Origin: Sphaerolaimus hirsutus
Taxonomy: Eukaryota > Nematoda > Chromadorea > Monhysterida > Sphaerolaimidae
NCBI GenBank assembly: GCA_964036195.1
Contig: CAXIWS010000345.1
Coordinates: 1 to 64,000 of the forward strand
Reading direction: 5' to 3'
Length of the DNA stretch: 64,000 nucleotides
Shown piece after piece: positions 1 through 64,000 of the stretch. A program made the translations under genes and the position numbers. The first letter of the stretch is position 1. Every line of letters begins with the position of its first letter. The notes beneath the pieces were generated by a model. The model ran no database searches. It was not told the DNA's origin and saw only the letters and a list, made by a program, of their open reading frames with translations.

Positions 1-591
1 CATTTTTTTATCAAAAGGCAACATTTCTGGTAGACTTTTACTAGGTATTTTGCAATTTCTCATACACATTACCATTGGTGTTTTCATGGGTTTTGAGTAG
101 GGTGTCAAAAAATTTTTTTCACGGAAAACGGAAAACGGAAAGGTAAAATTTTTTCACTTTACAGAAAACGGAAAACGGAAAGGTAAAAAAAAATTTATGT
201 CGGAAAACGGAAAACGGAAAGGTAAAAAAATTTCACTCAGCAGAAAACGGAAAGGTAACAAAAATTGTCGGCCGGAAAACGGAAAACGGAAAAATGAAAT
301 GCCGGAAAACGGAAAACGGAAAGCAAAATATTCACGGAAACGGAAAAAAATAAAGTGAAATTAGCATGGTAATGACAAATTTGCAGAAGGAAAACCTGCA
401 TGCAGGTTTGCCTGTTTGGCTTTGATTGTGGTAGCTGTATATTCTGCAACTATGGATCATGCCTGTAACTTCACTTGTAGTTCAAGCTTAACTGAACCAA
501 CAAAAAATCATCAAAAAGTAGCCATAGTGGCCATAGAAAAGGAAACACTACGACAGTAATCACGCCAGGCAAATCAACATCATGCATAATC

Positions 592-1182
592 GTGTACGAT
601 GGGCTGGCAGGTAAGCCCAGTTTCAACGAGTGCATTTTTAGAGGACCAATTACAACACCATTAGCACTGAGCCTACTCCTGAGGTTCAGGGCAGGCAATC
701 TAGCATTAATTGCCGATATTGAAAAGGCATTTTTGCAAATAGGATTGCATGACCAAGCTAGAGACTACACACGATTTTTCTGGCTGAAAGATGCCTCAAA
801 ACCAGTAACTGAAAATAACTTAATAGTACTTTGTTTTAAACGCGTACTGTTTGGACTTCTCTGCAGCCCAGCAATTTTGGGAGCAGTCATAAAATACCAT
901 TTAAATGTGACAATAAACAACATGAATAAATATGAAGAAAATGAAGGGAAATGAAACCAGTTGGCGATGATAATAAACAACATTTACGTTGATAACTTCA
1001 TCATGAGTGTCACAAATGAAGTTGAAGCTTTAGAACTATATTACAAAGTCAAAGCTTTATTTAACCAATGTTCTATGAACATGAGGGAATGGGTGTCAAA
1101 CTCCAGATCAGTCGTGAATGAAATAGCAGAAAACGACAGGAGTCCAAGGGTGAATAAAATTGTCGCAGTAATGGTGTGCTGA
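592..1182 (+). pseudogene. BEL/Pao-type reverse transcriptase remnant
   Basis: The frame from 592 contains the block ADIEKAFLQI, a typical opening of the BEL/Pao reverse transcriptase palm, followed by a Phe/Trp-rich stretch and FGLLCSP. The frame stops at 952-954 and resumes in another frame at 961 with a YVDN box (catalytic box variant) and a REWVSNS block usual downstream of it. The frameshift, the stop and missing gag, protease and integrase mark it as dead. It lies inside the GGAAAACGG element. Identification is from remembered family motifs. Confidence 0.75.
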
Positions 1183-2481
1183 CCGTGGCAAAATGGATGG
1201 ATAAAGAAATACAGAGATTTGATAATTAGGCTCATATTTGTCCATTTACTTATTTGCACTAATTTACATTTCATGCACTATATTATTTATCCATAGAGAA
1301 TATTCAATTAGGAAAGTGTATTATGATTATTTGATATGTTTATGTGGAATATTTAGGTTAAAAGGTCAAATAAGTTATTATTAGGTTTATGAATATGAAA
1401 TTAGGCTCATTCAACTCACCGTAATTTCCTGATCATTATTATATATACATTTACATGGTTTACTTGCAAGTTGGGAAAGTCAAATCTTGTAAAATATTTA
1501 TGTACTACGTATTTACTTTGGCCAGCGTCCTAATAGAGAAATAGTGCCCTGTGTGCAACTAGCATTTACTGTACGTGTTTATCAAAGCCCTTCGCGTAGG
1601 TATAATTATATTAACCCTGCTCACTATTTATATTTATATTTATTTGACATTCACGGAAATACTCTGCTCAAATTATACCTAAGAATGTATTATAAACCCT
1701 ACTCCATTTACACACCCATTTACCTCGAATAAGTCCCAGTTTACTAGTTATTTAACATATGTTTCCAGGGAGTGATTATTGTTATTATGTCAAATATACC
1801 CTGCTCTATTTACATCATTAGGAACATTTGCACTACTATTTACAATTTCCAAACCCTATTATATTAGTTCCAATGTGCGTCAATGTTTTCTGACAAATTG
1901 AAGCAAATTAGTAAATCGGCCGAGTTCGCGCCTCTCAAGATTAATAGTTTTTCCATTAGCCCAATTTGTACCTGGTATTTCTTTACCATAATTGTTTGAA
2001 TGTATGCACACGTAGAATAGGCCAACTGTTTCAGCTAGATGTGTCTTATTATTGTATTTATGTCTTATTTGTGCATTTGAATTTAGGAAATTACTGTAGC
2101 TATATAGTAGTAGTTTTATACATCATTTTCCGTGTCTTAGCTACTTTGGAAGTTTTTACTTCAGTCTGCGGACCCACCCCAAGTCTTAAAAAGAAGCTAG
2201 CGATAGAAACTTTGACTAGGAAGCTCGCTAGGCTTTGCGCTTTTGTATCAAGCTGTATCTGATCGAAATAAAGTGCCTGAAACAATCTTGAAACCCCCTT
2301 TCAACACGCAACCACGAAATAAACTCAACTTGGCTGTCGACAAGTGGACGTTCGGCTACAACGGGAAATCAACCACTCTAAAGGCCGTTTCTCACTATGG
2401 TCTTGGAGTTGCCGGATTCGGTGGTAGAAGACGCTGACTTCGGTGGCTTCATCACAAATGGGCATGAAATAAAATCACCGA

Positions 2482-2697
2482 ATGGACATGCTGGCAATAT
2501 CAACACCAAAATTGCAAATTGACAGCATCACAACACCAACCAGAAGAAACTTGAATAAATTTTTGGTGTCAGCATATGACCCAATTGGGTTCACAGCACC
2601 TGTTTCACTGACCCTGAAATCCCAGTTGTCAATGCTGCTCCAAGAGACAAAAACAACACAATGGGATGAGCCAATTGAATATAAATACAGATTGGAA
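2482..2697 (+). pseudogene. BEL/Pao fragment downstream of the reverse transcriptase
   Basis: The short frame contains RRNLNKF, then YDPIGFTAP and a closing WDEPI. This order (start-over block, DP-x-G-x-x-x-P, WD-x-P) is seen after the reverse transcriptase in BEL/Pao polyproteins. It is in the same direction as the fragment at 592-1182 and separated from it by about 1.3 kb of sequence without recognisable retrotransposon coding. Both pieces probably come from one inserted copy. It runs into the right GGAAAACGG array. Confidence 0.65.
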
Positions 2698-3348
2698 AAA
2701 CAATGGAAAAATGCCAGAAAACTGAAAATCGAGCCAGAAAATGGAAAAATGGCCTGGTAAAATGGAAACGGAAAGGTAAAAATTTTTCAGCCGGAAAACG
2801 GAAAAATGGGCCGGAAAAATGGAAACGGAAAGGTAAAAAATTTTCAGCTGCCGGAAAACGGAAAACGGAAAGGTAAAAATTTTTTGGCTGCTGGAAAATG
2901 GAAAACGAAAGGTAAAAATTTTTCGGCTGCTGGAAAACGGAAAGGTAACAATTTTTCCTGCGGAAAGGCGGAAAACGGAAATTTGACACCCTAGTTTTGA
3001 GGCATTTTTAGTGTAAAAGCTTTTATTTATTCATGCTACCGTGTAATAATAAGCCGTGATATGCTAGTGTAGTATATAATATCCAGCCAATGTGCTCCCA
3101 CATACTTCTACAGTGTGTAACATCACTGTCAATGTATTAGCCTTATCTGACAACCTTATTTAAGCACTATTCAATGCTGAACTTCACTTGAAGTCATGAA
3201 CATTCGACAAAAAGCAATATACGTAATAAGTCGATGTAAAAATGAATATTTTTGAAAGAAATCACCGCTTATAATACTATCCCATGACAGTCATAATATG
3301 ACCACAATAGACATAACAATACATTGTCTGACACTTAACATACACATA

Positions 3349-3756
3349 TACCGTATTACCTTGAATTATCCCCCCCCCTTGAATTAACCCCCCCCCCCCT
3401 CAAATTAACCCCCCCTCAAAATGGGCTGGGGAAATAATAAACCCCCCCCTCGAAATACCCCCCCTCCGGAATGGTGTACATCATGTATGCAATGTACATG
3501 ATGTATTTATTACTACTTATTTGCATCGCAGCTACTCTTATACGCTCATTTGTGTACAGATGTACATCTATAGCCCCAATATAACCTATATTCTCACATC
3601 TATTACCGTTTTTGTGTAAGAAATAGCGTATTCTTTACTACGAATTCCACGAAATTTTCTGGCGAAATAATAAAACCCCCCCTCGAATTAACCCCCCCTC
3701 AAATTTTGCTGGCGAAATAATAAACCCCCATGGGGGTATTTCGAGGTAATACGGTA
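3349..3756. mobile_element. TACCGTATT-end MITE with C/G-rich tracts
   Basis: The ends are TACCGTATTACC and GGTAATACGGTA. Subterminal sequence is runs of C (left) and G (right) broken by CTCGAATTAA. There is no coding capacity. It closely resembles the copy at 19041-19469, including the same inner ATGTACATCATG segment. The same end type recurs at 18833-19670, 32405-33274, 34434-34861, 38373-39129 and 43731-44182. Confidence 0.75.
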
Positions 3757-4428
3757 TTTTCTCTATACCCCCATTTCGGACGATTAAAAAAAATCAGATT
3801 TTAATTTTTTTCAAACCAGAGATAAAAAAATTGATTTTTTTCCAACCCCAGCCGCACCATTGTTGATTTGCTGCCATCGCAGAAGAGTGCACTTTATAAG
3901 CCGGGTGGTCCATTTTGAAAGCGCGGGCTATCCGAAAACCTGCAACTTGTACAATGCGAAAAATCACACACGCTCGTGAAAAATTTAAGGTATCATAGGA
4001 TATTATATGCGAGCGGGCAACTCGGGTGGGATTCGTACTTTGAATAAACTTGTGCCAATATTTTTATAGCTGAATTTTATTTCTCTTTGTACAGGACAAA
4101 GCCGATAAATGAGTACAATGCTGAAAGCGATATCGTATAGGGATCTCTCTATTGAGTAAAACAACAAAAATGCATATATACAACAATTTTTAAATGGCGG
4201 TTATGATCGGACGATACAACGTTTCGATGTCAATGTTTAGATATTTTGCACAACTGTTTATACGTTCATATTGAAACGGTGCATCGACTCACTTATATTC
4301 GATACACGGATTAGATAGCTTTGGAACTGAGTTAAAAAGAATTTCGCAGTGTTATGGAAATGGTAAGTAGCTGTACGAGTGAAATTTTCCTCAGCAAAAG
4401 AATGCATCACATAAACAGACGTAGGCCT

Positions 4429-4905
4429 CCTAGTCATGTAAACCCGCTAGTCATGTAGACAAGCTACTTATTCATTTATACCCACTAGTCATGTAGACCG
4501 GCTAGTCATGTATAGGGAGCGTAATGACTAGCAGGAGGGCTATCAATGGCAGGTGTACATGAACATATACCCCCTGCCGTCAATTGAATGGAGAAGATTT
4601 ATGTAGCGTGAATATACTCTTTCTGAATGTACTAATTCTCTAAACAATAAATAGAAAGTATCTATTTTCATGAAATAGCCATATTGCAGAATGTGCACTT
4701 TTCATGTGCACATGTATTGATGGCAGCAGCTGGCATAGATGCCGCTGCCATTGGCATATCGGGTGTATGGTCATGTACGCCCACTGCTAATACCCTGTCC
4801 CTAGTCATGTACGCCCCCCATACATGGCTAGCGGGTCTACATGACTAGTGGACAAAACTGCATGACTGGCGAATCTACATGACTAACGGGTTTACATGAC
4901 AAAAT
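4429..4905. repeat. Inverted-repeat element with CTAGTCATGTA units
   Basis: The left part carries several copies of CTAGTCATGTAgaC (4429-4520). The right part carries the reverse complement (CTACATGACTAACGGG, up to about 4905). No protein is encoded. The rest of 3757-5096 shows no gene that I can support. Confidence 0.55.
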
Positions 4906-5096
4906 ACAGGCGTTGTGTCCATAAATAAACCTGAAAAGACACTTATTGACCATATTACGAGAACGCTACAAAGAAAATATGAATGCAGAAATAAATAAAA
5001 CAGCTAGATTCTCAAATAGATAATCTCACTAAATAGAAAAGAAGGACAACAAAAGCCATCAAAGTGCAATGTATACGATATTTATCTCTTTCTTAA

Positions 5097-8000
5097 TTAA
5101 GCATTTTTCTGGCTCCTTTTGCTGACGTACTTTTTCAATTCGGCCTCTGCCGATTTCTTGTGCTCGCGAATCTGCAATAAAGTTTTACGTTGCGAAAAGT
5201 GGAATAATTAGAAGTGACTCCAAGATCTGGTGTTTGTCGGGGTTCAATGTCATACCTAGTGATGTAAAAAGCACCAGGACTTAAGCGCCAAGAGCCAATG
5301 GCGACACAGCAAAATGGCGCCAAGCGCCAAAAACGCCATGGCGCTTTTTCAGATCACAGCGCCAAGCGCCAATGGCGCCAGAGGACAGTGGCGCCAAGCG
5401 CCAGCGCCAAAAATTTCTCTATTTGTACATACAGCAGTGCACATGAAACGCTTTGGATCCAGTTATATTTATTTAATTCATTAACTGCGAGATAAAGCTC
5501 CTTGGATTGAAGCACTGAAATCAGTTAAGTTTATTTAACCGTAATTCTTTTAGCACCGATCAGAGAAGATGTAGCTTCTGCTGTTAATTGGAAGCTGCAG
5601 TTATTGGGTAAAATAATGAAACTCCTGTGAGAGAGAGATAGGAGATAGCTGCAAGTAGGTAGATAGTTAAACAATTGGGGGCGTCCAGGCGTCCCAGACT
5701 CTGTAAAATGTCAAATCTCATGCAAAGTACCAAAAGTCATGTAAAATACTCTTTAAAATGTCAAACATTTTTTACCATTTTACAGGGCATTTTACATGAC
5801 TTTTGACAACCTGCATGGCATTTCAATTTTGCAGGGCATTCTACATCACTTTACTGTGACATCCAATATAGGTCACATCAAAAACTAAAAATCTAAATTT
5901 TGGCGTATGACAGAATAGCCAGAAATGTTACGACGTAAAGAACCCTAATAAGGAAACCTCTAAAATGTCTTTTTTACTTCACTTTTTGCGGAAATGAGCC
6001 CAGGTGGCGGTCCCAAGCCCTGTAAAGTGTAAAGTAAAGTGTCAAATGTAAAGTCAAATGCGAAGTAAACTGTCAATTGTCATGCAAAGTTCAGCAATAA
6101 AATATTTATTTTTTTGTTTTGATTGACACTTTACTTTACACTTTACAGGGCTTGGGACTGCCCCCAGAACGTAAGAAAAATACCTGTTGGCACTTTGTTT
6201 CCGCCTCTGCCCATTCCTCGGCTAATCTCTTTAACCGCTGAAGTGAACTCAACATCAATTCCCGGTTGACATTTTTTGACTGCGCCGTGAGTTCGGCCGC
6301 AGTCACGGGCCCGCCAAAATGAGTGGAAATAAGCCCCGTCAAGTGGGCGGAGTTTTCGGATTCCATGCAACTCGACTCGGCCGCCAGATGTTGCGCCTGA
6401 AACGTGCGCAAAAATTTCAGTGAAACAGTTAAAGTTTGAATGAAAATCTAAAAAAATTCTAGTGAAAAATCCATGAAGATTACAATGATGGGTCCTTTTA
6501 GTAAAACTAACAGGTCAACCAGGGGGCAGTCCCAAGCCCTGTAAAGTGTAAAGTAAAGTGTCAAATGTAAAGTCAAATGCAAAGTAAAGTGTCAATCAAA
6601 ACAAAAAAGAAAAGATTTTATTACTGAACTTTGCATGACAATTGACAGTTTACTTTGCACTTGACTTTACATTTGACACTTTACTTTACACTTTACAGGG
6701 CTTGGGACTGCCACCAGGATGAGGTGAAAATCAAACGTAAAAAAACAAACATTTCCTGAAACACACACACACACACTAGTGACATCAAAGTTGGTGTCGA
6801 CCAAATTCAATCTATATTTGGTTAATTATGTGATTTCAGCTTCCCTATGTGATGGAGCATTGTTAATTTTTTATCGTGACACTTAATTTTCATTGTCTGC
6901 TTAGTGTGATGCATTACAAATTTGATGTTATTTAATTGACATTCAGTTGACGCGAATTTGCGATGTCAATGCTGACAATGGGCCCAATGCTGACAGACAA
7001 GGACGTAGCCAGGGGAGGGGCGGGGGGGGGGCGGCCGCCCCCCCTTCCCGGGCCGGACCAAAAAATGTGCCAGAAATGGCACTTTCAGAAGACGATTTTG
7101 TCGACAGTTTGAAATTTTTTGCGCGCAAGCGCACATTTTCACTCCAAAATATATATTTTCGGCTGACCGGTTCCCGCGACCTCAAAAGCAATGAAAATGG
7201 ACTCAATTCCTGTCCATGTCGCTCTATATGCCTGTAAAATACAGACGTATACTGCTATTTTGGCGCCAATGCCAACGCCAGTGGCGCCAGGGCGTGGCGC
7301 CTATGAATGGCGCTGGCGCCATGGCGCCATTCCCATACTACAGGGGTAAAATTTTAGGGGGGGGGCGCCGTCCCCCCGTTCGCCGGGCTCCGTATACAAT
7401 CCGTCCACCCCCCGCTCAAAAATCCTGGCTACGTCCCTGCTGACAAACATTCACAACCCACTCACCTTCACCAATCTCCAATCATCAAATCTTTGCAAGC
7501 ATTTCGCATCATTCGCCACTTTACCCAATGCGGCCGCAGATACGCCTTGATATCTATCAGCTGCCAACGTAGCATCACAATGTGCTCCGAAAAGAGACAC
7601 TATAGGGCCCGGATCTGCACTTTGGGCGTCGAGTTTTTTGGCCCCGCCTTTTTCACCGACTGTTTCCGGTCGCTTTACGTGCCCTTTTCTCGGTCGCCAC
7701 GTGAGGGAGTAAGACGCGAGTAGGCGGGGCCTGCGGTGAAAACGAACTGAATGTTTATTAATAGCAGTATAATGGCTGTGGGACCGCTGTTGAAGTATGT
7801 ATTATAATTTATATTTAGAAGTAGATATTATAATTTATAATACACTAACATTGATGACGGCTTATTCCTACACACTAGTAAAAAAAATGGAAGCTTTTAC
7901 ACTGAAAATGGCACAAAAACGAATGAAAACAACCATCCGCGACAGTTTGCATGTGAAGTTGTGCGCGTGCGCGCTAGAAAAGTACTAAAAACCTTGTGTT

Positions 8001-11000
8001 TGTCGAAACGTTTTTTAACAGTTGATAAACGTCGGCCATCCTTAGATAGGAAAAAGTCGATCGAAAAGAAAAGTGCACCTGGGCCTCAACAGTGGTTCCT
8101 TCTTTCCAATGGTTTTCTCACTATCATCGCTCAATCCGGAACACTCCGCCTTTAAATTAGCTTCAGGGCTCGGGCTTGAGCGCGGCCGTTTATTCGGGGG
8201 CGGGCGTATTAAAATGGGCGGAGTCATGCTGTTTGAACGACTGGTCGCCTGAATGTGGGATGAAGATTAATTACCGCTAACATATAAATGCTGCAGTCTC
8301 GACTTACCAAAACAGAGACACTAAAATTTTAATGGCAGAAATATTTAGTTATGCGTTCGAAGCGCTTTTTGGATGTGAAAGCGGATAACGGGTCTTCAAA
8401 AAAAATAATGTTTGCACGAAAAACAGGTCCATCAAAATTTTGAAATTTCCAGTCCCTTAAACCACCCGCATACAAGGCAACATTTTATTCTACGCAGGTT
8501 TCCATTCGGTAGATTTCTTATTACGCAATTGTAGTTCCCAAAAATAAAAAGACACCTCAAAAGTTCAGAGGCACACTGAAATTTTGCGTTCAGCGTTCGA
8601 ACGTTTTTGCACGCTGAACTACAAACGCTGAAATCAAAATCTAAAGAACGCAACGTTTTTGAAGGGTAAAAATTTCGGAATTTGCAATTCACATGCGAGT
8701 AGAATTTTTTACGCTTCAAAAATGTTGTGTTCTTAAGATATTGATTTCAGCGTTTGTAGTTCAGCGTGCAAAAACGTTCGAACGCTGAATGCAAAATTTC
8801 AGTGTGCGGTGCCCATCGAAATCAACGCACCCTGCTGTGAGATCGATTTCCATCCCTAACACTGCTGACGGCAGACATTCGATCATCTTCATTAGTCGCA
8901 TTGTCACAATCAGGTTCCGTTTTCGACCGCGGCTGATCCGCGTCGGGCGGCAGTGAATCGACGCCGCTAGCGTTTGGCACAGTGCCAAGATCGGTTTTCG
9001 ACGCCGGCAACTGCGACTGGCCGGGGGGCAGGCGCGTCAGCGATCGCGATTGCGCTTGGCTTATATTGGAGGGGCGGCGGCCGCGTTTACTGCTGCGAGG
9101 GGGCAGTTGATATTTGAGCCCGGTTCGGCGGCTGCGACTACGTCATAAATACTTATATTTAAGTAAACTCGATACTGGGGAAGGCACTTGATTTTTGAAA
9201 AACTTTTATCACATTTTTCAGTTATTATCACATTTTTTGCTGGCAATTGACCGCTGTATTTTGCTCGAAATACCACACCCCTGAAATACCCCCAGATCTG
9301 AGCGAGCTTACGAAAAAATACCCCCCCTCGAAATAAGAGTTAAGAGAATGTTACTGCCGAAAACTGCAGTTTGTGGTCTGTGTAACGCATAGGGTTGGAA
9401 ACAAATCAATTTGTTTAAACGCCTTGATTAAAAAAAATTAAAATCAGTTCTTTTTACAATCGCCCAAAATGGGGGTATAGAGAAAAAATACATGTATGTT
9501 TAGTGTCAGACAATCTATTGTTATGTTCATTGTGGTCAATATGTAAATATCAACAAACCCATGACTGCCCCTGTTCCCCCTCTGCCCGCCACCATACACA
9601 ACCATTGGCGGGTGCGTTAAAACTCCGCCCCCTCTACCAGTGACACAGGGCGCCACTGCGCGATTATTTGAATGAGGCATGGCGGAATTAGACTGTATTC
9701 GCATTATCGCCTGCGGCTGTATTTGAGTTGGTGAAGGGGAACGCTCTTTCATCACCACCAGTGAAGTTTGATCGGAATCTGAGACAAATTGGGGGGGGGT
9801 TAAAACGTAACATGCGTGTTTTGACCCGGTTTTGACCCGAATGAACCCGGCGCCAAAATTTGAAAAGCGCTAACCATCAAATTGCTGCTTTCTTGCGCGT
9901 TTTCTCGGCGACGCTTCAACCCCAGCATCGCTCGCTGTATTTTGACCTGTAATGTGGAAAATAGTGGTACGTATACTCGGCGGACCGCATGCTATGCATT
10001 AATGGCGCACCACACACTGAAATTTTGCGTTCAGCGTTTTGGCACGCTGAACTACAAACGCTGAAATGAAAATCTTAAGAACAAAACGTTTTTGAAGCGT
10101 AAAAAAATCAGCGTAAAAAAATTTGTAGTTCAGCGTGCCAAAACGTTCGAACGCTGAACGCGAAATTTTAGTGTGTGGTGCGACTTTGTGATCGAAACAA
10201 GCCATCATGACGCAATCCAGGGGTATCTTGAATTTTGACCCTCCGAGTGGTTGGATAGATAGCAAATCGCTCCTCTGGAGGGATAGATAGCTGAAAAATT
10301 TTCTGGGTGGGGGGTTGGGGGGGGGGGTTTGGGGGGGTTGTGGTGGTTCGATATATAGGCTTTTGCGGGGCATAGAAGGAAGAAAAGGGAGAAAAATCGC
10401 TAAAAGTAGTTGTAAAATAGCTCAAAATGGGTATACAAGAGCATATAGTACTTAAAATAGCTGAAAATAGGCAGTTATACGCATGAACCAGTGATTTTGG
10501 AGGTGAAAATCTATATATAGGTATGAAAAATAGCGATTTTGAGCGAAAATTAGGGTATAGTTTCTGAAAAATCGCTCCAGATAGGTAGATAGCTGGGCGA
10601 TTTGGGGGGGGGGTTTAGGGGGTAGTAACCCAAAATTTTGCCTCCGGGATAGATAGATAGCTGAGCGGCCTCCGGGATAGATAGATAGCTGGGCGGTTTG
10701 GGGGGGGGGTAACCCCCCCCCCCCCCAACCCCCCCCCCATTCGAGACCCCTGACGCAATCATTAATAAAATCAAAAATGTTAAAAAAGAAAAAAAAATGA
10801 TTTCAGGCTGTTGTTGTACTCGTTTCCGCCTTTCTCTTATTAAAGTATTTTTATATATTTTCGTGAAATGCATACATAAGTATCCTGCCGCGCGTTATCG
10901 ACTAAGACATAAGTAATTTTAGACGCATACTTCGTGGATCATTGAAAGTCACTCGCTGGCAATGAGCCAAATAAAACAAATAAACAGCCAAATGGTACAC

Positions 11001-13565
11001 TTACTTTGTATGAAGTTGCCCACTTTGGAGGCGTTCGAGTTTGAATTGTCCGACACAACCGAGTGATTGCTCGCCTGCTCGTCCGCCAATGACTCACTGG
11101 GCGAGCGCGATTCCCCGCCGCTGCGCAGTGTATTTACGTGTTGTTTGTAAAGGTATGTTTCCACTGTGCGCCGTTTCACGAAAAATATTTTCGGGTAAAA
11201 AACAACGGCGGCAAAACAAACGATGGTTGGACGTCGTTGCCAGCGGTATCATTGTCGAAATTGAGTTTCCTCGCAGAGCCGCTAGCAGTAGCTGAAAATG
11301 TTTTCGCACGGGTCGCCTTTCGCACGACAAAACGAGAATAAGCGAATCGGGAAAAAACGAACCTCCCTTGGGCCCGGGCGCCGAACTGCCAGCGAGCATC
11401 TTGGTGGGGGTAGGCGTCAAAACTCCGCGCCGCCTCTGCAGAATGCTCGGCCGCGGACTGGGCGTGCCCCCGTTGGCATTGTGCCCGGAGTGCTGCATTT
11501 GCATATGGCCCAGCTGTCCGTGCAGGGGCGACCCGCACGCGCTGGAGGGCCGGTTGACGCAGTGCAGCGACGGCACTTGGGGGGAAGGCATCGGCGGCTG
11601 AGACATGTGCTGCGTGCAGGGGGGGGGGGGGGGGGCTTGTGGGAGGGGTCTGTCTACGGTGTTACCCCCACGCCCCAAGGCCAAAATTTGGGGCTAGTAC
11701 CCGCTGACTAGGGTTCAAACGGGACCGCGATCCCGGTACATCGTTCGGCAAAAAGTCGGGACTTGGGCGGTCCCGGTCCCGACGGGTCTGTGCCGGTGCT
11801 GTTTTAAAAAATCGTGTTTTTAAAAAAAGCGCTTTTTTAAAATAAAAAATGCGGGGCCGTTGAATAAAGCGCTTTGTTCCATCCCTACTCCTTGCGCACA
11901 ACATGTAAAGCATGTAGTGTGAAAATTTTCAATTGGCATTAAAAACGATGCTTGCACTTTAAAAAAATGTTTAACAACTTGCGCAAACGTTAGGCTGTCA
12001 AAAACTTTATGCCATCCCAGCAAAAATTACCATATTAGGAGCAACGCTCCCGTCTCCGAATAAAACGCCCGCTCCAATTTACCTTAATAGGTCCGCTGAC
12101 CACGGAGGGCTCACTTTTAACTGGCGACGCGACTGTAGTCCACACGTTTGAAGCAGTCACAGCTGCAAAATGACATTTTAATTGACAAATTAAGAGCGAT
12201 AAAGCACACATTGTGGGGAGATTGAATTAAATTCTGGCAACTTTTTATGCAAGTTTGTCAGAATTTGACAACGCCACTTTTTGTGTTCATTTTCACATTT
12301 TGAAACTTAGGCTCGAAATTGTAATTTGCATGGAAATTATACTCCGGTTACTTTACACCTTGCACGCGTGGTTCCCGCTGGATGTGTGCCAACGATGGTT
12401 AACGCGTGCAAGTTTCATAAAAACATGATAAAATTGATTGTTGTTATAATGTTATTAATTAACATATTCACATCGATGACTTTTTTCATCTTTTTACAGA
12501 AATCGCATGATTTAATAATCATTGGCACGCTTCCCACACGAGACATAAATCAGTGCGAGGGCAGAGTATCACGTACGCTGACTATACACTTAAATACTTA
12601 CTAATAGATGTTTATCAATTTTATGCATTATAAAAATCAAAATGTGTAAAAATTGTCAGATTTCGAGAAAATAAAGATAACGTAAAGATAATATATCTGC
12701 GTCAAAAACCCCAACCGAACCAGAAAATTTTGGCTTAGTACATTAAAAAGTCGAAGCAATTGATCCCGTCTCCCACATTCACACAGAAGCCCCTCAAAAC
12801 CACACAAACCGGGCAAAATGTTTCTGTAAACCTTCTCAACATGTTGTCCAGCGACCGCGGGCAACGTGACTGGCGTCAGCGACGGCACGGGGCGTCCATT
12901 TGCGTTCGCGCCGCCACAATCCGCTGCCCCGTGGACATTGTTTACGGGCGTCAAGCGACCGCCCAAGTTTATCGATGGCGTCGCGGGGGTTTGGCGGGGG
13001 GCTGACAGTTTTGTGTGCAAAAATCAATTCAGGAGTTGATGGTGTTAATTTTTGCCGTTTCGCATCGATTTGTGATTACGTCTCGGCTTCGGACGTTTTT
13101 GAAATTTGGGTTCCGCGTCCGGAACTTTTTGGTTCCGCAGGCGCGGAAGTCTTTTCAGACATGCCCATCACAGAGTTTGAAATAATTTGGAGTCATTTGT
13201 GCATTTTACATGCAGGTCGGATTTTTCTCTAAACCTAATCTCGACTTCATTTTATTAGGTTTGTAGTTGAATGGCCGTGGAAAAGAAAGTATGACAAGAA
13301 AAACACACGAAAGTCCGCGCAGGCCGCATGGTTTCAATAGCACAAACAAAAGAACGACAGAACGAAATTTTGAAGGATTTCCCAGCACAATCCAATTTTA
13401 CTCAATTGGCAGCGTGCCAGAAAACAGCGTAAACAGAAAATCAAATATAAATATGAAAATCTACACGCATTTGGTGCCATCCAAAAAAAGCAACATACCG
13501 CCGGGAGCCACGGAATGTGAACTGCGAAATGGGACATTTCCAGCGGAGTTTTCCCCGCCAGGCGC
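5097..13565 (-). CDS. SAP130-like Sin3/HDAC corepressor subunit (5' end uncertain)
   Basis: Twelve minus-strand exons join in one frame with GT-AG introns: 13565-13499, 13001-12810, 12162-12083, 11609-11363, 11291-11180, 11120-11005, 9778-9598, 9092-8831, 8248-8079, 7730-7466, 6396-6184 and 5171-5097 (TAA at 5097-5099). They give 1980 nt, 659 residues. The 11291-11180 exon and the ends at 11180 and 9092 are least sure (9089 is an alternative). The N-terminal two thirds are Pro/Ser/Gly-rich and contain SPRPSIL (about 11460). The C-terminal part has a basic NKRPRSSP patch, an acidic LSDDSEK stretch, RPRPRLL, then predicted helices (DWRLVKAQHL, LQRLKRLAEEW) and a Lys-rich tail. Order and motifs recall the SAP130 C-terminal domain, which docks on Sin3 and histone deacetylase in the nucleus. 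A possible first exon is 14526-14503 (ATG, donor GTATGT, phase 0). The protein would be shorter than vertebrate SAP130. Exon phases are strong evidence for a gene; the family name is an inference. Confidence 0.6.
5285..5412. repeat. GGCGCC / GCGCCAAGCGCCA palindromic array
   Basis: A run of overlapping GCGCCAA and TGGCGCC units, each partly self-complementary. It lies in the last intron of the SAP130-like gene. The same array type returns at 7260-7335, 31436-31625 and 32071-32305. Confidence 0.8.
6004..6167 (+). mobile_element. Introner-family MITE (family I), CAG target duplication
   Basis: It begins GTGGCGGTCCCAAGCCCTG and ends CAGGGCTTGGGACTGCCCC, flanked by CAG at 6001-6003 and 6165-6167. 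The two halves are near-complete inverted repeats (TAAAGTGTAAAG on the left, CTTTACACTTTA on the right). It lies in the last intron of the SAP130-like gene, 16 bp past the donor and on the other strand, so it does not form that intron. Confidence 0.8.
6533..6717 (-). mobile_element. Introner-family MITE (family I), CAG duplication
   Basis: It begins GGGGCAGTCCCAAGCC and ends GGGACTGCCAC, flanked by CAG at 6530-6532 and 6715-6717. Its body is almost identical to the copies at 6004 and 16486. It lies inside the intron 6397-7465 of the SAP130-like gene. The feature end includes the right target copy. Confidence 0.8.
7260..7335. repeat. GGCGCC palindromic array
   Basis: Repeated TGGCGCCAGGGCG-type units, same family as 5285-5412, in an intron of the SAP130-like gene. 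It is followed by short G and C runs. Confidence 0.7.
8571..8812. mobile_element. Short inverted-repeat MITE (GCACACTGAAATTTTGCG ends)
   Basis: The left arm reads GCACACTGAAATTTTGCG, then CAGCGTTCGAACG. The right arm is its reverse complement ending near 8812. It lies in the intron between exons 9092-8831 and 8248-8079, only about 20 bp from the donor. A related copy is at 10007-10182. Confidence 0.75.
10007..10182. mobile_element. Short inverted-repeat MITE (GCACCACACACTGAAATT ends)
   Basis: The ends are GCACCACACACTGAAATTTT and its near-exact reverse complement at 10161-10182. The inner arms hold CGCTGAACTACAAACGCTGA and its complement. It is the same family as 8571-8812 and is nested in the TATACTCGGCGG element. 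Confidence 0.75.
10228..10745 (-). mobile_element. GATAGATAGCTG / G-run repeat element
   Basis: Several copies of CTCCGGGATAGATAGATAGC and long G runs surround a central A-rich portion. The opposite-strand version is at 15935-16395, matching over the ends and the middle. No coding is seen. Confidence 0.6.
12338..12587. mobile_element. TATACTCCGGTTAC MITE
   Basis: It starts TATACTCCGGTTACTTTACA and ends GTACGCTGACTATA. A second copy at 50865-51114 matches along its whole length. It lies in the intron 12163-12809 of the SAP130-like gene. Confidence 0.7.
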
Positions 13566-15019
13566 CTGCAAATAAAATTACAGTGAATTTTCTTGTACAA
13601 AAAAACCTACAAAAATTACAAATGACCTGTTGCTGTTTGACGTGAGACATGGCGCTGGGAACAATAAGCACCTCGGATATACCTCAAGAATGCTACAGTG
13701 CGCGCAGAAATTTCTGTTTTTTTATTTATTTTTCGGCCATCCAAACAACCAGACGAAGAGACCCCGTACGGGAACTTGGCACCCAGCCAAAAACAGCCGG
13801 TCGAAACTTGTTTCGAAATCGATGAAATAAAATAGGCTAAAAATAGGTATATAACCATCTATATAGACGAAAATAGCGAAAATACCTCTCTGCACCTCAA
13901 AATATGTGCGTTACCTGCGAAATGTAAGATATATAGCATTTTAACTTTATTGTTGAGCCACACACAAAAGTGACATGCCTGACCGAAAATGCGTGCTTAG
14001 CGCTCGCGGGCATTCACACCAAAGTGGGCGGAGCTTATGCGGACCGGCGCATGCAAAGCAAAATATCTGCGCGCACTGTAAACACCCATTTTCGAATGAC
14101 TGCACCGTTTTTTCAGTTTTTTTGTCGAGTGACCACTTTTGGATACATTTCGATGATTCAGTACTTTTTTAACTTGAGAATTTAAAAAAGGAAAGAAGAA
14201 ATAAAAAATAAAAGGACAACAATCTACCATACATCACTTTCGTGAAATACTTCCCCCATGTAATGCCCATAGAAAGTATTTTTGTTGACTTCCCGTTTTA
14301 GTTTTCACTGTATCCAATTCTGATTCCATCTCACGAATCGGGGCTCGTATGTGAAGTTGGCTCAACCCCACGTTTGTGTTTGGATATTTCAACGTATTGT
14401 ACGAAACAGAGTAAAAGACGCAGGATGCCGCCCGAGTCACCGCTAATGACTACGAAATGCAATTACGCGATCGGAAATAATCGCTGATGGCGGCCCACAT
14501 ACTAGCATGCCTAGCCCGTTCGCCATCGTCGACGGCGGTATATAAAAAAGTTGTATCCAAAAACTGTTTTGGCAAACAGCCAACTTCACATAAGGGTCTC
14601 CTCGCATCCCGCCCAGCTGAAAATCTTCAACCGCTGAAACGCGGCGTGATCAAAGCAAATAGACAGCAGCAAATGGTTGACGAATGACTCCATCCATAAT
14701 AATAGTCATTCATCCACGAAAGCAATCCTTTCGCATTCAATTTCAATCGACCTTGTAAAAAACATTTCAAAGTGAAGCGGCATTTCATGTCGTCACAATT
14801 GAGTTTTGCTCAATTTACCTTTTCATCACATGCATTCATCTATGTAAAAGTGCACCTCAAAAGTAAATAATACTGCGAGATCATTCAAATGCTTGTGCGC
14901 TATTTGCGCATGGTGAATTGCCATTTGTTGAATGCGCGCTATTTCACATGCTGATCGATTCACAAGCCACTTAGAAGTTGATGCAGACTGAAAAATATAT
15001 TATTTCATTGAGGCATTTG

Positions 15020-15171
15020 GGGGTCACTCGCAAACCCTGTTAAATGACAAACATCTTGCAAAGTGTCAAAACCTGTGAAAAATGGTTTAAAACCAGTTAA
15101 AATTTTGATAAGGATGTTTACCAAAATTTTCACATCATTTTACAGTTTACAGGGTTTGGGAGTGGCACCTG
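15020..15171 (-). mobile_element. Diverged introner-family MITE (family I)
   Basis: It begins GGGGTCACTCGCAAACCCTG and ends CAGGGTTTGGGAGTGGCAC followed by CTG (15169-15171). The left flank is TTG, one base from CTG. It is intergenic and older than the other copies. Confidence 0.65.
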
Positions 15172-15934
15172 GATAACTGAAAATATTAGGATTAAATGAT
15201 TGAAATTTTTTTATACTTTGATCCTATTTTGTTACTGTGGAAAGAGTATAGTATAGTATTTATCAGGGTGTATAGGATTTATCTACATTGAGAAAAAGGT
15301 GTTTAGCCCATGTGTGAAGTGAATATGACGTATGTCCATAGAAATCGAATAATTTTAGAGGGAATAGCCTTTGCATTTGAAAGTGTTCATGTTGGTGCAG
15401 ATTTTTGTGCCACCTATTCAAGTATTCATGAATGTATGATGCTGATTTATTTTCTGCTATAGTGATATTTACTTATGTAAAAAACTGATCTGGAACTGCA
15501 GATTCTCATGAATTGAAAAATGCTACAGATTGCCAAGCCACAACAGCTTGATAATTGATCAGCTTGTGAAATAGTGATTTATCTATAAATGATTTTGGGC
15601 AAAAACATGAAAAGCCCAGACAATAAATCATTTTCTGAAATCATAAAAATAGAAATTGAGGAGCTATTTACCTTTTCAATGAGGAGGCAATTGTCCATTT
15701 TGCATGCAATCATCATTTTGACATTTATCCATCAAATATTTTGGACATTATTAGCCCTTTGTTGCGCGGTCGCATGTTTTTCTATGTTTTTCTTTATCTT
15801 AATTTGTAAGTATCGATCTGATATAAATATTTGGTGGCAATTGTGTTTATTTTTGTTGATCAGATTTAGATAGCTTTCTCAATGTTGAACTCGAAAAAGT
15901 GCAACACGACATAACATTTCCCTGTGTAGCATGG

Positions 15935-16395
15935 GTTTAGTAAGGGGGTTTGGGGGGTGGGGGTTACCCCCCCCCCAAATCGGCCAACTATCTATCTATC
16001 CCGGAGGCAAAATTTTGGCTACTATTCCCTAACCCCCCCCCCCCCCAAGTCGGCCAGCTATCTATCTGGAGCGATTTTAAAGAAATTTTGCCCCAATTTT
16101 CGCTCAAAATCGCGAATTTTCGAACTTTTTTATAGTTTTTCACCTTCAAAATTCTAATTCATGTTTCGTATTGCCTATTTTCAGCTCTTTTTTGTACTGT
16201 ATGTATCTATATACCTATTTTTAGCTGTTTTTCTCCTACTTTTAGCGATTTTTTACCGTTTTCTTCCTTCTATACCTCGGAAAAGCCTATATATTGAACC
16301 CCCGCGAACCCCCCCCCCCAACCCCCCCATTTTTTTCAGCTATCTATCCCTCCGGAGGAGAGATTTACTATCTATATGAACCCCCGCGGGGGTCC
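15935..16395 (+). mobile_element. GATAGATAGCTG / C-run repeat element
   Basis: Reverse-orientation relative of 10228-10745: CAGCTATCTATC units, CTCCGGAGG, long C runs and an A/T-rich core. The short frames across it are repeat artefacts. Confidence 0.6.
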
Positions 16396-16485
16396 AAATC
16401 TACAAAACCTCTGTTGTGTAGTAGGTATTTATTTTGTTAGTTGATTGAACTTCCTACAAGTTGGCTCAATCAACTACTACACCTG

Positions 16486-16680
16486 GGGGCAGTCCCAAGC
16501 CCTGTAAAGTGTAAAGTAAAGTGTCAAATGTAAAGTCAAATGCAAAGTAAAGTGTCAATCAAAACAAAAAAGAAAATATTTTATTACTGAACTTTGCATG
16601 ACAATTGACACTTCACTTTGCATTTGACTTTACATTTGACACTTTACTTTACACTTTACAGGGCTTGGGATTGGCACCTG
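16486..16680 (-). mobile_element. Introner-family MITE (family I), CTG target duplication
   Basis: It begins GGGGCAGTCCCAAGCCCTG and ends GGGATTGGCAC, flanked by CTG at 16483-16485 and 16678-16680. It is nearly identical to the 6533 copy, which suggests recent spread. It is intergenic. Confidence 0.8.
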
Positions 16681-16992
16681 TTAGTTCTGCCGTGCGATTC
16701 ATTTACACATTGTACTCAATATGAATTTGCAAAGTGAAAATTTGAGACAAAAACTCTTAAGTCATAAATAGTCGAAAATAATTATAAAGAATGTATATTG
16801 CACCCTAAATAACAAATGAGGTTACCTATTTCACAAGCATATTTTTAGAGGTCGTAATTCGACAGCTTATTCAAGGGTTTTTTTTCTCCAGGAAATACGG
16901 TAAATAATTAAAGAAGTGTAACTATCGTATTTAGTACCGAATGGATGGCGCCATAAAGAAGAAATATTTGTCTGGTGTTTTGAAATATAAAT

Positions 16993-18443
16993 AAACACCT
17001 TCCCGGACAAGTTCACCACCCATTTTTTTATTTCACTTCGAACGCAATATCTCCGTCCATGGGGGTGTTATAAAGCTGAAACTTTGTATATATAAAGTTG
17101 TAAGACCCCCTTACTCCCCAACAATGGGGGGAGGTGCGGCAACTCACTACAGGGTGGGTCGCCCTATATGCAACAATTTTTGTGGCGTTTTTGGTGTCCC
17201 AAGCAATTTCACCACCCACTTGATTAGCTACACTTTGAAGGCTACATCTCCAGCTGTGAGGGCGGTAGAAAGCTGAAATTTGGGGGATGTCTTGCCAACA
17301 ACCCCCCTCACAATACACCAGTGGGGCGGCTGCCGACGACCCACTAAAGCATGGGTCACTGCATATAAATTTGATAAATTTTTTAAGAACAGCCCAAGTG
17401 TCAGAAACAAGTTCGCCACCCAACTGCATTACAAAAAAATGTTGTGAGAACATACCTGATATAAAATTGAATCAGATTTGAACCCTAGTTCTGCTCATAA
17501 AAATTTTTCAGTAGGACACCCACCCTGTCCCATAAACAGCAGACTGGAAATTTCACTTTAAACCAATTTTTTGTATCACACTTAAAAAGTTGGTTTACAA
17601 AGTTCACTAGGGGAGGGTCTAAGGTTCAAAGTTATGTAAACAACATAACCTCTAAAATGCTTCCATAAGGAAATTTATTTGGGGTGAATGAAAAAGTGAA
17701 AATTGTGTCAAATTTTGTTCCTGAAATGACATCATTTTGACATCATAGAATTCACCCCAAGTAAATTTCCTTATGGAGGCATTTTAGAGGTTATGTTGTT
17801 TACATAACTTTGAACCTTAGACAATTCTCTAGTGAACTTTGTAAACCAACTTTGTAAGTGTGAAACAAAAAAATGGTTTAAAGTGAAATTTTCATTCTAC
17901 CGTTTATGGGACAGGGAGGGTGCCCTACTGAAAAAATTTTTTTGGCTGAAATAATGTTCCAACCCGATTCAGTTTTATATTAGGTATGTTGTTGCAACAT
18001 TTTTTTCAATGCAGCTGGGTGATAAACTTGTTTTGGGACACTTGGGCTCTTTTTAGAAAATGGTCAACTTTATTTGCAGTGACCCATGCTTTAGTGGGTC
18101 GTTGGCAGCCGCCCCACTGGTGTATTGTGAGGGGGTTGTTGGCAAGACATCCCCCAAATTTCAGCTTTATACCGCCATCACAGCTGGAGATCTGGCTCTC
18201 GTAGTGTAGCCAATCAAGTGGGTGGTGAACTTGTTTGGGACACCAAAAACGCCAAAAAAATTCTTGCATATAGGGCGACCCACCCTGTAGTGAGTCGCCG
18301 CACCTCCTCCATTGTTGGGGAGTAGAGGGGTCTTACAACTTTATATATACAAAGTTTCAGCTTTATAACACCCCCATGGACGGAGATATTGCATTCGAAG
18401 TGAAATAAAAAAATGGGTGGTGAACTTGTCCGGGAAGGTGTTT
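16993..18443. mobile_element. Foldback element with ~0.7-kb inverted arms
   Basis: The left arm from AAACACCTTCCCGGACAAG and the right arm ending CTTGTCCGGGAAGGTGTTT are reverse complements over most of their length, meeting near 17720. Long open frames in both arms mirror each other, and I take them as by-products of the repeat. No transposase is recognised. Confidence 0.75.
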
Positions 18444-18832
18444 AATACCTAAACACTTCTAGGCCATATGTAATTTGGCCCGGAATTGCTTTTACCTGGC
18501 TACCTATTGGTACTTATTGTTGCTTATAGTGGTGCAATTCTCACTCTGAAAAACAACCCTCTCGGGGTATTTCGAGGAAATACGGTAAGTCTTATAGACC
18601 CTTATATATGGCGGCTATTGCCTGCTTGCACACGTTGTACACAATAACAAACTACCTACCTAGTACTGCGAGTTCAAGAAAGTTCTGGTGAAATAATAAC
18701 CCCCTCGAAATACCCCCCTCAAAATTTCAACTATGAAAAAATAAACCCCCGGGGATTATTTCGAGGAATACGCACTAAAATACACACGAAAATTAAACTT
18801 TAAATGCAATTTCACAATCTCCTTTTTGGAGT

Positions 18833-19670
18833 TACCGTATTTCCTCGAATTAACCCCCCCTCGAAATACCCCCTCAAAATGGGCACTATGAATTAATAAC
18901 CCCCCTCAAACCCCCCCCCCCCCAATTGAGTGTAAAGAGAACGTCAATGACAAAAGCTGCGGTTTATGACCCGGGCAATGCAGAACACACGTTAAAAACA
19001 ATGATTGTGTTAAGGTAGAACTTGGTTTATACCATCTACATACCGTATTACCTCGAATTATCCCCCCCCTTGAATTAACCCCCCCCCCCTCGAATTAACC
19101 CCCCCTCAAAATGGGCTGGGGAAATAATAACCCCCCCCTCGAAATACCCCCCCTCCGTAATGATGTACATCATGTATGCAATGTACATGATGTATTTATT
19201 ACTACTTATTTGCATCGTAGCTACACTTATACGCTCATTTGTGTACAGATGTACATCTATAGCCCCAAGTTGACCTATTTTCTCACATTTATTACCGTTT
19301 TTGTATAAGAAAAGGCGTATTCTTTAGTATGAATTTCACGAAAATTTCTGGCGAAATAATAAAAAAAACCCTCGAATAACCCCCCCCCCCCCTCGAATTA
19401 ACCCCCCCCCCTCAAATTTTGCTGGCGAAATAATAAACCCCCATGGGGGTATTCCGAGGTAATACGGTAGGTACTTATATAAGGCTGTGTAGACTCTTAT
19501 GCATGGTAGTTTTTGTTCCATTTTTCTACGTCTGCGTACGTTATTAGTACTGGGAGTTTTTGGCGAAAAAATAAACCCCCCTTGAATTAGCCCCCCTTCT
19601 CGAAATACCCCCCTCAAAATTCTCACTCTGAAAAATGAACCCCCTGGGGGTATTTCGAGGAAATACGGTA
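18833..19670. mobile_element. TACCGTATT-end MITE holding a second copy
   Basis: The outer ends are TACCGTATTTCCTCG (18833) and CGAGGAAATACGGTA (ending 19670). Inside lies a complete second member at 19041-19469 with ends TACCGTATTACCTCG and GGTAATACGGTA. Further broken ends of the same family sit at 18550-18770. Confidence 0.7.
19041..19469. mobile_element. Nested TACCGTATT MITE, close to the copy at 3349
   Basis: Ends and interior closely match 3349-3756, including the palindromic ATGTACATCATG block. It has inserted into an older member of its own family. Confidence 0.75.
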
Positions 19671-20124
19671 CCTATTTTAGCCATAGAGGCTGATATGGTA
19701 AATTGTGTTCTTAAAAGTGTTCTAGAACGCTCGATACCACTTTTTGATTACCTATTTAGTTCTTGTGTTCTCACTTTTTTCACACCCCGATACACTGAAG
19801 TAAAAAATTTGGTGTGTCATGTTTTATTTGCATTCTGGAAATCATGATGAAAAACTTAAATAGGTGATCGATTTCAATTTCTAGAAAACTATGAGCATTC
19901 AGCTATGAAGTGTTCGTGCTTGTTTTACATTTTGAAAGTGAAATTTAGTAAGTCGGGAAAAACAACCAGATTTTTTCCATGTGTCTAAATGTCGACATTT
20001 GTTTGCTCGATGTGTAGCCGAAATTCGAACAAAGTCATCATCACTTAGCATTAATTCGGATGTAAATAACCCCATTATTTCGCATGATTTCTCGCAGGAA
20101 ATCTAAATAGGTATCTGAATTGAA

Positions 20125-23100
20125 ATGGATCCATTCCATTTCCCCAAGAAGCTGAAACTGTCTCACAGCCGATTAATCAAGGAGCCACCGTCAAATATCG
20201 ATTTGCAACGGCAATATCGATATGCGGCGTTCATCAGGTGCCAGTCACAGACCCTGTAAAATGCCCTGTAAAATGTCAAATGTCAAAGGTCGTGACGTTT
20301 GCCATTTTACCGGCCATTTTACATGACTTTTGACACTTTGCTTGACATTTGACATTTGACAGGGCATTTTACAGGGTCTGGGACTGCCCCCAGCACAGTC
20401 ATGGCGTCCACGTGCTGCATTGTGTGCATTTTGATGCTGCCCGCGTCCTATGAATATGTTGTGAAGGTGCACTCGAGTTTGCAGAATGAGATGACCTTTT
20501 GCATGGTGAGTTGACTTTTTTTCTCTTTTTTTTGGAGTCATTTGCTCAGTTCTGGTGAAGTTTGTTGGATGGATACTTTTTTTCGATAAATTTTTCGGGA
20601 ACTCGGCAAAGAGGTATTCTGTCTTGGTCGACTGTTTTGACATCTGTTTTGACCAGCAAAAATTGAACCCAATCCCTGGTGCGACGACGACCCTGGCACC
20701 GGAAAATGGAAAATTCATTCAGGGTCCCGGTCCAAACCCCATACTTTTTGTCCCAATCCCATCAAAAGAAATTGCAATAGCAATCCTAGTCCCGAAAACC
20801 CAGTACGTACCGATCGGTACCCTTGTGAAAACCGATCGGTACCGATCGGTTTTCACCCAGACTTTTCTCAGTGGGGAACTATTCAAGATGGCGAACTTTC
20901 AGGGGGGAATCGTCAAATTAATAGTTGTTATGTCGTCTAAATTTTCAAGCATGTTTCTATCAACTCAATTGAGGCGTCCAATTCTAAAAGTCGACAAGTC
21001 CAAAATATGAAAATTTCGAGTTAGGCCCGGAAACGTCATCTGGGGCTACTTCCGCACATTTTTCATCATTTTCCATAAATTTTTTGACCTCACATGCCCA
21101 TATGGCATAGTGCCAATTTGACATTTTTGGGGAAAAATGCAAAAAATTTGGGCAAGAAGTCGACAACTCCACTTAGTTTTGGGCTAAAAGGCGACAAGTT
21201 CATCCCCCGCTTCCTTTTTTTATGTGAAAAAAACGCAAGAAATGTGATAAGTCCACTGTGGAAACCGATTTCTAAAAGCCGACAAGTACAAAAATTTCCC
21301 ATAAGGGAGGCGCAACGCGGGCGGGAACAAAAATGTTCTCGCGTGCAAGAAGGCGACAAGTCCATTTCCCTCCCAAAAACAGTTTTGCTCTGACCGAATG
21401 GAATTTTATGGACACCCCATTTTTCACATATACGTTGGGATTAGGGGCTGAAAATTTGACACTTTATTGTCAACATATGGAACTTAATGGAAAGCATGAG
21501 AGAGCCAAATTGGACACGCACCACGGGCCTGGAATTGGGTTTGAAACTTAAAATGCGATTTACTCAAAATCACATTTTGTGGACTTGTCGACTTTTAGAA
21601 TTAGACGCCTCAATTCATTTAATATAACAGCATTAAGTAACCCATTTTTGTTCAAATTGTACACAACAAATTTATAATATGCCAAAGGTGAAATTTCACG
21701 CCAATTTCCAAAGGTAAAATTACAATTTCCACACTGTTTCTGTAACAATCTACGATTACCGTATTGGCTTGTTTTGAACCCCGGGCACTGTATTTTTTCA
21801 CAACGTCTTTACAGTGGCACTCAATTCGAGCATGGCACTCTATTCGAGCATGGTACTGTATTATTTGGTAAGGCATTTCAATTCCTTTATAGACATCGAT
21901 ATACATATTTTGGTACGTATATCGATTCCAGCTGTGTAATTATGATGTAATTGCAACAGCTGCGTCAATTAGATATTACAATGACTGGACATTTTTTAAC
22001 AACAGAAGCGACAGAACAGAAGCCACTCGCATGCAGTAGCGTTTTTAAACGTACTGCGTTTCCCGCGTCATGTTTGCTTCTATTAGATAGGTGTGGGGGG
22101 CACTCAATTCAAGCATGGCACTGTATTGTTTCATAAGGCAGTTACCCTGGCACTGTATTCGAGCATGGCACTCAATTCAAGCATGGCACTCAAAACAAGC
22201 CAATACGGTAGGTAGGTTTTTTTTCTAAAATATACCCTATTTCATCACATTTATTACGTTTTGGGTAGGTATTCTATACTACGATTCTCCATGCAAATAC
22301 CTGACGGAATAATAACACCCCCTCGAATAAGCCCCCCCCCCCCGAAATACCCCTCAAAATTTGCACTCTTAAAAATAATCCCCCCTGGGCTTATTTCGAG
22401 GAAATACGGTATTCAAGCAAATACCATTCTCGTCAATTTCACACATTTAAATACCAAATCATTCCACATTTTTCAATCTCCCAGAAAAAATCGCAACTTC
22501 TGTGGCAGAGGGCCACCGTGCTGCAAACCCAATTCGCAAAGCCGAGCGAAAATGACACTCATGATTGGATCAGAAAAGTGAGACAAGCTGACAGGTTCGA
22601 TTTGGACGACACGAGGTGGCTACAGGGTGGCTCTTTTTACAGGAGGAGAGGTGAGGGTTTTTTCTTAGATATACTCGACGGACCGCATGCTATGCATTTT
22701 TCTGAAGGAAACAGGGTTCAAACGATATCACTTTTCGATATCGATATTCGATATTCGATATTTTTTCAAAATTTTCGATATCGATATTCGATATTCGATA
22801 TTTTTTCAAAATTTTCGATATCGATATTCGATATTCGATAGTTTTTCAAAATTTTCGATATCGATATTCGATACGATATGGACCCTCGATATCGATATTC
22901 GATATTCGATACAAAAAAATGGTCGATATTCGATATCGATATTTCGATATTTTCGATATTTGATATTTAGCTTTTGGTATAGCAAGGCATATTTCAAGCA
23001 GCATGTTGTATTTTCATATGGTTGCAAACATGGTTGATTATCTCTTTACTGAAAAGTACAATTGATTTAAACAAGGTTTACAATGGTCAGAATGAAAAAA

Positions 23101-26100
23101 TCGAAGAAAAAACATGACGAATCAAATTGTATCAGACAAACAAAAATTGGTAGATACAACAATTCATACTTATAACCCAATTGTTTAAGGGCATGTTGCA
23201 AAAAAGCAGCATATCAGCATTTTCTGGCTTCAAATATGAGGTAGGTAGTTCAGTAGGTATGTGGCCAAACCAAATACAAGAAATGTGGAGTAAGCACTCC
23301 AACAAAGATAACATTAAATACTTTACTTTTACTCATCAACTTAGATACTATAAGCAAATCAAATTAATCACAAATATCTCAAAACAAAAATAATAACTCA
23401 ATTAAGGACATTATACAGGTTCGATATATCGAAAATATGGTCGATATTCGATATCGATATTCGATATTTTTTCAAAATTTTCGATATCGATATTCGATAT
23501 TCGATATTTTTTCAAAATTTTCGATATCGATATTCGATATTCGATATTAAAAAATGGTCGATATCCGATATTCGATATTCGATACGATATATCGTTTGAA
23601 CCCTAGGAAACACTCCATCATGACGTCATCGTTAATAAAATAAAAATTGTTTCAGCAAAAAAGGAAAAACATTCGACACTTGTACATGACTTCACCTTTT
23701 TCTTTTTGAAATGTTTTTCTTTTTTTTTGTGAACTTGAATACATAAGTATCCTGCTCGCGCATTAGCGACCACGACAAAAATAATTTTGGGCGCATACTT
23801 TGCGGTCCGTCGAGTATACGAAGAATGAGATTGTGTAACAGAATGCCACCGTATTTACCTGATTCCTCTGGGGGAATTTTTCGTCAGACTTTTTGAGGTC
23901 GGAACTATTAAAGGGGCGATTATTCAAGTGTTAGAATTATTAGGGGAGTTGTTCAAGGGGAGGAGGTTTTTGGTCTCCTCACCTGGCCAACAGGGGGGAG
24001 TTATTCAAGGGGGAGGTCTTATTCAAGGATATACGGCATTTGTTTACCTCACTTCACCTGTGAATGTAGCCAACTGTGATGCAGGTCTGAATCCAGGCAC
24101 TCATCCCAGCGTGAGTATCCAGAGATCCATTGATATCGTAAATTCTGAACATTCAAACCATCGCACTGATGGAACTACTAATGGGAAACCTGTCAATGAC
24201 AGAAAGTGGGATAGAACCACCGATGGTGTGTGGAGTTTTGGAAAATTTGTGACCCACCCAGTGGGTGAGAATGGGAGACATCCAGGTGCCACTCCCGGAC
24301 CCTGTAAAGTGCCCTGTAAAATGTAAAATGTCATGTAAAGTGTCAAAAGTCATGTAAAATGCCCTGCAAAATGGCAACCATATGTTTGCCATTTGGCAGG
24401 GCATTTTGCATGACTTTTGACGCTTTGCGAGACATTTGACATTTTACAGGGCGTTTTACAGGGTTTGGGACTGCCCCCAGGTCCCGACGATAGACTGCAA
24501 ACTGCTAGAACATTCATTGGAGAAGGAGGTCGAGGTGGACTGCATGTATGTGATTTACTTGTTATGTTTATAGTATGTTTTCTATCACACCACTTCAATA
24601 CTATCTATTCTATCTCAGAATCTGAATTTGCAACAACCTGAGTTAGAAATCGTGAGGAAAATGATCGAAGCGGGAGACATTTCTTTCGATGAGCCGCCAG
24701 GTGCCAGTCCCAGACCCTGTGAAATGCCCTGTAAAATGTCAAATGTCATGCAAAGTGTCAAAGGTCATGTAAAATAAAATACCTGGTAAAATGGCAAACG
24801 TTTTAGCAATTTTTTAAACAGAATTTGCCATTTTACCTGGCATTTTGACATGACTTTTGACACTTTGCGTGACATTAGACTTTTTACAGGGCATTTTACA
24901 GGGTCTGGGACTGCCCCCAGATGAAGTCACACTGGCCAGAGCTGTGCAAGCTTTGGTTCAAGCAGAACTGGATAGACAAAGACAGGACCATCATCCAGAA
25001 AATTTGCCTGTTATAGCTTCACCAGCTGCAGAGCCATTTAGCCAGACACAGGCATACTATGGTGGCTCTGGTGGCGGTACACCAAATGGTGGCTCCGGTG
25101 GCGGTACATTAAATGGTGGATTCGGTGGTGGTTCTGGTGGCTCCAGTGGTGGTACATCACATGGTGGACCTGGTGCCAATCCCAGACCCTGTAAACTGTA
25201 TTTTAAAGTGTCAAATGTCATGCAAAGTGTCTAAAGTCAAGTAAAATGCACTGCAAAATGGCAAATGCATGTTTGCCATTTTACAGGGAATTTTACATGA
25301 CTTTTGATACTTTGCATGACATTTTACATTTAACAGAACATTTTACAGGATCTGGAACTGCCCCCTGGTGGTGGTACATCAAATGGTGGCTCAGGTAGTG
25401 GAAGTTACAATGGTGGAAATGGCGGCAACAGCCAGTGTGAGTTCACATTATCCATCTTGTGATTTCTATTCAGCCCCCACATTTTTCCTGACAGTAACCT
25501 GAACCTACCCAGGTTGCACCTGCCACCAAGGGCCACCAGGTCGGCCAGGCAACCCTGGTGACCCTGGTGCCGATGGCATGGATGGGAGGATGGGAGAAAT
25601 GGGCCCTCCTGGCAGAGATGCACCCCCTGGTCTCAAGTACAAAGTGCCCACGTGTGTGAAATGTCCAAATCGATTGCCCCCGGCAGGGGTCAGAGGTGGA
25701 AGAGGTCCCAAGGGCAAAAAGGGAGAGACTGGAGACCCTGGCTATTTGAGGGTTGAATATATACCAGGAAAAAGAGGTCCACCAGGACCGGCGGGAAATA
25801 GGTGCTTGGGTGATAGTTTTGTTTTACATGACCTCGTAAACAGCCCCACCTTCCACATTCAGAGGCTACCAGGGTAACAATGGTTTCCCTGGCCAACCTG
25901 GAAGTCCTGGCAGGGAGATTCCAGTAGCACTGATACCAGGCAGGGCAGGCAGAACAGGGCAGCCAGGCAGGCCTGGCGATTCTGGAACACTTGGGGATGA
26001 TGGTAGGGATGGTCCGCCAGGGCCCCCGGGACCCCCTGGTATGGGTGGAGGTAGAGGGCCAAAGGGTGAGTGTTGGTGGCTGCATCACTGACTGCACTAT

Positions 26101-26728
26101 TGTTGGCTGGGAGAGGCTGGTGCCAGCCTCTAGTCAAGGAATGAAACATTTGGGATTTGGCGTGGAGAAAATAATTGATGATCAAAAATTTCTAAAAACT
26201 TCAAAATTTAAAATTCAAAGATTACTGAGATATATGAAAATATAAGCAAAATTCCAATACACAGTTGAATTTCACAATTTGATGCATTGTTGGTTGTGAA
26301 AACAAACAGGAAAGTGCCAGTGGAAATGAATACCTGATTGAAAACCCTACCAAAAGATAAACACATTTTCCGGTTGAAAAGATTGAGGACAGTTTAATAT
26401 GAGTAAAAACATTTGGGAATTTCTCAAAAATATGATCTGTTCTCAATTGTGTTAACCTGCAAATTTTTTCTATTGTCTTCTAATTGAAATGAACATGCAC
26501 TTTCACAATAACTCCTATTAACTACAAAAATAAATTTTAGGCACCTATGGCCCACCGGGACCTCCTGGCCCACCAGGCAACCGAGGGTCTCCAGGAGTTT
26601 GTGACCACTGCCCACCCCCCAGATACCCCCCTGGATTCTTTCAAGCTAGGGGCATTGAGCCCAGTCAGATAGTGGCAGCTTTTCATCAGTTGGGATTTGA
26701 GAGACAGCTACCGGATCAGGAAGGGTGA
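20125..26728 (+). CDS. Nematode cuticle collagen, 575 residues, eleven exons
   Basis: Exons: 20125-20237, 20394-20505, 22485-22650, 24070-24285, 24481-24545, 24619-24700, 24921-25172, 25395-25436, 25513-25801, 25863-26065, 26541-26728 (TGA last). All junctions are GT-AG and in phase. The start ATG has an in-frame TGA 9 nt upstream; CTCGCAG at 20091-20097 could be a splice-leader acceptor. Residues 29-75 form the cuticle-collagen N-domain: Arg/Tyr-rich QRQYRYAAF, a membrane segment (about 32-54) and [15 protein letters not shown] before Cys74. Residues 76-349 are a long non-collagenous part ending in GGSGGGT repeats. Cys350, 351 and 353 open the first Gly-X-Y block, Cys397/400 separate it from the next, and Cys534/537 close the last. 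Such collagens trimerise by these cysteines and are secreted by the hypodermis into the cuticle. Usual length is near 300, so this N-terminal extension is unusual. Introns 1, 4, 6 and 7 are single transposon copies. If intron 7 ended at its target duplication the protein would gain nine residues. Confidence 0.9.
20238..20393 (+). mobile_element. Introner: collagen intron 1 (family I MITE)
   Basis: The whole 156-bp intron is the element. Exon ...TTCATCAG is followed by GTGCCAGTCACAGACCCTG, and the element ends CAGGGTCTGGGACTGCCCC with the duplicated CAG as acceptor. The halves are inverted repeats rich in AAATGTCAAATGTC and its complement. It splits the codon in phase 2. The spliced reading gives FISTVMAS within the membrane segment. 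Confidence 0.88.
20957..21625. mobile_element. Inverted-repeat element with CGACAAGTCC units (collagen intron 2)
   Basis: The left end TTGAGGCGTCCAATTCTAAA and right end TTTAGAATTAGACGCCTCAA are reverse complements apart from one base. Between them the unit GCGACAAGTyCA recurs about every 40-90 bp (for example 21190, 21280, 21352). No coding is recognised. Confidence 0.6.
21757..22210. mobile_element. TACCGTATTGGCTTGTTTTGA inverted-repeat MITE
   Basis: It starts TACCGTATTGGCTTGTTTTG and ends CAAAACAAGCCAATACGGTA at 22210. Inside, GGCACTCAATTCGAGCATGG-type units repeat near both ends. It lies in collagen intron 2. Confidence 0.75.
22670..23818. mobile_element. TATACTCGACGG MITE carrying a nested TCGATA element
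   Basis: The ends are TATACTCGACGGACCGCATG (22670) and TGCGGTCCGTCGAGTATA (ending 23818), the same family as 28527-28784. It is split by the TCGATA element at 22713-23605. It lies wholly in collagen intron 3. Confidence 0.7.
22713..23605. mobile_element. hAT-like element of TCGATA satellite units
   Basis: Inverted ends AGGGTTCAAACGATA and TATCGTTTGAACCCT are flanked by AGGAAAC on both sides (8 bp with one mismatch). Both subterminal parts are arrays of TCGATATCGATATTCGATAT with A/T spacers. The intact MITE at 28527 reads through the target site, which confirms an insertion. Confidence 0.65.
24286..24480 (+). mobile_element. Introner: collagen intron 4 (family I MITE)
   Basis: Exon ...GACATCCAG is followed by GTGCCACTCCCGGACCCTG. 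The element ends GGGTTTGGGACTGCCCC plus duplicated CAG, and the exon resumes GTCCCGACG. It is 195 bp, phase 1, and excision gives Pro-Gly-Pro-Asp in frame. The inverted halves meet near the central CATATGTTTGCC. Confidence 0.88.
24701..24920 (+). mobile_element. Introner: collagen intron 6 (family I MITE)
   Basis: Exon ...GAGCCGCCAG is followed by GTGCCAGTCCCAGACCCTG. The element ends GGGTCTGGGACTGCCCC plus duplicated CAG, and the exon resumes ATGAAGTCAC. It is 220 bp, phase 1. Both ends are the cleanest pair of inverted repeats among the four. Confidence 0.9.
25173..25367 (+). mobile_element. Introner with CTG duplication: collagen intron 7
   Basis: Exon ...GGTGGACCTG is followed by GTGCCAATCCCAGACCCTG. 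The element ends GGATCTGGAACTGCCCC followed by CTG (25365-25367). The duplicated target is CTG, so no AG stands at the element boundary. Reading into the element meets a stop, so it must be removed. The first in-frame downstream acceptor is CTCAG at 25390-25394, which drops 27 exon bases but keeps phase. Confidence 0.8.
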
Positions 26729-26762
26729 TCATATTTTGGAGTGAATGTCACTGTGGAGTCTG

Positions 26763-26768
26763 AATAAA
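26763..26768 (+). terminator. Polyadenylation signal AATAAA of the collagen gene
   Basis: AATAAA lies 35 nt after the collagen stop codon, followed by a T/G-rich stretch. This is a usual spacing for a nematode 3' UTR. Confidence 0.6.
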
Positions 26769-27332
26769 TTCTGGTTTGATCATTGCATTGGGTCTGGTAT
26801 TTTGTAGTGCCCATGTTTATTCATGCGGTATGCTGTGAATAGCATTGAAAAATATTCTAGGGAGAAAAATTTATCTCATGAAAATAAAAATATATAAGAT
26901 GTTTTATTCTCAAAGCTTTGCAAGAATTTCGCGAAAAGATTTAATTATTATTTTTTCTAAAATGTCAAAAAATATATATCATTTACATTTATTTATATTT
27001 TCGCACAGGGTCTTCCAGGGAAATACAATTTTCTATTCTATCCATTTCATTTTTGTGATATTTTCTGAGATTATATTCAATTATGTTTTTTTAATCACTC
27101 ATTTTTCAATGCTAGTCGCAAAAAAGGGTCACTGTGCAATATATTTAGTTTTTCAGTCTTTCAAAATTGATCCTTCATTTAAGTCATGCATCTGCTTTAT
27201 CCTGTACAGTGTGTTGATCAAATCCCGTTTCCAAATACAATATAGGTAACCATTCAAGATATATTTACTCACTCAAATTTTATGACCAGAATGTTCTCCA
27301 CACATGAAACTACAGTGATTTACATGTAGGTA
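26769..27332. other. AT-rich intergenic sequence, nothing recognised
   Basis: The frame at 26845-27249 is open for 134 codons but is Phe/Ile/Lys-rich, as expected for AT-rich DNA, with no splice or domain support. Confidence 0.5.
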
Positions 27333-27942
27333 CCAGAGTTGTTAAAAGGTACGTACGTTTACTCAAAAAATACGCGTACGCGTGTACGCGGTAAATACAT
27401 TTACATATATTTTTCAAAAAAATACTGTATGCACTTGTACGCGTACACTTTCAAAGCGTACGCGTACGGAAAATGTATTTATAAAAGTTCAATGTGGGAC
27501 ATATTTATAAAATAACTACACTGCTATGTATTTACAGAAGTGGTTCCATCGAATCTTTTAGATATGCGGGGTTAGTGCCTTTAAAAATTTCAAAATTCGC
27601 AACCAAATCGAAATGGTTATGGAGACAATGGATGTGGTAAACGAGTCGGGAGAACGATGATTTTTATCTCCTAGGAAAAAGAGACCTTGAAAACTATATA
27701 ATCTGTCATTTGCTTATAGAAAAACATACGTTCTGCTGTACACGTATGAAAAAAGGCCCACTTTTACACATTCTATAAAGAAAAGTAGTCGTTTCTTCAC
27801 TCACAAAAAAGTACCCACATTTACGCGTACGTACAAGTAAAAAAAAGTATTTTACGTTTTCTATACTTTGTGGTGAGTAAAAAAAAAAACTTTACGTTTA
27901 CATATACTTTTAAAAAAGTTCAGTAATTCTAACAACTCTGGA
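27333..27942. mobile_element. CCAGAGTTGTTA-end inverted-repeat element
   Basis: The ends are CCAGAGTTGTTA and TAACAACTCTGG. Subterminal sequence is rich in TACGCGTACGCG on the left and TTTACGTTTACAT on the right. The end sequence is hAT-like, but I cannot fix the target duplication. Confidence 0.6.
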
Positions 27943-28526
27943 AGAAATGTAAACATATGTACCATATGCCCTTGAAATATCTCCCGGGTGTTTATTTTTT
28001 TCATAGTGGTAATTTTGTGGGGGCGCGATCAAACAAAGGGGTTTACTATTTCACCAGAGTGTTCTTTTTGTTGGTAACTTAGGTAAACATTTTAAATGCT
28101 ACAATAACCGCCATGTATAAGAGTATATTGACTTATAGTCTCTCCCAGTATGTTGATGGCACAAACCCTGTCCTGATGGTGCTGTGCATAATAGTCTACT
28201 GCCAGAATGAGATGTCTGTCAACTGCAGTTGATGGGGATTAAGAATAAGTCATTCTAGTAAACTCAAATGCCTTCAATGCCGATTTATGAGTTTACCAAC
28301 ATCTCGCAGTAAACTAGTGTGCGCACACGCTATGTAACACAGTCATTGTTTTTAACGTGTGTTCTGCATTACCCGGATCATAAACCACAGCTTTTGTCAT
28401 CTACATTCTCTTTACACTCTTTTTAGGGGGGAGGGGGTATTTCGAGGGAGGGGGTTATCGATTCATAGTGGCCATGTTGAGGGGAATTTCGTGGAAATAC
28501 AGTACTCAAGTATACATATTTATGAG

Positions 28527-28784
28527 TATACTCGGCGGACCGCAAAGTATGCACCCAAAATTATTTATGTCTTGGTCGATAACGCTCGAGCTGGATACTT
28601 ATGTATGCACTTTCACAAAAAGCAAGATAATTAAAAAACTAAAAAGGCGGAGTCGCGTTCAAATGAGGAATGTTTTTCCCGTCATGTTTTTTATTCTTTT
28701 TTTACTTGAATTTTCTTTTAATGATGACGTCATGATGGAGTGTTTCCGCCAGAAAAATGCATAGCATGCGGTCCGCCGAGTATA
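28527..28784. mobile_element. Intact TATACTCGGCGGACCGCA MITE
   Basis: 258 bp with matching ends TATACTCGGCGGACCGCAAA and GCGGTCCGCCGAGTATA. It serves as the uninterrupted reference for the split copies at 9971-10935 and 22670-23818. Confidence 0.75.
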
Positions 28785-28847
28785 AAAACAAATACATGTT
28801 TAAAACACCTATCCTCTACACTATACAGAGTCCTAACTTCACCCCAG

Positions 28848-29481
28848 GGGCCAGATTTAATACTCCCTACAGATTTGTAGGGTAGGGCGTACGCCCGATA
28901 GATTTTTTAACGTTCAGCCGCATCGACGCACAAGCACCGAGGGCAAGGCGGTTAGTAAAATATACGAAACCATCCCTTAAGGTCGCCGATATTGCAATAT
29001 GACGTATATCGCTTCGAGTTTGGCCCAGAAATCACTATTTCGTCATTTCTTGGCCGTCTCCCAATTCGCTTTTTATTTTATTTTGTCGGGCGGGTTACTC
29101 GCATAAGTCGCGCTTTTGTACGCTCGTGCATGCATTTCTTTCTTGTCGCTGCCCTCATGGTTTCGGTTGCAGACAGTGAACACTAAAAAAGTGACCACCT
29201 GACTACACAAAAGCGCGAATTATGCGAGTAACCCGCCCGACAAAATAAAATAAAAAGCGAATTGGGAGACGGCCAAGAAATGACGAAATAGTGATTTCTG
29301 GGCCAAACTCGAAGCGATATACGTCATATTGCAATATCGGCGACCTTAATGGATGGTTTCGTATATTTTACAAACCACCTTGCTCGCGGTGCATGTGCGT
29401 TGATGCGGCTGAACTTTAAAAAATCTACATGGCGTACGCCCTACCCTACAAATTTGTAGGGAGAATTAAATCTGGCCCCAG
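28848..29481. mobile_element. Palindromic family III element, CAG target duplication
   Basis: It begins GGGCCAGATTTAAT and ends ATTAAATCTGGCCC, flanked by CAG (28845-28847, 29479-29481). The arms are close reverse complements over about 270 bp with a short central loop near 29180. It ends 26 bp before the globin-like exon, in its downstream intron. Confidence 0.8.
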
Positions 29482-29507
29482 ACCCCACCCCCCAGAAAAG
29501 AGCTCAC

Positions 29508-29660
29508 CTTAACCCAGGCGGGCCAAAAGGCCTCCCAATGGGCGGGCTGCATGTGGAACGGCTTGTGTTTGTTGACCATTTCCCTGGCGTAGGCGCGCAT
29601 CAGCGAGGGCTGGTGCATCGCCGCCACGCTCAGGTGCACCGCCAGAAGTAGACGCAGCCC
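29508..29660 (-). CDS. Globin-like internal exon (helices E to G)
   Basis: On the minus strand CCGCCCAG precedes 51 open codons and GTGAGC follows, both in phase 0. The translation begins GLRLLLAVHLSVAAMHQP, then a second helix ending in NKHKPFHMQPAHWEAFW. This aligns by eye with globin helices E-F-G: an Arg-Leu helix, the H-x-P turn, the F8 His that binds heme iron (His32 of the exon), then the Met/Val and aromatic residues of helix G. The distal E7 residue would be the last codon of the preceding exon. The exon is GC-rich against an AT-rich background. I could not find the first or last exons; large repeats lie on both sides, so it may be a broken gene or one with very long introns. Confidence 0.6.
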
Positions 29661-29787
29661 CTGGGCGGTTATTGGGAGGGTTATGGTAGTGTTATGTTAG
29701 ACTTGAGAGCCTGTTGTGTTGTATGGTAGTGGTGTTGATCTTGGAAAACACGTGAAAATGTGTTTTGGACACCTTTGGGTTTACCTG

Positions 29788-31025
29788 GGGCCAGATTTAA
29801 TTCTCGAGTAATGTGCCCTACCCGAAAGTAATGCACCCGAAATCGGGCAGCCGTCCTACAAATTGTTTACGGATGCCCTACCCTACACGTCAGTCTCCCG
29901 ACACGACAAAACGCAATTCAATTGCGTGTCGGGAAACACGTGTCGGGTGTAGGGCATATTTATTTGTTTTGTTTAGTGTTTCACAAAAAAAGAAAATGTG
30001 TATACTCGGCGTACATGATACTATAAAATGAGTTGCATGATGTCATATCATGCACGCTGTATCCAACCCGTAGAACTCTGTTTTGGTGACTCGTGCTTAC
30101 GCATATACGGAGTGAATACATTGTGAAGTGTGTGTAAACTCGGCGGACATTATGGAAGTCAATGGTCTAAGGAATTTTTGTACGAGTGCAGTATAAACCA
30201 ACGATAGGGTCACATGTGAATTTGGCCCACGTCCAAGTCACTCTGCGTTTCAGACAAATGAGAGCGAAAAACGCAGGTTTCATGTTCACGTCACTGATTA
30301 TCGCTGCGGAATGCAATAAATCGACCAGAAATCATCACAAGTACACTAGTTGACACATTTGTGATCATTTCCAGTCGCTTAATTGTATTCCACAGACGTA
30401 ATGAGTAACGCAAACATAAATCCTGCGTCTTTCACCTCATTCGTAAAATACGTAACCCAACGCGTGCCAAGTTAACATACAGGATATCTATCACATTCAT
30501 CCTTTTTAGGATTTCGTTAGCATTGTTTGAGCGCGATATCTAGATTTCTGACTGTGTATTTTTATATCCGTGCTTTATCCATTTATTTTCACATTTGAAA
30601 GTTCAATCAGTTTAAATAAACTGTGAATCAAACGGAATCCGTCCATTTGAATTCGAATTTGAGACACATCTTACTAGTTCATAAAAGAAGGAAAGCTGAC
30701 TCGTTTCATGTCAGCCGAGTTTATCTATTTAATAAAATTTCATAAAGTTTTTTTTCTAAATCGTGATTTTCATATTTTTATCAACCTAGTTCTGTTCCTG
30801 CCCATCGTTATTTTGCTGGAGGGCGGAATATTATTTTTCTTTTTCTTTTGTCGGCCACGCGCCCGACGAAATGTGAGAATTGAATAGGAAATTGGTGTGT
30901 AGGGCGCCTTACATGCATAACTCTGCTATGGATTGTGCACGGTTTTGTCAGCAAGTAGGGAGATGCGTGTCGGGAGTAGTGCATAACTTAAGAATATTTG
31001 TAGGGCAAATTAAATCTGGCCCCTG
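29788..31025. mobile_element. Family III element, CTG target duplication
   Basis: It begins GGGCCAGATTTAATTCTCG and ends AAATTAAATCTGGCCC, flanked by CTG at 29785-29787 and 31023-31025. About 1.24 kb. The interior has no transposase that I can recognise. Its right target copy directly abuts the family II element at 31026. Confidence 0.75.
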
Positions 31026-31300
31026 GTGCCATTTCGGCAAATTGAGAAGTGAGAAGGCAAAATGGGAAAAGTGAAGTGAAATGGCAAGTAAATTGGCAAA
31101 AGCGAAGTGAATTGAGAAGTAAAATAGCAAAAGAGAAAAGAAATTACTTCTTATTTTTATTTTTTACTTCGCTTTTGCCAATTCACTTGCCATTTCATAT
31201 CGTTTTTGCTAATTCACTTGCCATTTCACTTCGCTTTTGCCAATTCACTTCGCATTTGCCGTTTTACTTCTCACTTCTCAATTTGCGGAACTGACCCCAG
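31026..31300. mobile_element. Family II MITE (GTGCCATTTCGGCAAATTGAG)
   Basis: It starts GTGCCATTTCGGCAAATTGA and ends TCAATTTGCGGAACTGACC before CAG (31298-31300). The left flank is CTG. The body is made of GCAAAAGCGAAGTGAA-type units on the left and complements on the right. The GTGCC...CAG layout is the same as in the introners. Confidence 0.7.
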
Positions 31301-31435
31301 GATGAATTATCTTTGAATGAATGAGCAGTTGACAGACTTGGGGAATCAACCGCTTGTCAATTAAAATAAAACATCCAGACTCCCTGAAGAATTGGGGACA
31401 ATTTCAAACGTTAAGTTTGCATATATGCACGGAAA

Positions 31436-31625
31436 CAGGGCGCCAAGCGCCAAGAGCGTCATGGCGCCTTTCAGAAAGTGGGCGCCAGGTGCCAGGGGCG
31501 CCACAGAAAAAGGGCGCCAAGCCAAGCGCCAATGGCGCCATGGCGCCCTTGGCGCTTGGCGCCCTTTTTCCGTGGCGCCCTTGGCGCCTGGCGCCCTGCT
31601 TTAGAAGAGCGCCAAAAAGGCGCCA
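31436..31625. repeat. GGCGCC palindromic array
   Basis: Alternating GGCGCCAAG, CTTGGCGC and GCCATGGCGCC units, able to fold on themselves along the whole length. Same family as 5285 and 32071. Confidence 0.8.
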
Positions 31626-32070
31626 ACAGGGTTTCACGGTGAGTGCTGTGTAAACGAAAAAAAAATGAAAAACGCATCCGTGGATGATCTAAATTCGCCA
31701 GAAAAATGGACGGAGTGGTGTGAGTGGGTGGAAATCTTTCATCCAACGGTTCATCAGATCTGTCTGACGGATCAGAAGACAATAATGATGGACCGTCTAA
31801 CTTCCAAAATCATAATAAAACGGATTTAAATCGTTGCAATTAGGAAACATTGTTTGGAAAAGTCTATTTGTAATGAATGGATTGTTGTCAAATGACAATT
31901 TCCATTGCATTTGAATTTGTCATATGGATTTTATTCGAACTAATTTTGTTGCTAGCCTTGTTTTTGTTCATTACATCCTGGAGAACGCGAATTAAGAAGT
32001 GAATGCGCATACAATGGTGCTGTAGAAACGTTTTTAGCACACGCATGGTGTTGAAGGCACTTTTTTATTC

Positions 32071-32305
32071 TGGCGCCCTTGGCGCCTGGCGCCCTATTTT
32101 CCAGATGGCGCCATGGCGCCCTTGGCGCTTGGCGCCCTTTTTCCGTGGCGCCCCTGGCGCCTGGCGCCCACTTTCTGAATGGCGCCATGGCGCCCTTGGC
32201 GCCTGGCGCCCTTTTTCTGTGGCGCCCTTGGCGCTTGGCGCCCACTTTCCGAATGGCGCCATGGCGCCCTTGGCGCCTGGCGCCATTTTTTCTGGCGCTT
32301 TTCCA
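32071..32305. repeat. GGCGCC palindromic array
   Basis: Long array of GGCGCCATGGCGCC and CTTGGCGCCTGGCGCC units joined by CTTTTTCTG/CACTTTCTGAA spacers. Frames are open on both strands because of the repeat. Confidence 0.8.
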
Positions 32306-32404
32306 TCACTAATTGGGACATTGCACTGTCTGTTTTGCACCACAACAATGTACTGTATACCCGCCGGAGCGCAAAATTACTACTGTTTTAGTCGATAAGT
32401 ATTC

Positions 32405-33274
32405 ACCTTATTTCCTCGAAATACCCCCCGGGGGTGATTGTTTCTGAGTGAGAATTTTGAGGGGGGGGGGGTTAAACGAGGCGGGGCTTTTTATTTCGCC
32501 AGAAATTTGTTTAACTTCCAGTTCCAGTACTAATTTGTAGTGTGTAACGTAGGCAGACGTCGAAAAATGCAGCAATAAGCACCATGTATAAGATACCGTA
32601 AATGCTCCAATAAGGCGACAGTCGGTTTATTGTTTTCAGCACATTTTTGGGGGTCGCATTATTGGAGAGGTCGCTTTATTGGAAAGGGTCGTATTGTATT
32701 TTTCAAAAACTCAACAACTCAACTTTTCATTTAACGCGTATGAGCATAGCACCGTAAAGCAATAGGTAATCACATCAAAGCCACAAAATTCTCAAAATAC
32801 TTAATATTCGGGTTCAACGATATCAATTAGCGGCGTCCGAAGATTGCGACATCGTTTTTCTTTTTTTCAATTTTTCTTTGGGGGTCGGATTATTGGAGGG
32901 GGTCGGATTATTGGAGAGGGTCGCTTTATACTTACACAACGTGTCAAAGGGGGTCGTACTATTGGAGAGGTCGCTTTATTGGAGGGGTGTCGTCCTAATA
33001 GAGCATTTACGGTAGAGTATAGACGTACATAAGTATGTAAATAGGTAGATGGTAAAAACAGGTTCTAACATAACACAGTCTTTGTTTCTAACGTGTGTTC
33101 TGCATTTCCCGGATCAAAAACTGTAGCTTTTGTCGTGTACGTTCCCTTTACACTCAATATGGGGGGGTATTTAAAGGGGAGGGGGGCTAATAAATTCAAG
33201 TGGCCATTTTGAGGGGTGTATTTCGAGACGGGCGGTAATTCGAGGGGGGGGGGGTATTTCGAGGAAATACGGTA
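32405..33274. mobile_element. TACCGTATT-type MITE with a nested TACCGTAAATGCTCC element
   Basis: The outer left end CTTATTTCCTCGAAATACC and right end GGTATTTCGAGGAAATACGG enclose a second inverted-repeat element at 32594-33014 with ends TACCGTAAATGCTCCAATAA and GAGCATTTACGGTA. Confidence 0.6.
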
Positions 33275-33653
33275 TGTGTTCCTAAGTCATTTTTTCGCCT
33301 AAAAAACTTTTTTGGAACCATTTTGATTTTATTAGCGTTGACGTCATGATGGAGTGCTTCCTTCAGAAAAATGCACAGCGTGCGGTCCGTTGAAAATAGA
33401 AAAAATCAAATTTACAATTTGTAGAATGCAGTGCCATTAGCTTCATTTATCGGTAATTTTGTGAGCTGCGCTGTCAGAACTTTTTGGTGCTCAAGAGACA
33501 TTTTTTGTATGGATTTTGATAAGTAGTTACGTAGGTGGGTTAATTTCCTTCTGAATATCGTGAATTCAGGTACTGAAGTCGTTATGGAACTGCGAATTGA
33601 TATTCATTTCATCACGCAATGGTAAAAAAATAAAAATAAATCACAAAACGAAA

Positions 33654-34115
33654 TACAGTCATCCCCGGGTTATCGGGTGGCACAAAATTCTCGAAAACTT
33701 ACCCGATAATGCGGGGAACCCGATAACCGGGGGGTGTAATGTTGAATCGCCACGGTGCTGGCGCGTGCATTTACCATCATTTACATTCATAATAAGTGAC
33801 TACGTTATATGTATTATGCTCTGCGGACAGCTAGTTTACATTCACATATTTTACATGTGTTTGATGCAATAATGCAATACTATGAATGCACCTTCACAAA
33901 AAAGGGGTCACAAAATTCGGAATACCCTATAACTGAAACCGTTTTGTATACAAAAATGCAGAACGTGTTCACAAATCCCACCCGATAACCCGGGAATGCG
34001 GGGAAACCTTCAATCCGGGGAATTTAGTTCACACGTGTCCCCGGTTTTCACAATTTCACCCATTAACCCGGGGAACCCTATAACCGGGGGAACCGTTAAC
34101 CCGGGGACGACTGTA
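33654..34115. mobile_element. Pogo/Tc1-like MITE (TACAGTCATCCCCGGGTTATC)
   Basis: The ends are TACAGTCATCCCCGG and CCGGGGACGACTGTA, with TA at both borders as expected for the Tc1/mariner group. The interior repeats CCCGATAACCCGGGG-type units. Non-autonomous. Confidence 0.65.
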
Positions 34116-34433
34116 CTTTAAACATAAAATTACATAACACGTAAATATTTGCAAGGTAAACAAAATGTCATGCAGGATGAAACGATCATTAATCTATCAA
34201 TACAAAAGCATACAAATGTATAAATTAAACTACCATATTACCTCGAATTATCCCCCCCCCTTGAATTAACCCCCCCCCCCCTCGAATTAACCCCTACTCA
34301 AAATGGGCTAGGAAAAAAATAGACCCCTCGAAATACCCCCCCCCGGAACTATGTATATCATGTATTCAATGTACATGATGTATTTATTACTGCTAATTTC
34401 CATTGCAGCTACACATAGACTAGTTTGTGTAGC

Positions 34434-34861
34434 TACCGTATTACCTCGAAATACCCCCAGGGGGTTTATTATTTCGCCAGCAAAATTTGAGGGGGGGATA
34501 ATTCGAGGGGGGGGTTTATTCGAGGGGGGGGTCTATTATTTTGCCAGAAAATTTCGGAAATTCCCCATACGCAGACGTAGAAAAATCAAACAATTACATA
34601 GATGTATATGTGTTTATAGGCATATATAACTGTAAATACACAAAAACCCTTCCCTATCGTCACTCAATCATCAGTTTTAACGTATGTTCTGCATTGTGCA
34701 GATCACAAACTGCGGTATCTGTCATGTACGTTCACCTTACACTCAATTTCAGGGGGGGTATTTCGAGGGGGGGGTTTATTATTTCCTCAGCCGAAATTTA
34801 GGGGGGGTATTTCGAGGGGGGGGTTAATTCAAGGGGGGGGTTAATTCGAGGTAATACGGTA
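34434..34861. mobile_element. TACCGTATT-end MITE
   Basis: The ends are TACCGTATTACCTCGAAAT and TTCGAGGTAATACGGTA. Partial ends of an older member lie just upstream at 34233-34350. Confidence 0.7.
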
Positions 34862-35539
34862 TGTATTTACGTTTTCATGTCCAAATATACCCTGTTTGGG
34901 CACATTTATTACCTGTTGAGGGTATTTCGAGGTGATACGGTGGACTACTAAAAATTGCAATTCATTAAAATTCGGATAAAGCGGCACATAGATAGGTAAA
35001 TTTAACAGAACTTCTCGAAAAGCAATGCGTTGCAAAAATCGCCGGTTTGAATATTTAGAATATATTTATTAATCTCATAAATCATCCGTAAACGCGTTTG
35101 AGTTCACCAGAATGACTTATTTTGAATCTCTATCAATTAGAGTTGACAGACACCTCATTCTGGTAAACTAAAATGCGTTCTTAGCCGATCCATGAATTTA
35201 CTAGGTCAATTTCGTTTTACCGGCAGTTAAAGTCTGCGCAGTGTCAGAAAATGTGCCTACGTGCACTATTTTGCAAGTGACTTGAGTGAAAAGTGAAATG
35301 GCGACATGTCTCTATCCAGTGTATAATTACTGTATGCTAGGTTATGTATTTTAGGATTCAAATTTTATCACCTAATTCAAACTTTCATTGCATAATTTCA
35401 ATTCAAATTTAAATAAAATTAAATAATTCAACCGTGTTGATTCATTTGAATTTGACTTAAATTTCAGTTTTCACCAAAATCACAGACACGGTGCAAACTA
35501 GTGTGCGCAGCGCCAATGTGTTTCATAGCTGCAGGGCAG

Positions 35540-35779
35540 GTGCCAGTTCCGCAAATTGAGAAGTAAAATGGCAAATGCGAAGTGAATTGAGAAGACAATT
35601 GGCAAAAGCGAAGTGAAATGGCAAGTAAATTGGCAAAAGCGAAGCAAAACAAATCAAAGGAAAAAGTTATTTCCACTAGCTTTTGCCAATTTCCTTCCTT
35701 ATTCACTTCTCACTTCTCATTTCACTTCGCATTTCCCATTTCACTTCTCACTTCTCCAGTTACTACACTCTGGTCTCAG
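35540..35779. mobile_element. Family II MITE with a degraded right end
   Basis: It starts GTGCCAGTTCCGCAAATTGA after CAG (35537-35539). The body matches 31026-31300. The expected right terminus is replaced by CTGGTCTCAG. Confidence 0.55.
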
Positions 35780-36113
35780 GTGTCACAATTCTCTAAGAAA
35801 TCGCCTCAGTGCGTGACTGGCGAGTTTCAATTAGTCCATTAGGAAATTGACTTTAGCCTTATGTATTTGTAGATGGTTTTAAGATTACGGTATTTACTTT
35901 AGTTTCAACATTTCATCACGCATGCAATGTCGCCGCGACATACCTACATTGAATCAATGTACCGTATTTCGTCGAAATAACCCCTTGAATCACACCCCTC
36001 GAAATACCCCACTCAAATAACCCCCCAGGGCTACAGCTGCGGGTATTGTGAAAAAAGCAGTTTTTGTGATTCTTTATTCAAATGTGATACGGTATCTAAA
36101 CGTCACTGTTGAG

Positions 36114-36299
36114 TACCGTATTTCTTCTAATAGAACGGCATACCTCCAATGGAACGGCACCCCCCAATAGAACGGTAGGTTTTGGCACTTTTTTCACCAA
36201 CGAAAGAAATAGAACGACAGCTTGCAATAGAACGGCAGGTACCTAAATAAGTCGACGAAAAAATAGAACGGCGCTCTTTTATTATAAGAAACACAGTAT
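36114..36299. mobile_element. TACCGTATTTCTTCTAATAGAACGG MITE
   Basis: CAATAGAACGG units repeat several times between a TACCGTATTTCTT left end and AAGAAACACAGTA right end. Confidence 0.55.
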
Positions 36300-36546
36300 C
36301 TAATATACGCTAAATATACCTCATATACTAGCGTGCGGTCAAGCTGTAGCTTATAGTGAGTGAGTCATGAAAGGCAACTTAATGGACATATAATAGGTGT
36401 TTCACTTGTGACATTGCGTGCCCGCCGCCAACTAAATTGCCTCCATCGGGAAATGAAAATAAGTTTAATGAACCGCTGCTTTCAATTTTCATGTGATTGT
36501 AAAATATGAAGACTGTAGCCATTTGACATTTATTTAGTAACTGGTG

Positions 36547-38040
36547 ATCAGGGTTGGCAAAATCTCAGAATAAAAAAATAAAAAAATAAAAAATGGAAAA
36601 TTGAAAAATAAAATAAAATAAAATGGAAAAGTAATAAAATAAAAATACAATTTTAGTATAATTCAAATTTTTGTAAAATTTTAGTAAAATTGTAAACTGG
36701 TGGAAAATATAAATGAGAAAATCACTTTATTGTATTTTACAGATCCCACATGCAAGCTGTCAGGCTGTCATCTTGTGTGAGGGTGACCCCAAGTGTTCAC
36801 TATATATACCCTAGGGGGCACCCCCCTCAGGCCACCCTTGGTGCAGAAAATTATTTTTTAATCATTTTTTCTGGAAAATATAAATGAGAATTCCATACAA
36901 ATTTTTGTTCCCAATGAAATTTATATTTTTAATAATTTTTTTTCTAGACACTTTAGACAAAAAAAGTTTTTTTGACATTGGTAGAGTGTAAGTACGTGCA
37001 ACTTTTCTACCCCCTCAGAAACCCCAGAAGCCCCACACGATGATGGCATTGTTGATCAAATAAAAAAATTTTTTTGGTTAAAAACGTAGGTTAGAAAAAG
37101 TGGACAATCCACTATCCCAAGCTATTTATGGAGCACATGGGGGCCAGAATTGGCTCGCTCAGTGTCAGGGGCAACATATGGCTGCTCCTGGGCCCCGTTT
37201 TTGCACTTATGTTTTTTTATAGCAAATGATAAAAACAGCCCTGTGTAGAGAGAGCACTCACGTGACAGCGCGTCCAGCGCCTGCAGTGTCATGATGCAAA
37301 TCACAAAATACTTGTGCCCATTCAATGTGGGCACTATTTATCTGATAAAAACCTATTGGGGCCGATGGGCAATGTGCCCTGTATCTAGTGTGACTGGCCC
37401 AGACAGATAAAGAGGTCATGTACAGAAAATCAAAAATCACAGTTTTTTTATTACAACCACAATTTAGGTAATCACAAAGTTTAAAATCATTGTTGACATG
37501 GCTTCGTGGCACATGTCTGTATATTGGGGGTAATTTTTGTGTGGGGGAGTGGGCTGGGGGTCAAAATATACCCCCTACTTACCAGTGGGTCAAAACGATA
37601 TCTTTGGGCAAGCCACAAGGAATGTTTATTTTTTGAAAAAGCACCAACACAAGTGTATTCATCACTTGTGTTGTCAGCACACCAAAAAAAGGCTGCACAC
37701 TTTACTGCAGCCATATTTTGTGTGGTTTTTTGAAAATTCTCATTTATATTTTCCGGGAAAAAATTGGCAAAATTTTTTCATTTATCTGTAGCAGCAGAAC
37801 AGGGGGGTGCCATGGGGTGCCACTTGGCATTTATGTAGGCAAATGTTGTGGGCACCCCCACAACAAATGGCAGCCATATTGGGCTGCACGTTTCCCTGTG
37901 AGATTGTTATGAAAAATGAGGTACCTGATTTCTCATTTAAATGTGCCACCAGTTTACAAAAACTCGAGTGTCTGTAAAATTCTAGAAAAAGTTTTCTATC
38001 CTGTTGCTTAAGATTCTAGCTGCCAATTTGCGGAACTGGT
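36547..38040. other. Repeat-derived interval with no supported gene
   Basis: An AATAAAAAAATAAAA array after CAGGGTTGGCAAAAT (36552) is followed by an element bounded by AAACTGGTGG (about 36695) and CCACCAGTTTAC (about 37948). The minus-strand frame at 37258-37512 lies inside it and shows no known domain. Confidence 0.4.
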
Positions 38041-38372
38041 GCCTTGTTGTTACTTTCATTGTTGTGATTGAAAAATATTTTTGCTCAAAATTGCGAATTT
38101 TCACATTGTTTGATGTATTTACACCCTAAATATCACTAATATAGGTATGTGATTTTCTTCCCATTTTATTCGTCTCATACCTTGAAAAAGCCTATGTATT
38201 GAAATTGAACCTCGCAAGCCCCCCCCCCCCACCCCACCCCCCCTACCCCCCCAAAAAACAAACAACAACAACAAACAAACAAATTTTAGCTGTCTTTCCC
38301 ACGGGAAGAACAATCAGCTACATATATCTATGCGGTCCCTGTGATGGTCAGAATTCAAGATACTATTATACC

Positions 38373-39129
38373 TACCGTATTTCCTCGAAATACCCCCAGG
38401 GGGTTTATTTTTTCAGAGTGGAAATTTTGAGGGGGAAATTATCCGAGGGGGGGGGGGGGTTATTATTTCGTCAGAAATTTTCATGTATTTCATAGTAAAG
38501 AGTGCTCGTTTTCATACCCAAAACCGGTAATAAACGTGAGAATATAGGATACCGTATTTGCTTGAATAATCCCCCTGGGGGATTATTATTTCGTCAGACT
38601 ATTTTGAGGGGGGGGGGGGGAATTATCGAGGGGAGGAATTATTTGAGGGGGGGAATTATTGTTTTGTCAACATTTTCAACCATGTTTCTATCAACTCATT
38701 TGATGAAATCTGCTTTATTCACACAAAAACGTGCCATTTTTGTTAAAATTGGGCACAATAAATTGAGCAAATTCTTCAAGGGGGGATTATTTGAGGGGGG
38801 GGAATTATTATTTCCTCACTAGATGTACAGGGGGGGATTATTCGAGGGGGGAATTATTCAAGGGGGGGTACTATTCAAGCAAATACGGTATATTTGGACA
38901 TATCAGGTATATAGACGTACATCTGTATAAATACATATTAGCATGTATGTGCATCTGCGATGAAAATTGGCGTCAATAAATACATAATGTACACTGCATA
39001 CATGATGTACATCATTCCAGACGGGGGTATTTCGAGGGGGTTTTTTTCCTCAGCCCGAAAACACCTGGGGGTATTTCGAGAGGGGGGGGTTAATTCAAGG
39101 GGGAGGGGGTAATTCAAGGAAATACGGTA
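38373..39129. mobile_element. TACCGTATT MITE with nested TACCGTATTTGCTTG copy
   Basis: The outer ends are TACCGTATTTCCTCG and AAGGAAATACGGTA. The inner element 38550-38890 has ends TACCGTATTTGCTTGAATAA and TTCAAGCAAATACGGTA. Both are dominated by G or C runs. Confidence 0.65.
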
Positions 39130-40140
39130 TTTATGTCGCCACCCGTGCAACGATGGGTAAGTTTTAGTCACAAATTTTTAGTCCCCTGCCGGGGACGAAC
39201 GTCCCTGGTCCGGGACAAAAATGCTTTGTTTACTGGAAACAAATTTTTCTCACCGGGAACGTGTTACCCGGTCGGGGCCATTTCGACATTGCCAGGGACC
39301 TGGCCCCGACAGGATTATGATCACTATACAAAAATACAGTAATCGAAAAAATTGAAGTATAAATAAAATGACAACCGGTTACCGCGCTGAGCTTAAATTT
39401 GGCATGTGTACTCACTAAACGAAGGAGTACTCACATGCCGAAATCACATGCCGAGACAAATCCAAAAAAATTTATACACTCCCCCAAAAGAAAATGCATC
39501 AGCGCGTGTAACCGTCTCAAAACAATTTTGTGCATGGTAATTTGGTGATAATTCACCTTATTAACATGCCAACAACCCAAACACGCCAATTATTCACTTT
39601 TGAAAAAAAATTATTTTTTGCCGGGTCCCGGTCCCCGGCCGGGACCTGTGTAAATAGCCGAGTTTCCCCCCCCCCAAATTCTGATTTACATCATTTTGAT
39701 GTTGAAACAGCAGTTTTCTAATAAAATATTGGTTTTGCACATGTTTTAACCCCACATAACATATGTGTATTCATTCAAGTGTCGAAAAAGTCCATAAAAA
39801 TGTCCTCAATGAGGGTCTGATACATGTTCTACTGCAGGAGTCGGTGTGTCGCGCAGATTTCAAACGTGTTATATCGATGTTAAATGGTGTGTTCCTTATA
39901 AAGCACGACTCACTGATTATGGATCCGCTTAGAACTCAAAATAGACAAAATGGCAAAAATGTCCGCAAATGACTGTCTATCGCATAACACTATATTGTCT
40001 CATAATATAAAATTTTTTTAAATGTTGTGCGATCGCGCTTCAATTTGCCATGCGAATTTGAAAACACTTCCTGATATCGCATGCAAAAAATCACATTCCC
40101 AGGTCATCTGTGTCAATAGTTATGACACCGGGCTAATTCA
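39130..40140. other. GGGAC-rich palindromic repeats, no gene seen
   Basis: GTCCCCTGCCGGGGAC and CCGGTCCCCGGCCGGGACC blocks occur at about 39180-39310 and 39620-39650. I find no supported coding sequence. Confidence 0.45.
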
Positions 40141-41115
40141 ACTTGTGCACAAGTAAATGGACTTTTGCTCGCGCACAATTACACTTGTAAGAATATCACT
40201 TGTGCACAAGTAACTGCATTTGCGGAGACAGCTTTTTTGTTTCGTATACAAAGCAAAATATACTTGTGCACAAGTAAACATGACTTGTGGAGCTATTATT
40301 TTGTGGTATAAACAAAGCAAAATGCACTTGTGCACAAGTCCACGTGACTATCGGACCGGAGTACCGGAACTGTAATTAAATGAAATTTTCCGGTCCGCCA
40401 TTGAAGTGTGTTGCGCATCGGCAAACTTAGGGGTGTAATTAAAGAGACATTATGTTGTGCACTAGTAGCTTATATCGCGCATCTCAAGTTCGATTTGGCT
40501 ACTGATAGAAATGCAAAAAAAGAGGTCATAAATAGATGAAAACATAAGTACAAGTTCAGGAATCGTTGAATGTAACACACTTAGGTGCCGCAAATGAATA
40601 AATTTGCAAATGTAAACCACTAAGTAGCAAGTTACGTAAATTAAGCAGATTAATGCGTGTGAACTGGAAATAGAACACACGTTGTACTTAAAATGCACTT
40701 GCATATATAAATAGAGCAATCGATAAGTGTTCCAGCGCACCCAACCCACTTTAATTACTCACTCGATGCATTTATCGATGAATATATGCAGTCAATTGTA
40801 GCAATGTGAAATAAGCAGATGTAGTGATTGGGGACATTTGGTGCAGAGAATTATTGACTGCATCAAATGCGGATTGTGCAAGTATAAATTTGTGTTGCAA
40901 CTGGAATGTGTGAAGTGTTTATTGGAAGTACAGGTGACACATTTCTAATTCAAATAGACATAAAATAAACAAACATTAGAGAATTAATTAGTAGGACATT
41001 GGTGAACGTTTTACACCTTTTTGAAAACATTTTTCATATTTCAAGTCAAAGAGACTTGTGCACAACACATGTTACTAGTGCAGAAGTCAATTTTCCATAA
41101 TCAACATCAATCGCT

Positions 41116-41440
41116 TTGACTTGAAGCAGAGGTGATACGTTTTTGTTCAAATCAATCAAATTAAATCATTTTGTCAACAATTAGACTAGTGCACAAGTCA
41201 CGTGTGTCGTGCACAAGTCGCCATGACTTGAAGCAGAGGTGATACGTTTTTGTTCAAATCAATCAAATTAAATCATTTTGTCAACAATTAGACTAGTGCA
41301 CAAGTCACGTGTGTTGTGCACAAGTCGCCATGACTTGAAGCAGAGGTGATACGTTTTTGTTCAAATCAATCAAATTAAATCATTTTGTCAACAATTAGAC
41401 TTGTGCACAAGTCACGTGTGTCGTGCACAAGTCGCTTTGA
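41116..41440. repeat. Tandem repeat, about 107 bp x 3
   Basis: Three successive units start with TTGAAGCAGAGGTGATACG (about 41119, 41227, 41335) and include ACTAGTGCACAAGTCACGTG. They are nearly identical, so recently amplified. Confidence 0.75.
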
Positions 41441-41447
41441 CTTGAAG

Positions 41448-42275
41448 CCGAGGAGATCAATAACAGAAACACGTCCATGCAATCTGTACATGATCTGACA
41501 CGCTGGGAGCGTCCCCGTCGCTCATATCGGACACCTCGTTGGAGGTGACTAATGCCCAGCTAATTTTTCTTCATTCCATCAATGACTATCAAGTATTACT
41601 ACATTATTTGTCTGCTTCAAGTCAAAACAACTTGTGCACGACACATGATACTTGTGCACTAGTTGTATTTCCTATAATATAAATCCGTGCAAATATGAGT
41701 GCACTGCAGCATGTTCTCATTGACATGTTCATGTTACTATTATGCTTATATTGAACTATTTAAATGGAATTTATTGTTTACCTCAGTTCAAAGCTGGCGT
41801 ATGAATAAATAAATAAATAAATAAATTATCATATTTATATACATAAATAAATTTATCAGTACTTGAATATATGGCGTGTTTAAATATACTAATTTTATAC
41901 AATTTCAATCTTTGTTGTTAGAATCAGGGAGTAATTATTTAAACAATTTTTAATTTTATTTGTCAATATAAGTAATAAAATAGACATAAAATTAACAAAC
42001 ATTAGAGAATTAATTAGTAGGACATTGGTGAACGTCTTACACCTTTTTGAAAACATTTTTCATATTTCAAGTCAAAGAGACTTGTGCACAACACATGTTA
42101 CTAGTGCAGAAGTCAATTTTCCATAATCAACATCAATCGCTTTGACTTGAAGCCGAGGAGATCAATAACAGAAACACGTCCATGCAATCTGTACATGATC
42201 TGACACGCTGGGAGCGTCCCCGTCGCTCAGATCGGACACCTCGTTGGAGGTGACTAATGCCCAGCTAATTTTTCT
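41448..42275. repeat. Duplicated ~120-bp segment (41448 and 42152)
   Basis: The segment from GAGATCAATAACAGAAACAC to CCCAGCTAATTTTTCT appears twice with one or two differences, both after a TTTGACTTGAAGCCGAG module. Between the copies lies AT-rich sequence with AAATAAATAAATAAAT at 41804. Confidence 0.65.
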
Positions 42276-42378
42276 GATGTCAATTTCTGATTTCTGCTAA
42301 TGTCAATATAAGTCATTTTCACCAACTGCGCAAAATATACGGTCAAAATAATGGGCAAAATAACGAGGAACGAGGTAT

Positions 42379-44293
42379 TTACACATGTTGAACAATATTT
42401 GGAACATGAGCCGCTTTCTTCTTGTTAATTAGAAAAATTAAAGCGGAAACAATTACAAAAACGATGATTGTCACTTGGACCACCAGCAGTACATCCGTGG
42501 CGGCAATGTGTCTGGACGACGGATTCTGGGAGAATGAACAGAGTGTGATTGAACTTTTTGGGAAATAGCATTGAATTAATCATTACACACACGCACACGC
42601 ACACGCACACGCACACGCACACGCACACGCACACGCACACGCACACGCACACGCACACGCACACGCACACGCACACGCACACGCACACGCACACGCACAC
42701 GCACACGCACACGCACACGCACACGCATACGCACACACACGCAGACACACACACGCACAGACACACACACGCACAGACACGCACACACGCACGCACGCAC
42801 ATGACTGGAAGTTATAAAAAAGCGAACTCACAACATCCTCAATAGTGACGGTGTCCATTTCGCCAATCGTGGTGAACAGCTTGGTGTACAGCTTGCACAG
42901 GTTAGTGCGACATGGCTTCGTGTCATTCTGTTCACCCATAGCGTCTTCCATCCCGTCGTTGTTGTTATGGGAACGCTGCACACGCAGTGCACCTGCAGTT
43001 CGAAATGAGACTGGACTGATGCGTATGTGACAGTGTATTAACTTCTATTTGCATGCATTATATTATAGAAAATATTACTCTTGCACAAGTCGAATGTGTT
43101 GTGCACAAGTCATTTTGACTCGAAACGGAAAAGACATTGCAAAATTGTATTTTAATTGATACGTAAGGATTGCATTCTAAACTCATCATTTTTGACAAAA
43201 GTTTGGATTTTACTTACGTTTAAATTCAAAAGCAAAACAAATTTACATATTTTTCAGCTTCAAGTAAAAATAACTTGTGCACAACACATAATACTTGTGC
43301 ACTAGTCATATTTTGTATAAAACATCGTAAATATTTACATGTTTAAAAATGTCTTAAAGGTGTTACACAATTATATGGAAAAATGAAGTGTTAATGAAGG
43401 AAATGTAATTAATTAATGAACAAATTACGCATTTTATGTAGTGTAACTGACCGTCATTGTCCAAAATTTGGTCTGTAACATTGACCAGCGCCCTGCGGGA
43501 TCGACTGGCGTCATCGGTGACGTTGCGTGGTACAGATGGGGCGGGGGCGGGGGCGGGGGCGTCTGATTTGAGCAATGGAGCTGCGCAATGTAATTAGAAT
43601 TACTCATTATGAATACATTCATTCAAATATCTTGTGCAAAACATCTTGTTCACTAAAGAATAGGTCTAAATACAAAGTTGGTTGACAACAATAAATTTCT
43701 TGTGCAAAAGTACTCGATGAAGGCACAGCTTACCGTATTTCCTCGAAATACCCCCCCCCCCCCTTGAAACCCCCCCCCCCTTGTTTGACCCCCCCCTCTC
43801 GAGACCACTATGAAACAATCACCCCCCCCCTCGAAATACCCCCCCCCAAATTGAGTGTAAAGGGAACGTACATGACAATAACTGTAGTTTGTGTTCAGTG
43901 TACTGCAGAACACACGTTAAAACACTGTCGGTGTCACGTTAGAACAGTGTACATACCATCTACATACTAATATTAGTCTACAGAACCTTTTAAATTGCGG
44001 TTTTTGTTGCATTTTTCGACGTCTGCGTACGTTTCAGACGACAATTTCGTACTCGGTTTTCAAAAATTTTCTTGTGAAACAATAACCCCCCCTCGAAATA
44101 CCCCCCCTCGTTTAACCCCCCCCCCTCTCGGGACCACTATGAAACAATCACCCCCCGGGGGGTATTTCGAGGAAATACGGTATGCTCAATTATAAAGATA
44201 AATATTCACCATAAAAAAATTGAACTGACCAATGCCGGCATACAGGGAAAAGAAGATGGTTGCCCACATAGCGCCGGAAAAAATGATGCCCAT
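42379..44293 (-). CDS. Small single-pass type I membrane protein, 166 residues
   Basis: Four minus-strand exons: 44293-44230, 43580-43452, 42992-42832 and 42525-42379 (TAA at 42379-42381). All introns are GT-AG and in phase, giving 501 nt. The first 21 residues (MGIIFSGAMWATIFFSLYAG) look like a signal peptide. Then comes an Ala-Pro repeat encoded by GGGGCG units, NVT, NVT and NDT sequons, and only two cysteines (PCRTNLC). A membrane helix follows at about residues 130-151 (VLLVVQVTIIVFVIV...), with the stop-transfer KKK and a short tail ending VPNIVQHV. This predicts an N-out plasma-membrane or secretory-pathway protein. I recognise no family. Intron 1 holds a TACCGTATT MITE, intron 3 a CACACG microsatellite, and intron 2 GTGCAC repeats. 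Confidence 0.7.
42585..42802. repeat. (CACACG)n microsatellite
   Basis: About 35 hexamer units, degenerating to CACACACGCAGA at the right. Long frames in all six directions are artefacts of this array. It lies in intron 3 of the membrane-protein gene. Confidence 0.9.
43731..44182. mobile_element. TACCGTATT-end MITE in a gene intron
   Basis: The ends are TACCGTATTTCCTCGAAAT and ATTTCGAGGAAATACGGTA. It lies in intron 1 of the 42379-44293 gene, 48 bp from exon 1. Confidence 0.7.
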
Positions 44294-45326
44294 CGTTTTT
44301 GTCGAAGCTGTCGTGCGTCGAAAAAATATATACAATTTGATCGCAAATGGTAGCTGAAAAAAATGAACGTTCCTTTTATGTCAGGAAAAACTCAAAGTGG
44401 TTGCCTAAGGCTACAAAAAAATAATGTCCATGATCCATCAAATAAAATGAAATACTGGAATGTCATGCAGAGATAATCATCTTTTACTGCACCACAGGCA
44501 AAAGATTACATTTAGATTCAAAAGCAAACAAAATATACACAAATGTCTGTTTCAAGTCAAAATGACTTGTGCACAACACCTGTGACTTGTGCACTATTTG
44601 TATTTCCTATAGTATAAATAGATCCATGCAAGTAGAAGTGCGCTGCAACATGCGCAGTGCACTGGGACAGGTGTAAATTTGATACAAAGTGAAATTTAGT
44701 GCAAACGTAAGTGTAAACATGTGCATTGACCTACATAACTATTCCCTTCAAAGATAATTTGTCTATTGTTTAAGTAGAAAAAAATTGCACATAAGTACAT
44801 ATTCTATAATGCATATAAATGCAATCGCGAGTACACTGAGACAAATGTAAGATTAATTTGCATGGGAATCTAGTGCAACCACCTTTGTCAGTGCATTGCG
44901 CATGTCGCAGTGCAGTCCTATTTGCACGGATGTATATTGTGGGAAATTTGATTTGTGCACAAGTCGCATGTGTCGTGCACCAGTCACTTTGACTTGAAGC
45001 AGTAGACATCACGCAAAAAGCTGTCAAAAATATATCCATGCAGATAGGAGTGCACTCAGGCTTGTGCAGTGCACTGAGACAGGTGTACATTTGATACGGG
45101 TGAATTTTAGTGCATGCACTGACGTATGTAAATGAAGCAGTTATGTATCAATGTAAATACAAAATTCACATTGCTTTTTTTACATTTCAAATCAATTCAT
45201 ATACAATTTGATCACAAATGGTAGCTGAAAAAAATGAACGTTCCTTTTATGTCAGGAAAAACTCAAAGTGGTTGCCTAAGGCTACAAAAAAATAATGTCC
45301 ATGATCCATCAAATAAAATGAAATAC

Positions 45327-45620
45327 TGGAATGTCATGCAGAGATAATCATCTTTTACTGCACCACAGGCAAGAGATTAAGGCATTGTAGCAATCGCAAT
45401 TATGACTGATTCCATAATGAGGAGAAATTCTGGAATGTCATGCAGAGATAATCATCTTTTACTGCACCACAGGCAAAAGATTAAGGCATTTGAGCAATCG
45501 CAAATATGACTGATTCCATAATGAGGAGAAATTCTGGAATGTCATGCAGAGATAATCATCTTTTACTGCACCACAGGCAAGAGATTAAGCATTTGAGCAA
45601 TCGCAATTATGACTGATTTT
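45327..45620. repeat. Tandem repeat, about 104 bp x 3
   Basis: TGGAATGTCATGCAGAGATA starts units at about 45327, 45431 and 45535. The first unit also belongs to a duplication of 44340-44510. Confidence 0.75.
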
Positions 45621-46139
45621 TATTGTAGGTAACCCGCATGGCCAGCGTGCATTCGTCACTTTGAAAAAGATGAAGTGACAGTGGAATGATCAAACAAATG
45701 ATCCGAATTTCTTACGAGTGCAACTTATATAAAATATCAAAGACAATGCCGCCATTACAATCGCACTTGTGTAATAAAGGAAATTCCCACAATGCACAGC
45801 ACAGCACAGTGTAATAAACCACAGCGGAAATTCTTTTGATCGATTTCACAAAAAGCGCCGCCAAAGGCAATGATTTATGACAACTTCATATTTAGCTGCA
45901 AGTACATATCGCTTCTGGTCATTGCTGCGCGGGTCCAAATTTGTTATTGACATGCGATACTTTTACAACCCTGAATTTGATTTACTGTAGGATCGTAAAG
46001 TTATCGGTTTATGACATGCAAAAGTTGCTTCATTTCTCCATCGAATGTAAAACAATGAAATATTTGTGTTCACGACAGCACGAAATTTACATCAGATTTA
46101 TATGACTCGCGCACAAGTCACATGTGTTCTGCACAAGTT

Positions 46140-46830
46140 ATTTTTAATTCGAGCATGAGAAAAAGTGTGTTTAAATCGATATAGTTATCCCGGTGCACTG
46201 CGCATGTTGCAGCGCACTTCTATTTGCATGGATGCATATTTTAGGAAATGTGACACGTGCAAAAGTCGTTTGGACTTGAAGCACAAAAAACATCGGAAAA
46301 ACATGTCAAAAATACATCCATGCGAATAGAAGTGCGCCCCGACTTGTGCATTGCACTGAGGTAGGTGTCCATTTTAAGCGCTTTTAAATAATTTGGTAGC
46401 ACTGTAATAACAATTTTTGGCATGTGTCTAATTAATAAAAATTTGACTAGTGCACCAGTTGCATGTGTCGTGCACAAGTTGCCTTGACTTGAAGCAGACA
46501 AATATGCGAAAGCTGTGGGGTGCAAGTTTACGTCATCTAATTAAATGTATTTATCTTTGTTGTAAATATTTCAATGACAATGGTTAAGATCGAAGCGTCA
46601 CAGGTATAAAATATTCAAATTTGTCTAAAAAAATACAACTCCAAGCTCATAAAATGTTTTAGCACATAGAATCAGACTGAATGCGTATTTAGTGCAGTTG
46701 TTGAAGTGCAGTGCTGTTGTGCTCAAAACAAATACATGTTCTTATCATTGTGGAGGCATAAATGTTAAAGTCAGTGAAAACAACATCGCTGCGTCATTGG
46801 CAAATAACTGATAGCAACTTTGTTTACCTA
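46140..46830. repeat. ~700-bp segment duplicated at 53830-54540
   Basis: The direct copies share long stretches, for example TTGCAGCGCACTTCTATTTG and AACAACATCGCTGCGTCATT. Part of the segment (46480-46650) is also present inverted at 47050-47240. Confidence 0.7.
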
Positions 46831-47399
46831 CTTCCATTCTATCTCTTATCGGAACATCAAAAAAATATGCTACAGGAAATGTCGCTTCATTTATTTTGAC
46901 ATTTACGTTCATTTCTCCATCGAATGTAAAACAATGAAATATTTGTGTTCACGACAGCACGAAATTTACATCAGATTTATATGACTCGCGCACAAGTCAT
47001 GGATGTGAAGCGGAAATTCTTTTGATTGATTTCACTTTGTAATTCAACTTTTTCAAATTCAAATTCAAATGAGCTTGCAGTCGTTTTTTTGTAGACAAAT
47101 TTGAATATTTTATAACTGTGACGCTTCGATCTTAACCATTGTCATTGAAATATTTACAACAAAAATAAATACATTTAATTAGATGACGTAAACTTGCACC
47201 CCACAGCTTTCGCATATTTGTCTGCTTCAAGTCAAAGCAACTTGTGCACGACGCAAGCAACTTGTGCACTAGTCAAATTTTTATTAATTAGACAAATGCC
47301 AAAAACTTTTAGCACAGTGCTGCCAAATATTTAAAAGCACTTAAAATGTGTCTTGTGACTTGTGCACTAGTCTAGTTGTTGACAAATTACACACATGAC

Positions 47400-47790
47400 A
47401 AAACTTTATATTTACAGTGATACGAATCTTTATGTCAGTGTATTTACTTATATTTATCTTTTGAAAAAATTTCTCTTCTTATTAAATTTTGTAACTGTCT
47501 CAATGTACTGCAATGTTTCTGTGCACTCATGCCGAAATGTTATGTCAAAGTATATGTAAGTGCATTATACTCGTGCACAAGTCACAAGTTTTGTGCACAG
47601 GTCATATTGTTTGTACAGTGTATCCATACAAATGGGAGTGCGCTGCGACATGCGCAATAAATTTTATACCTGTCTCAGTGCACTGCGCATGTAGCAGTGC
47701 ACAGCCATTTGCATGGATGCATCTCTGATGCATTTTTGACCTCTGATTCCTTTATTTTGACTGGGGAATAATTCATTGTGTGCATAGTAT
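47400..47790. repeat. ~400-bp segment duplicated at 52390-52790
   Basis: The two copies are almost identical from ATGACAAAACTTTATATTTA to AATAATTCATTGTGTGCATA. The high identity points to recent duplication. Confidence 0.75.
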
Positions 47791-49036
47791 AGTGTTGCGA
47801 ATGAATATCTTTATGACATTCCATTTTCTGAATATTTGTACAGTGTATGCGCACCATGGGTCAAAGTAAATATGTTAATGTTCAATAAGTAGTTACAATT
47901 GTGAGTTTTTCATATTTTGCGTACATTCGTTTCCTTTTCGTCTACATTAATTTACACAAATTTAGTCTGCACAAATTCAAACATTTCACAGGAAAAAAAT
48001 TGTTACTCAATTCACTACCCATTTCGTGGTAATCGACAAACGAGGGCAACAGGACCCTGTGCTTTCTGCAGCTGAATTTTCAGGTTTGCTATCATTTTAA
48101 TGATACGTTTATTGGTTATTTGCGGTAATGTCGCAGTGCACTCCTATCTGCATGGATATATTTTTGTTAGTTTCAATTTAAAAAAACTTGTGCGCAAGTC
48201 ATATGACTGGTGCACTAGTCACATTGTGTATGGTGCACATTCATGCACGCAGGACTGCGCTGCGACTTGTGCAGTGCACTGACAAAGGAGTGTGCATCAT
48301 TAGGACAAAAGTGCATTAGTACAACAGTAGTTTTTATACAACAAAGGTGCTCATTAGGACAAAAGATGTTTTTTTACAACGGATGTCGCTTTTATACAAC
48401 GTGTGTTGCTTTAGTACAACAAATGTCGCAACAAATTATTTTATAACATGATTATCATTACAAAATATAATTTTAAGTTTTCGTTCTACAACGTATCAAA
48501 TTTACACCTCTCCCAGTGCACTGCGCATTTTGCAGCGCACTTTTACTTGCACGGATCTATTTATACTATAGGAAATACGAATAGTGCACAAGTCACAGGT
48601 GTTGTGCACAAGTTATTTTGACTTGAAACAGACATTGGTGTATATTTTGTTTGCTTTTGAATCTAAATGTAAGTGTAATCCTCAATTTTTTTCAAACATG
48701 CATGAAAGCACAAAATTTAAACTCATTGAACGTGTGTCAAAAGTGTATTCAACAGAACATAACTAACATGAAAATTTCGATGGATTTTGAGAATTTGAAA
48801 CATGACATCCTTAAAGCTATTCCGATAGCTAGAATGAGCTAGATATTTAAATACTTTAGATAACATGAGATTGTTTTAGATGACATGTAACGAATTGATT
48901 TGAAATGTAAAAAAAAACAATGTGAATTTTGTATTTACATTGATACATAACTGCTTCATTTACATACGTCAGTGCATGCACTAAAATTCACCCGTATCAA
49001 ATGTACACCCGTCTCAGTGCACTGCACAAGCCTCAG

Positions 49037-49600
49037 TGCACTCCTATCTGCATGGATATATTTTCGACAACTTTTTGCGTGATGTCTTGTGCTTCAAGTC
49101 AAAGTAACTGGTGCACGACACATGCGACTTGTGCACAAGTCAAATTTCCCACAATATACATCCGTGCAAATAGGACTGCACTGCGACTTGTGCAGTGCAC
49201 TGAGACGTGTGTAAAGTTAATATATGCACTCCTATCTGCATGGATATATTTTGGACATTTTTTTGCGTTATGTCTTCTGCTTCAAGTCAAAGTGACTGGT
49301 GCACGACACATGCGACTTGTGCACAAGTCAAATTTCCCACAATATACATCCGTGCAAATAGGACTGCACTGCGACTTGTGCAGTGCACTGAGACGTGTGT
49401 AAAGTTGATATATGCACTCCTATCTGCATGGATATATTTTTGACAGCTTTTTGCGTGATGTCTTCTGCTTCAAGTCAAAGTAACTGGTGCACGACACATG
49501 CAACTTGTGCACAAGTCAAATTTCCCACAATATACATCCATGCAAATAGGACTGCACTGCGACTTGTGCAGTGCACTGAGACGTGTGTAAAGTGATATGG
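49037..49600 (+). repeat. Tandem GTGCAC unit, about 190 bp x 3
   Basis: Each unit runs from GCACTCCTATCTGCATGGAT through CTTCAAGTCAAAGT and ACTTGTGCACAAGTC to GCACTGAGACGTGTGTAAAG. It defines the full repeat unit of the 40.1-62.6 kb domain. Confidence 0.75.
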
Positions 49601-50349
49601 ACACAAATAAATAAGTTTGTTGAATGCTTTGTTAAACATTTTTGCGATTTCTTATCTGCTACGTACATTCGATTTCACTGGCAAATAACTGTTTTATTTA
49701 CTTAACAGCACATACGGAAATTCGTTTGCACCAAAAAAGGGGGAGCTTCATCGCGCTGTAGACGAGATACCTAATCAGGTTGGGCCTTTTGTGGTCAGTT
49801 TAGTACATTGCACAAGTAACTCTGCACCCTCGTTTGTATGCATTTATTGTATTGCAAGTCGAAGAGCTGTCCTATATGCGTGCATATATTTTTATATTTT
49901 TCAAGTCAAAGTAACTGGTGCACGACACATGCAACTTGTGCACAAGTCAAATTTCTCACAATATACATCCGTGCAAATAGGACTGCACTGCGACTTGTGC
50001 AGTGCACTGAGACATGTGTAAAGTTGATATAAAGTGAAATTGAATGCAAGCGTATATGAAAGTATAATGAAATAGTTATGTATCACTTTAAAATATAAAT
50101 ATAGAATAATACATAATTAATACATAGGTACTCTAAATGCCAGTTTCTTAGCAATCATGTCAAAGTTGTTTAAATATTTTATGTGATGTCAAAGTAAAAA
50201 AGTGAATTTAGAGTTTACCCATCATTTTGCATTTGACAACTTTGTGTGTTTTTAAAGTATGTATGTAGTGTATACTCTTTCTCACAATAATTATTTGTTC
50301 TATTATTTTTGCATTTGTGTTTATGAAAACTCCTTCAACAACATTTCAG

Positions 50350-51620
50350 TGTGCAGCAAACAAATGTATCAACAGACTTTGACTGATCCAAAAAAATTCA
50401 ACCACAAGTGTCCACTTTGCAAGTATACAACTGGGGACTCAGATTTGAATCTCAATGATGATAATGAAAGTGATTTGCAAATATTGGACAACAAAAAACC
50501 CCAAGACGATTTGAAAATGTTTGCCCACATTTTGAAAGAACACCCGGTGCAATATGTCAATGAGGTAGTATTTTGTCAGGTGCGTTTATAAAGTGCTATG
50601 TTACTTCATAACTTGTTCTATCAAAAATAAATAATGAATAATGTTTTATTCATTTACACTGATTCCATACTAATGTTATTTTAACGAGCATGCATAGCAC
50701 GAGAATGAAGAATTGAAGAAAAAAGATGCTACCGACTTTCCTCGATGAACCCCCCCTCATTCAACCCCCCTCATTCAACCCCCCCCCCCCTCAATCTACC
50801 CCCCAGGTAAAATATTCTGGGGAAAAAAAGACCCCCCTCATTCTACCCCCCTCTATATACTAGATATACTCCGGTTACTTTACACCCTGCACACGTGGTT
50901 CCCGCTGGAAGTGTGCCAACGTTGGTTAATGGGTCCGAGTTTCATAAAAAGATGAAAAAATTGATTGTTGTTATAATGTTATTCATTGACATATTCACAT
51001 CGATGAATTTTTTTCATATTTTCACGGAAATCGCATGATTTAAAAATCATTGGCACGCTTCCAACACGAGACATAAATCAGTGCGAGGGCAGAGTATCAC
51101 GTACGCCGAGTATACTATATATATAAGCTATATATTTACAATGTACAATGTACTATATACTACCATATAATACTATATACTACTTGCTATTATACCATTA
51201 TACTACTGCTAGCACCTAACGATGGCAAACCTTCTGCGAAAAAGTGTTTAAATTTTTAAGTGCTTACAGGCAGAGAAACACGCGGCGCCACCGCCGGCAA
51301 CGTTGCCAACGGCGCCGGATGCTGTGCGCGATATGGTATGTGCAAGTGTTTCCTATTTTTTTACCTTTGCGGGGCTGGGCCAGTGCCCAGTACTCATTTA
51401 CAATTTTTAAAAAAATCGGTTTGGTGGGTGAGATTTTCAAGAAGTCATGTCATGTATCAGCTTGCTGCACGTATTGCGGTGTACATATTCACGTATACGG
51501 TATACATCAAACATACTGTTACAAATATTTTTTTCGCAGAATACGACGATCGTCGTCGAGCAGTTAGTGCCCACCAGCGAGCAGCTCGACCGGCTCATGG
51601 CACAGCGCCGACGAACTTGA
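50350..51620 (+). CDS. Small C2H2-like zinc-finger protein
   Basis: Three plus-strand exons fit: 50350-50564, 51270-51335 and 51540-51620 (TGA last), with donors GTAGTA and GTATGT and acceptors TTTCAG, TTACAG and TTCGCAG, all phase 0. If translation starts at the ATG at 50364 the product is 115 residues; an upstream exon is possible because the first exon has a good acceptor. It contains CPLCKYTTG and, some 30 residues later, HILKEH, a C-x2-C ... H-x4-H finger with an acidic linker (DDNESDL) inside. The C-terminal exons add an Ala/Pro stretch and a short helix ending MAQRRRT. The finger suggests nucleic-acid binding. It lies in the GTGCAC domain, in the same direction as the transposase-like gene. 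Confidence 0.55.
50865..51114. mobile_element. TATACTCCGGTTAC MITE, second copy
   Basis: Matches 12338-12587 end to end and terminates GTACGCCGAGTATA. It lies in intron 1 of the zinc-finger gene, next to a C-run MITE fragment at 50740-50860. Confidence 0.7.
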
Positions 51621-54600
51621 ATGCGCTTTGTCAAAGGTGTCGTGTCGTGATTTAAATTGTTTGATATAAATGAAAATTGATGTCTTCTGCTTCAAGTAAA
51701 ACTGACTAGTGCACGACACACGTGACTTGTGCACAAGTTATATTGTTGACAAATGACACACATACCAAAACTTTTTTTTACATATCTTATATTTATCTAA
51801 TAACTGTGATGTATATTATAGAATATATGACTAGTGCACAAGTTTCACGTGTCGTGCAGACAAATTGATTTAAATTGATTGATTTAAATGAAAATTGATG
51901 TCTTCTGCTTCAAGTCAAATTGACTTGTGCACAAAACATGTTACTTGTGCACAAGTCAAATTTCCAACATAAGGTACTTCTATATCAAAACAATCAATTG
52001 TTCGAAACTCTGCTGCTGCATGTACTGTATGTATCACACGACACACGTGTATTTTGCGTAGTTGGTGAAAATGACTTATATTGACAAATAAAATTAAAAA
52101 TTGTGTAAGAACTCCCTGATTCCAAAAATAATAATTGAAATTGTATGAAATTAGTAGATTTAATTACGCCATACACTCAAGTACTGATATGTATGATAAA
52201 TTTATTTATGTATATATGATAATTGATTTATTCATTTATTTATTCATACACCATCTTTGAACTGAGGTAAAAAATAAATTCCATTTAAATATTTCAATAT
52301 AGGTATAATAGTCTTCTGTTTCAAGTCAAAGCGACTTGTGCACGACACACGTGACTTGTGCACTAGTCTAGTTGTTGACAAATTACACACATGACAAAAC
52401 TTTATATTTACAGTGATACGAATCTTTATGTCAGTGTAAATATTTACTTATACTTATCTTTTGAAAAAATTTCTCTTCTTATTAAATTTTGTAACTGTCT
52501 CAATGTACTGCAATGTTTCTGTGCACTCATGCCGAAATTTTATGTCAAAGTATATGTAAGTGCATTATACTCATGCACAAGTCACAAGTTTTGTGCACAG
52601 GTCATATTGTTTGTACAGTGTATCCATACAAATGGGAGTGCGCTGCGACATGCGCAATAAATTTTATACCTGTCTCAGTGCACTGCGCATGTAGCAGTGC
52701 ACAGCCATTTGCATGGATGCATCTCTGATGCATTTTTGACCTCTGATTCCTTTATTTTGACTGGGGAATAATTCATTGTGTGCATACACAAATACTTGCT
52801 TACTGTTGTGCACTATCCTAACAAAATACGTTCTGTTTTACCGGTCGGAAAGAATGAAATGCATAATTGTCGCATTGTTTGACCCCTTCTAGCGTAACAT
52901 GAAAGAAATTCGATAATCCTATGCTCAACGGATGCACATAAAGGGGTTATCTGACCCGCTGTTGAGCCGTATGCAAATACTTCTCGATTTGCATAATCCA
53001 TACTCACAAGAAAAAATCCTAAGTATGTGTCAATGACATTCAATTGCCAAGTATTTTATTATTTCAGCAAATATTTCTCGTGTTTGGTTATTGATGGGAC
53101 GAGGAAATTCTTTTGATCGATTTCACAAAAGGCGCCGCCAAAGGCAATGATTTATGACAACTTCATGTTTAGCTGCAAGTCACAGGTGTTGTGCACAAGT
53201 CATTTTGACCTGAAACAGACTTTTGTGTATATTTTGTTTGCTTTTGAATCTAAATGTAAGTATAATCCTCAATTTTTTCAAATATGCATGAAAACACGTA
53301 TGAAATTAAATCAATGCTTAAATGTAAGTAGAATTATATGTTTACGTATCAATTAAAACACAATTTTGCAATGTCTTTTTCCGTTTCAAGTCAAAATGAC
53401 TTGTGCACAACACATGAGACTTTTGCAAGGGTCAATTTTTCTATAATATACATATGTGCAAGTAGAACTGCTTTGCAACCTATGAAGTGTAAAGATTTCA
53501 ATTTAAAAGCAAACAAAGCCTAATTACTGTTCCCCTTTTTTATTCATTTTCACGTTTTTTCATGTTGAGCGCACTTCGATTTGCACGCATGTATGTATAT
53601 TGTAGGAAATTCAACTTGTGCACAAGTCGCATGTGTCGTGCACTAGTCACTTTGACTTGAAGCACAAGACATCACGCAAAAAGCTGTCAAAAATATATCC
53701 ATGCAGATAGGAGTGCATATATCAACTTTACACACGTCTCAGTGCACTGCGCATGTCGCAGTGCAGTCCTATTTGCACGGATGTATATTGTGGGAAAATT
53801 GACTTGTGCACAAGTCGCATGTGTCGTGCACAAGTTGTTTTCAATTCGAGGATGAGAAAAAGTGTGTTTAGATCGATATAGTTGTCCCAGTGCACTGCGC
53901 ATGTTGCAGCGCACTTCTATTTGCATGGATGCATATTTTAGGAAATATGACACGTGCAAAAGTCGTTTGGACTTGAAGCACAAAAAACATCGGAAAAACA
54001 TGTCAAAAATACATCCATGCGAATAGAAGTGCGCTCCGACTTGTGCATTGCACTGAGGTAGGTGTCCATTTTAAGCGCTTTAAAATAATTTGGTAGCACT
54101 GTAATAACAATTTTTGGCATGTGTCTAATTAATAAAAATTTAACTAGTGCACAAGTTGCATGTGTTGTGCACAAGTCGCCTTGACTTGAAGCAGACAAAT
54201 ACGCGAAAGCTGTGGGGTGCAAGTTTACGTCATCTAATTAAATGTATTTATCTTTGTTGTAAATATTTCAATGACAATAATTAAAATCGAAGCGTCACAG
54301 GTATAAAATATTCAAATTTGTCTAAAAAAAGACGACTCCAAGCTCATAAAATGTTTTAGCACATAGAATCAGACTGAATGCGTATTTAGTGCAGTTGTTG
54401 AAGTGCAGTGCTGTTGTGCTCAAAACAAATACATGTTCTTATCATTGGGGAGGCATAAATGTTAAAGTCAGTGAAAACAACATCGCTGCGTCATTGGCAA
54501 ATAACTGATAGCAACTTTGTTTACCTACTTGCATTCATATCAATGCACTTAAATAATTTATGCTTGCATTCACGAATCCCGTGTATCTAAGTCGACTCCA

Positions 54601-55225
54601 CATTTCACTCAGTCCAGTTTATTTAACCACAGTCACTTGTAAGTCAAAGTGCATCAATTTATAAGCCAAAGTGCTTCATGTGTAAAGCGACAGTCAATGG
54701 TTCAAATTGTCACCAAAATTTTGTCATTATTCAACCCCATTGTGTCATTGTTTAAGCAATGCCTATATAGTGCATATAATATTTCATTATTTAAGCTCTG
54801 CATAAATACATACCTAGGTATTTAAATAGTTCATATTTATGTATTTATTAAATGAATGAATGAAAATGAATGACATTTGTGCTTTGACCTGGGTTGAAAT
54901 AATTCAGAAGACATGAGCGATTTACAATTTCTTACAATTTACAACTTCTGGTCATTGCTGCACGGGTTAGTACTTGCACGGTCATTCATTGACAGGCGAT
55001 ACATTTACAACACGGTGCAAAACTTTGTTTTCTGCATACTAGGCTTACTTTGCTACTAGGACCTACTAGGACCCTGTGCTCTCTGCAGCTGAATTTTCAG
55101 GTTTGCTATAATTTTAATGATACGTTTATTGATTATCTGCAGTAATGTCGCAGTGCACTCCTATCTGCATGGATATATTTTTGTTAGTTTCAATTTAAAA
55201 AGACTTGTGCGCAAGTCATATGACT
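51621..55225. other. Intergenic part of the GTGCAC domain
   Basis: It holds the second copies of the 47.4-kb and 46.1-kb segments and scattered GTGCAC modules (51700, 51830, 51925, 52340, 53400, 53620, 53800). No splice-supported coding sequence was found. Confidence 0.5.
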
Positions 55226-56900
55226 ATTCCGATAGCTAGAATGAGCTAGATATTTAAATACTTTAGATAACATGAGATTGTTTTAGATGACATGTAACGA
55301 ATTGATTTGAAATGTAAAAAAAACAATGTGAATTTTGTATTTACATTGATACATAACTGCTTCATTTACATACGTCAGTGCATGCACTAAAATTCACCCG
55401 TATCAAATGTACACCCGTCTCAGTGCACTGCACAAGCCTCAGTGCACTCCTATCTGCATGGATATATTTTTGACAGCTTTTTGCGTGATGTCTTCTGCTT
55501 CAAGTCAAAGTAACTGGTGCACGACACATGCGACTTGTGCACAAGTCACATTTTTCACAATATACATCCGTGCAAATAGGACTGCACTGTGACATGCGCA
55601 GTGCACTGAAATGGGTGTAAAGTTGATATGGAGTGAAATTGAATGCAAGCGTACATGAAAGTAGAATGGAATAGTTATGTATCACTTTGAAATATAAATA
55701 TAGAATAATAAATAATTTATAAAAAGTGGAAAAGTCAGTGGGCCTTGTTTGTTTTTGAATTGAAATTTAAACTCATCAAATGTGTGTCAAAAGTGTATTC
55801 AACAGAACATAACTAACATGAAAATTTCGATGGATTTTGAGAATTTGTAACATGACATCCTTAAAGCTATTCCGATAGCTAGAATGAGCTAGATATTTAA
55901 ATACTTTAGATAACATGAGATTGTTTTAGATGACATGTAACGAATTGATTTGAAATGTAAAAAAAACAATGTGAATTTTGTATTTTCATTGATACATAAC
56001 TGCTTCATTTACATACGTCAGTGCATGCACTAACATTCACCTGTATCAAATGTACACCCGTCTCAGTGCACTGCACAAGCCTCAGTGCACTCCTATCTGC
56101 ATGGATATATTTTTGACAGCTTTTTGCGCGATGTCTTGTGCTTCAAGTCAAAGTGACTGGTGCACGACACATGCGACTTGTGCACAAGTTACATTTTTCA
56201 CAATATACATCAGTGCGAATAGGACTGCACTGCGACATGCGCAGTGCACTGAAATGGGTGTAAAGTTGATATGGAGTGAAATTGAATGCAAGCGTACATG
56301 AAAGTAGAATGGAATAGTTATGTATCACTTTGAAATATAAATATAGAATAATAAATAATTTATAAAAAGTGGAAAAGTCAGTGGGCCTTGTTTGTTTTTG
56401 AATTGAAATTTAAACTCATCAAATGTGTGTCAAAAGTGTATTCAACAGAACATAACTAACATGAAAATTTCGATGGATTTTGAGAATTTGTAACATGACA
56501 TCCTTAAAGCTATTCCGATAGCTAGAATGAGCTAGATATTTAAATACTTTAGATAACATGAGATTGTTTTAGATGACATGTAACGAATTGATTTGAAATG
56601 TAAAAAAAACAATGTGAATTTTGTATTTACATTGATACATAACTACTTCATTTACATACGTCAGTGCATGCACTAAAATTCACCCGTATCAAATGTACAC
56701 CCGTCTCAGTGCACTGCACAAGCCTCAGTGCACTCCTATCTGCATGGATATATTTTCGACAGCTTTTTGCGTGATGTCTTCTGCTGCAAGTCAAAGTAAC
56801 TGGTGCACGACACATGCGACTTGTGCACAAGTCAAATTTCCTACAATATACATACATGCGTGCAAATCGAAGTGCGCTGCAACATGTGCAGTGCACTGGT
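55226..56900 (+). repeat. Tandem duplication, about 643-bp unit, nearly three copies
   Basis: ATTCCGATAGCTAGAATGAG occurs at 55226, 55869 and 56512, exactly 643 bp apart. Relatives are at about 48820-49210 and 61650-61980. The third unit ends just before the first exon of the transposase-like gene. Confidence 0.8.
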
Positions 56901-56996
56901 AGATGTGGTTGCACTAAATTTCTGCGCGAGTTGATCTTACAATTTCGTGATGTTTTTTCTGCTACAAGTGAAGACACTGACACACTGTGCAGGCTC

Positions 56997-59900
56997 ATGT
57001 CTGACAATGAACCCGCTATTCGTGGCAATGGGCCAAACGAGCGAGGCCGTACGCCATGGGAAGAGTTCACTAAGGGTGGACCACGTTTTCTTCATCGATT
57101 TTCTAGAATTGGTGGTGGTCCAAAGAAGAAAACTGAGCATGATAAGAAAAGAGAAAAAATATTAAGGATGAAAAAGCAGCAAATTGATAAGGCTACAAAA
57201 GCTGCAGAGTCAGCAGCAAGACAGAAGAGGAAGGCGGAGGAAAAACTGAAAAAAGCTTGAGCCGAACTTAGCGATGCTACGGGCAATGTTGATGATGCAG
57301 AAAGGATTGCGAAACTAGCGGAGGAAAAAGCAAAAAGCGATGCAGCAGCAGCAAAAGATGGAAAAAGCGACATTTTTAAGAAGCCTGAACCGCCAAAGAA
57401 GCCTGAACCGCCAAAGAAGCCTGAACCGCCAAAGAAGCCTGAACCGCCAAAGAAGCCAGGTGGTCGTGGTAGTGGTCATGGTAAAGCAGCACTGCCAAAA
57501 GTTTCACCACCAATTTCCCAAAGGACTAGGACGACAACCGATAAAGGAAAAGAGTCAGTACCACCGCCGAAGGGCACACAATCAGAAGTTAAACGTCCAA
57601 GGTCACAAGTGTCGACTGGAGAGAAACGCAGTGCTACAAAGGCAGCTGAAAGTGGTCAGTTGCACTGGTCATCATTATTATATTACAATAAGAAATACAA
57701 CATTTTTTATGGTTTTGAATTTTTTAACAATCATATAAAGGGTGTTATGAAGCACACAAACATTTATTGTACAAAGTGTGTGTGAATGACAATTTCCTTT
57801 AGGTAATTTCTTTAAAATGTATTACAATGACAACAATAAATCTCACTCTCAGATGAGTCCGGTAAACGAACACCATACAAGAAACCAAAAGCCGGCCCAA
57901 GCAAATCGCAACGTGATAAGAACAAGGATTCTTCAAGTGCGACCGAAAGTTCTGATGGTAAGTCGTGCAATAGTCACACCAGGGACCAGTCCCACGAAAG
58001 TCGAAAAAGCACTTTGTCACATGTATTTCTACTCATTTATTAGACAAATGTGACAAATAAATTTAATATTTATTTTGTGCAAAACATTGTAAAATATACA
58101 GAAACTTTCATTTCCATAAATGAATATTCCATGAAATAATGATAACAATTTGTGAAATGAATTTGTCTGAAATGGTTTTATCATCTTTCAGCTCGGTCAA
58201 CCAGATCGAGAACCAAGCAGATAAAAGCAGTTCCTAACCAGCATGGACTGCAAACGCCACACAAGAAAGATCAGCCTCAACAGAAGCGTAAAAGTGCTAC
58301 GACAGGCAGCAAGAAGCACACCAGTGAGTTTACATTGGTAAAATCTAGTAATAGTAGAGAATTTTAGCTGGTCTTTATAAATGTAATATTAAAGTGGTTT
58401 AACATAAAATATTACTCATCTCAGCACAAAGGGATTGGCAGCAGCAAGAAGGCGACTCGATCCCGTCACAAGAAGACAGATTGTCTCTGGCTGCTTCTAC
58501 TCCAGCACAGTCCTGGGTACCAAGATTGCCAGCATCAACCAGTGCTGACAAGAAGTCTCGTCGTCGCAGGGATAAATCGCCAACTCGACGAAAAAGAGGA
58601 AAGAAACGTTTGTGTATATCTTTTTATTATTTTCTACCAATTTACATATCACATAAGGCCACAAGCATCTCGGATGTTGAATACAAAATACAAAATTGAC
58701 CCAGACGTACAATCTACGGACTTGCATATATTTTATGGATGATATCTATTTTCCATGTTTCAAGTGAAAAAGACTTGTGCACAAGTCATATGACTTGTGC
58801 ACTGGTAACATTTTTTCTAACATAATACATAAGACTAACATAAGTCATAACCTATTTAAGACTGACATTGGTGTAAATTTGATATGGAAAGATTGAAGAT
58901 AGAAAAACATGTTTAGTCCTTAATATCGTTTCTATTGATTAAATTATGGTAGCATTCTGGACATCCGCACTGTATATCAATGATTAATCCATTTATTTCA
59001 GAGACGATTGTTGCTGGAATCAAAAGAAGAGAAGCAAAAAAAAATGAAGAACGCCAAAGTTCAAGTTAGATTTTTCAATATTTGTAAATTTGACATGTAC
59101 ATTTGCAATAAAATTCACCCCATATCAAATGTACACCCGTCTGAGTGCACTGCACACGTCGCAGTGCAGTCCTATTTGCATGGATATATTTTTCTATGTT
59201 TCAAGTTAAAAAGACTTGTGTGCCAGTCATATGACTTGTGCACTAGTCACATTTTCTACGATACACATCCGTGTAAGTATGCAGAATTAAATGTTTACGT
59301 ATCAATTAAAATACAATTTTGCGATGTCTTTTCTGACGAATTGACTGGTACAGAACACATGTGACTTGTGCACGCATCATAGTTCCTATAACACTGCACG
59401 CATCATAGTGCATGTAGAAGTGTGCTGCAACATGAAAATACATGAAAATAAATAAAAAGGGGAAAAGTAATTGAGCTTTATTTGATTTGAATTGAAATTT
59501 GTTGCACTGCATAAGTCGTTTAAGCTTTAAGTTTAAGTTTGTCTTTAAGCTAATATATGATTATTTCACTTTCATTTTGCATAGGCTCAAATGCCGACGA
59601 CGACGACGCTAGTAGTAGTCACAGTGGAGAAGAAGAGTCAGAGTCAGAGTCACAATCTTCCCGACGACCACCACGAGCCAGAGAAAGTGCATCAGCGGAG
59701 AGCACGTTAGCGATTATCGACCGTTTGCAGCGCCAAGAAGAATCCGCAAGTGAAGGGTTGCAAAGTGACAGTGCCCAGCCCTCTGATGTGCCACCGTCAA
59801 CGCACTCAGTTGTCCCGAGTACGGCTGATGAAGAAATGGACACAGATGAGGAGGAGCGGGAAGCTATGCACTTAGATGATCAAGAAGAATCACCAGGTAT

Positions 59901-62900
59901 TTTTATACGCAACTATTTTAATGCACTTACCTATACAGACCTGTCTCAGTGTACTCGCGATTGCATTTAGATTTTAATCAATTTTAACAAGTCAGTTTTA
60001 ATTGAACCAAGCGAATAGGCAAGTGTTGTTTGCTTTTGAATGTAAAAGTAGATATAATCCAGAATTTTGTCAAAAATGCATGAAAGCACCGAATAAAATT
60101 GGATCAATGCGAAAATGTAAGTAGGTAAATAGAATGAAATGTTTACATATCAATTAAAGTAGAATTTTGCGATCTCTTTTCTGCTTCAAGTCAAAATTAC
60201 TACTGCACAACACATGTGACTTGTGCACGAGTTATTTCTTTGTAATGTGTATCCATGTGTAAATGTTAGTCCATTGAAATTGTAATGTGTAGATTTTAAC
60301 AGTAGTCTTTGATTATATTCTCTTTTGAATAGAAATGTATGATTATTTTCACGTTTCTATTCAACTTTTCACCTGTCTCATGCACTTGTATTTGCATGGA
60401 TGCGCTTTATAAGAAATATGACTTTTGCACAAGTCACATGCGTTGTGCACAAGTTGTTTCCCCACTGCAATACAACAACATTTATAAATGTATATTCAAG
60501 TTAATACTGTTTATATTATTATCTCAAATGCAGATGACTTCAGCTATGGCGACGCAGAGTCTTGTGGAATATCTGATAAGATCAAGTACTACCGCATTAC
60601 CGAAACTAATGCTGCATTTTCGAAACCTTTGAAAGAAAGAATGAAGCCGATGTGGTATATAGATAATTGTTCAACGACAGAAGGCAAGAAATATACTCTG
60701 CTCCAGTATATTAGAGAAGAAGACATCCTGAAGTTTTTGCGTAAGTGAAATGTTTTTGTAATGTTTCTCATTTTTTTGCAAACTGATTTCTAACTTAAAT
60801 TTCAGTCACAATATAAATTTGCTCATGTTATTGTTGTGGTCAATTAATTATTGAATCATCACTATATGTCACGGTGAAAAACTGATATTGCAGACGATCC
60901 AGATGCGCGCTCGAGAGCAGATCAAGGTGGCATTATTCACTTGCCAGATGGCGGACAAGTTTTCATTGTGAGACGAACTTTTCTGACAGAACAATCAACT
61001 ACGCCGGGCAACAGATACTTTGAAAGTTGTGTGAAAAATATTGAAAGGGAAATTAATGATTTCGAGCGTGGTGCAGAAAAATCTTCGAAAAAGAATAAGG
61101 CAGTGATTCGTTTCTTAAAAGAATTGAGAGAGAATCCCATTCAGAAAATACCGGACATCTACAGAAAGGCAGCTCAGTTGACTCAAGAGTAGGTTTCAGT
61201 ATTTACATCTTTATATAATGAAAATTCATATAGGTATTTATGAGTTATCCATGTAATCTTATATATAACTTATGCATATAAACTTAGTAAAACGTATTCA
61301 TATTTTTAATCTTACACAAAACTTATTATTCATATACGCTACTGTATGAATATTGTCTGATTGATAATGTAATGCGGCTGAATAACTTAATTATGCTCTA
61401 CAGGCACAATGGAATCGTTACACAAAATCCAAATGCGAAGTTACCATCCGACCAGGAACGTCTGATGAATGTAACGAGGAAAATGGCGCGGAGTGGAGCG
61501 TTTAAAGAGCGATTCAATATGCCCTAGTCAGTTTGACTTTTCACTACATTTATGGATTAAATTTATGAGCAAAAAGACTTTGAAAAAGAGTTTGACTTTA
61601 CATTCGATTGGATTTCATTTTTAAATGTATTTATGAAATGAAACGACATGACTTGAAATATAAAAAACAATGTGAATTTTGTATTTACATTGATACATAA
61701 CTGCTTCATTTACATACGTCAGTGCATGCACTAAAATTCACCCGTATCAAATGTACACCCGTCTCAGTGCACTGCACAAGCCTCAGTGCACTCCTATCTG
61801 CATGGATATATTTTTGACAGCTTTTTGCGTGATGTCTACTGCTTCAAGTCAAAGTAACTGGTGCACGACACATGTGACTTGTGCACAAGTCACATTTTTC
61901 ACAATATACATCCATGCAAATAGGACTGCACTGCGACATGCGCAGTGCACTGAAATGGGTGTAAAGTTGATATGGAGTAACTATAACTTGTAATTTTACC
62001 ATTGCAGTAAGGACGACGAGCACTTGACTGTTGGAGGTACTGATTATGTTAATCTGTCAGTTCCCGAGAAAAAGTCAAATAAGTTGCCAGTCGTTGTACG
62101 ATGCAAATACGTTGTGCAAGGGAAAAAGGAATGGGGCCTTCGTGGTAAAAAGGAATACAATTTCTGGCGACTGGAGTACTTCGACATCAACGAACCTGAA
62201 TATGTCATGGTTTGTGTTTTTATTATATTATGTTTATTGTAGCCAGAAATGATCAAATAATGTTGATATTTTTCAAAATCATAATTGTGAAATAAATTTC
62301 ATAAGCATTTCATTTGTGAAAGTTGCAGTACTTTACTATTTACTTTGATACACAATATAGAAAATGTGACTTGTGCACATATCATTTTGACTTGAAACAG
62401 AAAAGACATCGAAAATTGTATTTTAATTGATCATTCCATGCCTTCATGCATTTTTGAGAAAATGTAGGATTATACTTTTACATTTAAATTCAAAAGCAAA
62501 TGACAAAATTTACCTTTTTGTCTGCTTCAAATCAAAATAACTTGTGCACGTCACATGTGACTTGTGCACTAGTTAAATTCCCTATGATATAGATCCGTGC
62601 AAATAGAAGTGCGCTGCAACATGCCCAATGCACTGAGACAGGTGTGAGGTTGATACAGAATGAAATTTCATGTCAAAGTATATGTAAGTGCATTAAAAAC
62701 TATTAAACTACAAAACGATTGAAATTGTAACCCCCACATTTCCGCAGTGGGTGGAGCTATAGGGGTAAAATTTTAGGTGGATATTTCACCTGATACTTCA
62801 ACACATGATGTTTCAACTTTTCATTAATTCAACTAGTAATTAGAAATGAGACATTTAAAAACATATAAATATGTTTGTGTATTCCAGATATGGTATATTG

Positions 62901-63949
62901 GCAATCAAAACACGTTGTCAGCGAAGTCCCGCATTCGGCGTGGATATCAGCAGCGTGAAAGAATGCGAAAAATGTTGGGAAAAATTGATTTGACGAGGCA
63001 GGTTCCCCAAGCGAGTTTAGTGGCTGAAGGACGGCTATATGCAGCCAATGACGATCCCCCTACTCAGGTGAATTTTTCTTTCCATTTAACTTTTTCTTAT
63101 TTAAATTGGTCCAATTGTTTCTGCTGAGAAACATTTTTTGCGCACATGAATAATGTGTTTAGTTATGTGAAATCAACACTAAAAATATATCATAACTGAT
63201 TATGACTGATAATTTTGATATATTTACGTAGGCTGTGACCTATAGGCAGGTGGCACACTTGACTGAAACATTGAGAAAAGAGAAGTTCAGACTGACCGAC
63301 AGCAACGTATATGATCTGTACTGGTTTGGTATGGCAATGGGCAGGGAAACACCAATCTACTTCGCTTTACGGCCCCACTTCACATACACGCAAATGTCGG
63401 GTCGCGCAGTAGCAATGGTTAAGACATTGATCAAAAATAGAGCCCCTAATCCAATCAATTTCCAAATTGATACCACGTATGGAGTTGGTGGTGAGTTTTA
63501 TTGGCCATGTGATTTACTTTAATTTTAAACAATATTAATAATCGACCAAATAATTTTATTTATCTATTTTTTATTTTTAGTGCTTTCAATATTTGGGTTT
63601 TAATAAGTACATTTTTTCGCATGGTACTTTCAAGTGATCAATGTGATAATAAACACATGATAATATGCTTACAATTCACTACAGGCGAGTTCTGGATGAC
63701 GACGTTGGTCTTGGAACTGCCAGACATTACGCCAAAACATAAAGCACTATCAAAAGGCCTATTTGTGAAGGCTGACGTCAGCTCAAATGCATTCATCCCA
63801 GTGGCCTGCATGCTACATGATCATCAAGGTGATGAAACTGTTTCCCAGCTAATGCTAAACTTTGAGAGTGCATTGGGATCGACTTATAGACAACCGAAGT
63901 GGAAATTTTTCAAGGACAAGGAAAATATCAACATCATCACCGATCAGGG
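56997..63949 (+). CDS. MULE-like DDE transposase gene, multi-exon, 3' end outside window
   Basis: Thirteen exons: 56997-57654, 57853-57957, 58192-58323, 58425-58607, 59002-59064, 59585-59896, 60534-60740, 60894-61188, 61404-61526, 62008-62209, 62888-63067, 63232-63490 and 63685-63949. All have GT-AG borders and matching phases (994 codons so far). The chosen start ATG opens MSDNEPAIRG; an acceptor at 56969 allows an upstream exon. Residues 1-90 are a Lys/Glu coiled coil, followed by KPEPPK repeats, then basic and Ser/Asp/Glu-rich regions. Near the end IDTTYGVGGEFW (Asp900) and INIITDQG (Asp993), with PVACMLHDH between, match the first two acidic residues of MULE-type transposases; the third lies past the window. 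Such enzymes cut and paste DNA in the nucleus. Codon 88 is TGA (57258-57260) although the coiled coil continues after it. It may be a degenerate autonomous element or a host gene derived from one. Confidence 0.72.
57379..57460 (+). repeat. 18-bp tandem repeat coding for KPEPPK
   Basis: AAGAAGCCTGAACCGCCA is repeated four times in frame in exon 1 of the transposase-like gene, giving a Lys/Pro/Glu linker. Such tracts change in length by slippage. Confidence 0.85.
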
Positions 63950-64000
63950 GTAAGTTTTCATATAGTTTTTTGCTAAAAATCATGTTTTAACTGATGGATA

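Follow-up and report, generated by a model that had tools for sequence, protein, structure and literature searches.

The origin of introns is an old question, and animals have so far seemed nearly free of introners. A cuticle-collagen gene on the plus strand (20125–26729) of the window, the 64,000-nucleotide stretch of DNA analysed here, raises this question in a concrete form: have three of its introns been created by copies of a mobile element? Introns 1, 4, and 6 very probably arose when a single family of non-autonomous DNA transposons, acting as an introner, inserted into the gene.

The gene consists of 11 exons (20125–20237, 20394–20505, 22485–22650, 24085–24285, 24481–24545, 24619–24700, 24921–25172, 25368–25436, 25513–25801, 25863–26065, and 26541–26729) and encodes 579 aa. 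Once spliced, its 579 codons form an open frame that starts with ATG and meets no stop before the terminal one. Pfam places a Col_cuticle_N domain at residues 36–83 (E 3.3e-7), followed by collagen repeats (E 2.7e-11), and Col_cuticle_N occurs at no fewer than 56 places in the genome. The top protein match is from Gnathostoma spinigerum, with 33% identity over 11%, and the N-terminal 290 residues alone gave no protein match at E 1. A search for SL1 found no match, and neither did its controls. Introns 2 and 3 hold other repeats. A second gene in the window, on the minus strand, was assembled by hand from 13 exons and is one which we take to resemble SAP130; searches with it returned neither a homologue nor a Pfam match above the cut-off. 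Scanning the window for Rfam families and tRNAs likewise gave no match.

Intron 1 (20238–20393, phase 2) consists of an element at 20238–20390 and a duplicated CAG at 20391–20393. Intron 4 (24286–24480, phase 1) and intron 6 (24701–24920, phase 1) are built alike, from elements at 24286–24477 and 24701–24917, respectively, each with its duplicated CAG. The coordinates and lengths of 156, 195, and 220 (right CAG included) given in a preliminary description are exact, and the GTGCC start, CCCC end, and flanking CAG that it reported are present at all three introns. That the GT comes from the element and the AG from the duplicated CAG, as it also claimed, can be read directly from the sequence. 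Its count of three element copies in the gene stands for those three but not as a total, as the coding sequence holds four and the copy at 25173–25367 had been overlooked. The copies in the gene resemble one another in sequence. Retention of introns 1, 4, and 6 adds four, three, and two stops, respectively. All three fold as near-full hairpins, with z of -11.8, -18.4, and -21.9, and the non-element introns 5, 8, 9, and 10 (2 and 3 left out) range from +0.5 to -0.9. Such a hairpin could aid splicing by drawing both borders close.

The fourth copy, also on the plus strand, comprises an element at 25173–25364 and a duplicated CTG. It has the GT donor, and with CTG as its duplication the 3' border is without AG. 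As judged from its letters, this copy cannot use the acceptor that a duplicated CAG supplies elsewhere, and it breaks that rule. The next AG ends at 25394, 27 nt downstream; it keeps the phase and is shared by the two locus copies.

Further copies lie in the window outside the collagen gene. One occupies 6004–6164 on the plus strand, with a CAG duplication. Two reverse copies on the minus strand lie at 6523–6714 (CAG on the plus strand, CTG in the element sense) and 16486–16677 (CTG on the plus strand, CAG in the element sense). The copies reported earlier at 6004 and 16486 are thus where they were said to be, and the third is real but begins at 6523 instead of 6533, some 10 bp away. Two copies add to those first noticed, a decayed one on the plus strand at 5687–5860, with approximate borders, and a reverse one on the minus strand at about 15021–15168, with a damaged duplication (TTG/CTG on the plus strand).

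The family extends across the genome to which the window belongs, a chromosome-scale assembly of 348,482,957 bases (348 Mb). Its 5' terminus preceded by CAG was found, at up to 2 mismatches, at 5348 + 5280 = 10,628 places, and the reversed-pattern control at 0 places genome-wide. The exact terminus preceded by CTG occurs at 1183 places. Exact CAG- and CTG-preceded termini are about equally dense on C1, the first 100 reaching C1:28.5 Mb and C1:29.5 Mb, respectively. No copies of the exact terminus were found in prokaryote and viral contigs. A first look at the genome yielded 2583 element candidates, 40 of which were scored. The sample used for the borders comprised 78 recognised copies from fetched loci and the window. 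A perfect CWG duplication is present in 45/78 (28 CAG, 17 CTG), under a border search that favoured matching CWG within 2 bases. Among these 45, GTG stands at one end in 42 and is paired with a GGG end in 27; a C precedes the duplication in 31 and a G follows it in 30, mostly giving CCWGG. The elements are MITE-like, about 150–220 bp long, with long inverted repeats.

These features suggest a simple route to an intron. A transposase would cut a CWG target, mostly within CCWGG, and duplicate the CWG. Forward insertion at CAG would yield CAG/GTGCC...CCCCCAG/ (slashes at the splice borders), with the donor GT coming from the element and the acceptor AG from the second CAG; excision from RNA would then regain the original exon base for base. 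Reverse insertion, or forward insertion at CTG, would give no GT/AG pair of this kind. In terms of the proto-splice site notion, CCAGG, part of CCWGG, resembles such a site.

Most genomic copies appear to be non-coding, and of 7 unselected CAG copies 1 lies within a frame of >100 aa. A comparison of sense-frame length between spliceable and other copies gave P 0.055 (32 vs 33) and its antisense control P 0.005; coding enrichment of spliceable copies was dropped, as the control beats the sense test. Among mixed pairs, CTG-left/CAG-right outnumbers the reverse arrangement (7 vs 2, P 0.09); as possible evidence that selection favours an AG, this difference was likewise dropped.

A PTEN/tensin-like gene (L020) contains three further CAG copies, whose borders coincide with those of predicted introns. 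Its junction 1 falls inside a PDB alignment to PTEN (E 3.6e-15), which has a 6-residue gap beside this junction, and junction 3 falls inside a Pfam PTEN_C2 match (E 3.7e-9). A 222-aa piece of the gene gave no Pfam match at 0.05, and nothing in the PDB matched the C2 piece at E 1.

From the reading frame, which is kept in both copies of the collagen locus, we infer that splicing occurs at the exact element borders. That the elements are instead spliced at other sites, with some codons gained or lost, is unlikely, although it fares best of the alternatives. Splice signals were scored with a donor and acceptor matrix based on 18 introns of the window that are not formed by the element; of these, 12 belong to the unconfirmed hand-assembled gene. 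The element donor scores 1.9 bits, lower than 17/18 host donors, and the element acceptors score 1.0–2.2 bits, lower than 16–17 of 18 host acceptors. At introns 4 and 6, with 58 and 94 frame-keeping pairs, respectively, the exact borders fall outside the six best and are outscored by alternatives; matrix ranking was rejected as proof of the exact borders, as it fails to single them out there. An AG in the same phase downstream of the copy at 25173 in both locus copies, and codon-adding introners on record in the cited sections of a survey (PMC9860276), also speak for other borders. Against this, the exact borders regain the pre-insertion exon, and at intron 1 they rank top of 12 frame-keeping pairs, at a point where the alignment to two paralogues is gapless.

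A second copy of the region, on C7, is probably the other haplotype. Its collagen gene carries all four element insertions and differs from that of the window at 48 of 1740 coding nt, with no coding indels and no stops. Third positions account for 29/48 differences (dN/dS 0.21), and the synonymous excess is significant in the true frame (P 4e-7) and confined to it (0.99 and 0.90 in the other frames). The same test on exons 4–7 alone was not significant (P 0.19). All 6/6 gap runs between the copies are intronic (P 0.008; introns 2 and 3 omitted for poor alignment). The weak splice scores and the fourth insertion without an AG would suit a collagen pseudogene that was broken by the insertions and whose apparent introns are unspliced, but this is rendered highly improbable by 48 coding differences with neither indel nor stop, the low dN/dS, and the true-frame synonymous excess.

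Introner insertion is further supported by sites at which the element is absent. The site of the copy at 16486–16677, the fifth copy of the comparison, is cleanly empty in C7, with a single CTG. Paralogous collagens on C14 and C6 align without gaps across the intron 1 site (residue 38), over residues 13–74 and 26–75, and both are without an intron at this site, which is the one that the comparison covers. The earlier claim of a mobile family whose insertions form the introns is supported by copies genome-wide, the empty site between the two region copies, and the lack of intron 1 in two paralogues. There is very little chance that the elements landed in older, ordinary introns and merely fill them: transposable elements are frequent within introns, including the repeats of introns 2 and 3, but each of the three introns is bounded exactly by the element with its duplication, no trace of an older intron remains beside any of them, and two paralogues are intronless at the intron 1 site.

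The introners of Micromonas and Aureococcus (Huff et al. 2016) reportedly work in the same manner, the element giving one splice site and the duplicated target the other, although their hosts, duplication lengths, and sequences are said to be unlike those of the present family. In a survey of 3,325 genomes, introners turned up in just two groups of animals; the cited text names copepods and leaves nematodes unnamed (PMC9860276). The present family is like the DNA-transposon introners described there in its near-identical introns, terminal inverted repeats, and target duplications, and like the Chrysochromulina type in having its own 5' splice site and a co-opted 3' site. It differs from the surveyed introners, as set out in those sections, in its 3-bp CWG duplication, compared with 4 bp, and in its host, an animal with nematode-type cuticle collagens (PMC9860276). 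This is very probably an introner family in such an animal, and none is described for the group in the literature searched.

In the cited sections on NuwaI (PHIS), the CWG duplication, inverted repeats, and animal hosts are shared with the present family, and so is the GGG far end in most of its copies; both NuwaI ends are usually GGG, whereas here the 5' end is GTG and forms the donor (PMC4482050). The hosts given there are 16 species (fish, beetle, crustacean, mollusc, and anthozoan) with no nematodes (PMC4482050). The CWG duplication and the GTG and GGG ends fit a NuwaI-group origin in which one end became a splice donor. The GTG end may have derived from GGG, and mobilisation could be by a NuwaI-type (PHIS superfamily) transposase, a DDE enzyme that works with a Myb/SANT partner. 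An autonomous partner would be a DDE transposase between GTGCCANTCCC and GGGACTGCCCC ends with a CWG duplication. The genome holds 163 matches to DDE_Tnp_4 (PF13359); L050, the one member of this high-copy family that was examined, was rejected as the partner as it does not bear the element termini within 5.5 kb. On balance we lean towards a NuwaI-type transposon, with a CCWGG target holding the proto-splice site (C)CAG/G and a GGG to GTG change, that creates introns genome-wide, its choice of target explaining both landing and exact removal.

The finding amounts to about ten thousand recognisable 5' ends of one family in one animal genome. Presence and absence between copies of a region mean that, with RNA and population data, the birth of introns could be followed directly. 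As the CCWGG target includes CCAGG, there may be a simple reason why an insertion would be a perfect intron from the outset.

The cuticle collagen gene at 20125-26729 (plus strand) comprises 11 exons, and removal of introns 1, 4, and 6 together with seven others leaves a reading frame that stays open from ATG to stop over 579 codons. Pfam places Col_cuticle_N at residues 36-83 of the product (E 3.3e-7) and also finds collagen repeats (E 2.7e-11). Introns 1 (20238-20393), 4 (24286-24480), and 6 (24701-24920), all on the plus strand, each consist of one element with a GTGCC start and a CCCC end, after which the exon triplet CAG is repeated, exactly as the preliminary description had proposed. 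Intron 1 falls at residue 38, within the Col_cuticle_N domain. That description's set of copies in the coding sequence was incomplete, having overlooked a fourth at 25173-25367 (plus strand), where the duplication is CTG, not CAG. Removing this copy plus one CTG keeps the frame intact, and its 3' border reads TG. The nearest downstream AG ends at 25394 with phase unchanged and is found in both copies of the locus; as a candidate acceptor it would remove nine codons of a glycine-rich linker.

The second copy of the locus, on contig C7 of the same genome (C7:26668200-26694500), is collinear with 9.8-27.3 kb of the window. It is most simply the other haplotype; it may also be a segmental duplication. 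The element at 16486-16677 is absent from C7, which there reads CTACACCTGTTAGTTC and has CTG only once. Such a directly observed empty site fixes the duplication as three bases and bears out the claim that the family is mobile. Opposite another element, at 15021-15168, the C7 counterpart (locus L048) lacks the last element bases and the CTG, a small border deletion. Two paralogous cuticle collagens, at C14:12395962 and C6:16512498, align without gaps across the intron-1 site (residues 13-74 and 26-75, respectively), in line with a gain of intron 1; no paralogue extends as far as introns 4 and 6. Four of the nine window copies lie inside the collagen coding sequence, a share that is only suggestive (P 0.0014 by CWG sites, computed after the gene was picked out).

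Forward insertion at a CAG gives CAG/GTGCC on the left and CCCCCAG/ on the right (borders marked by slashes). The hairpins of introns 1, 4, and 6 are predicted to be paired between base 5 and the eighth base before the end, which could bring the two intron borders near each other. The element splice signals score poorly when the matrix is built on 18 other introns (12 belong to a gene assembled by hand that no homology supports), and in introns 4 and 6 alternative frame-keeping splice pairs outscore the exact borders. This second window gene (5097-13650, minus strand, 13 exons), perhaps SAP130-like, has no homologue and no Pfam match over cut-off.

The genome search proposed with the 220-bp intron-6 element covered the window's own genome, 348,482,957 bases in 762 contigs with the window as contig C289, and gave 2583 first-look candidates; the 40 of these that were scored yielded 82 matches, by our count about 40 places. 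The CAG-preceded 5' terminus occurs at 10,628 places with ≤2 mismatches (control 0), by a pattern that also admits CTG, and the exact CTG-preceded terminus at 1183. Allowing ≤6 mismatches in the two termini, 78 copies were recognised in the fetched loci and the window. Perfect CWG duplications flank 45 of the 78 (28 CAG, 17 CTG), a share somewhat favoured by a border search that preferred matching CWG within two bases. Among these 45, 42 start with GTG, 27 combine a GTG end with a GGG end, 31 have C before the duplication, and 30 have G after it. Two copies, at loci L023 (C9) and L051 (C1), carry GTG at both ends, making a donor possible in either orientation.

A second CWG-duplicating family, with ends GGGCCAGATTTAA/TTAAATCTGGCCC, is present at 28848-29478 (flanks CAG/CAG) and 29788-31022 (CTG/CTG); its symmetric GGG ends carry no donor. 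Family B, at 31026-31297 and from 35540, has outer termini GTGCCA... as in the introner family; the right end of its first copy is ...ACTGACCC, and its interior, GCAAATTGAGAAG, differs. A long repeat-rich tract of CTTGTGCACAAGTC-like units spans ~41000-56500. A DDE_Tnp_4 transposase family matches at 163 places in the genome, many with near-identical scores and with ~190 additional bases, containing TGA stops, inside the match, perhaps an intron.

PMC4482050 describes PHIS transposons of the NuwaI group as duplicating CWG, with ends that usually begin GGG. The CWG duplication is common to NuwaI and the present family, whereas one end here begins GTG; a one-base change of one end may thus have made a NuwaI-type MITE an introner. 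The mechanism itself was rightly described as known, as PMC9860276 describes an introner type that, like the present family, supplies the 5' splice site itself and co-opts one for the 3' end. The same paper reports introners in just two animal groups, and the string 'nematod' is absent from its main text. In the available part of PMC9169325, on nematode intron gains, introners are mentioned only as found elsewhere, while that of PMC13326754 concerns tunicates. Among the entries listed by searches of the open-access literature, no title or abstract opening concerned nematode introners.

A PTEN/tensin-like gene on C14 (locus L020) is also interrupted by three forward CAG copies. With these removed, its first stretch aligns to PTEN across junction 1 (E 3.6e-15, phmmer against PDB), with a 6-residue gap adjoining the junction; junction 2 falls between two aligned domains and junction 3 within a PTEN_C2 match (E 3.7e-9, Pfam). 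Counting against this, Pfam yielded no match to the 222-aa piece at 0.05, and the PDB none to the C2 piece at E 1. PTEN_C2 was the sole match above the curated cut-off when ten joined frames were scanned with Pfam. At locus L024 a junction lies inside a lustrin-type match below cut-off (E 3.6e-4), and the duplication is imperfect (CCG/CAG). Coding enrichment found no support in a reading-frame test of 65 copies. Among seven unselected CAG copies, the first ones on C1, the 3' end is poorly recognised in three and only one lies in a frame >100 aa; therefore, the bulk of the family are probably not introns of coding exons.

In the collagen, the C7 copy carries all four insertions at positions identical to the window. 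Between the two coding sequences there are 48 differences in 1740 positions, 29 of them at third positions, with no indels and a dN/dS of 0.21. The differences show a synonymous excess in the true frame (28/48, P 4e-7) and none in the other two (P 0.99 and 0.90); exons 4-7 alone show no significant excess (7/20, P 0.19). All six gap runs are intronic, leaving out introns 2 and 3, which align poorly, and the element introns are 94-97% identical between the two copies of the locus. The sequence comparison therefore indicates that the collagen gene has been kept under coding constraint despite elements that would stop translation if retained.
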